Made by a program: the position numbers and the translations under genes. From Cryomorphaceae bacterium (GTDB lineage Bacteria; Bacteroidota; Bacteroidia; Flavobacteriales_D; Parvicellaceae), in assembly GCA_905182525.1 (NCBI GenBank), contig CAJJBV010000002.1:124001-188000 (forward strand): a stretch of DNA of 64,000 bases. The letters run 5' to 3'. A model generated the notes under the pieces. That model did not search any database and was not told where the DNA came from. It saw only the letters and a list, made by a program, of their open reading frames with translations. Positions 1 through 64,000 of this stretch are shown one piece after another. Each line of letters begins with the position of its first letter. Position 1 is the stretch's first letter.

Positions 1-1225
1 GAGCCAATGTAAATTCGCCAACAATACAGCTACATTTTTCAGCAGCTTCTTTTATTGCTTTTTCTACATGCTGAATCATTAATTCTTCACCTGCCATATT
101 TATAAATTGCTGTGTTCTTCCAATAACTTTTATTTTAAATGGCAATATAGATGTAAAAATTATTGTGTCCTCTAAACGGTATCTCCATAATCCCCCATTA
201 GTAGAAATTACTAACTCATATGGGGTGTTTAGTTTAACATCCTCCAACCCTAATGTAATAGGTTGGCTATCTTCCCAGTGACTTTTAGAAATAAATTCAT
301 AGTATATCCCATAGTCAAGCATTAAAAGCATATCATCTGAATTATTCTCGAACTGTAAACCAAAAAACCCCTCAGTTGCATTGTAGTTTTGATAAAAATT
401 AATTTCTTTTTCAATTATTGATTCAAAACTTTTTTTATAGGGTTGAATATTCATGCCCCCATGAAGATATAGCTCCAGATTAGGCCATATTTCATGTATG
501 TTGCTACATTTTTTTTCTTTAATAATTTCATTCATTATTACTAACACCCAAGAAGGAGCACCAGCAATTATTTGAACATCGTCTTTAGGAGAATTCTTAA
601 CTACATATTTTAGTTTTTCTTCCCAGTTCTGGCTTAGTAGAAGTTTTATTTTTTTTGGGGAGCGTCTCCACTCACACCACCAAGGCAAATTTTTCATTAT
701 AATAGCTGATAAGTCTCCTTCAACTGTTTTAGTATTCCCAGAGAATTTGTTTTCGTTGCCCCCAACTATTAAATGTTTCCCTTTGAAAAGTTGAGTATTT
801 GGATTGTTTTTATAGTAAATTGATAATAAATCTTTACCACCTTTATAATGACACTCTTTTAAGGAATCTAAAGTTACTGGGATATTTTTGATGACATTAT
901 TGGTTGTCCCAGATGACTGAGCAAAGAACTTTACTTTCCCAGGCCAAAGAATATTGGACTCTCCATTTTTAGCTCTTTCAATAAAAGGCAATAAATCATC
1001 ATATCTACTAAGTAAGACTCTATTTTTAAACTCTTTAGAATTCCTTAAATAATTGAAGCCATTTGATAGACCAAATTCTGTGTTTTTAGCAGTGTAAATT
1101 ATTTTTTTTAGAGCCTGATCCTGTACCTCTAAAGGAGATTTCATGAAATTTTCTATTTCAATCATTCTCTTTTTTAAGTATAAAGAAAATAGTTTATTTA
1201 GGGGTTTTCCAATTGATGAAATCAT
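1..1225 (-). CDS. GH3-like acyl-adenylate-forming protein (3' end outside window)
   Basis: This gene reads leftwards off the window edge. An ATG at 1225 opens a frame that stays open to base 2, giving about 408 residues of a protein that is normally near 500. It resembles the bacterial GH3 (auxin-responsive promoter) family, adenylating enzymes distantly related to acyl-CoA ligases. The clearest motif is the phosphate-binding stretch FFAQSSGTTN around residues 100-110, as expected for ATP-dependent acid activation in this superfamily. The substrate is unknown; plant GH3 enzymes conjugate amino acids to acyl acids, but that should not be transferred to this homologue. It starts 12 bp after a 33-residue membrane protein, itself 24 bp after sppA, so all three probably share a transcript. 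The family call is fairly secure, the function is not. Confidence 0.75.
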   Translation of the reverse strand, partial: MISSIGKPLNKLFSLYLKKRMIEIENFMKSPLEVQDQALKKIIYTAKNTEFGLSNGFNYLRNSKEFKNRVLLSRYDDLLPFIERAKNGESNILWPGKVKFFAQSSGTTNNVIKNIPVTLDSLKECHYKGGKDLLSIYYKNNPNTQLFKGKHLIVGGNENKFSGNTKTVEGDLSAIIMKNLPWWCEWRRSPKKIKLLLSQNWEEKLKYVVKNSPKDDVQIIAGAPSWVLVIMNEIIKEKKCSNIHEIWPNLELYLHGGMNIQPYKKSFESIIEKEINFYQNYNATEGFFGLQFENNSDDMLLMLDYGIYYEFISKSHWEDSQPITLGLEDVKLNTPYELVISTNGGLWRYRLEDTIIFTSILPFKIKVIGRTQQFINMAGEELMIQHVEKAIKEAAEKCSCIVGEFTLA

Positions 1226-1237
1226 TGGAGAGTATTT

Positions 1238-1339
1238 TTATCCAAAGAATATTAGCCCTGTAATAATAATTAAAGCAATAGATACGTATATGTAACCAAT
1301 AATCCCTGTACTACCGTGAAAATTTTTATCTTCTGACAT
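1238..1339 (-). CDS. 33-residue single-pass membrane protein
   Basis: A short open frame starts at ATG 1339 and ends with TAA at 1238-1240. It encodes a polar N-terminus of about 12 residues (starting MSEDKNFHGS) followed by one hydrophobic helix rich in Ile and ending FFG. It fills the gap between sppA and the GH3-like gene exactly, in the same direction, with 24 bp before and 12 bp after. That tight fit and the clean membrane-helix composition are the reasons for calling it real. I do not recognise a family. It could be a small inner-membrane accessory protein; no function can be read from the sequence. Confidence 0.55.
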   Translation of the reverse strand: MSEDKNFHGSTGIIGYIYVSIALIIITGLIFFG

Positions 1340-1363
1340 TTTTTTTACAAATATATAATCATA

Positions 1364-3157
1364 TTAGAAAATTCTTATTTCAAATGGAAATATTGTTTGA
1401 AATTTATCTTCTATTGATCTGTTTTTTATTAAGCTGTTGAAATTATTATTAATGTTTTTAACATAATTCATAATCTCAGAACTGCTTTTGGTTTCTAAAT
1501 CTAGCGAAGATAAAATTTGTAATAATTCATCATTTTCAATTTTTGGGTAATGAACTAACTTAATTTCAGTTTTCTCTAAACCAACTTTGTTTGCTGCAAA
1601 TTTTATTGCTGATTGTAAATCTCCTATTTCGTCAACCAGTTCTAAGTCTAAGGCTTCCTTCCCAGACCAAACTCTACCCATTGCAACATTATGCACATCA
1701 CTTTTTTTAAGTCCATCTCTTCCAAATGCAACTTTTGAAATAAAGCTTTCATAAATCTCATCAACACCTTTCTGAATAGTTGATAATTCTTTTTTGTCAA
1801 GTGGGCTAAACATTGTCATAGCAGCATGATCATTTGTTTCTACTCTATCAAAAGTAATTCCAATTTTATTTTCAAGCATTCTTCCTAAATTAGGAATCAT
1901 TCCAAAAACTCCAATTGAACCAGTGATTGTATTTGGTTCTGCAAAAATCCTATCAGCTCCACAGGAAATATAATATCCTCCAGAAGCTGCCAAATCTCCC
2001 ATAGAAACAATTACTGTTTTAATTTCTTTGGTCTTTTCTACAGCCCTCCATATAACATCAGATGCCAAGGCACTTCCACCGGGAGAATTCACTCTTAAAA
2101 CAACAGCTTTAATGGAAGAGTCATTTTTTGCTTTATTGATAGCTTTTACAATTGTTGTTGAACCCATTTCTCCATCTAGACCTTTTCCACTCACTATAGT
2201 TCCCAAGGCATAAACAACTGCTATATTGCCATTGTTTTGCCCAAAATTCATTCCTGTTTTTGTAGATTTCCCATCCAAATATTTTTTGAATAAAATATTT
2301 TGAACTTTATCATCTTTATTTACACCAATATTTTTTTTGATAATCGAATCTAGTTGATCCTCATAAATAAGATTGTCAACAAGATTATATTTCAAACAAC
2401 CAGTAGAATTATAGCTATATATCGAATCTGCAATTTCATTTAAACTTTCAAGCGAAATATCTCTTGAATCTTTTATATTATGAGTCATGTTTTTCCATAC
2501 ATCATCTAATAATTTTGTAATTTGAAGTTTGTTTTCAGCACTCATTTTTTCATACATAAAAGGTTCAACTGCACCTTTGAATTTGTTGCCTTTTCCTCTA
2601 ATTATTTGAACATCAACATCGAGATTGTCTAATGCTTTTTTAAAGAACATCATTTCTGAGCCAAGTCCTCTAAAATCAATCATTCCCTCAGGATATAAAT
2701 AGATTTTATCTGCTATGCTGTTTAAGTAGAAGGCTCCCATAGAAAAGGTCTCTCCGTACGCGATTATGAATTTTCCTGAGCTTTTAAAATCTTTTAGATA
2801 ATCTCTTAAGTTGTCTATTGTTGAAAGGCCCATGTTAACATTGGAAATTTTTAATACAATTCCTTTAATTCTTTCATCATTTTTAGCTTTTTCTAACACA
2901 CTTCCAATTTGATGAATACCATAACTTTTAGAAATCGGATTATTAAAGTCATTTGTAGTTTCAATTCCGCCTCTTTCTTTGATATCGAAATTCAAATTCA
3001 TTTCGAGATAAGAATTGTCACTTATTTTTAATCCGTCACTTTTCATTAGTGATCCAGCTAAAGAAAACACGACAACATTAATAAGAAAGATTACCAATGT
3101 GCTTAAAACTATATAAGCTAAAATCGACGCCCAAAATGATCTCCAGAATGGTCTCAT
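1364..3157 (-). CDS. sppA: Signal peptide peptidase SppA, 67K type
   Basis: A 597-residue membrane-anchored serine protease that degrades cleaved signal peptides and other membrane peptides in the cell envelope. It has one N-terminal membrane helix (about residues 8-35) followed by two tandem S49/ClpP-like domains, which is the long SppA form. The catalytic pair is visible: a lysine in the RGKGNKFKGAVEPF region (about residues 188-200, first domain) and the nucleophilic serine in DLAASGGYY (about residue 392, second domain). The length matches the family. The ATG at 3157 is followed directly by the basic start MRPFWRSF before the membrane helix, which supports this start. It is divergent from folK and heads a probable minus-strand unit with a 33-residue membrane protein and the GH3-like gene. 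Confidence 0.93.
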   Translation of the reverse strand: MRPFWRSFWASILAYIVLSTLVIFLINVVVFSLAGSLMKSDGLKISDNSYLEMNLNFDIKERGGIETTNDFNNPISKSYGIHQIGSVLEKAKNDERIKGIVLKISNVNMGLSTIDNLRDYLKDFKSSGKFIIAYGETFSMGAFYLNSIADKIYLYPEGMIDFRGLGSEMMFFKKALDNLDVDVQIIRGKGNKFKGAVEPFMYEKMSAENKLQITKLLDDVWKNMTHNIKDSRDISLESLNEIADSIYSYNSTGCLKYNLVDNLIYEDQLDSIIKKNIGVNKDDKVQNILFKKYLDGKSTKTGMNFGQNNGNIAVVYALGTIVSGKGLDGEMGSTTIVKAINKAKNDSSIKAVVLRVNSPGGSALASDVIWRAVEKTKEIKTVIVSMGDLAASGGYYISCGADRIFAEPNTITGSIGVFGMIPNLGRMLENKIGITFDRVETNDHAAMTMFSPLDKKELSTIQKGVDEIYESFISKVAFGRDGLKKSDVHNVAMGRVWSGKEALDLELVDEIGDLQSAIKFAANKVGLEKTEIKLVHYPKIENDELLQILSSLDLETKSSSEIMNYVKNINNNFNSLIKNRSIEDKFQTIFPFEIRIF

Positions 3158-3173
3158 AATTATAATGAATTTA

Positions 3174-3181
3174 TATTTTTG
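3174..3181 (+). promoter_or_regulatory. Possible -7 box for folK
   Basis: TATTTTTG matches the Bacteroidota -7 consensus TAnnTTTG in all fixed positions and lies in the divergent sppA/folK gap, about 70 bp before the folK ATG. No TTG element is found 17-23 bp upstream, so this is only a candidate. Confidence 0.3.
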
Positions 3182-3250
3182 TAAAAGTATAAAATTAAAA
3201 ACATAAAATCAGTAAAATTTAAAAACCCAATTCTTTATAAAAAATGTTTT

Positions 3251-3745
3251 ATGATAAAATTTAATAAAGTTGTGATTTCTTTGGGGACTAACTTAGGTGA
3301 AAAGAATAAAAACCTTCAAACAGCCTTGAAAATGATAAAAGAATTTAGTGTTTTTACCGCTCAGTCTAGGGTGTTTCTTACTGAACCTTGGGGCTTTGAA
3401 TCAAAAAACTATTTTTTAAATATGGGGTTACAAATAAAAACATCTTTAAATCCAGAAAGGTTACTCTCAGAACTTAAGAGAATTGAGGTTGATATGGGCA
3501 GAAAAAGATTTTTGAAAAACACATATCAGGACAGAATAATTGACTTAGATATTTTAACCTTTCAAAATACTTTTATTCAATCAACTGAACTTTCAATTCC
3601 TCACCCAAAGATTAAAGAAAGAAAATTTATATTGCTAATTCTTAAGGATATTTACAATAAAAAAACAATTCCAGATTTGAATAATTCTGCTGATGAAATG
3701 TTATTAAATTGCAAAGACAAATCGAAAGTTATTTTATATAAATGA
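3251..3745 (+). CDS. folK: 2-amino-4-hydroxy-6-hydroxymethyldihydropteridine pyrophosphokinase
   Basis: FolK transfers pyrophosphate from ATP to 6-hydroxymethyl-7,8-dihydropterin, a cytosolic step of folate synthesis. The 164 residues match the usual length. Family signatures appear in order: SLGTNLGEKNKNL near the N-terminus (pterin-side loop), TEPWGFESKNYFLNMGLQI, IEVDMGRKR, the YQDRIIDLDIL stretch whose Asp residues bind magnesium, and the closing IPHPKIKERKFIL. The stop codon overlaps the next gene's start (ATGA at 3742-3745), so it is translationally coupled to the deoxynucleoside kinase. Both act in nucleotide/folate metabolism. Confidence 0.95.
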   Translation: MIKFNKVVISLGTNLGEKNKNLQTALKMIKEFSVFTAQSRVFLTEPWGFESKNYFLNMGLQIKTSLNPERLLSELKRIEVDMGRKRFLKNTYQDRIIDLDILTFQNTFIQSTELSIPHPKIKERKFILLILKDIYNKKTIPDLNNSADEMLLNCKDKSKVILYK

Positions 3746-4329
3746 AGAAATTAATTGCAATTGAGGGAAATATAGGAGTTGGAAAGACAACCTTAGCAAG
3801 ATTTCTTTCAACTCAATTTGATGCTGGGTTATTACTTGAAGAGTTTTTAGAAAATAAATTTTTAAAGCTATTTTATGAATCTAAAGGATTTGCTTTTCAA
3901 ACTGAAATGCAATTTTTATTAGATAGAAGTCTACAATTGAATAATTTTTTTAAAAACCAACCCTCCCTTACATTTGCTGATTTTCACATTGACAAAAGTT
4001 TAATTTTTTCAAATATGAATTTGGACCATGACGATTATAAAATAATTGAAAATACTCATGTAAAGCTATTTAAAAGTTTTCCCAAACCAGACTATTTAAT
4101 TTTCTTGGATTCAGGAATTGGTCAAATACTTGCCAATATCAAATCAAGAAATAGAGTTTATGAAAAAGAAATAGATAAATATTACTTAGAAAGATTGAAT
4201 GAAAATTATAATAATTGGATAAATGCTCAAGCATTCAAAATAATTAGAATTTCTACTAAAGATATAAATTATAATAGCATTGAAAACTTAAAAAAAAGCT
4301 TTGCTCAACTGTTGAAAATTAGCGTTTAA
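3742..4329 (+). CDS. Deoxynucleoside kinase
   Basis: A 195-residue cytosolic kinase of the dNK/deoxyadenosine-deoxyguanosine kinase family, which phosphorylates salvaged deoxynucleosides. It opens with a Walker A loop (IEGNIGVGKTTLA, residues 6-18), then the EEF segment that contacts the substrate sugar, then a Gln/Arg region (FQTEMQFLLDRSLQL) typical of the nucleoside-binding pocket, and a basic lid region (IKSRNRVYEKEID). Its length fits bacterial dNK enzymes. The start overlaps the folK stop by 4 bp. The exact nucleoside preference cannot be read from the sequence, so no gene symbol is given. Confidence 0.88.
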   Translation: MKKLIAIEGNIGVGKTTLARFLSTQFDAGLLLEEFLENKFLKLFYESKGFAFQTEMQFLLDRSLQLNNFFKNQPSLTFADFHIDKSLIFSNMNLDHDDYKIIENTHVKLFKSFPKPDYLIFLDSGIGQILANIKSRNRVYEKEIDKYYLERLNENYNNWINAQAFKIIRISTKDINYNSIENLKKSFAQLLKISV

Positions 4330-4421
4330 AAATTTCAAACTTTATAAACTACTGTAGTTGTCAACAAGTTATCGTTGCTATTTTATAAGATTTTGATTTT
4401 TTTTTTATTAAATAAAGTCCT

Positions 4422-4429
4422 TATACTTG
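4422..4429 (+). promoter_or_regulatory. Possible -7 box for the TPR lipoprotein gene
   Basis: TATACTTG differs from TAnnTTTG at one position and lies 32 bp before the ATG at 4462, in the only sizeable gap (132 bp) on this stretch. The nearest TTTG is 26 bp upstream, longer than usual spacing, so confidence is low. Confidence 0.3.
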
Positions 4430-4461
4430 CATTAACTATAAAGTGAATCAAATAAATTCTA

Positions 4462-6168
4462 ATGAAAATCAATAATTTCAAAATCAAAAACATTGCTGTA
4501 ATCACAATGTTAATCACTATTTTCTCTAGTTGTTCAACTATTAAAGAGTTAGAGTATAATGTTACCCAGAACCCCTTACACATGAAAGGTGGAGATGTAA
4601 CTCTTCAAATCAATGGAAAATTTATTGAAAAAGGACTTAATGCAAAAGCTATTGCTGAAATTACACCTATATTTTTCTGTAAAGATGGAAATGAAATTCC
4701 TTTTTTAACTGAGATATATCAAGGACCAAAAGCTGCAGGAAATGGCAAAGTTGTTCCTGCTGAAGGTTTATCTTTTTCTTACACTAGTACTATCCCTTAT
4801 CAAAAAAGCATGACTGAAGGCGAAGTTAAAGTTAGAATTTTAGTGAAAATGGGAACCAAAGATCCTGAAGAAATCATGAGTTCTAAAATTGCTGATGGAA
4901 CAATAATTACTTCTTTACTTGTAGATTTAGATGATCACGTAATTAATTCTAAAGAATGTAATTTTAAAAGAATTAATTCTTTTTCAAAGTCAGCTACTAT
5001 AAATTTTTCAAAGGGAAAAAATAATATTACTAGTAAAGAAATGAAAGATACAGATGTTAAGGATTTGTTGAATTTCTTTTCTTCTTCAATGCAGGAGGAT
5101 TCCAGAGTAGATATAAAATCCATACAAATTAGTTCATTTGCTTCTCCTGAAGGTGAGGTAGATCTTAATAATAATCTTGCACAAGACAGAGGGAATAGTA
5201 CAATGAAGGCTTTTATTAATAAGTCTAAAAGAATGAAGTTTGATACTGGAAAAGATAAAGACTTTTACAAAATAACCTCCAAGGGAGAAGATTGGGATGG
5301 TTTCAAAACTGAAGTTTCAAAAACTGATAATGAAGATAAAGATTTAATACTTAGAGTTTTAGAAATGACATCTGATTTAAATAAAAGAGAAAAAGAAATC
5401 AGAAATATGGCAAAATCTTACGCGTTTTTAGAAAAACAAGTACTACCCCAATTAAGAAGATCAATTATAACAGTTAATTACGAAGAAGTTGGCTACAGCG
5501 ATGAAGAGTTAAAAAGTTTAGTTTCTATTAATCCAGATACTTTAGACTTAGAAGAAATTATTCAAGCTTCCCTAAATGAAGAGGATATTAATATTCAACT
5601 TAAAAATTATAATAATGCAGAAAGATTATTTCCTAACGATTGGAGAGTAATGAATAATATTGGTTACATCAAATATATGATGGGAGATACTGACGGAGCT
5701 GGAAAATCTTTTGAAAAGGCAATGGCTATAACAGACAATAAAATTGTTTCAAATAATGTTGGTGCTGTTAGACATGTTTCAAATGGAAAATCTAGTGATG
5801 AAATTAAATCCCTATTTGAATCTTCTAATACTGATGAGTCTAAATACAATGTTGGATTAATTCAAATTGAAGAAGGGAAATATGAAGAGTCAATTACTTC
5901 AATGGGAGAAACAAAGTCATACAATTTCGTTTTGGCTAATATACTTGCCGAACATTATGATGATGCTACTGATGCCTTAGAGGGAATGACTAATGCTAAA
6001 TCATATTATTTAAAAGCTATTATTGGTTCAAGAACAGCAAATACTGAAATGGTTCTAGAAAATTTAAAACTAGCAATTGAAAAAGATGCTTCTTTAAAAG
6101 ATTTAGCTAAAAAAGATAGAGAGTTTATCAAGTATTTTGAAAATTCTGATTTTTTAGCTATGTTCTAA
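4462..6168 (+). CDS. Outer-membrane lipoprotein with OmpA-like and TPR regions
   Basis: A 568-residue protein with a lipoprotein signal peptide (lipobox ending at the Cys of IFSSC, about residue 24), so it is probably lipid-anchored in the outer membrane facing the periplasm. After an N-terminal beta-rich region comes a segment (about residues 205-245) with the OmpA-like pattern ISSFASPEGEVDLNNNLAQDRG, suggesting peptidoglycan association. The C-terminal third (from about residue 375) looks like TPR repeats: NNAERLFPNDWRVMNNIGYI, then DGAGKSFEKAMAI, then NLKLAIEKDAS. OmpA-plus-TPR lipoproteins are common in Bacteroidota and one relative, PorE, belongs to the type IX secretion machinery, but this domain order differs and I do not assign it. 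A strong terminator follows. Confidence 0.7.
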   Translation: MKINNFKIKNIAVITMLITIFSSCSTIKELEYNVTQNPLHMKGGDVTLQINGKFIEKGLNAKAIAEITPIFFCKDGNEIPFLTEIYQGPKAAGNGKVVPAEGLSFSYTSTIPYQKSMTEGEVKVRILVKMGTKDPEEIMSSKIADGTIITSLLVDLDDHVINSKECNFKRINSFSKSATINFSKGKNNITSKEMKDTDVKDLLNFFSSSMQEDSRVDIKSIQISSFASPEGEVDLNNNLAQDRGNSTMKAFINKSKRMKFDTGKDKDFYKITSKGEDWDGFKTEVSKTDNEDKDLILRVLEMTSDLNKREKEIRNMAKSYAFLEKQVLPQLRRSIITVNYEEVGYSDEELKSLVSINPDTLDLEEIIQASLNEEDINIQLKNYNNAERLFPNDWRVMNNIGYIKYMMGDTDGAGKSFEKAMAITDNKIVSNNVGAVRHVSNGKSSDEIKSLFESSNTDESKYNVGLIQIEEGKYEESITSMGETKSYNFVLANILAEHYDDATDALEGMTNAKSYYLKAIIGSRTANTEMVLENLKLAIEKDASLKDLAKKDREFIKYFENSDFLAMF

Positions 6169-6190
6169 ACTTATTTAATAGACTATTTTG

Positions 6191-6217
6191 AATAGAGGGG
6201 TTCCCTCTATTTTTTTT
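6191..6217 (+). terminator. Rho-independent terminator after the TPR lipoprotein gene
   Basis: A perfect 9-bp stem, AATAGAGGG (6191-6199) with CCCTCTATT (6203-6211), separated by a 3-base loop and running into a T tract at 6211-6217, starts 23 bp after the stop at 6168. It overlaps the last codons of the convergent SPOR-like gene. Confidence 0.9.
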
Positions 6218-6722
6218 CAATTTGGTGTGGGATTTTTTTTCTAACTACTAGTGTGTTTTTGAAAATAATGTCTAATTCTTTTTTGTATAAAGTAGCTTGA
6301 TTATAGTCTTGAAATAATCCTGAGTAAAGAAAGATATTAGGGGCTATATACTCGTCAAAAATTTCCATTTCGGGAAAATTTCTAATAAATTTTTTCCTGT
6401 AATTTCTTATTTCATCATTATTTTGACTCACATATAATTGAACAGTAAAACTGTTGTATTTTCCGTGTTTAGATATGTAATTATTTAGTGAATCTATTCT
6501 AGGGTCTTTGTGTTCTACTAGACTTCCTTTATTATTAATGTAGCTTAAATTATTCTTATCAGAATTTAACAATCCAGATGAATCAATTTTTTTTTGATTT
6601 AGAATAGTATCGATTTTGTTAATGCTATTAATGGAATCCTTATTAGGATAAAGTGTCCAATTTTCCTGAGAGTGACACCCATAACTAAAAAGTATTAAAA
6701 TATAAAATATTTTCATTTTCAT
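6207..6722 (-). CDS. SPOR-like putative lipoprotein
   Basis: A 171-residue protein with a hydrophobic leader ending in a lipobox-like FSYGC (Cys about residue 16), so probably a lipoprotein. The middle is low-complexity and rich in Asn, Lys and Ser. The last 80 residues (from FTVQLYVSQ) have the alternating strand/helix pattern of a SPOR domain, with the typical FLYSGLFQDYNQATLYKKEL second half. SPOR domains bind denuded peptidoglycan glycans. Two ATGs are possible (6722 or 6716). The gene converges on the upstream lipoprotein gene and its stop sits inside that gene's terminator hairpin. The SPOR assignment is by pattern only. Confidence 0.6.
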   Translation of the reverse strand: MKMKIFYILILFSYGCHSQENWTLYPNKDSINSINKIDTILNQKKIDSSGLLNSDKNNLSYINNKGSLVEHKDPRIDSLNNYISKHGKYNSFTVQLYVSQNNDEIRNYRKKFIRNFPEMEIFDEYIAPNIFLYSGLFQDYNQATLYKKELDIIFKNTLVVRKKIPHQIEKK

Positions 6723-6738
6723 TTTTTTAGCATTTAGA

Positions 6739-6746
6739 CAAATCTA
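6739..6746 (-). promoter_or_regulatory. -7 box for the SPOR-like gene
   Basis: Read on the minus strand this is TAGATTTG, an exact match to TAnnTTTG, ending 16 bp before the ATG at 6722. No good TTG element is visible upstream at standard spacing. Confidence 0.45.
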
Positions 6747-6888
6747 ATAAACTAATAATTTAAAATTTTTAATTTTTTAGATATGTTAATTTTTATGGTT
6801 TAAAGGGGGCGTTATTTAGAAACATTCTAAATTAAGATATTTTGATGACAATTCTTAAAACAATGTCTTTAAAATAATATTGACATAT

Positions 6889-6896
6889 TACATTTG
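6889..6896 (+). promoter_or_regulatory. -7 box for the act-cox operon
   Basis: TACATTTG matches TAnnTTTG exactly, 36 bp before the actA ATG and inside the 210-bp gap shared with the divergent SPOR-like gene. The upstream element is weak (TTT rather than TTG at 18 bp). The rest of the gap holds nothing else I can identify. Confidence 0.5.
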
Positions 6897-6932
6897 TTAA
6901 ATCATTTGAATTAGTTAATTTATTAGAACTGA

Positions 6933-8288
6933 ATGAGAGTTAGATTATACAATCTTATTACTAGAATTTTTGCACTATTACTTTTAGTTGTTTTTGTAAT
7001 AAATTTTTCCGCACAAGAAGGAGAAAAACTTTTCAAAGCTAACTGCGCTTCTTGTCACAACCCTGTTAAGAATGCAACCGGACCTAAAATGCAAGGGGTT
7101 CTACAGAAATGGATAGACGCGGGTGAAGAAGAATTAATTTATAAGTGGGTTCAAAACCCTTCTAAACTTTACAATAGCGGAAAATCTAAAATGGCAAAAG
7201 CTATTTGGGATTGGTCTCCTACTGCAATGACCCCCCAAGGACATTTGTCAAGAGAAGAAGTTGAGTCTATTTTTACATATGTAGACAATTATGCTCCACC
7301 TGTCGCTGCAGTTGGTGGTGGTCTTGCATCTGGAGATTCAATAACTACAGAATCTGATTCTTCAGAATATTGGTGGTGGATAATATCATTCATTTTAGTA
7401 TTTGTTTTATTTGCAATCCTTGGAGTCAGAAGAGAGTTGTCAGCGGCTGTTGCAGCTAAAGAAGGATTATTGGTTGATCCAACCAGTACTTTTGTAACTA
7501 GTGCCCAACAATGGTTTTTAAGAAATTGGTTTGTAACTGTATTGCTAGTTGTTGGAGTTGCTCTTTTTGCAGGCGTAGAACTATTTGGAAGAGCTTATCA
7601 GTTAGGAGTTTACGAAGATTATATGCCATCTCAGCCAGTAGCTTATTCACATAAACTTCATGCTGGAAAAATGGGTATAGAGTGTAAATATTGTCACCAT
7701 TCTGCGGAAAAATCAAAGCATGCTGGCATTCCATCCGTAAATGTGTGCATGAATTGCCATGCTATAGTTCATGAAGGCCCACAATACGGGACTGAAGAAA
7801 TTGATAAATTGCATAAAGCATCAGGCTACAATAAGAATAAACAAGCTTATAATATTGATGAATTCGGTGACAGAATTGAAGAGCCAATTGTTTGGAATAA
7901 GGCTCATAATTTACCAGATCATGTGTATTTTAGTCATGCTCAACATGTCCACACAAATACCGGTAATATCGATTGCAGGCAGTGTCATGGACCAGTTCAA
8001 ACTTACACATTAGGTAGGGTTTCAACTATTGATGAAGTAAATGCATACGCTGCTACTGACGATGGGATGGAAAGAGGTCTTATTCAATTAACTAAGCCAT
8101 TACTTACAATGGGCTGGTGTATTGAATGCCATAATAAAAAAGAAATTGATCTAACAAGTTCTGGATATTATAAAGAAATTCATAATAGAATTAAATTAAG
8201 AGCTGATATTAACAACAAAATTTTTGAGGATGATAAAGTTACAGTTAAAGAATTAGGTGGATGGGAATGCGCAAAATGTCATTATTAA
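6933..8288 (+). CDS. actA: Alternative Complex III subunit ActA, multiheme cytochrome c
   Basis: First gene of an Alternative Complex III operon, which oxidises quinol and passes electrons to cytochrome oxidase. The 451-residue protein has an N-terminal hydrophobic leader, then a small monoheme domain with CASCH at residues 38-42, two membrane helices (about 147-166 and 195-215), then a periplasmic region with five more CxxCH motifs: CKYCH, CMNCH, CRQCH, CIECH and a final CAKCH two residues before the end. That makes six heme c sites; the classical description of ActA is a pentaheme protein, so the N-terminal domain is an addition that may be usual in this phylum. The bis-His pattern is supported by several spare His residues. 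It is followed after 19 bp by actB. Confidence 0.93.
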   Translation: MRVRLYNLITRIFALLLLVVFVINFSAQEGEKLFKANCASCHNPVKNATGPKMQGVLQKWIDAGEEELIYKWVQNPSKLYNSGKSKMAKAIWDWSPTAMTPQGHLSREEVESIFTYVDNYAPPVAAVGGGLASGDSITTESDSSEYWWWIISFILVFVLFAILGVRRELSAAVAAKEGLLVDPTSTFVTSAQQWFLRNWFVTVLLVVGVALFAGVELFGRAYQLGVYEDYMPSQPVAYSHKLHAGKMGIECKYCHHSAEKSKHAGIPSVNVCMNCHAIVHEGPQYGTEEIDKLHKASGYNKNKQAYNIDEFGDRIEEPIVWNKAHNLPDHVYFSHAQHVHTNTGNIDCRQCHGPVQTYTLGRVSTIDEVNAYAATDDGMERGLIQLTKPLLTMGWCIECHNKKEIDLTSSGYYKEIHNRIKLRADINNKIFEDDKVTVKELGGWECAKCHY

Positions 8289-8307
8289 ATTTACTTATAA
8301 ATAATTT

Positions 8308-11300
8308 ATGAGCAAAACAAAAACATATTGGAAAGGTTATTCGGAAAAACATCAAACTCCTGAGTTTTCTAGTTCTAGTCAAAAAGAATTTCAAGATGAT
8401 GTCCCTGTAGATGAGTTTTTGAACTCAGATGGGTTAGATGATTTGAAAACTGGCAGAAGAGACTTTTTAAAATTCATGGGGTTTAGTGTTGCTGCTGCAA
8501 CTCTAGCATCTTGTGAATCTCCAGTTATTAAATCTATTCCTTATGTTAATAAACCAGAAGAGATTACACCTGGCGTTTCTAATTGGTATTCCTCTACTTA
8601 TTACGACGGTAATGATTTTGCTAATGTTTTAGTGAAATCTAGAGAAGGCAGGCCAATATGGCTTAAAGGCAAAAGAGACGGATATACTCAAGGAGGATTA
8701 ATACCAAGAATCTCAACATCCATATTAAACCTTTACAACAGTTCTAGATTAAATGGACCTTTAATTAATAAAAAATCAGAATCTTGGGATAATATTGATA
8801 AGGAAATTATAAATAAGTTAACCCAGTTAGGCGCTAAGAATGGTAAAGTTAGAATAGTGTCCAATACAGTTATCTCACCATCTACTAAATCTGTTATCAA
8901 AGAATTTATGGATAAGTTTTCTGTTTCTGATGACAACAAAAAGGGTTGTGAGATTAAGCATATAGAGTATGATGTCCAGTCTTATTCTGGAATTAGAAAG
9001 GCTAACAAAAACATTTTCGGCAAAAGTTTTATTCCTACTTATGATTTTTCAAAAGCCAAAACTATTGTCTCTATTAATGCAGATTTTATTTGTAATTGGT
9101 TATTACCCTCAAAATTTTCCACTGATTTTAGTAAAGCTAGAAAGCCTGAGAATGGATGGATGTCAAAGCATTTTCAGTTCGAATCAGTTCTCTCACTTAC
9201 TGGTGCTAACTCTGACGTTCGTGTTAAAATAAAACCATCTGAAGAGATTTTAGTTGCCTCTGCTATCTTAGGTTTTTTGAATAATGAAAACCCTAAATTC
9301 AGCCTTAATGAAAACACTACCGATAAAATTCAATCAGCTGTTAAATCTTTACTAGAAAATAAAGGTAATTCTCTTGTAGTTTCGGGGTCTAATGATCCAA
9401 ATATTCAAATGCTAGTTAATAAAATAAACTATCAGCTAGACAATTATGGTTCAACCATTGATCCTGATAACCAGGTAAACTTATTTAATGGAAATGATGA
9501 AATATTAGAAGCTTTTCAAACTGATTTATTAAATGGTGACATTGATGGTGTTATTTTCTACGGTGTTAATCCAGTATATTCTATGCCTAATGGAACTGAG
9601 TTTACAAAAGCAATAAGTGAATTAGACTTTTCACTTTCATTTTCTGAATATATGGACGAGACTGCCTCTTCCTGTGAGTATGTTTGTCCTGATCACAATT
9701 ACCTAGAGTCCTGGTGTGATTTAAATCCAGGTTCCAATCACTATTCTATACAACAACCTTTAATAAGACCTCTTTACAACACTAGACAAGCTCAAGAAAG
9801 CTTACTTGTTTGGACAGGAGAAGCTGCCAGATCAAACTCTGAAAGTCAAGCGTTTTACGATTACATGAGAAAACATTGGCTAGCCAATTCAATTGGAGAA
9901 CAAGAATCATATCCTAATTTTGCTGATTTCTGGAATTGGACTGTACACAACGGATTCACAAATAACAATAATGAATCTACAACCTCAACGTTAGTTTACA
10001 ATGATTATCCAATCAAAATTACCCCTCAAAAAAATGATTTAGATTGGGAGTATATAATCTATCAAAAAGAGCTTGGAGTTGGTCATCATGCTGCTAACCC
10101 TTGGCTCCAAGAACTGCCCGATGCTATATCTAAAATAGTTTGGGATAATTATCTAACAATGGCTCCTTCTGATTGTTATAAATTGTTTGGAATTGACACG
10201 TCAGATTCAAAATCTGCTTGGGATGGAATTCATTTGGGACAAGAAGAAAAAGCATTTGTGGCTTCTTTAAATGTTAATGGTATAGAAACAAAATTGCCTG
10301 TTTACCCTCTCCCTGGACAAACTAGTGGTACTGTTGGTATTTCTATGGGTTACGGTAGGGGTGAAAATAACGAAGACATTGGTAATGCAGCTTTTCAGGC
10401 TGATGAATATGGAAACCATTTAACAAATACCGAAGGAGGGTTGGTTCCGATTGGATCTAATGCTTTTAAGTTATGTAGTTTTAAAAACGGATCCTTGACT
10501 TACAGTGGATTTGGTGAAGTTATAGCAACGGATGAAAGATATTCACTTGCAGGTACTCAAACTCATCATACTATAATGGGTAGAACTTCTATTGTTAAGG
10601 AAACTACTTATGATTTTTGGAAAGATAATCATGAATCTAACCAAGAAGCTTATAATCCTAAAATCAAATTACACAGCCATGCTGAAGGTGGGCATTCTGA
10701 AGTTGACGCTACTGAGTATTCTTTGTGGGACGAACATCCTGTAGAACAAGTTGGCCACAGATGGGGAATGTCTATTGACTTATCTTCTTGTAATGGTTGC
10801 GGTGTTTGTATAACTGCTTGCCATTCGGAAAATAATGTTCCTGTGGTTGGTAAAGATGAGGTTAGAAGGTCAAGAGATATGCATTGGTTAAGAATGGATA
10901 GATATTTTTCTTCCATTGAGGATGACAATAGAAAAGAATGGGCAGATTCTAACAAAGTAGAAGGTGATTTCGACTACGGTAAGTTAGAAGTTCCTGAGGA
11001 AAATCCTTCAGTTGTATTTATGCCTATGCTATGCCAGCATTGTAATCACGCACCATGCGAAACTGTTTGTCCAGTAGCTGCTACAACCCATAGTAATGAA
11101 GGGCTCAATATGATGACCTATAATAGATGTATAGGAACAAGATATTGTGCAAATAACTGTCCTTATAAAGTAAGAAGGTTCAATTGGTTTAATTACAGAG
11201 ATTATAAAAAGTTTAAAAATTTCAATCCTAATCAAGATCAAATGGCTAGGATGGTTTTAAATCCGGATGTTGTTGTTAGGTCTAGGGGTGTTATGGAGAA

Positions 11301-11607
11301 ATGTAGTTTCTGTGTCCAGGGGATTCAAGCTGCAAAATTAGAAGCCAAAAAAGAGAGTAGAAAATTAGTAGATGGTGACGTTGTTCCAGCATGTGGTGAT
11401 GCTTGTCCCAACGATTGCATAACTTTTGGAGACTGGAACGATCCAGAATCTAAAATAAAAGAAGTTTCAGGTTCTGATAGAGCATATCAAGCTTTGGAAG
11501 AAGTTGGAGTTAAACCCAATATATGGTACCAGCTTAAAGTACGTAATATTGGTGAAGACTTAGCAGAAAATGTTTTGTCTGATGAATCACATTCTGAAAA
11601 CCATTAA
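8308..11607 (+). CDS. actB: Alternative Complex III subunit ActB, molybdopterin-type and iron-sulfur fusion
   Basis: A 1099-residue periplasm-facing subunit carrying the iron-sulfur chain of Alternative Complex III. A Tat-type signal follows about 48 residues of polar N-terminus: twin Arg in GRRDFLKF, hydrophobic run, then a lipobox-like TLASC, so it is probably exported folded and lipid-anchored. Residues of about 75-780 form the molybdopterin-oxidoreductase-like domain (no bound molybdenum is expected in this family). From about residue 820 a ferredoxin-like domain contains four Cys clusters: CNGCGVCITAC, CQHCNHAPCETVCP, CIGTRYCANNCP and CSFC with a later CGDACPNDC. The length is typical of the fused ActB. 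Neighbours actA and actC are 19 and 14 bp away. Confidence 0.95.
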   Translation: MSKTKTYWKGYSEKHQTPEFSSSSQKEFQDDVPVDEFLNSDGLDDLKTGRRDFLKFMGFSVAAATLASCESPVIKSIPYVNKPEEITPGVSNWYSSTYYDGNDFANVLVKSREGRPIWLKGKRDGYTQGGLIPRISTSILNLYNSSRLNGPLINKKSESWDNIDKEIINKLTQLGAKNGKVRIVSNTVISPSTKSVIKEFMDKFSVSDDNKKGCEIKHIEYDVQSYSGIRKANKNIFGKSFIPTYDFSKAKTIVSINADFICNWLLPSKFSTDFSKARKPENGWMSKHFQFESVLSLTGANSDVRVKIKPSEEILVASAILGFLNNENPKFSLNENTTDKIQSAVKSLLENKGNSLVVSGSNDPNIQMLVNKINYQLDNYGSTIDPDNQVNLFNGNDEILEAFQTDLLNGDIDGVIFYGVNPVYSMPNGTEFTKAISELDFSLSFSEYMDETASSCEYVCPDHNYLESWCDLNPGSNHYSIQQPLIRPLYNTRQAQESLLVWTGEAARSNSESQAFYDYMRKHWLANSIGEQESYPNFADFWNWTVHNGFTNNNNESTTSTLVYNDYPIKITPQKNDLDWEYIIYQKELGVGHHAANPWLQELPDAISKIVWDNYLTMAPSDCYKLFGIDTSDSKSAWDGIHLGQEEKAFVASLNVNGIETKLPVYPLPGQTSGTVGISMGYGRGENNEDIGNAAFQADEYGNHLTNTEGGLVPIGSNAFKLCSFKNGSLTYSGFGEVIATDERYSLAGTQTHHTIMGRTSIVKETTYDFWKDNHESNQEAYNPKIKLHSHAEGGHSEVDATEYSLWDEHPVEQVGHRWGMSIDLSSCNGCGVCITACHSENNVPVVGKDEVRRSRDMHWLRMDRYFSSIEDDNRKEWADSNKVEGDFDYGKLEVPEENPSVVFMPMLCQHCNHAPCETVCPVAATTHSNEGLNMMTYNRCIGTRYCANNCPYKVRRFNWFNYRDYKKFKNFNPNQDQMARMVLNPDVVVRSRGVMEKCSFCVQGIQAAKLEAKKESRKLVDGDVVPACGDACPNDCITFGDWNDPESKIKEVSGSDRAYQALEEVGVKPNIWYQLKVRNIGEDLAENVLSDESHSENH

Positions 11608-11621
11608 TATAAAAAACAGAA

Positions 11622-13031
11622 ATGCATAAAGAATCAGACATAAGGTTACCGTTAATTTTAGGAGACAAGTCCTATAAAGATATTACGGATGATGTTATTC
11701 GTCCAATTGAGGCTAGTCCCCCTAAAACATGGTATATTCTATTGATGATTTCAATTGTTATAGCATTATGGGGAATTGGTTGTATTATATACCTTTTAGG
11801 AACTGGAGTAGGTACTTGGGGATTAAATAAAACAGTTGGTTGGGCTTGGGATATTACAAATTTTGTTTGGTGGGTAGGAATTGGTCATGCTGGAACTTTA
11901 ATTTCTGCAGTACTTCTTTTGTTTAGACAGAAATGGAGATTTGCCATTAATAGAGCAGCTGAGGCTATGACAATTTTTGCTGTAATGATGGCCGGCCTTT
12001 TTCCTTTAATTCACATGGGAAGATTATGGCTTGGTTACTGGGTTTTCCCTCTCCCAAATCAATTTGGATCACTTTGGGTTAATTTTAATTCCCCGTTACT
12101 TTGGGATGTGTTTGCTATTTCCACTTATTTCTCCGTTTCACTTGTTTTTTGGTATATTGGATTAATTCCAGATTTTGCTACGATTAGAGATAGAGTTAGC
12201 AAACCAATTTTTAAGAGAGCTTATAGAGTTTTAAGTTTTGGTTGGACTGGTGACGCAAAAGCTTGGAATAGATTTGAGCAGGTATCTTTAGTTTTGGCAG
12301 GTCTTGCCACACCTTTAGTTTTTTCTGTCCACTCGATAGTTTCTTTTGACTTTGCCACTTCTGTAATTCCAGGATGGCATACTACAATATTTCCACCTTA
12401 TTTTGTTTCAGGAGCTGTATTTTCAGGATTTGCTATGGTTCAAACTTTAATGTTAGTTCTAAGAAAAGCTTACAAACTTGAAGCTTATTTACATGTAAAA
12501 CATGTGGAATATATGAATATTGTAATTATAGTAACAGGGTCAATAGTGGGTGTAGCATATATTACTGAACTATTTGTTTCTTGGTATTCTGGAGTTGAAT
12601 ATGAATCATATGCGTTTCTTAATAGAGCCACCGGTCCCTATTGGTGGTCTTATTGGGCAATGATGACTTGTAATGTAATATCCCCGCAGTTATTTTGGTT
12701 TAAAAGACTAAGAACCAGTTTAATGTTTTCTTTTTTCATGTCTATTATTATTAATATAGGCATGTGGTTCGAAAGATTTGTAATTATTGTTACTTCTCTT
12801 CATAGAGATTACGTTCCTTCCTCTTGGACTTATTTTCATCCAACTTGGGTAGATATAGGGGTTTACATGGGTACAATTGGAATATTCTTCACATTGTATT
12901 TATTGTTCTCTAGATATTTCCCTGTCCTTCCAATTGCAGAATTAAAAACAATTTTAAAGTCTTCCGGGAAGAATTATAAAGAAGGTTATGGAAAAGGTAA
13001 GGGATATTGGGATAAACACTCGGGACATTAA
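11622..13031 (+). CDS. actC: Alternative Complex III subunit ActC, NrfD/PsrC-type quinol-binding membrane protein
   Basis: A 469-residue integral membrane protein of the NrfD/PsrC family, the quinol-oxidising core subunit of Alternative Complex III. About ten hydrophobic segments are visible, starting near residue 32 (TWYILLMISIVIALWGIG) and ending near residue 430. Conserved features of the family include GHAGTLISAVLLLFRQ in an early helix and the aromatic, charged loop around FERFVIIVTSLHRDYVPSSW near residue 390, which lies near the quinol site in solved structures. The start ATG at 11622 lies 14 bp after actB. The assignment is secure from sequence and context. Confidence 0.95.
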   Translation: MHKESDIRLPLILGDKSYKDITDDVIRPIEASPPKTWYILLMISIVIALWGIGCIIYLLGTGVGTWGLNKTVGWAWDITNFVWWVGIGHAGTLISAVLLLFRQKWRFAINRAAEAMTIFAVMMAGLFPLIHMGRLWLGYWVFPLPNQFGSLWVNFNSPLLWDVFAISTYFSVSLVFWYIGLIPDFATIRDRVSKPIFKRAYRVLSFGWTGDAKAWNRFEQVSLVLAGLATPLVFSVHSIVSFDFATSVIPGWHTTIFPPYFVSGAVFSGFAMVQTLMLVLRKAYKLEAYLHVKHVEYMNIVIIVTGSIVGVAYITELFVSWYSGVEYESYAFLNRATGPYWWSYWAMMTCNVISPQLFWFKRLRTSLMFSFFMSIIINIGMWFERFVIIVTSLHRDYVPSSWTYFHPTWVDIGVYMGTIGIFFTLYLLFSRYFPVLPIAELKTILKSSGKNYKEGYGKGKGYWDKHSGH

Positions 13032-13040
13032 AAATTGGTT

Positions 13041-13577
13041 ATGGCAGAAAAAGTGATATTTGCGATGTATGATGACGATGATAAACTAATGGATGGTGCA
13101 AAACATCTTGTTGCCAATGATGTAAAAGTATCTGATGTTTATTCTCCTATGCCACTTCATGGTATTGATTCTATTATCGGGATTGAACCCACAAGATTAG
13201 CAATTACTGCTTTTATGTACGGTATTACTGGGGTTATCCTTGCAATGATTGGAATTAGATATATGATGATAATAGATTGGCCAATGAATATCGGAGGAAA
13301 ACCAAACTTTAGTTTAAAAGAAAATATGTTGTCATTTGTTCCTATATTTTTTGAGTTTACTGTATTATGTGCCGCTCACGGAATGGCAATAACTTATTTG
13401 ATTAGAAATAAAACTCTTCCAGGAATGCCTCCTAGAAATCCAGATCCTAGGACAACAGATGATAAATTTGTTATGGAAATTAAGACTTCTGAAAATACAC
13501 ATATTAAAGAAAGTGTTTTATCAAAGCTAATAAAAGACACTGGGTTTTTAGAAATTGAAGAAAAAAGTATTGTATGA
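13041..13577 (+). CDS. actD: Alternative Complex III subunit ActD (DUF3341)
   Basis: A 178-residue membrane protein of the DUF3341/ActD family. The first 45 residues form a small soluble domain (KVIFAMYDDDDKLMDGAKHL), followed by two membrane helices (about residues 55-75 and 97-118), matching the known ActD layout. It sits against ActC and ActF in the complex and has no cofactor. I place the start at ATG 13041; the frame also opens at TTG 13035, two codons earlier, but the ATG gives the standard N-terminus. The stop overlaps the actE start (ATGA at 13574-13577). Confidence 0.93.
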   Translation: MAEKVIFAMYDDDDKLMDGAKHLVANDVKVSDVYSPMPLHGIDSIIGIEPTRLAITAFMYGITGVILAMIGIRYMMIIDWPMNIGGKPNFSLKENMLSFVPIFFEFTVLCAAHGMAITYLIRNKTLPGMPPRNPDPRTTDDKFVMEIKTSENTHIKESVLSKLIKDTGFLEIEEKSIV

Positions 13578-14251
13578 AAAGGTATATTCTTTCATTTTAT
13601 CAGATTTGTTTTTTAATGTTATTATTAACATTATTAAATTCTTGTGTAAAACATCCTGACTCGCCGGGTTATGAATATGTAGACGATATGTTTAGATCAC
13701 AAGCAATAGAAGCATATATTGATTATGGACTAGTGGGAGACAAAGTCAATGACACATTAAAAAATACTATCTCTGCCAGAATACCAACTAAAGGTACTAT
13801 ACCATACAGTAAAAGTAAACAAACATCTACAACAAACATGCCTTTTTACTATGGTTCTAGTGAGGAAGAGAGGATAAGAGCCGGTGAAGAAGTTTCATTG
13901 CCAAAGCATTATTATTTAAAAGAAAGTAACCAGGAAGCTAATACTGCTGAAGGTAAAAGATTATACGGATTATTTTGTGCTCATTGTCACGGTGACAAAG
14001 GAAATGGTGACGGATTAGTTATTACAGTCGGAGGATATCCTGCAGCCCCACCTGCTTACAATACACTTAAAGATAGAAAACCTGGTTCTGTTTTTCATAC
14101 TATTACTTATGGTAAAAATGCAATGGGCCCACATGCTTCACAACTTAATAAAGATGAAAGATGGAAACTGGCTATGTATGTTAGAACAATGCAATTTGAC
14201 GGTGACTTAAACTTGGAAGAGTTGGTTTCTGACAATACAAAAGACAATTAA
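13574..14251 (+). CDS. actE: Alternative Complex III subunit ActE, monoheme cytochrome c lipoprotein
   Basis: A 225-residue monoheme cytochrome c. It has a lipoprotein signal (LLTLLNSC, Cys about residue 24) and one heme motif, CAHCH, near residue 137, followed by the typical GDKGNGDG loop; a Met about 50 residues later (KNAMGPHASQL) is the likely second heme ligand. In Alternative Complex III this subunit is the probable electron exit towards cytochrome oxidase. The start codon overlaps the actD stop by 4 bp, indicating translational coupling. Confidence 0.94.
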   Translation: MKRYILSFYQICFLMLLLTLLNSCVKHPDSPGYEYVDDMFRSQAIEAYIDYGLVGDKVNDTLKNTISARIPTKGTIPYSKSKQTSTTNMPFYYGSSEEERIRAGEEVSLPKHYYLKESNQEANTAEGKRLYGLFCAHCHGDKGNGDGLVITVGGYPAAPPAYNTLKDRKPGSVFHTITYGKNAMGPHASQLNKDERWKLAMYVRTMQFDGDLNLEELVSDNTKDN

Positions 14252-14274
14252 GTTTAGTCGATAAATTAAATAAA

Positions 14275-15822
14275 ATGGAGTATAAAATTTCTGAAAGAGC
14301 AAAGAAAGTCACACTTGGAACAGCAGTTCTTGGTTTGATTTTTTTGATCATTGGATTCTTTCAACAAAAAGATTTTGTTTATGCTAAAAAAGTTGATAAT
14401 CATTCTGTTGAATTATTGTACAATGGCCACGCAAACCTTGAAGCTCAAAACCAACTTAAAGAAACTATAATTTCTAAAATGCATGGATATAATCTAGAAT
14501 TTCATGATTCAATGCACTCTGATAATCATCATAAAGAACCTTCTAATCATCATGAAGAATCTAATTCTCACCCAGAAGAAAATGAACATCATGGCCCAAC
14601 CTTTAAATGGCTTATTCATTTAGGGCATGCTAATCAAGAAAATGAATCTGCAATTTTAGAAAATCATGAAAGTGGAGCTGATCATCTTGTTGAAATGGCG
14701 AAAAGTGGAGAGATTAGTTTTTTTGATCATCACTTTAGACGCTTTTGGTCTAACTTATTAGTGAATGGTTTTTTCTTTTTTGGAATTGCTTTAGGAGCTT
14801 TATTCTACCTTGCTTTACATTATGCAACAGAATCTGGATGGGGAGTAGTTCTCCTTAGAATTTTTGAAGGTATTATGTCTGCTATGCCAATTGGTATTAT
14901 TGCATTGCTAATTGTTTTCATTGTTGGAACTTTTGGTGGTCATCATATTTATGCGTGGATGGACTCTCATCTTGTAGACCCTAATTCAAGTCACTTTGAT
15001 CCAATTATTTATGGGAAAAAGGCATACTTAAATATTCCATTTTTCTGGATTAGAATAGTTGCTTATTTCACAACTTTCATATTATTTTTGAGATGGTTTA
15101 AAAATAAATCTAAAGAAGAAGATGAACAAGGTGGCACAAAAATTCATTTCACAATGTATAGACGAGCAGCTTTATTCTTAGTTTTCTTTGCGGTTTTTTC
15201 TTCTACGATGTCCTGGGATTTTATTATGTCGATTGATGCTCATTGGTTTAGTACTCTTTTTGGTTGGTACTGTTTCTCAGGAATTTGGTTAAGCGGAATG
15301 ATTATGGTGATGATGATTACTCTTTATCTCAGAAAAGGCGGCTACTTACCCTTTGTCAACGAAAGTCATATTCACGATGTAGGTAAATTTATGTTTGCCC
15401 TAAGTTTTTTATGGAGTTATTTATGGTTTTCTCAATTTATGCTAATTTGGTATTCGAATATTCCCGAAGAGGTGATTTATTTTACCGAAAGAATAAATAA
15501 TTACAATATTTTATTTTTTGGAACCTTCATCGTTAATTTTTTCTTTCCAATGGTATTTTTCATGTCAAGAGATACTAAAAGATCTGCCGGTTTTCTAATT
15601 GTTATTGGAATGTTAATATTCATAGGTCATTGGTTTGATGTTTTTAACATGGTTATGCCTGGAACACTTTTTGACCAGTGGGAACTTGGACTTTTAGAAC
15701 TTGGGATGTTTATGTTATTTCTTGGTTTATTTGTTTACTCAGTACTTAACTCGTTATCAAAGTCTCCCTTATTATTAAAGAATCATCCTTTTCTAGAAGA
15801 AAGTAAACACCATGAATATTAA
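14275..15822 (+). CDS. actF: Alternative Complex III subunit ActF with His-rich loop
   Basis: A 515-residue membrane subunit, paralogous in fold to ActC, that completes the membrane core of Alternative Complex III. There is a first helix at residues 12-30, then about 125 polar residues, then roughly nine more helices. The polar stretch is remarkable: between about residues 75 and 145 there are more than fifteen His in clusters such as HDSMHSDNHHKEP, SNHHEESNSHPEENEHH and LIHLGHANQ. Such a region could bind copper or zinc, though His/Glu-rich linkers also arise from low-complexity drift. It starts 23 bp after actE and ends 10 bp before coxB, so it is part of one transcript with the oxidase. 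Confidence 0.92.
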   Translation: MEYKISERAKKVTLGTAVLGLIFLIIGFFQQKDFVYAKKVDNHSVELLYNGHANLEAQNQLKETIISKMHGYNLEFHDSMHSDNHHKEPSNHHEESNSHPEENEHHGPTFKWLIHLGHANQENESAILENHESGADHLVEMAKSGEISFFDHHFRRFWSNLLVNGFFFFGIALGALFYLALHYATESGWGVVLLRIFEGIMSAMPIGIIALLIVFIVGTFGGHHIYAWMDSHLVDPNSSHFDPIIYGKKAYLNIPFFWIRIVAYFTTFILFLRWFKNKSKEEDEQGGTKIHFTMYRRAALFLVFFAVFSSTMSWDFIMSIDAHWFSTLFGWYCFSGIWLSGMIMVMMITLYLRKGGYLPFVNESHIHDVGKFMFALSFLWSYLWFSQFMLIWYSNIPEEVIYFTERINNYNILFFGTFIVNFFFPMVFFMSRDTKRSAGFLIVIGMLIFIGHWFDVFNMVMPGTLFDQWELGLLELGMFMLFLGLFVYSVLNSLSKSPLLLKNHPFLEESKHHEY

Positions 15823-15832
15823 TTAGAGAATT

Positions 15833-17134
15833 ATGGAAATTAAGTTTATTATAATTATTACTGTAGCGCTTTTCTTTATTGCATTAGTGCAACTTATGAA
15901 AATATATGACCTTGCTGCTAAAGTAAGAGGTGAAAAATCACAAGAAAAAGTATCTAGAAGTGAAAATATGCTAATGGCTAATCTTATGTTGGTTTTTATG
16001 GCAGCATTTTTTGGATTTATAATTTGGTTGATTGCAAAGTATGGATCTAATTCAGGACTTTATCAAGCTGCTAGTGCGCATGGAAAAGATATTGATGAAC
16101 TGTTGATGATCAACTGGTATATAATTCTCCCAGTATTTTTTATTACTAACTCTTTATTATTTGGTTTCTCTTGGAAATACTATTACAGAGAAGAAAGGAA
16201 AGCTCTTTATTACCCTCATAATAACAAGCTTGAAGCAGTATGGACTATTGTACCTGCAATCGCTCTTGCATTTATTGTTATATATGGACTTATGACATGG
16301 AATAAAATCATGTATAATCAAGAAAAAGGAGAAATTGTTGAAGTTTATGCTTATCAATTTGGATGGATTGTACGATATTCCGGAATAGATAATACTTTGG
16401 GTAAAGCAGATTATAAAATGGTTTCTTCAACTAATCCACTCGGAGTAATTACTCAAAAAACAATTAAAGAAACTTACATAGAAATAGATCAAAGAGTAAA
16501 TGATATTGACTCTATTCTTTCTAGTAATATTAATGTTGAGGGAAAATATTTAATTCCAGAAGCTAAATTATTTAAGCTTCGTGAGGAATATGATAAATTA
16601 AAAAGAAGAAAATATAGAATTGAAGCATCAATTGATAGAAAAGTTAATAATTTGTCAGTTTATGAATCTAGTAATGATGATATCATTGTTCAAGAGATAC
16701 ACCTAGTAAAAGACCAACCTTATACTTTTAAATTTAGATCTAAAGATGTAATCCATTGCCCATGGTTTCCTCATTTTCGTGCACAAATTAATGCAGTGCC
16801 AGGTATGGAAACTAGCTTTGCTCTAACCCCAACTATAACAACTAAAGAGATGAGGGCCAACCCGGATGTTCAAAAGCATTGGGAAAATATAAATGTAATT
16901 CATAATGAAAGAAAACGTAGAATTGGAGAAGAAGAAGAAAGGGTTTTGTTTGACTATGTTCTAATGTGTAATAAAATATGTGGTGCAGGTCACTCAAACA
17001 TGCAGCTGAAAGTAATTGTAGAAACTCAAAATGAGTTTAATCAATGGATAGAAAATAATGGAGACAATAAGCGTTTAACTTTTTCTGGCCAAGAGGTCAA
17101 TTGGAGTAAGACAAAAGCTCAAGCGTCTCTTTGA
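15833..17134 (+). CDS. coxB: Cytochrome c oxidase subunit II with CuA site and extra insert
   Basis: Subunit II accepts electrons at the dinuclear CuA centre and passes them to subunit I. The 433-residue protein has a signal-like N-terminal helix, then two further membrane helices near residues 48-70 and 95-118, and a periplasmic cupredoxin domain. The CuA ligands are visible: HCPWFPHF (about residue 307) and CNKICGAGHSNM (about residues 378-389). Between the first cupredoxin strand (YQFGWIVRYSG) and the DDIIVQEIHL strand lies an 80-90 residue charged, helix-forming segment (about 200-280) with many Lys, Glu and Ile that looks like a coiled coil. This makes the protein longer than typical homologues. 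No heme c motif is present. Confidence 0.93.
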   Translation: MEIKFIIIITVALFFIALVQLMKIYDLAAKVRGEKSQEKVSRSENMLMANLMLVFMAAFFGFIIWLIAKYGSNSGLYQAASAHGKDIDELLMINWYIILPVFFITNSLLFGFSWKYYYREERKALYYPHNNKLEAVWTIVPAIALAFIVIYGLMTWNKIMYNQEKGEIVEVYAYQFGWIVRYSGIDNTLGKADYKMVSSTNPLGVITQKTIKETYIEIDQRVNDIDSILSSNINVEGKYLIPEAKLFKLREEYDKLKRRKYRIEASIDRKVNNLSVYESSNDDIIVQEIHLVKDQPYTFKFRSKDVIHCPWFPHFRAQINAVPGMETSFALTPTITTKEMRANPDVQKHWENINVIHNERKRRIGEEEERVLFDYVLMCNKICGAGHSNMQLKVIVETQNEFNQWIENNGDNKRLTFSGQEVNWSKTKAQASL

Positions 17135-17162
17135 TTTGTAAATTTGTTAAAAATATATCGAT

Positions 17163-18927
17163 ATGTCACATGATACGCATCATCACCAGAAAGAAAGTTT
17201 TATAACTAAATACATATTTTCTCAGGATCATAAAATGATAGCTAGACAGTACCTGCTAACTGCTATATTTATGGGAGCTATAGGTATTGCCTTGTCTGCC
17301 TTGTTTAGATTAAAGTTAGGATGGCCTGATGACAAGTTTCCAATATTAGAATCTATTTTAGGATCAGATGCAGCACCAGATGGCCTTTTAGATAGTAATT
17401 GGTATCTTGGGTTAGTAACACTTCACGGAACTATCATGGTGTTTTTTGTACTAACTGGTGGTTTGTCAGGAACTTTTTCCAATTTATTAATTCCACTTCA
17501 AATTGGTGCTCGAGATATGGCATCTGGCCTGATGAATATGATTAGTTACTGGCTTTTCTTTTTATCTAGTGTTTTAATGGCAGCTTCTCTTTTTATTGAA
17601 ACTGGACCAGCAATGGCTGGATGGACTGTTTATCCTCCTCTCAGTGTTCTTGCTGAATTTCAACCCGGATCTGGACTTGGAATGACTCTTTGGCTACTTT
17701 CTATGACAGTTTTTATAGCTTCTTCACTTCTTGGAGGAATTAATTACATAGTTACTATTTTAAATCTTAGAACTAAAGGAATGACTATGACTAGACTTCC
17801 ATTAACAATATGGGCATTCTTCATAACTGCAATTTTAGGAGTACTATCTTTTCCAGTATTACTTTCTGCAGCTGTTTTACTACTTATGGACAGAGGTTTT
17901 GGAACGAGTTTTTACATGAGTGATATTGTCACATCTTCAGGAGCTCTTGATGCTACTGGCGGTAGTCCAATTTTATATGAACATTTATTTTGGTTTCTTG
18001 GTCACCCAGAAGTGTATATAATTTTACTTCCAGCTCTAGGAATGACATCTGAAATTATTTCAACTTGCTCTAGAAAACCAATTTTTGGTTATAGAGCTAT
18101 GATAGGATCTATGTTGGCAATTGGGTTTCTATCTTTTATTGTTTGGGGACACCACATGTTTTTAACGGGAATGAATCCATTCCTTGGAGGAGTTTTTACA
18201 TTTACTACTTTATTAATTGCAATTCCTTCAGCTGTAAAAGCATTTAACTTTATAACTACAATTTGGAAAGGTAACGTGATGATGACACCCGCTATGTTGT
18301 TTTGTATAGGAGCAGTTTCAGCATTTATTTCCGGAGGAGTTACTGGAATAATACTAGCAGACTCCGCTTTAGATATTTCCCAACACGACACTTATTTTGT
18401 AGTAGGGCATTTTCATATTGTAATGGGGATGACTGCTATTTTAGGGATGTTTGCAGGTATTTATCATTATTTCCCAAAACTCTATGGCAAAGTGATGAAT
18501 ATGAGAATGGGTATGGCACATTTTTGGATTACAATAGTTTGTGGATATGGCGTTTTTCTACCAATGCACTTTTTAGGTGAAGGTGGCTTGCCAAGAAGAT
18601 ATTATGAGAATACTAATTTCCCAATGTTTGATCATTTTTTAGATTTAAATGTTTTAATCTCAATTTTTGCTTCTGTTGGTGTTTTAGCTCAAATCATTTT
18701 CTTTTTTAATTTTTTCTACAGTATTTTTAGGGGTCCTAAAGCCTCACAAAATCCTTGGAATGCTAACTCATCTAGAATGGACAACTCCAGTAGAGCATGT
18801 TCATGGTAACTGGATAGGTGAAATCCCTACTGTTTACAGGTGGCCTTATGATTATAGTAAACCCGGTAAAGAAAAAGATTTTGTTCCTCAAAACGTACCT
18901 CTTGATAAAGACGAAGAAGAACATTAA
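17163..18927 (+). CDS. coxA: Cytochrome c oxidase subunit I (frameshifted near its C-terminus)
   Basis: Subunit I carries heme a and the heme a3-CuB centre where oxygen is reduced. The main frame has twelve-helix organisation and the key residues: the early His in LHGTIMVF, the HPEVY motif with the cross-linked His and Tyr (about residue 280), WGHHMF (CuB His pair), and VVGHFHIV (heme His ligands). The frame read from 17163 ends at 18809 with a foreign tail after NPWNAN. One extra base between 18768 and 18771 explains this: the next frame continues LEWTTPVEHVHGNW and runs to a TAA at 18925-18927, which is the normal C-terminus and restores about 587 residues. The gene is 28 bp after coxB and last in the respiratory operon. 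Confidence 0.93.
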
Positions 18928-18970
18928 CTATAGAATTAACACTTTATTTTAAAGTCATTAAATTTAAAAA

Positions 18971-19582
18971 TTGCGAATTTTATGTTTTTATTTATTATTT
19001 ATAGCCTCTAATTTTCACTCTCAAATTAACGAAATTAGTTCTCCTAACTTTGGTCTAAGGTTCGAAATAAAAAATTTCTTTCTCGAGTCAACCCGTTTTA
19101 AAATTCAAGAGATCAAGCCTTATTTTGAATATAATCAAAACATCAAGATTGGACTAGGATACTGCTGGCTAAAAAATAATAAGCATCACTTTAAAGATTC
19201 CGATTCTTCATTAATTTCCATAAAATCATCTAATTTTTTTGTATCTTATAACTGGGTTGTCTCAAAGAATTTTTTTGCCGAAGTAACATTAGATTTAGGC
19301 TTGGGAAATATTAAGTCACTACTGCCAGATAATTCCAGATATAAAGGAATCTACTCTTTTTTAGAACCTGCTATAATTTTAAATTATGAAGGTTTTAATT
19401 TCTTTACCTTGGGATTAGGCTCGGGTCTGAGACTTACCAGAAGTGATAAATCAGTATTGAGAAATAACCTTTCATTACCCACTATTATATTAAGATTCTC
19501 TATAAAGTTTACAGAAATCTACAATCACTTTTTTCTTGCTTCAAATTCATCGTTATATTTACAAGATGATAGAAGAGTTTGA
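18971..19582 (+). CDS. Hypothetical secreted protein, probably a small outer-membrane barrel
   Basis: A 203-residue protein that opens at TTG 18971 with a signal-peptide-like leader ([11 protein letters not shown]). The rest alternates short hydrophobic and polar stretches, with Gly and aromatics typical of beta strands ([41 protein letters not shown]). A strand ending in ILRFSIKF near residue 181 looks like a barrel terminus, but the frame continues another 20 residues and overlaps the start of ruvB by 17 bp. A small frameshift near the end would explain that. I do not recognise a family. The start codon is uncertain because no ATG gives a leader. Confidence 0.5.
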
Positions 19583-20591
19583 TTTAAGATCAGAAGAGCA
19601 AGACAAAACCGATAAAACTTATGAAATTGCATTAAGACCTAAGCATCTTGAAGATTTTTCAGGACAAGATCAGGTCGTTGAAAATCTAAGAATTTTTGTT
19701 TCTGCAGCTAGAATGAGAGAGGAAAGTCTAGATCATGTTCTTCTTCATGGTCCTCCTGGTTTAGGTAAAACTACATTAGCCCAGATTATTGCAAATGAAA
19801 TGGAAACAGGCATTAAGATTTCGTCTGGCCCTGTATTAGATAAACCTGGAGATTTGGCAGGTTTGTTGACTAATCTAGAAACTGGAGACGTACTTTTCAT
19901 AGATGAAATTCATAGATTAAGTCCAGTTATTGAAGAATATTTATATTCTGCTATGGAAGATTATAAAATTGATATTGTTTTAGATACTGGCCCAAATGCT
20001 AGAACTGTACAAATTGACTTGAATCCATTTACTTTAATTGGAGCTACCACCAGGAGTGGTCTTTTAACAGCTCCGCTTCGAGCCAGATTTGGTATTACCT
20101 GTAGATTACATTATTATGATACAAAAGTTTTAAAATCAATTGTTAACAGGTCCGCAAGCATATTGAAAATCCCTTTAAAAGATGACGCATCAGTTGAAAT
20201 TTCAGGAAGAAGTAGGGGAACTCCAAGAATTGCAAATGCTCTGTTACGTAGAGTAAGAGATTATGCTCAAGTTAAAGGAGATGGAATTATCACTAACGAA
20301 ATCACTCAAATGGCACTAACTGCTCTTCAAGTTGATAAACATGGATTGGATGAAATGGATAATAAAATTCTATTAGCTATTATAGACAAATATAAAGGAG
20401 GTCCTGTAGGAATAAATACCTTAGCAACTGTAGTTGGAGAAGAGTCGGGGACTATTGAAGAAGTTTATGAACCATTTTTAGTTCAACAGGGCTATATGGT
20501 AAGAACTTCTAGAGGAAGAATGGTTACTGACATGGCCTATAAACATTTGAACAAACCAAAGAACGATCTAGGACAACAAGAAATATTTTGA
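19566..20591 (+). CDS. ruvB: Holliday junction branch migration helicase RuvB
   Basis: RuvB is the AAA+ motor that, with RuvA, drives branch migration of Holliday junctions in recombination repair. The 341-residue protein shows Walker A ([12 protein letters not shown], about residues 60-71), Walker B ([10 protein letters not shown]), sensor 1 ([11 protein letters not shown]), the Arg-finger region ([10 protein letters not shown]) and the C-terminal winged-helix domain ([15 protein letters not shown] and the RTSRGRM stretch). I start at ATG 19566 rather than further upstream because [12 protein letters not shown] is the normal N-terminus. Its partner ruvA is elsewhere in the window (34690). 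The stop overlaps the queG start. Confidence 0.97.
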
Positions 20592-21514
20592 ATAATAGTC
20601 TACGAACTAAAAAAATTAAAGATAAAGCATTTGAACTTGGGTTCTCTCATGTAGGGGTTTCTAAAGCGGGATTTTTAGAACAAGAAGCACGTCAATTAGA
20701 AGACTGGCTTAAGAATGATTATCATGGAAAGATGTCTTACATGGAAAATCATTTTGACTTAAGAACGGACACAACAAAATTAGTTCCAGAAGCAAAATCT
20801 GTTATAACATTCATTTACAATTACTATTCACCGATTAAACAAAATGACAATGAGGCACCTAAAATTTCAATGTATGCCTATGGTAAAGATTATCATAAAG
20901 TAATCAAAAAAAAACTAAAAGAGTTACAATACTATATCATAGAAAACTTTGGAGATATTAATATTCGAGGATTTGTAGATTCTGCACCTGTAATGGATAA
21001 GGCTTGGGCAAAGAAAAGTGGACTTGGCTGGATTGGAAAACATAGCAACTTGATAAACAAACAAAAAGGTTCTTATTTTTTTATTGCAGAACTAATTCTG
21101 GATTTAGAGTTAGAGACAGATATAGCTATTAAAGATTATTGTGGAACCTGTACTAAGTGTATTGATGCATGTCCTACAGACGCTATTATTAAGCCATATG
21201 TTGTCGATGGTTCTAAGTGCATTTCATATTTAACAATTGAACTAAAAGACGAAATCATCCCTGATGAGTTTAGTGGTAAGATGGATAATTGGATGTTTGG
21301 TTGTGATGCATGCCAAGAAGTTTGTCCATGGAATAAATTTTCTTCTCGTCATAGTGAGCCTTTATTTGAGCCCCCATTAGACTTAATAAATCTTACAAAG
21401 AAAGAATGGAATGAATTAGATGAAGAAATATTTGAAAATTTATTCAAAAGTTCTGCAGTAAAAAGAACAAAGTTTAAAGGATTGAAAAGAAATATAAATT
21501 TTTTAAATACTTAG
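20588..21514 (+). CDS. queG: Epoxyqueuosine reductase QueG
   Basis: QueG reduces epoxyqueuosine to queuosine in tRNA, using cobalamin and two [4Fe-4S] clusters in the cytosol. The 308-residue protein has the family pattern: [15 protein letters not shown] in the N-terminal domain, [22 protein letters not shown] around residue 140, then the ferredoxin-like Cys clusters [16 protein letters not shown] and [12 protein letters not shown]. The start is a TTG that overlaps the ruvB stop (TTGA at 20588-20591). It depends on cobalamin, as does MetH in this window. Confidence 0.93.
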
Positions 21515-21515
21515 C

Positions 21516-22499
21516 TTGAGACTCCACTGGACTACATTAATAATGATTTACCTTGTGGTAATTGCAGGATCAATTGTAAGAATTACAGAATCTGGAATGG
21601 GTTGTCCAGACTGGCCAAAATGTTTTGATCAATATATCCCGCCAACCGATATTAACCAATTACCTGAGAATTACCAAAATTATTACTCTTCTAAAAGAGA
21701 GAAAAAGATAAAAAGATTTTCTTCTTTTCTTACTCAAATTGGCCTTGAAGAAAAAGCTATTTTAATTCAGGAAGATAAATCATTACTCTACGAGCAACCA
21801 TTTAATGTTTGGAACACCTGGCTAGAGTACATTAACAGATTAATCGGGGCTCTAGCAGGATTATTTATTTTTGCTAGTTTTTTAAAATCATTTTTTGCTA
21901 AAGAAAAAAAAGCTTTAAAAATATCATTAGGATTTTCTTTAATTATTCTAACGCTTTTTCAAGCATGGTGGGGGTCTATGGTAGTTGCTACAAATATTGT
22001 CCCTTGGGTTCTAACTGTTCATATGGTAATAGCAGCATTGATGATTGGCTGGCAAATTTTAATTATTTCTGTTTGGAAAAACTCTTTAGAAATCATTCCA
22101 AAAAAACTTAAAATCATATGTTTTTTTGGTTTAATATTTTTTTTATTTCAAATTATTCTGGGAACACAAGTTCGTCAAATTGTAGATCAGTGGATAGATT
22201 ATAATTTACGAGAGGAATTAAGGTTACTAGACTTTAATTTGTTTTTATCTCACAGATCACTAGCATTGTTCTTAGTTATATACAGTTTTATTATTGGCGG
22301 ATTTATGGTTTTAAAAAAAATTCATTTAATTGAAATATATCTTTTCTTTTTTTGTGTTTTGTTAGAAGCAGTGGTTGGTAAAATTCTTGCAGATTATAAT
22401 TTGCCAATATTCTTTCAACCTATGCACCTTATTTTAGCTATGATTTGCTTTGGTTGTTTAGCAGGAGTTTTAGTTAATTATAAAACCGAGAGTAATTGA
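21516..22499 (+). CDS. ctaA: Heme A synthase, COX15/CtaA family
   Basis: CtaA oxidises the methyl group of heme O to make heme A for the aa3 oxidase. The 327-residue membrane protein has eight hydrophobic segments. The N-terminus contains the signature SGMGCPDWPKCFDQY with a Cys pair on the outside, and heme-ligand His residues occur in helices: YINRLIG with ESG upstream, HMVIAALMIG, LSHRSLALF and MHLILAMICFG. The start is TTG 21516: an in-frame stop lies just upstream and no ATG precedes the first helix. It is 1 bp after queG and overlaps the next gene by 4 bp. Its client genes coxBA are 3 kb upstream. Confidence 0.93.
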   Translation: MRLHWTTLIMIYLVVIAGSIVRITESGMGCPDWPKCFDQYIPPTDINQLPENYQNYYSSKREKKIKRFSSFLTQIGLEEKAILIQEDKSLLYEQPFNVWNTWLEYINRLIGALAGLFIFASFLKSFFAKEKKALKISLGFSLIILTLFQAWWGSMVVATNIVPWVLTVHMVIAALMIGWQILIISVWKNSLEIIPKKLKIICFFGLIFFLFQIILGTQVRQIVDQWIDYNLREELRLLDFNLFLSHRSLALFLVIYSFIIGGFMVLKKIHLIEIYLFFFCVLLEAVVGKILADYNLPIFFQPMHLILAMICFGCLAGVLVNYKTESN

Positions 22500-23044
22500 A
22501 ATTATTTTTTTCAATACCACTTTTTTTTTTAATGAGTTGTAATACTGAGCCATCAACTATTTATTCAACTATTGACGGCATAGATCATGAAAATATTTTA
22601 AATGGTCCGGGATCAATAAAAAAACATACGTTAGAACTTATTTATCATTTAGACTCTTCTATTTCTGATGAGAATTTTGAACTATTAATTCATGAATTAG
22701 ATAGTGGTTCTAATATTTGGAAAAAATATTATTTAAATGGACTTACTTTTTATTGTGACAGATTAAATACAGGTCAGCAACTAAAGTTAGAATCTGCACT
22801 TTTTAAGTACTTAATTTTTTATCCTAAAGAATATTCGGAATGCATTAAAAAAATGGAAATTCAGAAAAGTGATTGCTTTTTACTCTCTATTTCTAATTAC
22901 GTAAGGCTATATTTAAGTCGAAACGAGATAACTATTATAAGCATGAAAAACGTAGCTAAAAACTACTGTAAAAACTGTACTGACAGTGAAATAGAGTTCA
23001 TTTACAACTATTTGGATTTAGCAAATAATAGTTTAAATGAATAA
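22496..23044 (+). CDS. Hypothetical lipoprotein
   Basis: A 182-residue protein starting at TTG 22496 (TTGA overlap with the ctaA stop). The leader KLFFSIPLFFLMSC ends in a lipobox, so it should be lipid-anchored. The remainder is helical, with repeated features suggesting a HEAT-like or helical bundle (ENFELLIHELDSGS, KLESALFKYLIFYPKEY). It has several Cys (ECIKK, SDCFLL, NYCKNCTD) whose role is unknown. I do not recognise a family. It converges on porX with abutting stop codons and no space for a terminator. Confidence 0.6.
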   Translation: MKLFFSIPLFFLMSCNTEPSTIYSTIDGIDHENILNGPGSIKKHTLELIYHLDSSISDENFELLIHELDSGSNIWKKYYLNGLTFYCDRLNTGQQLKLESALFKYLIFYPKEYSECIKKMEIQKSDCFLLSISNYVRLYLSRNEITIISMKNVAKNYCKNCTDSEIEFIYNYLDLANNSLNE

Positions 23045-24577
23045 TTACTTTTCCCCTAATAATACATATGGAATGAGCATTTCTTCTAGTGAAATTCCAC
23101 CATGCTGAAAAGTATCATTATAAAGGTTTGCAAACTGATGATAATTATTTGGGTAAACAAAAAAATTATTTTCTTTAGCGAAAACATAGGAGCTGCTCAA
23201 GTTGTTTTTAGGAAGCATTATATCATTAGGATTTAAAGATTCCATAACTTGTTTTTTTTCATAAGTTAAATTCCTTGAAACCTTATAACGCATATTGCTA
23301 TTTGTTTCCTTGGAGCCTACGATTTTAGTTGGATTTTTGACTCTTATTGTACCATGATCTGTAGTTAGAAAAACTTTACAGGAGTTTTCACTCATTTTTT
23401 TCATCATTTCATATAGCGGCGAGTGTTTAAACCAACTTAATGTTAATGATCGGTATGCTGACTCATCTTCTGCAAGTTCTTTAATCACTTCCATATCAGT
23501 TCTAGCATGCGAAAGGGTATCTACAAAATTATAAACAATTGTATTTAGATTGTTTTGAAGAAGATTATTAAAATTATTTAGTAGTTTTTTCCCTTTACTG
23601 AGGTTGGTGATTTTATTATAGGAGAATTTTCCTGAAATTGAATTTCTTTTAAGGTTTTCATCTAAGAAGAAATCTTCATGTAGGTTTTTCCCTTCATTAG
23701 AATCTTCATCAATCCACTTTTCAGGATATTTATTTTTAATATCTAGAGGCATTAATCCAGAAAACAAAGAATTCCTTGCATATTGAGTAGTAGTTGGAAG
23801 AATACTTGAATAAATCTCTTCTTTTTCCACAGTGAATAAATTCTCAATTTCTGGTTTAATTGTCAACCATTGATCATATCTTAAGTTATCAATAACAACT
23901 AGAAAATATTTTTCATTTTTTAATTTTGGAAAAAGTTCTTTTTTGAGTATGTTTTTACTCGAAATAAAATCACTATTATTTAAATAGTCAACGTAATTAT
24001 TATCAATGAACTTACTAAATAATTGATTTGCTTCATCTTTTTGCATATTAAAAATCTCAGACATATTTTCATCTGACATTTCAAGTTGTAATTCCCAAAA
24101 ATTTAACTTTTTGTATAAGCTTATCCACTCATTTAAATCCATGGAATTATTTAAATCGTTACTAATCGATCTAAAATTTTGTTGATAGGAAAGTGTATTA
24201 GTTTCACTAATAAGTCTCTTTCCATCCAATATTTTTTTGATAACCGTTAATATTTGGTGTGGGTTGACGGGCTTTATTAGATAATCAGAAATCTGTTTGC
24301 CAATAGCTTCCTCCATTATCATTTCTTCTTCACTTTTGGTGATCATTACTACCGGAATATTTGAGTTTAAGGATTTAATTTCCTCGAGCGCTTTAAGACC
24401 ACTCATTCCTGGCATATTCTCATCAAGAAAAACCAAATCAAAATAATTTATTTTAAATTCTTCAACAGCTTCATTGCCTGAATTAACAGGGTGAATTATG
24501 TGCCCTTTATTTTTTAAAAAAATAAGGTGAGCTTTTAAACTGTCAATTTCATCATCTGCCCATAGTATTCTTGCCAC
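23045..24577 (-). CDS. porX: Type IX secretion response regulator PorX
   Basis: PorX is the response regulator linked with sensor PorY that controls type IX secretion genes in Bacteroidota. The 510-residue protein has an N-terminal receiver domain with acidic residues D8-D9, the phospho-acceptor Asp in VFLDENMPG (residue 52), the Thr of VVMITKSEE and the Lys of YLIKPVNP. The C-terminal two thirds form the PglZ/alkaline-phosphatase-like domain, with FLVVIDNLRYDQW (metal-binding Asp), a Thr-rich SSILPTTTQYARN and TDHGTIRVKNP. The start is GTG 24577, immediately after an in-frame stop. No porY is seen here; sprA, a component of the machine, is 12 kb away. Confidence 0.93.
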   Translation of the reverse strand: MARILWADDEIDSLKAHLIFLKNKGHIIHPVNSGNEAVEEFKINYFDLVFLDENMPGMSGLKALEEIKSLNSNIPVVMITKSEEEMIMEEAIGKQISDYLIKPVNPHQILTVIKKILDGKRLISETNTLSYQQNFRSISNDLNNSMDLNEWISLYKKLNFWELQLEMSDENMSEIFNMQKDEANQLFSKFIDNNYVDYLNNSDFISSKNILKKELFPKLKNEKYFLVVIDNLRYDQWLTIKPEIENLFTVEKEEIYSSILPTTTQYARNSLFSGLMPLDIKNKYPEKWIDEDSNEGKNLHEDFFLDENLKRNSISGKFSYNKITNLSKGKKLLNNFNNLLQNNLNTIVYNFVDTLSHARTDMEVIKELAEDESAYRSLTLSWFKHSPLYEMMKKMSENSCKVFLTTDHGTIRVKNPTKIVGSKETNSNMRYKVSRNLTYEKKQVMESLNPNDIMLPKNNLSSSYVFAKENNFFVYPNNYHQFANLYNDTFQHGGISLEEMLIPYVLLGEK

Positions 24578-24601
24578 TTATTTTAGTATTAATGATTTAA
24601 C

Positions 24602-24609
24602 TAGATTTG
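24602..24609 (+). promoter_or_regulatory. -7 box for the HD-domain gene
   Basis: TAGATTTG matches TAnnTTTG exactly, 20 bp before the ATG at 24630 in a 52-bp divergent gap with porX. The upstream element is degenerate. Confidence 0.5.
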
Positions 24610-24629
24610 CTTTAATTTCAATTCTTAAT

Positions 24630-25857
24630 ATGGATAAAAACCACTTTAGTAAAATATTAAACGATCCTGTTTACGGTTTTATTACTTTAAATAAAGGAAT
24701 TTTATTGAATATAATAAATCATCCTTATTTTCAAAGGTTGGCGAGGATAAAACAATTAGGATTAACCTATTTAGTTTATCCTGGGGCACATCATACTAGG
24801 TTTCACCATGCAATTGGGGCTTTACATTTAATGGGTCAAGCGCTACAAACCTTTAAAGAAAATGGAGTTTTAATTACAGAAGATGAAGAAACTGCTGTAT
24901 CTCTGGCAATTTTATTACATGATATTGGTCATGGACCATTTTCTCATGCTTTAGAAAATTCTTTTGTTGATGGGATTAGTCATGAAGAAATTTCAAAACT
25001 CTTTATGAATTCGTTAAATTTAGAATTTAAAGGTGCTTTGGATATGGCAATTCAAATATTTGAAGACAAATATCCAAAAAGATTTTTACATCATTTAGTT
25101 TCATCACAGCTAGACATGGACAGGTTAGACTACTTGAAAAGAGATAGTTTCTTTACAGGGGTTTCAGAAGGGGTTGTAAGCAGTCAAAGAATAATTAAAA
25201 TGTTTTCTGTAGTAAATGATGAAATTGTTGTAAAGGAAAAAGGGATTTATTCCATTGAAAAATTTATTGTGGCTAGAAGATTAATGTACTGGCAAGTATA
25301 CTTGCATAAGACAGTTCTTTCTGCAGAATTTCTTTTAGCAAAAATCTTAGAGAGAGCAAGAGAGTTAATTAATACCGGCACAAATTTATTTGTAATTCCA
25401 ACCTTAAAAATCTTACTTAGCCAGAGGATTAATAAAGAAAATATTTCTCAGACTGATTTTTTAAATTATTTTTCAAAAATTGATGATTTTGATGTTTTTT
25501 CTTGCATTAAAATTTGGACAGAAAGCCATGATAAGATCATTGCTAAACTAAGTAGTATGCTAATTAATAGAAACTTATTAAAAGTGAAAATTAGTTCTAA
25601 AAAATTCACTTTAGAAGAAGTTGCAAAGCATAAAGACATTCATCAAGAAATCCTTAGGGTTTAATAATAACGAAATGAACTACTTTGTTTTTCAAAAAGA
25701 GATGGAGAATAATGCTTACGATCCAGTTAAAGACGAGATTAAAATTTTGTTAAATGACGGTAAATTGACAGATATAGCTCAAGCATCTGATAATTTTAAT
25801 ATTAGTGCATTATCAAAACCTGTCAAAAAATTCTATTTATTTGCACCTTCTTTTTAA
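24630..25857 (+). CDS. HD-domain phosphohydrolase, dNTPase-like (frameshifted)
   Basis: An HD-superfamily metal-dependent phosphohydrolase resembling dNTP triphosphohydrolases. The N-terminal half shows HHTRFHHAIGALHLM, then the HD pair in LLHDIGHGPFSH (about residue 97) and QLDMDRLDYLKRDSF. The frame from 24630 stops at 25664, but another frame from about 25642 to 25857 continues the family C-terminus (KKSLGFNNNEMNYFVF ... ISALSKPVKKFYL). Removing one base near 25641 joins them into about 408 residues, the normal size. The substrate is not established. It lies between porX and the lipid A genes with its own promoter box. Confidence 0.85.
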
Positions 25858-25863
25858 TTTATG

Positions 25864-25893
25864 TTGAGATTCTAATCAGTTTTCTTATTTTTA
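25864..25893 (+). promoter_or_regulatory. Promoter for the lpxD-lpxC/fabZ-lpxA genes
   Basis: TTG at 25864-25866, a 19-bp spacer, then TATTTTTA at 25886-25893 (one mismatch to TAnnTTTG). The box ends only 7 bp before the lpxD ATG, so the leader would be very short. Confidence 0.5.
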
Positions 25894-25900
25894 ACTACAA

Positions 25901-26947
25901 ATGAAATTTACAGCTCAACAAATTGCAGAATTAGTCAACGGAACTTTATTAGGAGATAAAAATATTGAAGTAAATAGTTTTTCAAAAATTGAGGATGCTA
26001 ACACCTACTCATTATCTTTTTTAGCAAATTCTAAGTACGAATCATTTATTTATACTACCAAAGCAAGTATTGTTTTAGTAAATTCAAATTTTATTCCATC
26101 TGAAGAACTTCCAAAAACATTAACTTTAATTAAAGTTGAAAATGCATATGAAAGCCTTGCTAAATTACTTAGCTTCTATGAAAATATAGAGCCTCCATTA
26201 GAAGGTATTGAAGATCCTGTTTTTATACATAAAAGTGCAAAAATTGGTAAATCAGTTTACATTGGGGCTTTTACATATATAGCAGAAGGAGTTCACATAG
26301 GGGATAATGTTCAAATTCATTCAAACTGTCATTTAGGTAAGGCTTCAAAAATAGGCTCAGATTCAAAAATATTTTCAGGAGTTAAGTTATATAAGAATAC
26401 TCATATCGGAGCTAATTGTATAGTTCATGCGGGTGCTGTAATAGGCTCTGATGGATTTGGATTTGCTCCAAATAAAGAAAATCAATATCAAAAAATTGCC
26501 CAAATAGGAAACGTTATTATTGAAGATTATGTTGAGATTGGGTCTAATACTACTATTGATAGAGCAACTATAGGCTCTACAATTATTAAAAAGGGTGTTA
26601 AAATTGATAATCTAGTTCAAATAGCTCATAATGTTGAAATTGGTGAAAATACCGTTATTGCTGCCCAAACAGGAATTGCAGGATCTTCTAAAATTGATAG
26701 TAATGTTATGATTGGTGGTCAAGTTGGAATAGCTGGACATTTAAAAATTGCCAAAGGGACAAAAATTGCTGCTCAAAGTGGAATCTCCAAGACTATCAAA
26801 ATAGAAAATACAATTATTCAAGGAAGTCCTGCAATTTCTTCTAGTAATTTTAAAAGAAGTTATATTTTATTCAAAAATTTCCCACAATTAAAGAAACAAA
26901 TTGAAGATTTAACAAAAGAAATTAATACTAACTCCATTGACAAATAA
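25901..26947 (+). CDS. lpxD: UDP-3-O-acylglucosamine N-acyltransferase LpxD
   Basis: LpxD adds the second (N-linked) hydroxyacyl chain to UDP-acylglucosamine in lipid A synthesis. The 348-residue protein has the N-terminal uridine-binding domain ([17 protein letters not shown]) followed from about residue 105 by left-handed parallel beta-helix hexapeptide repeats. The catalytic His lies in [25 protein letters not shown] (about residue 247). A helical C-terminus ([18 protein letters not shown]) matches the acyl-carrier-protein-binding tail. It overlaps the start of lpxC/fabZ by 11 bp. Confidence 0.96.
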
Positions 26948-28337
26948 TCAAAAAACATTAAATAAATCTTTAGAATTTGAAGGAGTAGGTCTTCATACAG
27001 GTGATAAAGTAAGGATGACTATTGATCCGGCCAAAACAAACCACGGTATAAAATTCCAAAGACTAGATTTACCTGGAAAGCCTGTAATACCTGCAGACAT
27101 TGATTTTGTTTCTGATACTAAAAGAAGCACAACTCTTCAAAAAGATAATGTAAAGGTAGTTACTGTAGAGCATTTAATGTCTGCTCTTTATGCATTAGGT
27201 GTTAATAATGCACTTGTTAAGTTAAATAGTTCAGAGATTCCAATTCTAGATGGCAGCTCAAAGTATTATGTAGAAGGAATCCAAAAAGTTGGTTTAAAAA
27301 CTCAAGATGCGCCTCTAAAATATGTTAATCTACCTAATCCTATTCAATATAAAGACCCTGATACTGGCTCTGAAATTCTTTTTATTCCTGCAGATAATTT
27401 TATTATTTCTGTAGTATTAGACTATGACAATCCTGCTCTTGGAACAATGTATGCTGAGATTAGAGATTTAGAAGATTATCCTAAAGAAATTGCTACCTGC
27501 AAAACATTTGTGTTTTTGACTGAGTTAGAAAATCTAGCTAAAGCAAATTTAATTAAAGGAGGAGGGCTAGAAAATGCCATTGTAGTAATTGATAGAAAAG
27601 ACACTAATATTTCAGAAATTAAAAAATTAGCTCACCTATTAGGTAAAGACAATCACGATATACAAATTAATGGAACAATATTAAATAATTGTGAGTTACA
27701 ATTTAATAATGAACCTGCAAGGCATAAGTTGTTAGATGTTATTGGAGATTTGGCTTTAATTGGAATGCCAATTAAAGGTCATATTATCACCAAAAAACCA
27801 GGACATAAATTAAATACTTCATTTGCCAAAATCCTTAAGAAAGCGATGAAAGAGCAAGAAAACATAGATATCCACTTTGATTTAAATAAAAAGCCACTAT
27901 ATGATATAACAGATATTGAAAAAATGCTTCCTCATCGTTATCCCTTTCTATTAATTGATAAAATTATGGAAATAACTGATACTGAGATTATAGGTGTTAA
28001 AAATGTGACAATAAATGAAAATTATTTTATGGGTCACTTTCCAAAAAACCCAGTAATGCCTGGAGTTTTACAAATTGAAGCAATGGCCCAAACAGGAGGA
28101 ATATTCTCACTTAGTAAAGTTTCAGATCCTCATTTATATACAACGTATTTCTTGAAAATTGACAATGTTAAATTTAAAAGGAAAGTTATCCCTGGAGATA
28201 CTGTTGTTTTTGTGTTGAAATTATTATCTCCAATTAGAAGAGGGCTTGTTCATATGGGAGGTAAAGGTTATGTTAATGGTAAGCTATGTATTGAAGCAGA
28301 AATGCTTGCCCAATTAGTAAAAGATAGAACAGATTAA
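26937..28337 (+). CDS. lpxC/fabZ: Bifunctional UDP-3-O-acyl-GlcNAc deacetylase / 3-hydroxyacyl-ACP dehydratase
   Basis: A 466-residue fusion typical of Bacteroidota. Residues 1-310 are LpxC, the zinc deacetylase of the committed lipid A step: [15 protein letters not shown] (first zinc His), [11 protein letters not shown], and [12 protein letters not shown] (His and Asp zinc ligands), ending with [10 protein letters not shown]. Residues of about 320-466 are FabZ, the fatty-acid dehydratase: [38 protein letters not shown] with the catalytic His and Glu. Joining them links control of lipid A to fatty acid flux. The start is TTG 26937, inside the end of lpxD; no ATG fits the N-terminus. Confidence 0.96.
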
Positions 28338-28378
28338 TTACAAATATTTAAGTTTATGCTTCTAACACTAATAATAAA

Positions 28379-29159
28379 ATGAAAAATCAGAGTTTAACCA
28401 ATGTTCATCCGAAAGCAAAAATTGGAAAAAATGTAATAATTGAACCCTTTGCTACTGTTTATGAAGATGTTGTAATAGGTGATAATTGCTGGATCGCCTC
28501 AAATGTTGTAATTATGAATGGAGCAAGAATTGGAAATAATTGTAAAATTTATCCAGGGGCTATAATTTCTGCGGAATCACAAGATTTAAAATATAATGGT
28601 GAATATGCTGTTACAGAGATTGGGGATAATACAACTGTTAGAGAATATGTAACTATTCATAAAGGAACAGCAGATAAGAAGACTACAAAAATTGGAAGTA
28701 ATTGCTTGTTAATGTCTTATGTCCATGTAGCACATGACTGCATTGTTGGAGATAATGTTGTTATAGCAAATTTAGTACAGTTAGCAGGACACGTATTTGT
28801 TGGGGATTGGGTAATTATTGAAGGAACTGCTGCTATCCAACAATTTGTCAGCATAGGTGAGCATGCATTTATTGCTGGCGGCTCATTAGTAAGAAAAAAT
28901 GTTCCACCTTACGTTAAAGCAGCAAGGGAACCGCTTTCTTATATTGGGGTGAACACTATAGGGTTAAGAAGAAGAGGCTTTAACGATCAGCAGATTATAA
29001 ATATTGAAGATATATATCGAGTGATTTACGTTCAAAATAGCAACATGACTACCGCTTTAAGAGTTGCAGACTTAGAAATTGCCTATTTCAGATGAAAAAG
29101 AAGTCATATTAGATTTTATTAGAAACTCCACCAAAGGAATTATGAGAGGATTGAGTTAA
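28379..29159 (+). CDS. lpxA: UDP-N-acetylglucosamine acyltransferase LpxA (frameshifted at C-terminus)
   Basis: LpxA catalyses the first acylation of lipid A synthesis. Hexapeptide repeats run from [17 protein letters not shown] through residue 190, with the catalytic His in [14 protein letters not shown] (about residue 122). The frame from 28379 ends at 29095, short of the normal tail. Dropping one base near 29081 continues [16 protein letters not shown] and KGIMRGLS to TAA 29157-29159, the classic LpxA ending, for about 259 residues. The last four bases overlap the convergent Omp28-like gene. It follows lpxC/fabZ by 41 bp. Confidence 0.94.
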
Positions 29160-30067
29160 ATATCTGTTTTAATAACTTGAATTACTTCATAAGTATTCCT
29201 ATCACATAAATAAGCAATTAGAGAAAGATTTTCAATATTATAAGTTGGGTTAATATTAGGATCTGGTAGTTCATAGGAGAAATCGTTATAAACTACTGTA
29301 TTTTCATCTGCCATCCCTCCATCATTAATTAAACTTCCCCAAGTACCATTAATATTTGCAGATAATACTGAATGGTGGTGATAGTTTGTATCTACAACTC
29401 CACCATTGAACTTTTGAGGGGATATAACATCATTCCTAACTAAGTATATTATTAAATGAAAATCTCCAGATATAGGGGCTAAAAAAGAAGTTTCAGTATG
29501 TATAAATAATCCATTAGTTGATGCAAAATAGTTGTGTTTTAATTGAATATTTGCAATTAGTGGTTGGTTAATTTCATCATTAACTCCATTACTCCACTCA
29601 GTAGCTAGGTACCATACACTTCCTGAAAGACCTTGACTATTTCTATTGATTGTTCCCATTGGATTTCCGAGAAAACCAGTCATTTCACTAATATATTCAT
29701 CCCCAGCAGCAGTCCGGAAGTTATTCATATAAAAACCATCAGTAGCTTGAAAAGATCCATCTGCACTAGCATGAATAGAGGCAACAATTACGTTTTTAAT
29801 GGAATCGTCTTCTAAAGATTTAGCAGTTTGAGCTGCCGCTGGGCAATTAGTGCATTTATGGCCAGTATAATCTTCTAATAATATTCCTTTTGGATTATTA
29901 TTTATACCCCAATTACTAGCAGGATCTGCTAAATTATAGGAATAACCAGAGGGGTCTTGAGGATAAAGAGTCCAATTAAATTTACCGTATTCTTCTGGTA
30001 AGGGACTTTCAATTTTATCACATGAAAGAATTAAAAACACTAAAATAAATCCAAAATAATTTTTCAT
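29156..30067 (-). CDS. Omp28-related lipoprotein with CxxC motif
   Basis: A 303-residue secreted protein with a lipoprotein signal (FILVFLILSC, Cys about residue 16). It matches the Omp28-related family of Bacteroidota outer-membrane proteins. Near residue 65 is LEDYTGHKCTNCPAAAQ, a thioredoxin-like CxxCP motif, followed by a region (NVIVASIHASADG) with the strand pattern of that fold; the C-terminal half is beta-rich. The function is unknown. It is last of three genes with a TlpA-like thioredoxin and a DUF6029-like protein, starting 1 bp after the restored end of the latter. Confidence 0.8.
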   Translation of the reverse strand: MKNYFGFILVFLILSCDKIESPLPEEYGKFNWTLYPQDPSGYSYNLADPASNWGINNNPKGILLEDYTGHKCTNCPAAAQTAKSLEDDSIKNVIVASIHASADGSFQATDGFYMNNFRTAAGDEYISEMTGFLGNPMGTINRNSQGLSGSVWYLATEWSNGVNDEINQPLIANIQLKHNYFASTNGLFIHTETSFLAPISGDFHLIIYLVRNDVISPQKFNGGVVDTNYHHHSVLSANINGTWGSLINDGGMADENTVVYNDFSYELPDPNINPTYNIENLSLIAYLCDRNTYEVIQVIKTDI

Positions 30068-30068
30068 A

Positions 30069-31750
30069 CTAAAAACTTGATGTAAAAGAAAATGTTAATC
30101 CATTTGATGCTGGTACTGCTCTACATACACCACCTACGCAAAAAACTCCAGCCCTCTGTTTACCATATTGAAGTGAGAATCTATGAGACCCGTCTATATA
30201 ACCTCCAGAAATTAAACCATAATGTAGTCTTTTCTTCTATGTTATTATTTCCATAATTATATTGATCTAGAATAGCTAAGTACCAATGAGGACTAAATGT
30301 ATATTCTATTTGTCCAAAAGCCCAATTTCCTTTGTCTTGCTGAGTCCACATCCCTTGAGTCTCGAACCTAATAGAATGATATCTATTAAATTGATAGGTC
30401 AAATCTAAAACAACTATTTGTGCATATATCATTTTGTAGTAATTAGCGACCTTAACAGCGTTATCATTAAATTTAAAATTAAAATAGTTCAAATTTAATT
30501 TCACTTTTTTATTTATTTTTCGCTTGATTTCAATATTAAAGTCTTGGAAAAGTAAACTGTCAGAAGAAGAGAAGAACTTAGTTGAGTAGCTATTTCTTGA
30601 GCTCTCCATATCATTAATAAATTTTCTTTTTGGAGTGTAAGAAGTTGCAAAATTTACAGCAACTGAAGTCCCGTATTTTCCACCAAGTAGTAGTTTTTTT
30701 TGGGATTTTAAAAAGAAGATCGGCTTGGTAGGCAATTTCCCCATAAAAATTAGTAGCATATGGATATAAAGTAGCTGCTAAATTATAAGTGTGTTGTTTT
30801 GTAAGAGCAGGTAAATAACCTATTAATAAATCAGTTGGCCCAACATTTACATTAGTAGATCTCCATAGCATATTGTCCATATGTTTTGCAGAAAAATCTA
30901 AAGCAAAACCTTTTGTAGAATACCCTAAATTAAACAACAACCCTTCTCCTTTTTTATAGATGTAGTTAAATTGTTCATTTTGATTATCTGGATAAGGGTC
31001 ATTAATTTTTTGAACGTACTCCCCGTTAAATCGAATTTTATCATATCTTAAATTAAATCGAATTGAAGAAGCGCCAACATTTTTTGGCAGGTTAAAAACA
31101 GGATTTTTATTGTCATCATTAAATTTACTAACAAAACTTCCTCCTATTATTACTTTAAGTTTTGAGTTTTTATTAGAATCACTCATAAGTTCGTTTAAAT
31201 TTAATTCTCCATCAAGCCCCCTTACAATACCAGTTCCATTTACCAAGCCATCAACAAACTGATATCTTTGTTTGCCAATCATTGCTTTTAAATACATTCC
31301 TTTTACTGGCTCATATTTAAGTCGTATTCCATCCAATGAATTATCAATTCCTAATTGTCTTTCTTCATAGGCTCTTAGAATCATTCCACTTCCAAATTGA
31401 TCATAAAAATTTCCAATTGTCACTCCTAATTTATCTTTTTCCCAAGCCAGGTACCTATACCCAATTCCGGTACCATTAAAAGAAACTGGATAACCCTCAA
31501 GAGTATTTAGATAACTCTCATATCTAATACCTGCTCTAAAATCTCCTTTTTGATAGTTGATATTTGCAAATCCATTAAATCCATATTGGTGATCAGGCAA
31601 AGCAGCATTAATAAGTGTGTCTTCTTGATAATACTGTCCAATTGTTTGAATATTTCCCGAAATTATACCCTGGTTAGAATTTTCTTGGGAAATTAATTTA
31701 TTAGACCATAAAAAAAGTATTAATAAGAAAAAGAAAGTAGTATTTTTCAT
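30069..31750 (-). CDS. DUF6029-like outer-membrane protein (two frameshifts)
   Basis: A predicted outer-membrane barrel with signal peptide (FFFLLILFLWSNKLISQ) and many short amphipathic strands (GFNGFANINYQ, FRAGIRYESYL, GVTIGNFYDQFGSG). The frame is broken twice. At 30694-30701 an 8-base A run (minus strand) has one base too many; removing it joins LLFKIPKK to LLLGGKYGTSVAV. Near 30225 a second extra base hides the true C-terminus, which continues HYGLISGGYIDGSHRF, contains CVGGVC, and ends LTFSFTSSF at the stop 30069-30071. The terminal Phe fits a barrel. The total is about 559 residues. It overlaps the TlpA-like gene by ATGA (31747-31750). Confidence 0.75.
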
Positions 31751-32229
31751 TCAGTTAATTTAACGAGTTCTTCATAAAGCTCGTTTTCATCGCCAGGTGA
31801 ATAATTATTATGATTCCATATGATTTTGCCAGCCCCATTTAGTAAAAAAGTATGAGGCACGTTATTTACATTCATAGCTCGTTTTAAGTCTCCATTAGGG
31901 TCTAATAAAACCAAATATTCCCATTCATGTGCATTTATATATGGCTCAACTCTTGTACTAGATCTAGAGTCGTCAATTGAAACTGCAATTAGCTTAACAC
32001 CTGTTTCTTCTACCCAGTCATCATATTCATCAGCAATAGTATTCAATTCTAATTTACATGGTTTACACCATGTTGCCCAAAAATTGACAATAATAGGCTT
32101 TCCATCATTAGAAAATTTTGAAAGATTTACTGTGTTGCCATTGACATCTTTAAGATTTATATTGGGAAGCTGCCCAACAATTACAAAAACAATGAAATAG
32201 AAAGAGATTGAAAAAAAAACTTTTTTCAT
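31747..32229 (-). CDS. TlpA/ResA-like periplasmic thioredoxin
   Basis: A 160-residue exported thiol-disulfide protein. An N-terminal hydrophobic leader (residues 4-20) precedes a thioredoxin fold with the active site NFWATWCKPCKLEL (CxxC at about residues 56-59), then VKLIAVSIDDSRS and the cis-Pro loop NNVPHTFLL. Such proteins reduce cysteines of cytochromes or other envelope proteins. Here it leads a three-gene unit whose other members also carry cysteine pairs, suggesting its partners are encoded downstream. The 184-bp gap to divergent maeB contains no convincing promoter that I can identify. Confidence 0.88.
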   Translation of the reverse strand: MKKVFFSISFYFIVFVIVGQLPNINLKDVNGNTVNLSKFSNDGKPIIVNFWATWCKPCKLELNTIADEYDDWVEETGVKLIAVSIDDSRSSTRVEPYINAHEWEYLVLLDPNGDLKRAMNVNNVPHTFLLNGAGKIIWNHNNYSPGDENELYEELVKLTE

Positions 32230-32413
32230 AATGTATATAAATATATTACAGTAAAATTATGTATAATTTATTAAAAAAAAGCATAGTTAACACAATTCAT
32301 TTTTTTAAGAATTTCATTAATGGCAGATTTTAAATGCTCTTACACGATTAAATTTAGATGTTTTTCATTATATTCTTTACAGTTGATTAAATTAGATGAT
32401 TATATATTAAAAT

Positions 32414-34684
32414 ATGTCAAAAAAGATCTTAAAAAGAGATGCGCTAGATTATCATAGTTCAGGAAGAAAAGGTAAAATTGAAGTTGTTCCAACCAAGCCA
32501 TACTCCTCCCAAAGAGATCTTTCTTTAGCTTATTCTCCAGGAGTTGCCGAGCCATGTTTAGAAATCAGTAAAAATAAAGACGACGTATATAAGTACACAT
32601 CTAAAGGTAATTTAGTTGCAGTAATTTCTAATGGTACTGCAGTTTTAGGATTAGGAGATATTGGCCCTGAAGCTTCAAAACCAGTGATGGAAGGAAAGGG
32701 TTTGCTATTTAAAATTTTTGCAGATATTGATGTTTTTGATATAGAAATTAACGAAACAGATATTGATAAATTCATTGATACCGTAAAAGCTATATCTCCA
32801 ACATTTGGAGGGATTAATTTAGAAGATATTAAAGCCCCTGAAGCATTTATTATTGAACAAAGACTGAAAAAAGAGCTAGATATTCCAATAATGCATGATG
32901 ATCAACATGGAACTGCAATTATTTCTTCTGCTGCATTATTAAATGCATTAGAAATTACCAATAAGAAAATTAATCAGATTAAAATTGTTGTTAGTGGCGC
33001 TGGAGCTTCAGCACAATCATGTGTTAAATTATACCATTCTTTAGGAGTTAAAAATGAAAATGTTTATATGTTTGATTCCAAAGGGCTTATCCATCAGGAC
33101 AGGAATGATTTAGATAAAAATAAAAGAAACTTTATACAAAAATGCGATGATATTTCTTTAGAAAAAGCATTTGAAAATGCAGATGTTTTTTTAGGACTTT
33201 CTAAAGGAGGTGTTGTAAATGCAAAGATGATTAAAAGCATGGCTAAGAACCCAATAGTATTTGCTTTAGCTAATCCAGACCCTGAAATAGAATATGATTT
33301 AGCAATGAAAACAAGAGAAGATGTTATTATGGCAACAGGTAGATCTGATCATCCAAATCAAGTAAATAATGTACTTGGGTTTCCATACATATTTAGAGGA
33401 GCTCTTGATGTTAGAGCTACTAAAATTAATGAAGAAATGAAATTGGCCGCAGTAAAAGCAATAGCAAAATTAGCTAAAGAGCCAGTTCCAGACGTAGTAA
33501 ATGAAGCCTATGATGCAAAAATAATCACATTTGGGCGTACTCAAATTATTCCTAAACCATTAGATCCAAGGTTAATTTACTGGGTAGCTCCGGCAGTAGC
33601 AAAGGCAGCTATCGAATCCGGAGTTGCTAAGGAACCAATTAAGGATTGGAAGAAGTATGAGTTAGAGCTTATGCAGCGTTTAGGATTAGATAATAAGCTT
33701 GTTAGGAATTTAACTGAGAAAGCAAAAAGAAGCCCTAAAAAAGTAGTTTTTGCAGAAGCCGATAATTATAAAATCTTAAAAGCAGCAGCAATGGCCTATG
33801 AAGAGGGTATTGCAATTCCAATATTATTAGGAAAGAGACATAATATTCAAAAAATAATTGATGAATACAATTTAGATTTATCAAATTGTGAAATTATTGA
33901 CCCTAGAAATGAAAGTGAGATAAAGCATAGAGAAATGTTTGCTGAAATTTTACATGAAAAACGAAAAAGAAGGGGACTAACTTTTTACGAAGCTAAAAAG
34001 CTAATGAGAGAAAGAAACTATTATGCAGCTGCAATGGTAGAAACAGGAATGGCAGATGTAATGATTTCTGGATTAACAAGGAGTTACAAAGAATCTATAA
34101 GACCAGCTTTGAAAGTAATAGGAATTGAAGAAAGTGTCAATAAAATTGCTGGAATGTATATTTTAATAAGTAAAGACGGACCAATATTTTTTGCAGATAC
34201 TACTATTAATATTAATCCATCTGTTGAAGAAATAGTAGACATTACATTATTGGTTGCAAAAACTGTAAAAGAGTATAATATTAAACCTAAGATTGCGCTT
34301 TTAAGCTATTCAAATTTCGGATCTAATCAAGGGGCAGACGCTATCAAAATGAGAGAAGCTACTAAAGTACTTCACGAAAAGCACCCTGAAATAGTAGTAG
34401 ATGGAGAATTACAAGCAAACTTTGCTGTAAACAAAGAGCTAAGAAATGATTTTTTCCCATTTTCTTTGTTGTCAGGGCAAAATACAAATACTTTAATATT
34501 CCCTAATCTAAGTGCTGGAAACATTGCTTATAAACTAGTTAAGGAAATGAGTAACCAAGAGACTATAGGGCCTATTTTATTAGGAATGAAAAAACCAGTT
34601 CATGTACTTCAAATTGGGTCTTCAGTTAGAGAGATTTTAAATATGATTACACTGGGAGTAGTAGATGTCCAAAACCGTAAATAA
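32414..34684 (+). CDS. maeB: NADP-dependent malic enzyme with phosphotransacetylase-like domain
   Basis: MaeB oxidatively decarboxylates malate to pyruvate, yielding NADPH. The 756-residue protein has the malic enzyme domain first ([13 protein letters not shown] near residue 40; [20 protein letters not shown] near residue 160; the dinucleotide-binding [12 protein letters not shown] near residue 195), then from about residue 430 a phosphotransacetylase-like domain ([29 protein letters not shown]), which in characterised MaeB proteins is regulatory. The length is typical. It leads a run of plus-strand genes: ruvA follows by 5 bp and sprA after that. Confidence 0.95.
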
Positions 34685-34689
34685 AAAAA

Positions 34690-35271
34690 ATGATAGCACA
34701 TATTGAAGGAATTTTAGAATCAAAAATACCAACCCAAGTAGTTATTGACGTAAGTGGAGTCGGTTACATGTTAAATATTTCCTTAAATACTTATGATGAA
34801 TTACCCTCAAAAGGAAAATTAAGATTATTTAGTCACTTAATTGTAAGAGAGGATGCTCACATATTATACGGATTTTCACAAGAAGAAGAACGAATGATGT
34901 TTAGAGAATTAATCAATGTATCAGGTGTTGGTGCAAGTACAGCTTTAATGGTATTATCATCCATGAAGCCATCTGAGGTTATTTTGGCTGTAGACCAAAG
35001 TGATGTAAATGCATTCAAAAGTGTTAAAGGAATAGGTCTAAAATCTGCTCAAAGAATTATTGTTGATTTAAAAGGAAAACTAGATAAAATTGAATCAAAC
35101 AACGATTTTTTATCGCCTCAAGGCAATACCTATAAAAATGAAGCGTTATCTGCATTAGTAGTTTTGGGTATAGATAAGAAAAAAGCCTCTAATACTATAG
35201 ATGCGATTTTAAAAAATAATGAAATTTCCTCTGTTGAAGAGCTTATCAAAATGACTCTTAAAGCTGTTTAA
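34690..35271 (+). CDS. ruvA: Holliday junction branch migration protein RuvA
   Basis: RuvA binds four-way junctions and loads RuvB. The 193-residue protein has the OB-fold N-domain (MIAHIEGILESKIPTQVVIDVSGVGYMLNIS), the two helix-hairpin-helix motifs (INVSGVGASTALMVLS and FKSVKGIGLKSAQRIIVDLKGKL) and the small C-terminal domain that contacts RuvB (NEALSALVVLGIDKKKA). It lies between maeB and sprA, 10 bp before the latter, a gene order known in gliding Flavobacteriia. It is separate from ruvB here. Confidence 0.97.
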   Translation: MIAHIEGILESKIPTQVVIDVSGVGYMLNISLNTYDELPSKGKLRLFSHLIVREDAHILYGFSQEEERMMFRELINVSGVGASTALMVLSSMKPSEVILAVDQSDVNAFKSVKGIGLKSAQRIIVDLKGKLDKIESNNDFLSPQGNTYKNEALSALVVLGIDKKKASNTIDAILKNNEISSVEELIKMTLKAV

Positions 35272-35280
35272 AAATACACA

Positions 35281-38200
35281 TTGCTAATTAATTTTTTTAA
35301 AAGTAAATCAATTTTTTTAATTGTTTTGATCTCTCTATTTGGATTAAGAAGCGAAGCAAAAGAAAGTTTATTTGTCCAAAGTGTACTAGTTGATACGCCT
35401 GATATTGATTTGATTTTCCCGATTAATGACCCTTTAGATCCTACAAATTTTTCTCTTGGTCTAATAGATTTAAATCTCCCACTTAATATTCAAAATAACG
35501 TTGAGTATGACCCTATATCTGGGAAATATATATATAATTCATTATTAGGAGATTCTTTAAATTTTAGACCATCAAGTGGAGTTTCTTTAAACGATTACTT
35601 AAAGCTTCGCCATAAAGAATCAATGTCTGATTTCTGGAAAAAAAACCTAGATGAAATGTCTGATTATAAGTATAAAACTGCAGAAGACGAAATTAAAATT
35701 AAAGGCCCTCCATCAAAAAAACTTTTTGGCAAAGATTTTATTGAAATCAGGCCCCAAGGTTCAGCGGAATTAAGTTTTGGGCTAAATTCTTCCCGAACTG
35801 ACAATCCAGTTTTGCCCGAAAGAAATAGAAAAGTTACCACATTTGACTTTGACCAAAAGATTCAAATGAATCTTACTGGAAAGATTGGAGATCTTATGGA
35901 TATTGGGTTTAATTATAATACTGAAGCGACATTTGACTTTGATAATCAATTAAACTTAGATTATTCAGGTAAAGAGGATGATATTTTACAAAAGCTAGAG
36001 GCAGGAAATGTAACATTACCACTCAATAGTACCTTAATATCAGGAAGTCAAAGTTTATTTGGAATAAAATCAGAACTAAAGTTTGGAAAATTAACTGCCA
36101 CTACTGTTTTATCTCAGCAAAAAGGACAGAAAAAAGAAATTGAGGTTTCGGGTGGAGCTCAAATAAATGAGTTTGAAATAAATGTAGATAATTACGAAGA
36201 AAACCGTCACTTTTTTTTAAGTTTTTATTACCGGGACTCATATGACCAATCAATGAAAACTCTTCCAATTATAACTTCTGGAATTCAAATACAAAGGATT
36301 GAAGTTTGGGTAACCAACAGAAACAATAGTGTTCAAAACACTAGAAATATTTTATGTTTTACAGACTTGGGTGAGCCAAGGGCTGCTCAGTTAGAAAATC
36401 AATCTTTAGCATCGGGAACTTACCTAGTGCCTGACAATAATCATAATTTACTTTATGGAAATATTATTACTAATCCAAATGTGAGGAATTATGTAAATGC
36501 TAGTAACGAACTCTCGGGTGCAACTTTTAATATGAAGCAAGGTATTGACTTTGAAAAAGTAGAAAATGCTAGAATGTTATCTTCTAATGATTATACTTAT
36601 AATTCTGTTTTGGGCTTTATTTCTTTAAATCAAGCGCTTAATAACGATCAGGTTTTAGGGGTGTCTTATCAGTATACTTTTAGGGGAAAAACTTACCAAG
36701 TAGGTGAACTTTCAACAGATGGAGTTTCTGGTCAAAGTGCCTTATTTTTAAAGTTATTAAAATCTACTGTAAGAAATCCCCAAAAAAAATTGTGGGATTT
36801 AATGATGAAAAATGTTTATTCTTTAGGGGCATACCAGGTAGATCCTCAAAATTTTCGTCTAGATATTTGGTATAATAATCCTCTTACTTCTGTTGACATA
36901 AACTATATTCCAAAATCTGGAGTTGATGACAAATTATTAATTCAGTTATTAGATTTAGATCGCTTAAATCAACAACAACAGCTATATCAAGATGGGTTAT
37001 TTGATTTTGTCCCAATAACCTCTAATCAAGGCAAAATACCCAATGGAGGAACTATAAATCCAAGAAATGGAAGACTTTATTTTACAACGGTAGAGCCTTT
37101 TGGAAAGACATTAAAACAAAAAATGTTGAGTAATGGTATTACTTCATCTGTAGTTGACAAGATAGCTTTTACACAACTTTATGATAGCACTAAAACAGCT
37201 GCTCAACAATTACCAGAAATAAATAGATTTAAAATCAAAGGAACCTATCAATCATCAGTTAGCTCGGAAATTTCTTTGAATGCAATGAATATTCCTCAGG
37301 GTTCAGTTGTTGTAACTGCTGGTGGTCAGATTTTAATTGAGGGAGCTCAATATTCAGTGGATTATAATTTAGGAAGAGTAAAAATTCTAGATGATGGGAT
37401 ATTAAGTTCAGGAACTCCCATAAAAATATCTTTAGAAAGTAATTCTTTATTCAGTGTTCAGATGAAGACTCTCCTTGGAACACATTTAGATTATAAAATA
37501 AATAAAGATGCAAATATTGGCGCGACGATAATAAAGCTCAAAGAAAGACCACTAACCCCAAAAGTAAATGCTGGAGATGAACCAATTTCTAATACTATGC
37601 TTGGGTTAGATGGGGGTTTTAAGCGAGAAGTTCCATTTTTAACTAAATGGGTTGATATGTTGCCTTTTATAGAAACAAAGAAAAAATCAATGGTTAACTT
37701 TTCTGGAGAAGTAGCGGCATTAATACCTGGTCACAATAAAGCAATAGATATAACAGCAGAAAATGGGTCTTCTTATATTGATGATTTTGAAGGAAGTCAA
37801 AGCTCTATAGACATAAGAACAATTAATAATTGGGTTTTAGCATCTGTTCCTCAGGGTCAGCCAGACCTTTTCCCTGAAGCATCACTTTATAATGATATTG
37901 ACTATGGGAAAAATAGAGCAAAATTTTCATGGTATGTTATTGACCCACTTTTTCACAGTAGATCTTCATCTCTAACACCTAGCCATATTAAAGGTTCAGC
38001 TGATCAAGACAATCATATTATGAGACAAGTACTTGTTAATGAAGTATTTCCTAATAAGCAATTAGGAACAGGACAATTGACAAATATACCTGTGTTTGAT
38101 ATTTCTTATTACCCAAAGGAAAGAGGCCCTTACAACTATGATGTAGAATCAAATAATTATTCTTCTGGCTTAAATCCTTTAAATGGCGAATTAAAAGATC

Positions 38201-41200
38201 CAGAAACTAGGTGGGGAGGCATTATGAGAACTCTAACGACAAATGATTTTGAAGCTGCAAATATTGAATTCATACAGTTTTGGGTAATGGACCCATTTAA
38301 TGAAGACTCTGAAAATAGTTCTGGTGGTGAGTTTTATTTTAATCTTGGAAATATTTCTGAGGATTTATTAAGAGATGGTAGAAAATCATTTGAAAATGGT
38401 CTTCCTCCCAATGGGGACTATGATGCTTATGCTAGTGACATAGACTACACGTCTTGGGGAGCTGTTCCAAACACACAAGTAGTTGTAAATGCTTTTGATA
38501 ATAATCTATCTTCTAGAAAATTTCAGGATATAGGTTTTGATGGATTATCAGATACTCAAGAACTAACTTATTTTAATGACTACGTTTCAAAAGTTGAAAA
38601 TTATATTTCAGATCAAAATATAGTTTCTAATTTTTTAAATGATCCATCTGCTGATAATTATAATTATTATCGAGACGATATTTACGATGCTAACGAAATA
38701 AGTATTAGAGACCGGTATAAAAATTATAACAGCCCAGATGGTAATTCTCCTACATCTGAAATGTCAGATGGAATAAACGCTGGTGGCTATCCAACTTCAG
38801 CATCAACATTACCGAATGTAGAAGACATTAATCTTGATAATAATTTAAGTGAAGCTGAAAGTTATTTTCAATATAAAATTGATTTCAAGCCTAATAATAT
38901 GCAAGTAGGAACAAATTTCATTACTGATAAGGTGCTTTTTGTTGACCCAGACACTCAAAAAGAAGTTTATTGGTACCAATTTCGAGTCCCAGTCACCTCT
39001 TTTTCAAAAAGAATAAATGGTATCCAAGATTTTAGATCAATAAGATTTATAAGAATGTTTGTCCATGGATGGAGTGAAAATGTAACATTAAGATTTGCTA
39101 GGTTAGAGTTAGTAAGAGGTGAGTGGAGAAGGTATTTAGGAAGTTTATTATCTGATGGTGAATATATTCAGAGCGAAGAAGCAAATACTTTTTTTAACGT
39201 AAGTGCTGTTAACCTTGAAGACAATGGAACTAGAGACCCAATAAATTATGTTTTGCCTGAAGGAATCATAAGAGAAACCAATTATCAAACAGCAAACTTA
39301 GCCCAACAAAACGAACAAAGTCTGGTTTTAGATGTTTGTGGTTTAAAAGATGGTGACTCAAGAGCAATTTATAGAAATGTAAATTTAGATATTAGAAACT
39401 ATAACAAAATTCAAATGTTTGTTCATGGAGAATCTAACCCAGGTAGTGATCCAATTAATGATAATGAAGCTACAGTATTTGTAAGGCTTGGAACAGATTT
39501 CATTTCTAATTATTATGAATATGAAATGCCAATTAAAATTTCTTCATGGGGAGATAATGCCGCTAGTGATGTTTGGCCTTTGGATAATAATTTGACTATT
39601 AATTTAAATAATTTAAAGGACCTCAAAAAAAATAGGAATTTTAACGAGTTTAGTAATTTTGAGAGGTTTACTAGAATTGATCCAGATAATTCTACATCAA
39701 ATATTACTGTTGTAGGTAATCCAAATTTACAAGGTCTAAAAACAATAATGATTGGAGTTAGAAATCCAAAAAGTAATGATCCTAACAATCAGTGGAGGCC
39801 TGATGATGGATTAGATAAATGTTTAGAAGTATGGGTTAACGAATTAAGACTTAGTGATTTTAACGAAAATGGAGGCTGGGCTGCAATTGGAAGAATGACA
39901 GCTAATCTAGCTGATTTTGCAGATTTGGCAGTTTCTGGAAACTATTCAACTCCAGGGTTTGGCAGTATTGAGAAAAGTGTAAGTGAAAGACAACAAGAAT
40001 TTATTTATGGTTTAGATGCTTCAAGTACAGTTAATTTAGATAAGTTTTTTGGAGACCAGTCTGGGATAAACTTGCCAATGTATGTTGGGTATTCAAGAAA
40101 TGTAATTAAACCACTTTACGATCCCCTAAGTCCAGATTTGATATTTGAGCAAGGAGCTAACGAGTCAGAAGAAGTTTGGAATAATAGATTTTATAATGGT
40201 ATAGACTTAACAGAGAGAAAGTCTATCAATTTTACTAATGTTAAGTTTGATAAAAAGAAAAAAAATAAGAATGTAAAAAAAGAAGTTTCTAGCGAGCCTT
40301 CAAAAGAGAATTCTTCAAAAGAAGAGCTTAGAGAGGATAAAACCTCAAAAAACAAGTCAAAAAACAGCAATGCCAGTAACAATCAAATTGCACTTCCTTG
40401 GGATATTTCAAACTTCAGTCTAAGTTACTCTTATACAGAGTTATCACACAGAGATATAAATACAAGAAAGGATTTACAAAAAAACTATTTAGGATCTGTA
40501 AACTATTTATATAATAGTAAAGTCAAACCCTACGAACCTTTTAAGAAAAATACGTTTTTAAGAAAATCTAAATGGCTAAAGTTTGTCAAAGACTTTAATA
40601 TCTATTTACTACCAAAACAAATTGCTGTAAGGTCAAATATGAATAGGACATACAATATATTCTCTACAAGATATAATTTCCCAGGTGGTGAAAACTTTGA
40701 AGTTCCCCAATATGGAAAACAATTTAACTGGGACAGGAATTATGACTTCAAGTATGACATCACAAAGAATTTAAAATTTGATTTGAAAGCTAATAACGGG
40801 GCTTTTGTAAGAGAAAACCCTGGTAAAATTGATTACGGGATTTTCGGATATGATGATGTTTTAGATCAAGAGTTGGTTAACAATAGTTTAAAAACATTTG
40901 GAGAAAATATGAGCTATAATCAGATCGGTAATATTTCATATAAATGGCCACTAAATAAATTCCCTCTTACAGATTGGATTTCATTAACGACTAGATACAC
41001 TGGAAATTTTGACTGGACTAGAGCTCCTCTTGCATTAGATAATGACACTCTTTCTGTAGGAAATGTCATTCAAAACTCTAGAGTTGTTGCTTGGTCTGGC
41101 AAGTTAAATCTTATTACACTTTATAATAAAGTTCCTTATTTAAAAAAGGTAAATAAAAAATATGGAAATTCAAGAAGTTCTAGGACTCGTAGTAATGCTA

Positions 41201-42690
41201 CAAAGGGCGGGCCAAAGTCATCTTCAAAAAAAGAGAAGGATTCTAAAAATAAGGCTAATAAAAAAGAGCATCTTATTTTAGATCAGTTTGCCAGAGTTTT
41301 AATGTCTGTTAAAAGTGTAAATGCAACTTTTAACACTAATGATGGAATAATGTTGCCTGGATATGCAAATAAAACTAGCATGCTTGGAATGGATGACAAT
41401 TGGATTGCTCCTGGAATGGAATTTATTGCTGGTGGTTACCAAGAAAGAGACTTACTTGGTAATCAAACAAATTTAATATTCGCTAATAATGCAGCAGAAA
41501 ATAATTGGCTAGTTGATACTAATAATTTTCAATATATCAGCACACAATACTCGGTTAATCATACTGAAAATATGACATTTAAAGTGTCAATTAAACCCAT
41601 TAAAAGCTTAAGAATTGATCTTTCGGCAGATAGAAGCTTAATGGAAAATAGAAATGCAAATTTAGGAATTGGAGATAATAATTCTTTTAAACTTTTAAAT
41701 AATCAGTTTAATGGGTCTTTTAGCACCTCAATTATTTCATGGAAAACAGCTTTCAAGCCAGACATTATGAACGACACAACATTATCAAACCAGATTTGGG
41801 AAAATTTGCTTTCATATCGTTCTCAAATTTCATCATTAATATCACAATCTAATCCCAACGCTCCTAATAATTTAGAAAATAATGGCTATTACACTGGATA
41901 CGATAGCGCACATCAAGATGTGATTATAGGGGCTTTTATGTGCGCATACCTTGGTGAAACACCAGCTTTAGATAATATAAATCCATTAGGTAGAAGAATC
42001 CCATTGCCTAATTGGAGAATTACTTTTGATGGATTAGGTAAAATTAAAGCATTTAAAAAGTACATTAAGAAATTATCTTTTACTCATGCATACCGATCAA
42101 ATTTTTCTTTAGGAAACTACACTACCAATCTTAGTGGTAATTGGGATAGTGATGGGAATGCTACAGAAACTGATATTGCAGGGAATTTCATTTCCCAAAA
42201 ACAAATCATGGTTCTTAATATTCTTGAGCAATTTGCACCTTTATTAGGGGTTGATATGACATTTTCTAATAATATGTCTGTAAAGTTTGAATATAAAAAA
42301 GATAGAAATATTTCGCTTAGTTTATCAAATAATCAAATAACAGAAATAAAAGGAAGTGAAATTAAATTTGGCTCTGGCTATACATGGAGAAAAATATCAT
42401 TGCCATTTAAGATTGCAGGGAGATCTCTTGATCCAAGTGATTTAAGAATGAGATTAGATGTTTCAGTTAGAGATAATAAAACAATAATCAGGAAAATTAT
42501 AGAAAATCAGAATCAATATACTGCGGGTCAGACCGCAGTAACTATACAATTTTCGGGGGATTATAATTTAACTAAACAATTAATGATTAGAATTTATTTT
42601 GACAGAAGAGTAAATACTCCTCACGTTTCAAATTCATTTCCCACCGCAAATACTAATGCAGGTTTTGCGCTTAGATTTCAGTTGAGATAA
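35281..42690 (+). CDS. sprA: SprA, type IX secretion outer-membrane translocon
   Basis: SprA (Sov) forms the giant outer-membrane barrel through which type IX substrates leave the cell; it is needed for gliding in flavobacteria. The 2469-residue protein begins with a signal peptide (IFLIVLISLFGLRSEA) and carries family features such as FDQKIQMNLTGKIGDLMDIGFNYNTEATFDFDN near residue 195, repeated strand pairs, SSYIDDFEGSQSSID near residue 830, and a C-terminus ending FALRFQLR. Two Lys/Ser-rich low-complexity inserts lie at about residues 1655-1700 and 1956-1995, probably extracellular or periplasmic loops. The start must be TTG 35281: an in-frame stop lies 9 bp upstream and no ATG precedes the signal peptide. 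Confidence 0.95.
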   Translation: MLINFFKSKSIFLIVLISLFGLRSEAKESLFVQSVLVDTPDIDLIFPINDPLDPTNFSLGLIDLNLPLNIQNNVEYDPISGKYIYNSLLGDSLNFRPSSGVSLNDYLKLRHKESMSDFWKKNLDEMSDYKYKTAEDEIKIKGPPSKKLFGKDFIEIRPQGSAELSFGLNSSRTDNPVLPERNRKVTTFDFDQKIQMNLTGKIGDLMDIGFNYNTEATFDFDNQLNLDYSGKEDDILQKLEAGNVTLPLNSTLISGSQSLFGIKSELKFGKLTATTVLSQQKGQKKEIEVSGGAQINEFEINVDNYEENRHFFLSFYYRDSYDQSMKTLPIITSGIQIQRIEVWVTNRNNSVQNTRNILCFTDLGEPRAAQLENQSLASGTYLVPDNNHNLLYGNIITNPNVRNYVNASNELSGATFNMKQGIDFEKVENARMLSSNDYTYNSVLGFISLNQALNNDQVLGVSYQYTFRGKTYQVGELSTDGVSGQSALFLKLLKSTVRNPQKKLWDLMMKNVYSLGAYQVDPQNFRLDIWYNNPLTSVDINYIPKSGVDDKLLIQLLDLDRLNQQQQLYQDGLFDFVPITSNQGKIPNGGTINPRNGRLYFTTVEPFGKTLKQKMLSNGITSSVVDKIAFTQLYDSTKTAAQQLPEINRFKIKGTYQSSVSSEISLNAMNIPQGSVVVTAGGQILIEGAQYSVDYNLGRVKILDDGILSSGTPIKISLESNSLFSVQMKTLLGTHLDYKINKDANIGATIIKLKERPLTPKVNAGDEPISNTMLGLDGGFKREVPFLTKWVDMLPFIETKKKSMVNFSGEVAALIPGHNKAIDITAENGSSYIDDFEGSQSSIDIRTINNWVLASVPQGQPDLFPEASLYNDIDYGKNRAKFSWYVIDPLFHSRSSSLTPSHIKGSADQDNHIMRQVLVNEVFPNKQLGTGQLTNIPVFDISYYPKERGPYNYDVESNNYSSGLNPLNGELKDPETRWGGIMRTLTTNDFEAANIEFIQFWVMDPFNEDSENSSGGEFYFNLGNISEDLLRDGRKSFENGLPPNGDYDAYASDIDYTSWGAVPNTQVVVNAFDNNLSSRKFQDIGFDGLSDTQELTYFNDYVSKVENYISDQNIVSNFLNDPSADNYNYYRDDIYDANEISIRDRYKNYNSPDGNSPTSEMSDGINAGGYPTSASTLPNVEDINLDNNLSEAESYFQYKIDFKPNNMQVGTNFITDKVLFVDPDTQKEVYWYQFRVPVTSFSKRINGIQDFRSIRFIRMFVHGWSENVTLRFARLELVRGEWRRYLGSLLSDGEYIQSEEANTFFNVSAVNLEDNGTRDPINYVLPEGIIRETNYQTANLAQQNEQSLVLDVCGLKDGDSRAIYRNVNLDIRNYNKIQMFVHGESNPGSDPINDNEATVFVRLGTDFISNYYEYEMPIKISSWGDNAASDVWPLDNNLTINLNNLKDLKKNRNFNEFSNFERFTRIDPDNSTSNITVVGNPNLQGLKTIMIGVRNPKSNDPNNQWRPDDGLDKCLEVWVNELRLSDFNENGGWAAIGRMTANLADFADLAVSGNYSTPGFGSIEKSVSERQQEFIYGLDASSTVNLDKFFGDQSGINLPMYVGYSRNVIKPLYDPLSPDLIFEQGANESEEVWNNRFYNGIDLTERKSINFTNVKFDKKKKNKNVKKEVSSEPSKENSSKEELREDKTSKNKSKNSNASNNQIALPWDISNFSLSYSYTELSHRDINTRKDLQKNYLGSVNYLYNSKVKPYEPFKKNTFLRKSKWLKFVKDFNIYLLPKQIAVRSNMNRTYNIFSTRYNFPGGENFEVPQYGKQFNWDRNYDFKYDITKNLKFDLKANNGAFVRENPGKIDYGIFGYDDVLDQELVNNSLKTFGENMSYNQIGNISYKWPLNKFPLTDWISLTTRYTGNFDWTRAPLALDNDTLSVGNVIQNSRVVAWSGKLNLITLYNKVPYLKKVNKKYGNSRSSRTRSNATKGGPKSSSKKEKDSKNKANKKEHLILDQFARVLMSVKSVNATFNTNDGIMLPGYANKTSMLGMDDNWIAPGMEFIAGGYQERDLLGNQTNLIFANNAAENNWLVDTNNFQYISTQYSVNHTENMTFKVSIKPIKSLRIDLSADRSLMENRNANLGIGDNNSFKLLNNQFNGSFSTSIISWKTAFKPDIMNDTTLSNQIWENLLSYRSQISSLISQSNPNAPNNLENNGYYTGYDSAHQDVIIGAFMCAYLGETPALDNINPLGRRIPLPNWRITFDGLGKIKAFKKYIKKLSFTHAYRSNFSLGNYTTNLSGNWDSDGNATETDIAGNFISQKQIMVLNILEQFAPLLGVDMTFSNNMSVKFEYKKDRNISLSLSNNQITEIKGSEIKFGSGYTWRKISLPFKIAGRSLDPSDLRMRLDVSVRDNKTIIRKIIENQNQYTAGQTAVTIQFSGDYNLTKQLMIRIYFDRRVNTPHVSNSFPTANTNAGFALRFQLR

Positions 42691-42711
42691 GTGATTTTTT
42701 TGTTAATTTGT
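42682..42711 (+). promoter_or_regulatory. Possible promoter for gcvH
   Basis: TTG 42682-42684, a 19-bp spacer, then TAATTTGT from 42704. The spacing is right, but the -7 box has two mismatches to TAnnTTTG and the upstream element lies within the last codons of sprA. Confidence 0.3.
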
Positions 42712-42727
42712 CAAAAATTTAAAAACT

Positions 42728-43105
42728 ATGAGTGTTCCTAAAAACTTAAAATACACAAATGACCATGAATGGGTGAAATTAGAGGATGGTATTGCTACTA
42801 TTGGAATTACCCATTTTGCACAAGGAGAGTTGGGCGATATAGTATATGTTGAAGTTGATACAATTGGTGAATCTTTGGGTAAAGAAGAAGTTTTTGGATC
42901 CGTTGAGGCAGTAAAAACAGTATCCGATTTGTTTATGCCAATAAGCGGCGAGATTATAGAATTTAATGAGTCTTTAGAATCTAATCCTGAAAAAGTTAAC
43001 GAAAATCCATATGAAAACGGATGGATGATAAAAATTAAAGTAAGTAATATTTCTGAGTTAGATGATTTATTGTCACCTGAAGACTATGAAAACACCATAA
43101 GTTAA
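42728..43105 (+). CDS. gcvH: Glycine cleavage system H protein
   Basis: GcvH carries the lipoyl arm that shuttles the aminomethyl group between glycine cleavage enzymes. The 125-residue protein shows YTNDHEWVKLEDG at the start and the lipoylation site GSVEAVKTVSDLFMPISGE, with the modified Lys at about residue 63. The length and ending match the family. It follows sprA by 37 bp, an arrangement known for this phylum, though no functional link to secretion is implied. Confidence 0.97.
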   Translation: MSVPKNLKYTNDHEWVKLEDGIATIGITHFAQGELGDIVYVEVDTIGESLGKEEVFGSVEAVKTVSDLFMPISGEIIEFNESLESNPEKVNENPYENGWMIKIKVSNISELDDLLSPEDYENTIS

Positions 43106-43121
43106 ATTGATTCTTTTATAG

Positions 43122-43155
43122 TTTTTGAAAAATTTGATTTAATTAGTTATTTTTA
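43122..43155 (+). promoter_or_regulatory. Possible tonB promoter
   Basis: TTTTTG at 43122-43127, a 20-bp spacer, then TATTTTTA at 43148-43155 (one mismatch to TAnnTTTG). The box ends 9 bp before the ATG, implying a very short leader. Confidence 0.4.
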
Positions 43156-43164
43156 CAATATAAT

Positions 43165-43845
43165 ATGAAGCCAAAAAAAAATATAGCAGTTGATGGAGAA
43201 GATGTTAAGTCAAGAGCTGTCTATGTTCTTTCTGGTCTTGTCCTTGTAATAGCTTTTATTTTATGTCTTGTCGAGTATAAAAAAATTGACATGGCCGGTG
43301 CTAGTATTGAATCTTCACTTTCAGCACTTGAAGATGAAGAAGTAGTAGAGATTAACCCAAATACACCTCCTCCACCTCCTCCACCTCCTCCACCTCCAGC
43401 ACCACCTGAAGAAGTTGAAGTCCTTGAAGAAGAAGATGAGAGGGAAGAAACAAATGTCATTATTATCGATCAAGAAGCGGATATAGACATTGTTATTGAA
43501 GTAGAAGAAGATCCAGAGCCTATAGTTGAACAGATTTTTGATGTTGTTGAGGAAAATCCAGAATTTGTTGGCGGTATGGCCAAACTTTATGAATACTTAG
43601 GAAAAAACATCCAATATCCAGAGATGGCTAAAGAAAATGGAATTCAAGGAAAAGTTTTTGTGCAATTTGTAGTTTGGAAAGATGGGACTATTAAAGATGT
43701 AAAGATTGTCAAAGGGGTTCACAAAACTTTAGACAGTGAAGCTTCTAGAGTTGTTAAATCCATGCCTAAATGGACTCCAGGTAAACAAAGAGGAACTGCC
43801 GTAAATGCAAGATTTACCCTTCCTATTAAATTTAGAATAAGTTAA
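43165..43845 (+). CDS. tonB: Energy transducer TonB
   Basis: TonB couples the inner-membrane proton motive force to TonB-dependent outer-membrane receptors. The 226-residue protein has a cytoplasmic N-terminus, one membrane helix (about residues 17-36), a periplasmic linker with a run of eleven Pro (residues 68-78) followed by an acidic stretch (EEVEVLEEEDEREE), and a C-terminal TonB domain from about residue 130 (FVGGMAKLYEYLGKNIQYP, GKVFVQFVVWKDGTIKDV, MPKWTPGKQRG). No exbB/exbD is adjacent. Confidence 0.95.
   Translation: MKPKKNIAVDGEDVKSRAVYVLSGLVLVIAFILCLVEYKKIDMAGASIESSLSALEDEEVVEINPNTPPPPPPPPPPPAPPEEVEVLEEEDEREETNVIIIDQEADIDIVIEVEEDPEPIVEQIFDVVEENPEFVGGMAKLYEYLGKNIQYPEMAKENGIQGKVFVQFVVWKDGTIKDVKIVKGVHKTLDSEASRVVKSMPKWTPGKQRGTAVNARFTLPIKFRIS
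43366..43392 (+). repeat. 9-bp tandem repeat in the TonB proline run
   Basis: Three exact copies of CCTCCTCCA encode Pro residues 68-76. The repeat unit is a multiple of three, so copy-number change would alter linker length without a frameshift. Confidence 0.85.
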
Positions 43846-43883
43846 ATTACTTTTCTATTTCCAACTGCTAAAATTTGATTCGT

Positions 43884-43891
43884 TATCTTTG
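43884..43891 (+). promoter_or_regulatory. -7 box for deoC
   Basis: TATCTTTG matches TAnnTTTG exactly and is identical to the metH promoter box. It ends 28 bp before the deoC ATG. The upstream TTG element is not clear. Confidence 0.5.
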
Positions 43892-43919
43892 TTTTAAACA
43901 ATAGTACTTCATTTGTCTA

Positions 43920-44813
43920 ATGCAATTCACAATAAATAATAAAGTTGATAAAGTCGGTATCGAAGACCGCATTGCAAGAATCACCAAACGTAGTTTGAAA
44001 AGTGAATCAAAATTAGCAGGGCTTAAGATGGTCTTAAGTATGATTGATTTAACTACTCTTGAGGGGATGGACACTGATAAGAAAGTTCAACAGCTTTGTT
44101 ATAAAGCTACTCATATTCATAATGAACTGCCTGACCTCCCTAATGTGGCTGCAGTATGTGTTTATCCAACGATGGTCAAAACTGCTTCAAATGCATTAAA
44201 AGACTTTGACGTAAAAGTCGCAAGTGTTGCTACGGCCTTCCCAAGTGGAAGTTCAAGTCTAAAAATTAAAATTCAAGAAACTAAAGAAGCAATTTTTAAT
44301 GGTGCAGATGAAGTTGATATGGTTATTAGTCGTGGTAAGTTTCACTCTGGAGAATATAATTATGTTTTTGACGAAATTGCTACAATTAAAGAGACTTGCG
44401 GTAGTGATGTAAGACTAAAAGTAATTTTGGAAACTGGAGAGTTAGGTGACTATGACCATATTAGGTTTGCAAGTGAAATAGCTATTAATGCTGGCGCAGA
44501 TTTTATTAAAACTTCTACTGGAAAAATAAAACCTGCAGCAACTCTTCCAATAACATTGGTTATGCTTGAAGCTATTAAAGATCATTATTACAATACTGGA
44601 AAAATGATTGGAATGAAGCCTGCTGGAGGAATTTCTAATTCTAAATTAGCGTTACAATATTTGCTCTTAGTAAAAGAAACTTTAGGGGATTTGTGGTTAG
44701 ACAATCATTGGTTCAGATTTGGAGCAAGTAGTTTAGCCAATGATGTTTTAATGCAAATTTTAAAACTAAAAAAAGGATATTATCAATCCAATAATTATTT
44801 TTCAAAAGACTAG
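43920..44813 (+). CDS. deoC: Deoxyribose-phosphate aldolase
   Basis: DeoC splits 2-deoxyribose 5-phosphate into glyceraldehyde 3-phosphate and acetaldehyde, the last step of deoxynucleoside breakdown. The 297-residue protein belongs to the longer DeoC form. Active-site segments are clear: CVYPTMVKTA, GADEVDMVISRGKF, LKVILETGELGD, the Schiff-base Lys in DFIKTSTGK (about residue 200) and GMKPAGGIS. The gene lies 3 bp before an aldehyde dehydrogenase, which could oxidise the acetaldehyde it releases. Confidence 0.96.
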   Translation: MQFTINNKVDKVGIEDRIARITKRSLKSESKLAGLKMVLSMIDLTTLEGMDTDKKVQQLCYKATHIHNELPDLPNVAAVCVYPTMVKTASNALKDFDVKVASVATAFPSGSSSLKIKIQETKEAIFNGADEVDMVISRGKFHSGEYNYVFDEIATIKETCGSDVRLKVILETGELGDYDHIRFASEIAINAGADFIKTSTGKIKPAATLPITLVMLEAIKDHYYNTGKMIGMKPAGGISNSKLALQYLLLVKETLGDLWLDNHWFRFGASSLANDVLMQILKLKKGYYQSNNYFSKD

Positions 44814-44816
44814 ATC

Positions 44817-46286
44817 ATGAGTTCTAAAATAAAGCCTCTTAAATACCACGAAAAATTAAATTTTTCTCCTTCCTTAGAAAACACCGATTCCTTGTCTTTA
44901 AAAAAAGAATATCAACTTTTTATAAATGGGCGGTTTCAAAAACCTCTTTCTAATAAATATTTTGCATCTATAAATCCAGCCAACGAAAATAAAATTGCAA
45001 TGGTAGCCCAAGCAAATGAGAAAGATGTTGATCTAGCAGTAAAGGCAGCTAGAAATTCATATGAAAGTCATTGGTCAAAAACGCCTCCCAAGGAAAGAGC
45101 TAAATATATTTATAGAATTGCTAGAATAATTCAAGAAAAGGCTAAAGAACTTGCCATATTGGAAACATTAGATGGAGGAAAACCAATTAGGGAATCAAGA
45201 GATATTGATATTCCATTAGCGGCTGCTCATTTCTTTTATTATGCGGGTTGGGCAGATAAATTAGACTATGCATTTCCAAACAGAAATCCAAAACCATTAG
45301 GGGTTGTTGGGCAAATTATACCATGGAATTTCCCGTTAATGATGGCTGCCTGGAAAATTGCACCAGCTTTAGCAACTGGTAATACCGTAGTTTTAAAACC
45401 AGCTGAATCAACATCATTGACAGCACTTAAATTAGCAGAAATCATTCAAGAAGCAGACCTTCCTGACGGTGTAGTTAACATTATTACAGGTCCCGGAAGT
45501 ACAGGAGAAATGATAGTGAATCATCCGGATATTGATAAAATTGCTTTCACTGGATCTACAGAAGTTGGTAAAACTATTATGCGAAGTATCTCATCAACTT
45601 CTAAAAAATCCACAATGGAACTAGGTGGGAAAGCAGCTAATATCATATTTGAGGATGCACCTTTAGACCAAGCAGTAGAAGGAGTAATTAATGGAATATA
45701 TTTTAACCAAGGTCACGTCTGTTGCGCAGGTTCACGATTGTTTGTTCAAGAATCTGTTTATGAGTTGATATTAAGAAAACTAAAGGATAGAATGCAATCT
45801 TTAGTGGTTGGAGACCCATTGGATAAAAACACTGATATTGGTGCTATAAATTCTAAACAACAATTATCAACTATAAATAATTATATAGATATTGGAAAGA
45901 AGGAAGGTGCAGATATTTTTCAGTTAAGTTGTGATCTCCCAGCTAAAGGCTATTGGTGTCCTCCTACATTATTTACTAATGTTTCACAATCTCACAGGAT
46001 AGCAAAAGAAGAAATTTTTGGACCTGTTTTAGCCGTTCAAACATTTAGAACTACAGAAGAAGTAATTACTAAAGCCAATAATACTCCTTTTGGATTGTCT
46101 GCAGGTGTTTGGACAGACAAAGGCTCCAAAGTATTTAATTTAACATCTAAACTCAGAGCAGGAGTTATTTGGGCGAATACTTACAATAAATTTGATCCTA
46201 CTTCACCATTTGGTGGTTATAAAGAAAGTGGACATGGAAGAGAAGGTGGTCTTCACGGCCTAAGTCCATATTTAAATATAGAATAA
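44817..46286 (+). CDS. Aldehyde dehydrogenase, full length
   Basis: A 489-residue NAD(P)-dependent aldehyde dehydrogenase. It shows the coenzyme-binding segment IIPWNFPLMMAAWKIAPALATGNTVVLKPAE, the Gly motif FTGSTEVGK, the general-base Glu in MELGGKAANIIF (about residue 272), the catalytic Cys in NQGHVCCAGSRL (about residue 306) and EEIFGPVLAVQTF. All catalytic residues are present. It lies between deoC (3 bp) and a truncated homologue (TAATG overlap). The likely role is oxidation of acetaldehyde from DeoC to acetate; this is inferred from position only. Confidence 0.93.
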   Translation: MSSKIKPLKYHEKLNFSPSLENTDSLSLKKEYQLFINGRFQKPLSNKYFASINPANENKIAMVAQANEKDVDLAVKAARNSYESHWSKTPPKERAKYIYRIARIIQEKAKELAILETLDGGKPIRESRDIDIPLAAAHFFYYAGWADKLDYAFPNRNPKPLGVVGQIIPWNFPLMMAAWKIAPALATGNTVVLKPAESTSLTALKLAEIIQEADLPDGVVNIITGPGSTGEMIVNHPDIDKIAFTGSTEVGKTIMRSISSTSKKSTMELGGKAANIIFEDAPLDQAVEGVINGIYFNQGHVCCAGSRLFVQESVYELILRKLKDRMQSLVVGDPLDKNTDIGAINSKQQLSTINNYIDIGKKEGADIFQLSCDLPAKGYWCPPTLFTNVSQSHRIAKEEIFGPVLAVQTFRTTEEVITKANNTPFGLSAGVWTDKGSKVFNLTSKLRAGVIWANTYNKFDPTSPFGGYKESGHGREGGLHGLSPYLNIE

Positions 46287-47170
46287 TGTCAAATAGAATA
46301 AAAGTTTTAAAAACCTATAAAATCTTTATTGATGGAAAGTTCCCAAGAACTGAATCTGGAAGATACGTTAAGCTAGTAAAAAACAATATTCCAATAGCAA
46401 ACGTATGTTTATCTTCAAGAAAAGATTTAAAAAATTCTGTAGCCTCTGCAAGAAAAATATTTGATTCCTGGGTTAGTAAATCAGCCTATAATAGGGCCCA
46501 AATTATGTATAGAATTGCCGAGATGCTAGAGTCAAGAAAAGAGCAATTTATTGAAGAACTTATTTTGCAGGGCTACAATAAAGAAAAGTCAATTGTTGAG
46601 TTGGACAAAAGTATAGATCGAATCATTTATTTTGCCGGTTGGTCAGATAAAATAAATCAAGTTTTCGGATCTGTAAATCCAGTAGCATCATCTCATTATA
46701 ATTTTACTGTTTTAGAACCTACCGGAGTAGTAGGTTTAATTAGCTCAGAAGAAAGCCCACTTTTAGGATTAATTTCATTAATTATTCCTGCAATAGTTAC
46801 CGGCAATACAACTGTAACAATTGCATCTGAAAAATATCCATTAACGTCCATAAGTCTTGCAGAGGTAATTTCTAATTCTGACGTTCCAGGTGGAGTAGTG
46901 AATATTCTAACTGGGAGTAAAAGCGAACTAATCCCTCATTTGGCTAAACATATGGATGTCAATTCTATTGGATTTACAGAAGAAAAAAAAGATCTAAGAG
47001 ACCAAATATATTTAGATGCCGTAAATAACTTAAAAAGATTAGTAGAGATACCAAAAAGTAAAATTGAGTCAGAAGAAATTGAGTCTCCATATATTATTAA
47101 AAAGTTTATGGAAGCTAAAACAACTTGGCATCCAATTGAAAAAGATTTTACATCTTCTAATAGCTATTAA
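46286..47170 (+). CDS. Truncated aldehyde dehydrogenase-like protein, probably non-catalytic
   Basis: A 294-residue protein homologous to the N-terminal, coenzyme-binding half of aldehyde dehydrogenases: YKIFIDGKFPRTESG, then VLEPTGVVGLISSEESP matching the Pro-Trp-Asn-Phe-Pro region of its neighbour, GNTTVTIASEKYP in place of GNTVVLKPAEST, and GGVVNILTGS. After IGFTEE (about residue 230) the sequence leaves the family; the catalytic Glu and Cys segments are absent. It ends KTTWHPIEKDF without sign of a frame break nearby. The start overlaps the full-length gene's stop (TAATG). It may be a structural partner, as ALDH16 proteins pair a catalytic and a degenerate domain. Confidence 0.8.
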   Translation: MSNRIKVLKTYKIFIDGKFPRTESGRYVKLVKNNIPIANVCLSSRKDLKNSVASARKIFDSWVSKSAYNRAQIMYRIAEMLESRKEQFIEELILQGYNKEKSIVELDKSIDRIIYFAGWSDKINQVFGSVNPVASSHYNFTVLEPTGVVGLISSEESPLLGLISLIIPAIVTGNTTVTIASEKYPLTSISLAEVISNSDVPGGVVNILTGSKSELIPHLAKHMDVNSIGFTEEKKDLRDQIYLDAVNNLKRLVEIPKSKIESEEIESPYIIKKFMEAKTTWHPIEKDFTSSNSY

Positions 47171-47214
47171 ATTAGAAATTAAAATTATATCATAAAAAGA
47201 TAATTTAACTTTTA

Positions 47215-47982
47215 ATGAAAGACAGAATTAATCAAGACAAATGGTTGTTATTAGCTATAAAAGCTGCTAAAGCTGCAGGCGAAAAAATACTTGATATTTA
47301 TAATCAAGACTTTGAAGTTAAATTTAAAAAAGATAAATCTCCTTTAACATTGGCAGATCAAAAAGCTAATGAAATTATAGAAAGCCATTTAATTAATAGT
47401 AAAATTCCAATTTTAAGTGAAGAAGGTAACCAGCCAGAATATGAACAAAGAAAAAATTGGGATATGCTTTGGATTGTTGACCCTTTAGACGGAACAAAAG
47501 AGTTTGTTAAAAAAAATGGAGAATTCACAGTTAATATTGCCTTAGTTGAGAAAGGTATTCCAATAATAGGAGTAATTTTTGCACCAGTAAAAGACATATT
47601 GTATTATGGATCATACAAAGGAGTGTTTAGAGAAATTAATGAAAAAACAATACAACTTCCCATAAAAAATAAGTCACAAATTTTATATGTTGTAGCTAGT
47701 AGATCTCATAATACAAAAGAAACAGATGAATATTTTGAAAAATTAAAAAAAGAAAAAGGCGCAATAGAAATCTTATCAATTGGAAGCTCTCTTAAATTTT
47801 GTTTAGTTGCCGAGGGAAGTGCAGATATTTATCCAAGATTTTCCCCAACAATGGAGTGGGATACTGCCGCAGGACACGCTATTGCTAATTATGCTGGAAA
47901 AAAAGTAATAGATTTAGTGTCTAAAAAGGAGATAACCTACAATCGAAAAAACTTAAAAAATAATTGGTTTATTGTAGAATAA
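47215..47982 (+). CDS. cysQ: 3'(2'),5'-bisphosphate nucleotidase CysQ
   Basis: CysQ converts 3'-phosphoadenosine 5'-phosphate to AMP, recycling the by-product of sulfate assimilation and of sulfotransferases. The 255-residue protein is an inositol-monophosphatase-family member with metal-binding motifs ILSEEGN, IVDPLDGTKEFVKKNGEFTV (about residues 85-104) and the late EWDTAAGHAIA (about residue 212). The length fits. It starts 44 bp after the truncated dehydrogenase gene. Confidence 0.93.
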   Translation: MKDRINQDKWLLLAIKAAKAAGEKILDIYNQDFEVKFKKDKSPLTLADQKANEIIESHLINSKIPILSEEGNQPEYEQRKNWDMLWIVDPLDGTKEFVKKNGEFTVNIALVEKGIPIIGVIFAPVKDILYYGSYKGVFREINEKTIQLPIKNKSQILYVVASRSHNTKETDEYFEKLKKEKGAIEILSIGSSLKFCLVAEGSADIYPRFSPTMEWDTAAGHAIANYAGKKVIDLVSKKEITYNRKNLKNNWFIVE

Positions 47983-48080
47983 ATTATTTTCAGAGGGCAA
48001 CATATTTAGATCATAATTTATAAGTATTTGAATTTTTTGTAATCTATTAATCTTAAATTAAAGTAGCAATATTAAAAATC

Positions 48081-49594
48081 ATGTTGTTTAAAAGATTTAT
48101 AATTTATATTCTTGGATTTCTAATGATTAATTCATTAAATGCTCAGGTTAAAAACAGGAGCTTCTCAGCAAATTATCATTTAATATATAAAAATATTGCC
48201 CATAGTTCAGTTCAGCCTTATTTAGAATCTCATCAGCTTGAATTAGACACTCTTAGAACTAAATCAAAAAATAAAATCAACAAAAAGTTATTTGATGAAA
48301 GTTTATTAAACGTTAAGAAAAAAGATATTCATATAACTGCAGATCCACTATTTAATTTCACAATTGGCTCTAAAAATAAAGATTTAGACTATAGATATTA
48401 TTCAAATGTAAGAGGAGTTAGAATAACAGGTGATTTAACTAATAATTTTTCATTTGAAACAAGATTTTACGAAAATCAATTTTTTTATCCAGATTATTTA
48501 AGGCAAAAATCAGATTCTAGAACCAATACTTCAAATATTGAAGGAATGGCATTTGGAATAGGAAGAGCTAAGAGATTCAAGACTTACGGAGCTGACGCAA
48601 GCTTAGCTAACGGATATTTAAGCTTCTCTCCAAATAAGGTCATAAATTTTCAGCTTGGTCATGGAAGACATTTTTTTGGCGATGGATATAGATCACTATT
48701 AATCTCCGATTATGCTCCAGACTACCCATATATAAGTGGCCAATATTATCTTTTTAATAAAAAAATTCTTTATAAACATGTTACTTCATGGATGAAGAAT
48801 TTAGAAAGAATACCTGCTTCCTCTACGCCTGAAGCATTATTCATTCCAAAATCCTCAAGTTTTAATATATTGTCTTTTAGCCCCAACAGTAGATTTTCAA
48901 TTTCTATGTTTGAAGGCGGAGTATATAAATCTTTTGATAATCAAATGGAAAAATTAATCCTGACGTAAGTTTCTTTTTGCCAATAATTGGGGCAAAAGCG
49001 TTAGATATCGACAGTACTAATAATATTATTTATGGATTTAATTGGTCTTTATTATTGTTTGAGAACTTAAAGATTTATAATCAAATAGCTTTAAACCCCA
49101 ACTCTTCCTCAAGAGGAATTCAGGTGGGAATAAAATGGCTTAATCCACTAAACTCCTCAAATTCATTTTTAAATATTGAATGGAATACATCTTCTTCAAC
49201 CATGTTCTCTATGAACCAAGGCCAGCTTAATCAAACCTATTCTCATTTAGGACATGAGTTGGCACATCCTTTGGGTTCTGGTTTCCAAGAAATCCTATTA
49301 AGAGGTCAATTTTCTTATAAAATGTCATTCATTAGGTTTAACTACAACTATGCTAAGATTCAAGATATTTATAATGGAAATGAAATTTTTGAACCCTTAG
49401 AAAATATACTCTCAAATACTAAAACATATAAGACCAGATTATTTTTAAATACAAATATTGGTATTATGCTAAATAAGGAAACCAACATGGAAATATCTAT
49501 TGGTCATATGACTAGAAAAAATAATAATTTATTGGAGAACTATATTTTTCTTTCTTGGAGAACAAACTTAAAAAACGATTACTTTGACCAATAA
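48081..49594 (+). CDS. RemB/Wzi-like outer-membrane protein, copy 1 (frameshifted)
   Basis: A predicted outer-membrane barrel with signal peptide (FIIYILGFLMINSLNAQ). It contains LGHGRHFFGDGYRSLLISDYAP near residue 200 and HELAHPLGSGFQE near the end, both shared with the next gene. The frame from 48081 stops at 48968; a second frame continues GKINPDVSFFLPIIG to 49594. Adding one base near 48945 joins them into 504 residues, exactly the length of the downstream paralogue. The family resembles gliding protein RemB and capsule-associated Wzi barrels; which of these is right cannot be decided here. Confidence 0.65.
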
Positions 49595-49623
49595 ATCAAT
49601 AGCCTTAAATTAATAATTCATCA

Positions 49624-51138
49624 TTGACTAAATACTTTTTAAATATATTGATTTTGATTTCTTCTTTGGAGGGGCTTTCTCAAAAATATTTTTTTGGAGA
49701 TATTCAGAGTCGCTATAAGATAGAGAGATTGATTAGTCTTGATTCTGAAAATCAACACAGTATTTCTAAACCATTTCTAATTTCTAATCAAAAGAATGAA
49801 TTTTTTCAGAAAGGTATATGGAATTATGCTTCAGTTAGATCTTCTAGCAAATTCACTTTTTTGCCATTTTTATCTCTTAATCAGTCACCGAATATTTCTT
49901 TTGAATCCCCAAAATTAAATTACGCTACTGGGTTACAAATAAATTATGTAAACGCTAAATTTTTTGGTCAAATAAGAGTTGGTCATCAAAAAGGATTTGT
50001 GAATTCTGAAGATCAATTTTTCTCAATAAAAAGACCTTTTGTTCCATTTGTAGGATATGTTGACGACACTTTGAAAATGACTTATAACAAGCCAATACTA
50101 CAAGGGGTTTTATCTTTTAAAGCCAATAAGTATATTGTATTAAGTACAGGAATAGATAAAAATACTTTTGGTGACGGATATAGATCTTTATGGCTTTCAG
50201 ATTTTGCTCCGATTTATCCTTTTTTGAAATTGGAATCTACTTTTTGGAAAATAAAGTATATTAATCTTTGGTCTTTGCATGAAGACCAATATTCAAAAGG
50301 ATTTTCAAATAAAAAGTGGGCTTCTTCGCATTTATTAAGTTATAATGTAAACAAATGGTTGAATTTAAGCTTATTTGAATCTGTAATTTGGCAAGATAAA
50401 GACACACTTTTAAATAGAGGATTTGATATTAATTATCTGAATCCTTTTGTCTTTTTTAGGCCTGTTGAGTTTGGAATAGGGTCATCAGATAATTCTCTTT
50501 TAGGGGCAGGTTTAAAACTTACTTTTAATGATCATTTTTTACTTTACTCAAGTTTCATTTTAGATGAGTTTTTATTTAGTGAAATTAAAAATCAAACAGG
50601 ATGGTGGGGTAATAAATATGGTGTTCAGCTTGGAATTAAAACATTCGATCTTTTTAATAAAACAGGACTGTATTCAATTACAGAGTTTAATTTGGTAAGA
50701 CCATTTACTTACTCACATATAAGCTCTAAACAAAATTATGGACATAAAAATCATTCATTAGCTCATCCGCTAGAATCTAATTTTAAAGAATATCTTTTTT
50801 TAATAGGCTTTCAAAATAATAATTTAGATTTTTCAATTCAATATCATTATCAGCAATACGGTATTGATTCTTCTAACCAAAATTTTGGTGGAAATATGTT
50901 TGAATCTTATGTTAATAGAGTTGGGGACTATGAACAAAAAATTGGTCAAGGAAACTTGGTTAATCAACACCTTTTTATTGCACAAATATCCTATTTAATT
51001 GCAGGGATTTCTAATACTAAATTATTTTTGCAATTTAACTTAAGAAAAGCAGCAGATTCTTATGGGTCATCTAAAAACAATAATTTTCTTAGAATTGGAA
51101 TTTCGTCTAGATTGTGGCAACAACTACAAGATTATTAA
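49624..51138 (+). CDS. RemB/Wzi-like outer-membrane protein, copy 2
   Basis: A 504-residue predicted outer-membrane barrel starting at TTG 49624, with signal peptide (LNILILISSLEGLSQ). Shared features with the preceding gene include FGDGYRSLWLSDFAPIYPF (about residues 185-203) and SLAHPLESNFKEYLF (about residue 380), so the two are tandem duplicates that have diverged strongly. Many aromatic-ended strands and a charged terminus (GISSRLWQQLQDY) fit a barrel. The likely role is surface-polysaccharide or gliding related, by resemblance to RemB and Wzi families; I hold that loosely. Confidence 0.65.
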   Translation: MTKYFLNILILISSLEGLSQKYFFGDIQSRYKIERLISLDSENQHSISKPFLISNQKNEFFQKGIWNYASVRSSSKFTFLPFLSLNQSPNISFESPKLNYATGLQINYVNAKFFGQIRVGHQKGFVNSEDQFFSIKRPFVPFVGYVDDTLKMTYNKPILQGVLSFKANKYIVLSTGIDKNTFGDGYRSLWLSDFAPIYPFLKLESTFWKIKYINLWSLHEDQYSKGFSNKKWASSHLLSYNVNKWLNLSLFESVIWQDKDTLLNRGFDINYLNPFVFFRPVEFGIGSSDNSLLGAGLKLTFNDHFLLYSSFILDEFLFSEIKNQTGWWGNKYGVQLGIKTFDLFNKTGLYSITEFNLVRPFTYSHISSKQNYGHKNHSLAHPLESNFKEYLFLIGFQNNNLDFSIQYHYQQYGIDSSNQNFGGNMFESYVNRVGDYEQKIGQGNLVNQHLFIAQISYLIAGISNTKLFLQFNLRKAADSYGSSKNNNFLRIGISSRLWQQLQDY

Positions 51139-51203
51139 TTGAATCGTTGAACATTTCATTTTATAAATAATAAATTGTAGTAATTTCGCTGAAAATATAA
51201 TAC

Positions 51204-52076
51204 TTGGAAACAGTTTCTAAATTATCATTTTCTTTAAAGTTTAAAGGCTTTATAGCCCTTTTAAAACTTAGGCTATCTAGTCTGGTGGTAATGTCTGCTT
51301 TTTTTGGTTTTCTATTAGCTGATGGAAATCTTTCTTCTTTCACTTTTTTAAAGCTAATTTTTGGTGGTATTTTAATAACTGGATCATCAAATGGATTTAA
51401 TCAAATAATTGAAGCCAAAACCGACGAATTAATGTCAAGAACTTCTTCTAGACCACTTCCTTCAAAAATATTAAATAAATGGGAAGCTTTACTATTTTGT
51501 ATTAGCACAGGAGTTTTGGGTTTATATTTATTGATAAACATTAATTTTAGTTCTTTTTTTCTTGGTCTTCTAGCTATGGTTATATATACTTTAATTTATA
51601 CACCACTAAAGAAAGTCACGCCATTTGCAGTTTTCATTGGTGCAATACCAGGAAGTATACCACCTTTATTAGGTTATATTGCAGTAACAAACGATTTTGG
51701 ACTCGAATCAGGTATTTTATTCATTGTTCAATTCTTTTGGCAATTCCCACATTTCTGGGCTCTTGCTTGGAAATTAGACGAAGATTATAAAAAAGCTGGA
51801 TTTAGATTACTACCAAGTAGTGAAAGAAATCAGAAAAGCGCTTTTCAAATAATGCTATACTCAGCATTTTTAATCCCAGTTTCAATGTTGCCATGGGCTG
51901 CAGAAATGACCGGTACTTGGTCCATGTTTGCGGCAGTTTTAATAAGCCTTGTGATGTATTATCCTTCAATTAAGCTTTACTTTACTCTTGATAGTAAGTA
52001 TGCAACGCAATTAATGTTTATGTCCTTTTTATACTTACCCATATTATTTTCCATGTATTGTTTTAACCAGATATAA
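51204..52076 (+). CDS. ctaB: Protoheme IX farnesyltransferase (heme O synthase)
   Basis: CtaB/CyoE attaches a farnesyl group to heme B, making heme O, the substrate of CtaA. The 290-residue membrane protein has about eight helices and the prenyltransferase motifs: KLRLSSLVVMSAFFGFL at the start, NGFNQIIEAKTDELMSRTSSRPLPS (Asp-rich site, about residues 66-90), YTPLKKVTPFAVFIGAIPGSIPPLLGY and FWQFPHFWALAWKLDEDYKKAGFRLLP. The start is TTG 51204; no ATG precedes the first helix. It heads the second oxidase block, 10 bp before subunit III-like genes. Confidence 0.95.
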   Translation: METVSKLSFSLKFKGFIALLKLRLSSLVVMSAFFGFLLADGNLSSFTFLKLIFGGILITGSSNGFNQIIEAKTDELMSRTSSRPLPSKILNKWEALLFCISTGVLGLYLLININFSSFFLGLLAMVIYTLIYTPLKKVTPFAVFIGAIPGSIPPLLGYIAVTNDFGLESGILFIVQFFWQFPHFWALAWKLDEDYKKAGFRLLPSSERNQKSAFQIMLYSAFLIPVSMLPWAAEMTGTWSMFAAVLISLVMYYPSIKLYFTLDSKYATQLMFMSFLYLPILFSMYCFNQI

Positions 52077-52086
52077 TTTTTATTAA

Positions 52087-53328
52087 ATGCAACAATTTAA
52101 TTCCAATAAACAAAAAGAAAAAGTTTACATAGCTATTGTTGTGGTAGGACTTGTAGCAAGTTTAATGTTATTTGCGGGCCTTTCTAGTGCAGTTTTAGTT
52201 AGGAAAATGGATAAGTTTTGGGTGAATATTAATCTTCCCGAAGCATTTAAAATAAGTACAATATTAATTATCATAAGTAGTGTTTTTATGTACTTAGCAT
52301 TAAAAAAGGCAAGAAAAGCAGATAAAAGAAGTACAGTTTATTCGTTAATTTTAGCACTTATTTTTTCAATAGCTTTTGGGGCATTTCAATTTAAAGGTTG
52401 GAAGGAATATTACAATCAAGGAAATGCAGTAAAATCTTTTATAACATTTGTATATGGCCAATATGGTCAGTCTTATAAAGTGTATAATGGGAATCATCCG
52501 ATTGAGTACAACGGGGAGGATTATGTCTGTCAAGGCAAGGTTCTTGATGAAACCTCAATTAATAATTTAAAATCCTTTCTTAGGCAGATTTGTGGTTATG
52601 GATCTAGATTTGAGGGTTCAAACTTAAAACTTTTAAATTATGGTGACCCATACACATTGTACGATGTAAATAATAAAAAACGATTAGAAATTAATTCAAT
52701 AGGACTATCCTTAAATGGAGAAAAAATTTCTGAAGGCCATAAAGATGAATTATTCAAGTTCTCATATGGAGTTTGTAATGACCAGCCTTTTTTTATGCTG
52801 AAAGGGAAGTATGGAAAAGATTTTTCAATTGCTTTAAACGGGGAAGATTTAATCTATGATAAAAAGAAATTATATTTTCCAGCAAAAGAATTATCAGACA
52901 ATGAAAGACAAGCAATAAATCAGAAAGTTTACCAAGCTGGGAATGAATACTCGATTAAAAATAGTAAGGTATACCTAAATGAAGATGAGGTATCTGATTT
53001 CAATGGTTTTTTTCAATTAAAACCTGGAGTTAATATTCATATTGAAAATGATTTTTGGGAAAGAACAAAAGAAGAGTTAAATCCAAATCAATATGCCGAA
53101 TTTTATTCCACTTCTAATGTTTCGAGTAGTTTCGTTTGGGTTCTAACATTTCTTCACTTTTTACACCTAATAATGTCAATCACTGGGATTTCAGTTGTAA
53201 CAGTACGAGCTAATCGTGGACATTACAATCAAGATAACACATCTGGATTAAAAGCAATTAGTGTTTTTTGGCATTTTGTTGGCCTTTTATGGCTTTACTT
53301 ATATGTTTTTTTAGAATATATTAATTAA
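52087..53328 (+). CDS. Cytochrome oxidase subunit III-like protein with large inserted domain
   Basis: A 413-residue membrane protein. Residues 13-100 hold three hydrophobic helices (IAIVVVGLVASLMLFAGLSS, FKISTILIIISSVFMYLAL, YSLILALIFSIAFGAFQF), and residues 345-413 hold two more (FVWVLTFLHFLHLIMSITG, VFWHFVGLLWLYLYVFLEYI), together the five-helix core of heme-copper oxidase subunit III. Between them lies a soluble segment of about 220 residues with Cys at YVCQGK, RQICGYGS and YGVCNDQ and a repeated beta-like pattern (LSLNGEKIS, IALNGEDLI). No heme motif is present. This insert is not part of the standard family. Context (ctaB before, another subunit III after) supports the assignment. Confidence 0.85.
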   Translation: MQQFNSNKQKEKVYIAIVVVGLVASLMLFAGLSSAVLVRKMDKFWVNINLPEAFKISTILIIISSVFMYLALKKARKADKRSTVYSLILALIFSIAFGAFQFKGWKEYYNQGNAVKSFITFVYGQYGQSYKVYNGNHPIEYNGEDYVCQGKVLDETSINNLKSFLRQICGYGSRFEGSNLKLLNYGDPYTLYDVNNKKRLEINSIGLSLNGEKISEGHKDELFKFSYGVCNDQPFFMLKGKYGKDFSIALNGEDLIYDKKKLYFPAKELSDNERQAINQKVYQAGNEYSIKNSKVYLNEDEVSDFNGFFQLKPGVNIHIENDFWERTKEELNPNQYAEFYSTSNVSSSFVWVLTFLHFLHLIMSITGISVVTVRANRGHYNQDNTSGLKAISVFWHFVGLLWLYLYVFLEYIN

Positions 53329-53351
53329 ACTTGCATTGTTAATTTAAATCA

Positions 53352-54164
53352 ATGGCTGGAGATTCAGATAATATAAGTAGAACAGAACTTTGGGGAGGAA
53401 ACGGATCACCATTTAGAATATCTTATGGTAAACAATGGATGTGGATGTTTTTGGTCTCTGATGCTCTTACGTTTGGAGGTCTTTTAACCGCTTATGGATT
53501 TGCAAGACATCAAGCACCATCGTGGCCAATAGGCGAAGAAACTTTTAATGCAATGCCATTTTTGGGTAATGGTTATCCACTATTGTATGTTGCACTTATG
53601 ACTTTTATATTAATTGTTAGTTCTGTAACTATGGTTTTAGCTGTTGAGGCTGGCCACAGATTGGATAAAAAAGGAGTAATAAAGTGGCTTTTATTTACCG
53701 TTATTGGAGGATTATTCTTTGTTGGTTCCCAAGGTTGGGAATGGTATCACTTTATTCATGGAACTCACTTCGGTTCTATCTTAACTTCTGAGGGTTGGGC
53801 TGTAGTAGACTATAATTCGGCAAATGAATTAATTCTAAGAATGGGTAGGGGATTAACTATAACTGGAGAAAAAGCTGCTATTTTATTTGATAGCGCTACC
53901 GCAACAATGCAAGGGGCAAATTTAATTGAAAATGAATATGCTCCATTAGTTCCTCAATATGCCAATTTTTTCTTTTTTATAACTGGATTTCATGGTTTCC
54001 ATGTTTTTTCTGGTGTAGTGTTTAACTTTATAATTCTAATTAATGTTGTTAGAGGAGTATATGAGAAAAGAGGGCATTATGAAATGGTTGAAAAAGTTGG
54101 ACTTTATTGGCATTTTATTGATTTAGTATGGGTGTTTGTTTTCACATTCTTCTATTTACTTTAA
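53352..54164 (+). CDS. Cytochrome c oxidase subunit III
   Basis: A 270-residue membrane subunit of the heme-copper oxidase. Helices of the family are clear: WMWMFLVSDALTFGGLLTAYG, YVALMTFILIVSSVTMVLAV, KWLLFTVIGGLFFVGSQGWEWYH, NFFFFITGFHGFHVFSGVVFNF and YWHFIDLVWVFVFTFFYLL. The GFHGFHV and WHFIDLVW signatures are diagnostic. A polar loop of about 50 residues between helices is longer than in proteobacterial proteins. It is 23 bp after the 413-residue paralogue, so this oxidase has two subunit III-like proteins. Confidence 0.93.
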   Translation: MAGDSDNISRTELWGGNGSPFRISYGKQWMWMFLVSDALTFGGLLTAYGFARHQAPSWPIGEETFNAMPFLGNGYPLLYVALMTFILIVSSVTMVLAVEAGHRLDKKGVIKWLLFTVIGGLFFVGSQGWEWYHFIHGTHFGSILTSEGWAVVDYNSANELILRMGRGLTITGEKAAILFDSATATMQGANLIENEYAPLVPQYANFFFFITGFHGFHVFSGVVFNFIILINVVRGVYEKRGHYEMVEKVGLYWHFIDLVWVFVFTFFYLL

Positions 54165-54177
54165 ATTTTTTAAAAAA

Positions 54178-54582
54178 ATGGAAAGAGACGATTTAGTTCA
54201 AGATCACAGTTATTCTGTTTCTGCAAATCATGATGAAGCTCATGGTGTTGAAATAAGAAAAAAAATATGGAAAGTAACAGGTATTTTAACCTTGATAACC
54301 GTAATCGAAGTTTTAATAGGGGCATTTATTAAACAGTATGATTCTTCAGGTGCTGACAATTTACTTTGGCCTTATGTGAAAATTGGATTTCTAGTTTTAA
54401 CAGTAGTTAAAGCAGCTTACATAGTATTAGTTTTTATGCATTTAGGTGACGAAAGAAAAAGTTTTAAGTGGGTAATATTAGCACCTTATATTTTATTTAT
54501 TCTGTACCTAATATTTATTTGCTTAACTGAATCAAGTTATTGGTTTGAGGTCTTTCAAGGTGAAAATAGTATAAATCCATAG
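54178..54582 (+). CDS. Cytochrome oxidase subunit IV
   Basis: A 134-residue small membrane subunit of the prokaryotic cytochrome oxidase subunit IV type. Three helices are visible: IWKVTGILTLITVIEVLIGAFI, YVKIGFLVLTVVKAAYIVLVFMHLGDE and WVILAPYILFILYLIFICL; the VFMHLGDER motif is typical. I start at ATG 54178 (MERDDLVQDH) because the upstream portion of the frame overlaps the end of subunit III and has no family match. Confidence 0.88.
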   Translation: MERDDLVQDHSYSVSANHDEAHGVEIRKKIWKVTGILTLITVIEVLIGAFIKQYDSSGADNLLWPYVKIGFLVLTVVKAAYIVLVFMHLGDERKSFKWVILAPYILFILYLIFICLTESSYWFEVFQGENSINP

Positions 54583-54587
54583 TAATT

Positions 54588-55784
54588 GTGATTTTAAGAA
54601 GAAAAGGGTTTTTATTATTAGGCCTAATTTTTGGAGGCTTTTTAGCCTCCTTAGGATTTTTACTTCTCGGTGATACAGAGTATAAATCTCAACCTGTTTT
54701 TGGATCATTATCTTCTTCCTTCAATATTGTTGATTATAATTCAGACACCATATCTTCTTGTGAATGGAATGATAAGATTGTCTTATACAACTTTCTTTCC
54801 ATTGATTGCCCTACTGATTTTGATAAATGTCCTTTTAGACTAGAATGGTTTAAAATTAAAATTTACAATGAATTAATAGATAATACTGGTTTTGATGATG
54901 TTATTGTAGTTACTTCCTTTATCGAATCTCCTGAAGATATTAATAAAAGAATTAAGGAATTTAGAGATTACAATGAAATAAATAGCGATAAATGGATTAT
55001 GACATCAACCAAGTATATTCCATATTTTGATAATGAGTTTACAAAAGGGAATCCTTGGACAAAACCAGATACAATGTTTGGCTTTGATAGGCAGGCTCAT
55101 TTAATGACTCTTTTAGTAGATAAAAAACAACAAATACGAGGAAAATATTTCACTTATAATTTTGGTGAAATTAGAAGAATTACGAAAGAAATTAGTTTGT
55201 TATTAAAAGAAGAAAAACAAAGTTCCAAAAAATATAATTTACCAATTTTTGGTAATAAAGAATTTGAACCCTCTATAGATCGTGACACTTTATACCATGT
55301 TATTCCAAATTGGTCATTTTTAAATCAAAATGGAAATAGTAAGTCTTCTAAAGACTTTAAAAACAAAGTTCGATTAGTAGATTTTTTCTTTACAAGTTGC
55401 CCTACTATTTGCCCTAAAATGACTGTAAACATGAAAAAGATTCAACAATTAATAAATACAGATTGTCTTAATAATATTGAATTACTTTCCTTTACTGTAG
55501 ATCCATCAAGAGATTCTGTAGAAAAGCTTAAAGAATATTGTACTACATATAACGTTGATTCAAAAAACTGGAATATGTTAACTGGAGATCAAAACTCAAT
55601 CTATGAACTAGGGGTTAATGGGTTTCTAGTCCCAAACCAAGAAGATGCCCTGGCCCCTGGAGGTTTTTTGCATTCTGAAAAAATGATTTTAATTGACAAA
55701 AAAAATAGAATTAGAGGATATTATGATGGTACAGATTCTTTAAATATTCCCATTATTGTTCAACATATCAAATCTCTTCTTTAG
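54588..55784 (+). CDS. Tandem SCO-like copper chaperone
   Basis: A 398-residue membrane-anchored protein with one N-terminal helix (residues 6-28) and two SCO-like thioredoxin-fold domains. The C-terminal domain (about 215-398) is a normal SCO1/SenC unit that delivers copper to the CuA site: FFFTSCPTICPKM (Cys about 271 and 275) and the His in GGFLHSEK (about 361). The N-terminal domain (about 38-205) is a diverged copy: its cysteines are spaced CPTDFDKC (about 73 and 80), and its His lies in RQAHLMTLLVDKK (about 168); it also ends in IRGKY where the other has IRGYY. The start is GTG 54588, 5 bp after subunit IV. Confidence 0.87.
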   Translation: MILRRKGFLLLGLIFGGFLASLGFLLLGDTEYKSQPVFGSLSSSFNIVDYNSDTISSCEWNDKIVLYNFLSIDCPTDFDKCPFRLEWFKIKIYNELIDNTGFDDVIVVTSFIESPEDINKRIKEFRDYNEINSDKWIMTSTKYIPYFDNEFTKGNPWTKPDTMFGFDRQAHLMTLLVDKKQQIRGKYFTYNFGEIRRITKEISLLLKEEKQSSKKYNLPIFGNKEFEPSIDRDTLYHVIPNWSFLNQNGNSKSSKDFKNKVRLVDFFFTSCPTICPKMTVNMKKIQQLINTDCLNNIELLSFTVDPSRDSVEKLKEYCTTYNVDSKNWNMLTGDQNSIYELGVNGFLVPNQEDALAPGGFLHSEKMILIDKKNRIRGYYDGTDSLNIPIIVQHIKSLL

Positions 55785-55844
55785 TTTTCTCTAACCAATT
55801 TTAATTTTTAATTTTTTTTAATTTAATTTAGTGCAAAGTTAATA

Positions 55845-56393
55845 ATGAATTATCCTTCTGCCTTTCTTAATAAAAATGATAAAAAAGCTAATATTCTTAT
55901 TTTATCAGTTTCTGCATTAGTTTTTATTTTAGTAATTATTATTCATGAATTAAATCTAAAAATTGAGGTTGGGTTTAATCCTCACATTTTTGCTGAATTA
56001 AATGCAATTATAAATTGCACGGTTTCTATCTTATTAATATTAGGATTAGTTTTTGTGAAACTCAAAAAATATATGATGCATAAGAGAGTCATGAATTTAT
56101 CTATTTTATTATCTGTTTTATTTTTACTTTCTTACGTTGCTCACCATCTTTTGGCAGATAGCACAGAGTTTAAAAGCGAAGGAAATATTAAAATCATTTA
56201 TTATTTTATTTTAGTTACACATATTTTTTTAGCTGGCTTGTCTCTGCCATTCATATTATTTACTGCTTACAGAGCTTCTATTGCTGAATTTAAAGCTCAT
56301 AAGAAAATTGCAAGATATGTTTATCCAGTTTGGCTTTATGTTGCAATAACTGGTGTTGTAGTATACTTATTAATTTCCCCTTACTATACATGA
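55845..56393 (+). CDS. DUF420 membrane protein (CtaM-like)
   Basis: A 182-residue membrane protein of the DUF420 family. Five or so helices are visible (ILILSVSALVFILVIII, AIINCTVSILLILGLVFV, VMNLSILLSVLFLLSYVAHHLL, IYYFILVTHIFLAGLSLPFILF, YPVWLYVAITGVVVYLLI), with several His residues in or near helices. In Firmicutes, CtaM of this family is needed for heme A-containing oxidase activity, and the position after SCO in an oxidase gene block fits that role. The stop overlaps the next small gene by ATGA. Confidence 0.87.
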   Translation: MNYPSAFLNKNDKKANILILSVSALVFILVIIIHELNLKIEVGFNPHIFAELNAIINCTVSILLILGLVFVKLKKYMMHKRVMNLSILLSVLFLLSYVAHHLLADSTEFKSEGNIKIIYYFILVTHIFLAGLSLPFILFTAYRASIAEFKAHKKIARYVYPVWLYVAITGVVVYLLISPYYT

Positions 56394-56629
56394 ATTATTT
56401 TTATAAAATAGTATTTATATTTTCTTTACTAATTTTTAGGTTAGAATTTTTTTCACAGGGTTGTTCTACATGTAGAGCACAAATTATAAATAGTAGTAAT
56501 GAGGATTTCACTATAGGAAATGGATTAAATTCAGGTATTTTATTTCTTATGATTGTTCCATACATTATTCTTTTTTTCCTTTTCAGGAAACAAATATTTA
56601 ATATCTATAGATCCATTAAATCAAATTGA
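56390..56629 (+). CDS. 79-residue envelope protein with CxxC motif
   Basis: A small protein starting at ATG 56390, which overlaps the DUF420 stop (ATGA). It has an N-terminal hydrophobic leader (FIFSLLIFRLEFFSQ), then GCSTCRAQ at about residues 26-33, a short polar stretch, and a second helix (FLMIVPYIILFFLFR, about residues 52-66). The CxxC pair would face the periplasm. The shape recurs in my memory of oxidase gene blocks in this phylum, but I know of no assigned function; a role in copper or thiol handling during oxidase assembly is a guess from position. Confidence 0.75.
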   Translation: MNYFYKIVFIFSLLIFRLEFFSQGCSTCRAQIINSSNEDFTIGNGLNSGILFLMIVPYIILFFLFRKQIFNIYRSIKSN

Positions 56630-56637
56630 TTTTTTCA

Positions 56638-56667
56638 TTGTTTTTAATTTTCTTATAATTATCTTTG
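56638..56667 (+). promoter_or_regulatory. metH promoter
   Basis: TTG at 56638-56640, a 19-bp spacer, then TATCTTTG at 56660-56667: a full match to the Bacteroidota promoter form TTG-N19-TAnnTTTG. It would start transcription about 10 bp before the riboswitch. Confidence 0.75.
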
Positions 56668-56683
56668 AATAAGTTCTTTAGTA

Positions 56684-56775
56684 CTTATCCAGAAAGGTGG
56701 AGGGAAAAGGCCCTATGAAACCTTAGCAACCCCATTTTGGCAGGTGCTAAATCCAGATTTTAATATCAAGATAAG
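56684..56775 (+). promoter_or_regulatory. SAM-I (S-box) riboswitch
   Basis: The leader of metH has the S-box layout. P1 is formed by CTTATC (56684-56689) and GATAAG (56770-56775). Between them lie the conserved core pieces AGGTGGAGGG, GGCCCTATGAAACC and TTAGCAACC, then a short hairpin and GGTGCTAAATCC. It binds S-adenosylmethionine and should switch off methionine synthase when SAM is plentiful. Confidence 0.93.
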
Positions 56776-56797
56776 AGTTGAAGATGTAATATATTTT

Positions 56798-56828
56798 AAT
56801 CTCTTTCCTAGGAAAGAGATTTTTTTTT
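56798..56828 (+). terminator. Expression-platform terminator of the SAM riboswitch
   Basis: An 11-bp inverted repeat, AATCTCTTTCC (56798-56808) and GGAAAGAGATT (56811-56821), is followed by T's to 56828, immediately before the metH ATG at 56837. CTCTT in its 5' arm can pair with AAGAG at 56773-56777, which overlaps the 3' strand of P1, giving a plausible antiterminator when SAM is low. Confidence 0.85.
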
Positions 56829-56836
56829 GTTTAAAA

Positions 56837-57829
56837 ATGAGTAATTTATTAGAAATAGCTAAAAAAAGAATTTTGGTCCTTGATGGAGCAATGGGAACAA
56901 TGATTCAGCGTTATAAGTTAGACGAAGCAGACTTCAGAAAGGATTGGTTTGAAAATCATACAAGCCCATTAAAAGGAAATAATGATCTTTTAAGTTTAAC
57001 TAGGCCAGATATTATTAAGCAAATTCATTTCTCATATTTTGAAGCTGGTGCTGATATTGTAGAAACTAATACATTTTCAGCAACAAAGATTGCCCAAGCT
57101 GATTACGGACTTCAAAGTTTTGCGTATGATATTAATTTTCATAGTGCAAAAATTGCACGGGAAATTGCAGATGAGTTTTCTTTAAAGGAGCCTAATAAGC
57201 CAAGGTTTGTTGCAGGTTCTATAGGGCCAACAAACAGAACTGCTTCAATATCGCCAGATGTAAATGATCCGAGTTTTAGAAACACATCTTTTGATGAACT
57301 CAATGATGCTTATCAAGAACAAGTAAATGCTTTAATTGATGGTGGTGTAGATCTACTTCTTATTGAAACTGTATTTGATACTCTCAATGCAAAAGCTGCT
57401 CTATTTGCAGTTGAAAAAGTTTTTGAATCAAAAAATATAAGTTTACCTGTTATGGTTTCAGGAACTATAACTGACGCAAGTGGTAGAACATTAACGGGTC
57501 AAACTACAGAGGCTTTCTTAATTTCAATGTCTCATTTCCCACTTTTTAGTGTAGGCTTGAATTGTGCACTAGGCGCTGCAGATATGCAACCATATTTAAA
57601 GACTTTAGCTAGAAAAGCTCCTTTTTATATAAGTGCTCATCCTAACGCGGGACTCCCAAACGAATTTGGAGAATATGATGAAACTCCAGAAATGATGACT
57701 CAACAAATAGAGTCTTTTCTAGAAGATAATTTGATAAATATTATAGGAGGATGCTGTGGTACAACTCCTAAACATATAAAAGCTATTTCAAATTTAGCTT
57801 CAAACTATAACCCTAGAATTTTAAATTAG
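56837..57829 (+). CDS. metH: Methionine synthase, homocysteine-binding subunit
   Basis: A 330-residue homocysteine methyltransferase domain protein, equivalent to the first module of cobalamin-dependent methionine synthase. It begins [24 protein letters not shown], has [21 protein letters not shown], and the three zinc-binding cysteines: VGLNCALGA (about residue 246) and [10 protein letters not shown] (about residues 311-312). I use ATG 56837; the frame runs further back but that part is the riboswitch and terminator. The rest of MetH is encoded by the next gene 3 bp on, a split common in Bacteroidota. Confidence 0.93.
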
Positions 57830-57832
57830 AGT

Positions 57833-60545
57833 TTGAGTATTCTAAAATCATATAAAGGCAATTATAATTTTAAGTGGAAGAATCTTCCGTTTATGAAACT
57901 TAGCGGATTAGAGCCTTTAATTTTCACACCTGAAACAAATTTTGTAAATGTTGGGGAACGAACTAATGTGACAGGTTCCAAAAAATTTCTTAGACTAATT
58001 AAAGACGAAAAATTTGAAGAGGCAATAGACGTTGCTAGGGAACAAGTTGACGGAGGAGCTCAAATAATTGATGTAAATATGGATGAGGGAATGCTTGATG
58101 GGGAAGCCTCTATGAAACGTTTTTTAAACTTAATGGCTGCAGAGCCAGATATTTCCCGAATTCCAGTAATGATAGATTCTTCTAGATGGAATATTATTGA
58201 AGCAGGTCTAAAATGTGTTCAGGGAAAAGGAGTAGTTAATTCCATTTCTTTAAAAGAAGGAGAAAAGCAATTTAAAGATCAAGCAAAACTAATAAAACAG
58301 TATGGGGCTGCAGTTATTGTAATGGCTTTTGATGAAAAAGGACAAGCAGATTCTTATAATAGAAGAATTGAAATATGTGAAAGGATCCTATAATATTTTA
58401 GTTAATGAGGTAAAATTTCAACCTCAAGACATTATTTTTGACCCAAATATTTTCCCAGTTGCAACCGGGATGAGTGAACATGAAAATAATGCAGTTGATT
58501 TTTTTAAAGCAACTAGATGGATAAGAGAAAATTTACCTGGAGCTCATATTAGTGGTGGAGTAAGTAATGTGTCATTTTCGTTTAGGGGAAACAATACAGT
58601 TAGAGAAGCAATGCACTCTGCCTTTTTATATCATGCAATTAATGAAGGAATGGATATGGGAATTGTAAATCCATCTATGCTTGAAGTGTACGATGAAATC
58701 CCTAAGGATTTACTAAAAAAAGTTGAAGATGTTCTTTTGAATAGAACTTCTAATGCCACTGAAGAGTTACTTGAATTTGCTCAAAATATTAAAGGTGAAG
58801 TTAAGCAAGAAGCAAAGACAGCCGAGTGGAGGTTAAAGCCAGTTGAAGCAAGATTAGAGTATGCACTAATAAAAGGTATTACTGAATTTATTGATTCTGA
58901 TGTAGAAGAAATAAGAAATAAAGTTGATAAACCTCTTCAAGTTATTGAAGGTCCATTAATGAATGGAATGAATGTAGTTGGAGACCTTTTTGGCCAGGGA
59001 AAAATGTTTCTTCCTCAAGTGGTTAAGTCCGCAAGAGTTATGAAAAAAGCTGTTGCGTATTTAACACCATTTATCGAAAAAGAAAAAGGAAATAAAAGCT
59101 TAAGTAAAGGAAAAATATTGATGGCTACAGTTAAAGGAGACGTACATGATATTGGTAAAAATATTGTTGGAGTAGTTTTGGGTTGCAATCATTATGATGT
59201 AATTGATTTGGGGGTGATGGTACCCGCTAAAAAGATCATCGAAGAGGCAAAAAAACAAAATGTTGACATTATTGGACTAAGTGGGCTAATAACTCCTTCT
59301 TTAGATGAGATGATAGATGTCGCTAGAGAAATGGAAAAGAATAATGTTCATATTCCATTATTAATTGGAGGAGCCACAACGTCTAGGGTCCATACTGCTG
59401 TAAAAATTGAGAGGGAATTGCCTTCAAGCTCAACAATTCATGTTTTAGATGCCTCTAGATCAGTACCAGTGGCAGGAAAGTTACTTGGAGAAAAAAAAGA
59501 ACTTTTTTTAAATGAAATTAAAGTAGAATATGAAAAATTAAGGGATACTCATTTTAAGAAAAAAAATCACAAATCCTTCATTAATATTCAGGACGCTAGA
59601 AAAAATAAATTCCCTATAGATTGGTCAATTTTTACCCCCGCTACTCCTAATAAGCAAGGAGTTTTTCAATTAGATGACTTATCATCAAAAGAAATAGCTT
59701 CCTATATTGACTGGACACCTTTTTTTCAAACCTGGGAATTGCATGGAAGATATCCTAGAATTCTTCAAGATGAAATTGTCGGCGAAGAGGCTAGAAAATT
59801 ATTCCAAGATGCACAAGAGATGTTAAATATAGCACTAGCAAATAATTGGCTAGACGTAAAAGCAGTTTTTGGAATTTGGCAAGCCAATAGTATTGATGAC
59901 GATATTTTTATATATGATAAAAATGAAGAATTACTAGAAGTTTCACATTGTTTAAGGCAACAAAGTAAAAAGTCTGCAAAAGCTTTTAATATGTCTTTAG
60001 CTGATTTTATTGCTCCAAAATCGTCTGGTTTTAAAGATTACATAGGAGCTTTTGTAGTGACAGCCGGTAGTAATATTGATAAAATAGCTAAAAAATTCGA
60101 AGCTGAATTGGACGATTATAATTCTATTATGATTAAAGCGCTATCTGATAGAATGGCTGAGGCTTTAGCGGAATATTTACATGAAAAAGTTAGAAAACTG
60201 TACTGGGGATATAATAACGATGAGCAACTTAACTATGACGAACTTATAAAAGAGAAATACCAAGGAATTAGACCTGCGCCAGGTTATCCTGCATGTCCTG
60301 ACCATACAGAAAAAGAAACAATTTTTAAACTTTTAGACGCTACAAACAAGGTTGGAGTAGAATTAACAGAATCTTTAGCAATGTCGCCAGTTTCATCAGT
60401 TTCAGGATGGTATTTTTCACATCCAGAGTCTAAATATTTTGGATTAGGAAAGATTAAAATGGATCAAGTAGAAGATTTAAGTAGAAGAAAAAAAGTAGAT
60501 ACTTCTATTATGAAAAAGTGGCTTTCACCTAATCTTGACGATTAA
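57833..60545 (+). CDS. metH: Methionine synthase, folate/cobalamin/activation modules (frameshifted)
   Basis: The second part of cobalamin-dependent methionine synthase, which transfers the methyl group of methyl-tetrahydrofolate to homocysteine. In order: pterin-binding domain ([16 protein letters not shown] near residue 40), cobalamin-binding domain with the axial His in [12 protein letters not shown] (about residue 440), and the SAM-binding reactivation domain ([15 protein letters not shown] near residue 815). The frame from 57833 ends at 58393; the next frame resumes [11 protein letters not shown] at 58386. Removing one G near 58383 gives [11 protein letters not shown] and a total of about 903 residues. 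The start is TTG 57833. The end overlaps the convergent DsbD-alpha-like gene by 17 bp. Confidence 0.93.
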
Positions 60546-60966
60546 CTGCTATATCAAACTCAAAATCAAGTGCCAGGCATTTATTTTCATTACACGTCAT
60601 ATATTTAATTACTCCTTGAATTTTAAAACTATCTGATAGTGGTTTAATTTTTTGATAGAATTTTGTTTTTTCTTCATAATAAGCTACATCAATTCCGAAA
60701 CTTTTATCGTATTTAATATTTGGTTTTTCTTGAGAAGTTTTACCTTTTTTTTTGAAATTCTCACTTTCTTTAAATTCAAATAATGTTGGAAGTGGACCTT
60801 CGTTTGGATAAGGGACTTTAACAGCATAAAGGTGCCAGTCTTTTTCTATTTCTGCAATAAAAGTAATTAATTGTGTAGTATAATCTACGGACCACTTTAC
60901 AGGATTCTGAGAAATTATTATAGAATGAATTAAAAATATAAAACCAAATAAAAAAGTTGATTTCAT
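60529..60966 (-). CDS. DsbD alpha-domain-like secreted protein
   Basis: A 145-residue exported protein with signal peptide ([16 protein letters not shown]) and a single immunoglobulin-like domain resembling the N-terminal alpha domain of Dsb[20 protein letters not shown], then the late [18 protein letters not shown] carrying the Cys pair (about residues 124 and 129). It directly follows dsbD on the minus strand with no gap, and the adjacent DsbD also has its own alpha domain, so this is a duplicate. It probably takes electrons from DsbD and hands them to a periplasmic client. Confidence 0.8.
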
Positions 60967-62958
60967 TTATGAATTATTGTATTGCTTAAGTCCATTTCTT
61001 AACCAATTTAGAAAATCTTTCTTGTTGCCATGATTCAGATAATCAGCAGACTTGTTTGGTAAATCATTTCCATTTTTATCAAGCATTATATAATATGGCT
61101 GAGAAAGAGATTTATATTTTTTAGCTTGGTATGCACTCCATTTATCACCAATTGTGGTTACTTTAATTATTTTACCAGGAGCAATCTCAACTTCAGCATG
61201 CTCTTCTTCTGGAAGTGGTCTTTTATCATCTACATATAGAGAAATAATTACAAGACTATCTCTTAAAATATTAATGACGCCATCTTCTCCCCAAACCTTT
61301 TCCTCCATTTTTCTGCAATTAATGCAAGCATGTCCAGTGAAATCTAAGAATGCAGGCTTATTTATACTTTTAGCATAGGCCAACCCCGCTGACAAATCAT
61401 GAAATACAGGCAAACCTTGTGGACCAATATGTGTGTTTTCTATATCTTCTACAATCTTTGAAGAATTGCTAAGCCCAGAAGGAGATTCGCTGTAACTCAT
61501 GGGTGGAGGAAAGCCACTAATTAATTTTAAAGGAGCTCCCCAAAGTCCTGGTATTAGATAGATTACAAATACAAGAACAGTAGTAGCAATTAAAGATCTA
61601 GAGACTGAAAGGTATTTAATTTCACTATCTTTTGGTAAACGAATGAAACCAAATAAATAAAGCGCAAGAACTGAAAATATTCCAATCCATATTGCTAAAA
61701 ATAATTCTCTTTCTAAAAAATGCCCTTGAATAACTAAATCTGCATTTGAAAGAAATTTAAACGCTAGTGCCAATTCCAAGAATCCTAAAAAGACTTTAAC
61801 AGTATTTAACCATCCACCAGATTTTGGTAAAGAATTTAACCAACCTGGAAAAGCAGCAAAAAGCCCAAAAGGAAGCGCGAGGGCTAGAGAAAATCCGAAC
61901 ATGCCAATAAATGGACCAATTCCACCAATAGTAGCAGATTCTACAAGTAAAGTTCCGACAATCGGTCCAGTACATGAAAAAGAAACTAGTGCTAAAGTTA
62001 ATGCCATAAAAAATATTCCAAGAAATCCACCTTTGCTTGATGCGGAATCAGCTTTATTCACCCAGGTATTGGGCAGGGTAATTTCAAATGCACCTAAAAA
62101 TGAAATTGCAAAAACTACCAATAGAATAAAGAATAACAAATTAAAGTAAATATTAGTTGACAATGAGTTTAGGAAACTAGCTCCAAAAATTGCTGTAATT
62201 ATTGTCCCTAAAAGGACATAAATAATGATAATACTTAGTCCATAAAGTATTGCATTTTTAATACCAGAAGACTTATCTTTTGACTGTTTAGTGAAAAAAC
62301 TAACTGTCATTGGAATCATAGGGAAAACACAAGGAGTTAAGAGCGCAGCAAACCCACTAAGAAATGATAAAATAAAAATTACAAATAATGATTTTTTAGT
62401 AGATGAATTATCATTTTCATTCGTTATTTTATTTTTTTTTTGAGACTTCATCTCTTTTTCACTTAAAGACTTAAAATCACACCCTTTAATTACAAATTCA
62501 AATGGGCCATCAAATGGAGGCAGGCAATGAGAATCGTCACAGGTTTGAAAAGTAAAAAAACCTTTAATTGTAAAATCTTTTGTAGTTCTAATATTTATAT
62601 TTCTTTTAATGGTGATTTTTCCTTCATGAAGGAAAAGTTCTTCTTTAGTTATGCTATCAAAGACAATATGAGGTTTAGGTTCATAGATTGTATCATCAAT
62701 AATATAATTTGAGGAAGTATCTAAATATAAATCTGTTGCAATTGAAAAACTCTCCGGAGGTAAATTTGAAGCATTTATATGCCAGCCATCAACAACTTCA
62801 ATATCAGCAATAATAGAAACTTCACAAGCATTTTGAATTATCTTTATTGTATAATTGACTTTATCTTCAGGAAATTCAATATTCTGAGATTTAATATTAT
62901 CTAAGAACAATAAACTTAAAAAACAAAAAATAGATATGTTTAAACTTTTAAAATACAT
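60967..62958 (-). CDS. dsbD: Thiol:disulfide interchange protein DsbD
   Basis: DsbD moves electrons from cytosolic thioredoxin across the inner membrane to periplasmic thiol proteins. The 663-residue protein has all three parts: an N-terminal alpha domain with FQTCDDSHCLPPF (about residues 145-157), an eight-helix beta domain from about residue 190 with the paired Cys in LLTPCVFPMIP and FSCTGPIVG, and a C-terminal thioredoxin-like gamma domain with DFTGHACINCRKME (CxxC about residues 541-544). This could feed the TlpA-like thioredoxin and cytochrome c or CuA maturation needed by the respiratory genes here. Confidence 0.94.
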   Translation of the reverse strand: MYFKSLNISIFCFLSLLFLDNIKSQNIEFPEDKVNYTIKIIQNACEVSIIADIEVVDGWHINASNLPPESFSIATDLYLDTSSNYIIDDTIYEPKPHIVFDSITKEELFLHEGKITIKRNINIRTTKDFTIKGFFTFQTCDDSHCLPPFDGPFEFVIKGCDFKSLSEKEMKSQKKNKITNENDNSSTKKSLFVIFILSFLSGFAALLTPCVFPMIPMTVSFFTKQSKDKSSGIKNAILYGLSIIIIYVLLGTIITAIFGASFLNSLSTNIYFNLLFFILLVVFAISFLGAFEITLPNTWVNKADSASSKGGFLGIFFMALTLALVSFSCTGPIVGTLLVESATIGGIGPFIGMFGFSLALALPFGLFAAFPGWLNSLPKSGGWLNTVKVFLGFLELALAFKFLSNADLVIQGHFLERELFLAIWIGIFSVLALYLFGFIRLPKDSEIKYLSVSRSLIATTVLVFVIYLIPGLWGAPLKLISGFPPPMSYSESPSGLSNSSKIVEDIENTHIGPQGLPVFHDLSAGLAYAKSINKPAFLDFTGHACINCRKMEEKVWGEDGVINILRDSLVIISLYVDDKRPLPEEEHAEVEIAPGKIIKVTTIGDKWSAYQAKKYKSLSQPYYIMLDKNGNDLPNKSADYLNHGNKKDFLNWLRNGLKQYNNS

Positions 62959-62969
62959 TAACTTTTTTT

Positions 62970-62977
62970 CAAATTTA
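62970..62977 (-). promoter_or_regulatory. -7 box for dsbD
   Basis: On the minus strand this reads TAAATTTG, an exact TAnnTTTG match, with TTA 19 bp further upstream. It ends 11 bp before the dsbD ATG at 62958. Confidence 0.5.
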
Positions 62978-63063
62978 CAATGATATTCTTAGTAATTAAG
63001 AAATTCTATAAATCTAATACGTTATAAATCAAATAAAGTTATTTAGCTTGAAAAATAGAACTC

Positions 63064-64000
63064 TTACTCAGTATTAAACTTATAAAATGTTTTAGAGCTT
63101 TTATCTATTTTATATTTTTCGCTAATTATAATTCCAACGATCCAAATGATATCATTATTAGATAATAAAACATAGATATTATTTTTTTCCAACATGGATA
63201 TTTTCTGATCAATTAGAATATCACTTACTTTTTTATTCCCCTTCATTCCAAGTGGTTTAATTCTATCTCCACTTTTCCATTTTCTTAATTTCAAGGGAAA
63301 AAAAAGATTGGAGTAGTCGAAGTATTCAACTTTCTTTGATTTTTCATAAACACATTTTTCAGTTAGATGACCTTCTAATAAAATGGGGGTTTTTATTTTT
63401 TTATTTTTAAAAACTTCAAAAACTTCATCACTTAATTTTTTAAAATTTCTCTTTGAAAGTATCCATTTATTTCTATCTACAGATAATTTATGGGTTAAGC
63501 TTTCTATATGCTTTCCAGATTGTGAGTTGTTGACTACCCAATTATTAACTTGACTAAAATTAAATCCGAATCTTTTAAAGAAGTGATACCAAGCTTGTTT
63601 AGGAATAGAGTTATCAAAATTAATTATTAAATAATTTCTTCTTTCCTCAATTTGAGGATTAATGACTTTTTGAACTAACTCATTTAATAATAAATAATCC
63701 TTTTTTAAAAACTGAATTGAATTCGTAAATCCCTTCTCAAAATCTGGAAATTTGCTTGATATTTTATTAAATACTTCATTTCTCAAATAATTCCTTTCAT
63801 ACTTTGAAGCTAAATTACTACTATCTATTCCAATCTTTATTTTATGGTGTTGAACATATTCTAAAAGTCTACTTTTAGTAAATTGTAATGCTGGTCTTAA
63901 AATTATTCCATTTTTTTCAGGAATACCTTTTAACCCTTTAATCCCACTTCCTTTTATAGTATTTAAAAGAAATGTTTCATGGTCGTCATTTTGATGATGT
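63064..64000 (-). CDS. tilS: tRNA(Ile)-lysidine synthase TilS (5' end outside window)
   Basis: TilS attaches lysine to the wobble C of tRNA-Ile(CAU), an essential modification. The frame is open from the window edge (base 63999) to the stop at 63064, about 311 residues of the C-terminal part. Visible are HHQNDDHETFLLNTIKGSG, RPALQFTKSRLLEYV, DSSNLASKYERNYLRNEV from the catalytic domain, and the C-terminal recognition domain (RKWKSGDRIKPLGMKGNKKVSDILID). The N-terminal ATP-binding loop lies outside. The protein does not begin at 63786: the codon there is a leucine within a continuous frame. Confidence 0.93.
   Translation of the reverse strand, partial: HHQNDDHETFLLNTIKGSGIKGLKGIPEKNGIILRPALQFTKSRLLEYVQHHKIKIGIDSSNLASKYERNYLRNEVFNKISSKFPDFEKGFTNSIQFLKKDYLLLNELVQKVINPQIEERRNYLIINFDNSIPKQAWYHFFKRFGFNFSQVNNWVVNNSQSGKHIESLTHKLSVDRNKWILSKRNFKKLSDEVFEVFKNKKIKTPILLEGHLTEKCVYEKSKKVEYFDYSNLFFPLKLRKWKSGDRIKPLGMKGNKKVSDILIDQKISMLEKNNIYVLLSNNDIIWIVGIIISEKYKIDKSSKTFYKFNTE

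Follow-up and report, generated by a model that had tools for sequence, protein, structure and literature searches.

A modular periplasmic insert of undescribed kind in a cytochrome oxidase subunit III-like protein of Bacteroidota and its possible role at the interface with alternative complex III

The window, the whole 64,000-nucleotide stretch of DNA analysed here, carries the genes for an alternative complex III (ACIII) together with those for the oxidase subunits CoxB and CoxA, and at another site an oxidase-related gene set in the order ctaB, COX3a, COX3b, subunit IV, SCO and DUF420. The features are as follows:

6933..15822, forward strand: alternative complex III genes in the order ActA to ActF, from open reading frames
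15833..18809, forward strand: CoxB (with a CuA motif and without a heme motif) and CoxA, from motifs and a COX1 search
51204..52076, forward strand: ctaB, heme o synthase (TIGR01473, 251.3 bits vs. a cut-off of 210.3)
52087..53328, forward strand: COX3a, subunit III-like protein of 413 aa with five transmembrane helices (Pfam COX3, AlphaFold model)
52423..53115, forward strand: periplasmic insert of COX3a between helices 3 and 4, residues 113-343 (alignment and models)
53352..54164, forward strand: COX3b, second and more conserved subunit III (Pfam COX3, E 1.2e-14)
54178..54582, forward strand: COX4-like subunit IV (PF03626, E 1.6e-13; start codon set by inspection, searched from 54181)

Within the ACIII genes, ActC was recognized by NrfD (PF03916) and ActD by PF11821, ActA contains six CxxCH motifs and ActE one, and ActB and ActF were assigned only from inspection and the order of the genes. 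No COX1 match other than CoxA turned up in the genome assembly. CoxB (15833-17134) appears by eye to contain an extra charged, helix-like stretch at about residues 200-265, ahead of its CuA part.

COX3a is the first of the two adjoining subunit III genes and is encoded by the 413-residue open reading frame at 52087-53328. Its Pfam COX3 match lies above the gathering score (35.4 bits vs. 23.8, E 1.4e-8) and covers only residues 337-411, corresponding to the last two helices, in which His and Trp-His residues are invariant; 21 of 21 relatives also match COX3 at E values up to 1. The AlphaFold model, which was built on 57 related proteins, reached a mean pLDDT of 89.1 and a pTM of 0.76 and contains long helices at residues 7-42, 52-76, 80-110, 345-376 and 386-412, which form a five-helix bundle as expected for COX3 family members with their five or seven helices. 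Searching the PDB with the full model by Foldseek, we obtained oxidase subunits III or fusions with subunit III as the best 41 rows, with a best E value of 4.9e-3 and none at 0.001, and E. coli 6wti_C matched with a TM-score of 0.75 by target length. The gene setting, with ctaB, COX3b, COX4 and SCO adjoining, is likewise that of an oxidase. A COX3a match was present in all 60 genomes searched, the own genome included, the match in three of them (G039, G048 and G050) consisting of the last helices only and possibly representing COX3b. COX3a therefore shares the five-helix core of the COX3/CyoC family (PF00510), but differs from it in that its periplasmic loop joining helices 3 and 4 is longer by about 230 residues and that a second, more conserved subunit III copy adjoins it. 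At one locus (L154), COX3a lies within a 611-aa open frame, which may represent a fusion or merely an upstream open frame.

In the seven-helix topology of subunit III, the loop between helices 3 and 4 (in five-helix numbering) is periplasmic, and the five-helix form corresponds to the last five helices of the seven-helix protein. It follows from this topology that the insert is periplasmic. In the AlphaFold model it forms a beta-rich part of about 230 residues (approximately residues 112-343), and when modelled alone it reached a pLDDT of 88.2 with nearly the same secondary-structure elements as in the full model. In the family of the window, 34 of 37 genomes (the window included) align across the whole insert, the remaining three representing a frame cut at a contig end (G018), a broken frame (G032) and a shorter insert (G014). 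The dN/dS ratio within the genus is about 0.10 for the insert vs. 0.09 for the membrane core, as calculated from the 34 of 55 genus pairs that were usable; these ratios are rough because of the high synonymous divergence. The insert is under purifying selection, with a median identity within the genus of 72% vs. 81% for the core, and the long forms show conserved glycines and aromatic residues as well as conserved Trp324 and Glu330. The net charge of the insert is -5 in the window protein, with a median of -8 over 33 distinct long forms. The insert is real and neither a chance product nor degraded. The original prediction of a soluble domain inserted into a subunit III-like protein was thus supported, and the search that it suggested in other Bacteroidota found the insert in the close relatives.

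The insert consists of successive modules with a recurring pattern of three strands and a helix, which is present in both models (full protein and insert alone):

52441..52599, forward strand: module 1, residues 119-171, strands followed by helix 155-169 (hhalign to modules 2 and 3 and the single module: 95%, E 2-3e-8)
52621..52782, forward strand: module 2, residues 179-232, strands followed by helix 216-230 (hhalign: module 1 95%, module 3 70%, single module 63%)
52795..52914, forward strand: module 3, residues 237-276, in the alignment the counterpart of the single module of short relatives (hhalign 98.5%, E 1.5e-15)
52912..52998, forward strand: putative module 4, residues 276-304, strands only (weak sequence support; strand pattern of the models)
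52993..53109, forward strand: putative module 5, residues 303-341, strands followed by helix 333-341 leading into helix 4 (mainly strand pattern of the models)

Modules 1-3 matched one another by hhalign with probabilities of 70-95%, and none of 100 column shuffles was as good. With the single module (S) of short relatives included, the probabilities ranged from 63 to 98.5% and the E values from 7e-5 to 1.5e-15, again with 0 of 100 shuffles as good. The value for module 3 vs. S is not independent because these columns were already aligned in the family alignment, so the independent comparisons are M1-S (E 1.9e-8), M1-M2 (3.2e-8) and M1-M3 (1.9e-8). The profiles were made after removal of near-copies, with 24-31 rows per module and 10 for the single module, and 24 control comparisons with four non-insert segments yielded probabilities of at most 3.2%. 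Judged from these profiles, modules 1-3 and the single module of the short relatives are all demonstrably homologous in sequence, and the LNGE-type turns noted in the original prediction turned out to be part of these genuine repeats. Module 4 reached 45% with module 2, a value matched by one of 100 shuffles, and 29% with the single module, matched by none of 100, and module 5 reached 10% or less; both are likely further duplicates, as suggested mainly by the AlphaFold model. In the window protein itself, an HMM of the single module recognized only two copies, modules 1 and 3, and missed module 2 (E 9.8). We found no module-sized repeat in the DNA of the COX3a insert, where the longest repeat has 22 nt, and the module duplications are therefore old.

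The steps leading to this architecture are represented among the relatives. The loops of 177 COX3a proteins (of 187 loci, 10 with fragmentary, broken or truncated frames were dropped) fall into classes of 15-18 aa (18 proteins), 64-77 aa (40), 119-121 aa (2), about 150-190 aa (54) and about 240-250 aa (63), the family of the window having the longest form. These locus counts are not independent, since the two locus collections overlap in genomes; the long forms comprise 33 distinct ones. The 18 shortest loops were verified among 20 fetched short forms, which were chosen for short frames and hence carry no frequency information; the other two (L182 and L185; 162 and 171 aa) were set aside. The single module of the 64-77 aa step shows the pattern YGxDF or YGxDY, a turn with G, a strand, and GxFY or GxYY. 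At an E value of 0.01, the single-module HMM detected two copies or more in 115 of the 119 loops exceeding 80 aa, with the loop entry contributing part of the score of the first copy, and no copy at all in 238 reversed or shuffled loops. The presumed two-module step (L048 and L050) gave one clear match to this HMM, in L050. Isolates with three modules are Fluviicola chungangensis (L101, loop of 174 aa) and Lishizhenia tianjinensis (L116, 177 aa). In a wider sample of the class, a subunit III profile that may also match COX3b found matches in 184 of 197 Bacteroidia genomes, and in at least 113 of the 197 the best match breaks off at the loop, with frames of mostly 190-235 aa.

We calculated a tree by a quick method, with long branches flagged, from the membrane-core columns and COX3b of 106 representatives with less than 80% core identity in which COX3b was also present. 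The five length classes require seven changes on this tree vs. 56 with shuffled labels. A tree constrained to keep all module-bearing rows in one clade was not rejected (p-AU 0.548, the constrained tree being slightly better), and the rows with three or more modules stand on one side of a branch with a support of 75, apart from the three-module form L168, which is placed in another part of the tree next to rows with one or two modules. The simplest interpretation is thus that a module was gained once and then duplicated, although the tree fixes the order of events only loosely and losses may also have occurred. Taken together, we are highly confident of the anatomy and history of the insert.

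The neighbouring paralog underwent a parallel development. Of the first 58 loci retrieved, 57 have COX3b next to COX3a, and COX3b is the better conserved of the two (90% identity vs. 75% for COX3a). It carries a loop at the same site, which ranges from 36 to 239 residues over 175 loci, longer versions being found at L037, L043 and L044, and is located in the window as follows:

53730..53972, forward strand: 81-aa loop of COX3b joining helices 3 and 4, which contains another type of module (loop lengths and profile comparison)

Genomes of the three-module class have a COX3b insert of about 150 residues made up of two tandem copies, which match each other with 95% probability (E 3.7e-8, 0 of 40 shuffles as good; profiles from 38 distinct sequences); the second copy matches the single COX3b module with 86% and the first with 38%. 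Kinship between COX3b and COX3a modules was not detected, with at most 5.6% probability in 18 pairs, of which two (M1-BS at 2.9% and M2-B1 at 1.1%) did beat all 40 shuffles. The two paralogs therefore lengthened the same loop with different modules. This parallel, the growth by module duplication and the presence of ACIII in the same window had all been missed by the original prediction.

Heme-copper oxidase core subunits are normally very conservative. In COX3a, several stages are preserved by which a 45-residue module grew into a domain of 230 residues, and in COX3b a different module took a similar course. The carriers are mostly uncultured Bacteroidota; isolates exist for the three-module class.

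No known domain was recognized in the insert. A search of the window COX3a with Pfam and NCBIfam gave no Pfam family above the cut-off in the insert, and Pfam searches of 21 relatives as well as searches against PDB sequences and viral structures yielded nothing usable for it. By sequence search, the PDB contained no solved structure of a module-bearing subunit III. The structure prediction and fold search proposed for the insert gave a model without a convincing match to a well-described domain: Foldseek against the PDB had a best E value of 0.22 and none at 0.001, and VIA-align a best Z-score of 3.5 (rmsd 4.1 over 50 residues), with rows lying mainly within model residues 157-220, so the other parts of the insert were barely probed there. 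The nisin immunity protein NisI showed a weak sequence match over one stretch (E 0.015); it was absent from the structure matches seen and was treated as a chance match. Among the titles and beginnings of abstracts listed from the open-access literature, we found no description of the insert. With respect to the sources searched, it is an undescribed modular periplasmic domain on a known subunit, in agreement with the original assessment that its kind was unfamiliar.

For the function of the insert we propose the following explanation as a hypothesis, next to the strong structural and evolutionary claim. COX3a would be a divergent second subunit III of the aa3 oxidase, and the insert its periplasmic arm. 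One small beta module would have been acquired by the loop that connects helices 3 and 4 and then duplicated in tandem, as the profile comparisons establish for modules 1-3 and as is likely for modules 4 and 5. The arm would stand on the periplasmic face of the oxidase, most likely as a protein-protein interface, and may contact the periplasmic part of ACIII, namely ActA with its mobile heme domain, ActB or ActE. Such a contact might either hold a supercomplex together or place the electron-donating heme domain near CuA. We infer the order of the duplication events, the contact with ACIII, and that COX3a rather than COX3b faces ACIII. We give about even chances to this explanation as a whole, i.e. 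an arm of COX3a grown by tandem module duplication and docking to ACIII; the docking role at the oxidase-ACIII interface we put forward only tentatively.

A docking arm is favoured because the ACIII and CoxBA genes share the window with COX3a, because ActD and subunit III co-occur, and because contacts via subunit III are reported for Flavobacterium johnsoniae. ActD and subunit III are both present in 179 of 197 Bacteroidia genomes, both missing in 10 and present singly in 8 (5 + 3); the association is only indicative because the genomes are related, and the profile may match COX3b, so that the subunit III counted is not strictly COX3a. Subunit III of F. johnsoniae is reported to mediate the interactions between ACIII and the oxidase (PMC8361435), and ACIII is the sole electron source of the aa3 oxidase (PMC8552683). 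The F. johnsoniae ACIII-cytochrome aa3 supercomplex resembles the present case in the kind of partner, a six-heme ActA, a monoheme ActE and a CoxB without heme. In the mycobacterial III2-IV2 supercomplex, CtaE and CtaF, which are parts of subunit III, are reported to participate in contacts to complex III as well (PMC8361435). That complex III is of another type, and the likeness is one of function only. To our knowledge, the mycobacterial supercomplex has no such insert.

Other observations count against docking. The number of modules showed no link to the presence of ActD or to the N-terminal region of ActA: 15 of the 18 verified zero-module genomes have ActD, indicating that module number does not track ACIII, and no link between the N-terminal region of ActA and module class was seen by eye among the matches listed, which all start at residue 29 or before (the first heme motif of the window protein is at 38). 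The length of CoxB in the relatives showed no obvious link to module number either, as judged by eye and without a statistic. Furthermore, the insert evolves faster than the core, and COX3a likewise outpaces COX3b, as would suit a peripheral part under loose constraint. Also unfavourable to the explanation as a whole are the position of L168 in the tree apart from the remaining long forms, the recognition of only modules 1 and 3 by the single-module HMM in the window protein, and the low net charge (-5) of its insert. If the arms do contact ACIII, they would provide a natural series on what holds an electron-transfer supercomplex together. The further-reaching proposal that Bacteroidota supercomplexes are tuned by modular arms, with both subunits III having independently gained different modules at the same loop and duplicated them in tandem into lineage-specific arms that dock to ACIII and steer its mobile heme domain towards the oxidase, appears rather unlikely to us.

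As an alternative to docking, the modules may form a shield or lid that covers the periplasmic face of the oxidase and protects the enzyme or its paths for lipids or oxygen, without a special partner in ACIII. The same anatomical evidence agrees with such a cover, as does the thickening of the same face by COX3b with its own module over the whole range of loop lengths (36-239 aa in 175 loci), but many related genomes manage without it, namely the at least 113 of 197 class genomes with a match ending at the loop, including 18 cases verified by sequence. We assign a shielding function a limited chance of being correct. A comparably small chance goes to neutral growth, by which a loop on a free surface tolerated duplications and gained no function beyond folding. 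The faster evolution mentioned above would be expected from it, as would the growth of the two paralogs by modules without recognizable relationship and the missing link between module number and partner genes; the dN/dS ratio of the insert near 0.10, the conservation of glycines, aromatic residues, Trp324 and Glu330, and the long form in 34 of 37 family genomes argue against it.

We regard it as very unlikely that the insert is a redox or metal domain that binds heme, copper or a soluble cytochrome c, and the heme or copper binding considered in the original prediction is accordingly disfavoured. The periplasmic site adjoining the oxidase and the acidic tendency of the long inserts (median net charge of -8 in 33 forms) would agree with such a domain. 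As had been noted before, however, the insert contains three Cys residues (148, 169 and 230) and no heme motif, and CxxCH is absent from all 177 COX3a loops, so that it lacks the signature of a cytochrome c. Among the 33 long forms, only Cys169 is well kept (29/33), followed by Cys230 (13/33) and Cys148 (1/33), and 19 of the 33 contain a single Cys. His residues number between 0 and 6 per long form, and no His or Met is found among the positions kept in 95% of them, leaving no conserved set of CuA or cupredoxin ligands. The missing Pfam and convincing structural matches point in the same direction. Docking of a soluble cytochrome without cofactor binding by the insert itself is possible. Cys169 (52591-52593 of the window) and Cys230 (52774-52776) occupy corresponding positions at the helix ends in modules 1 and 2 and occur in 29 and 13 of the 33 forms, respectively, so a cross-module disulfide between them is possible in some long forms.

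The insertion of a ready-made foreign domain by recombination, as its large size and the lack of a counterpart in CyoC-type subunit III might suggest, is highly improbable in view of the stepwise intermediates and the homology to the single module of the short relatives, and since the long-insert profile had no matches outside COX3a: it found nothing else in the own genome at E values up to 10, and its hits among 198 genomes of the phylum were confined to the window's own and G043, there again in COX3a (355-aa frame), this profile being one of the long form that misses single modules and the 198 genomes containing few close relatives.

Two further observations were made by eye elsewhere in the window. 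At 48081-49594, two adjoining frames of 295 and 205 aa seem to belong to a single protein of the outer-membrane type that is interrupted by a stop codon or frameshift, and at 57833-60545, methionine synthase-like coding extends over overlapping frames of 186 and 738 aa, suggesting a possible frameshift.
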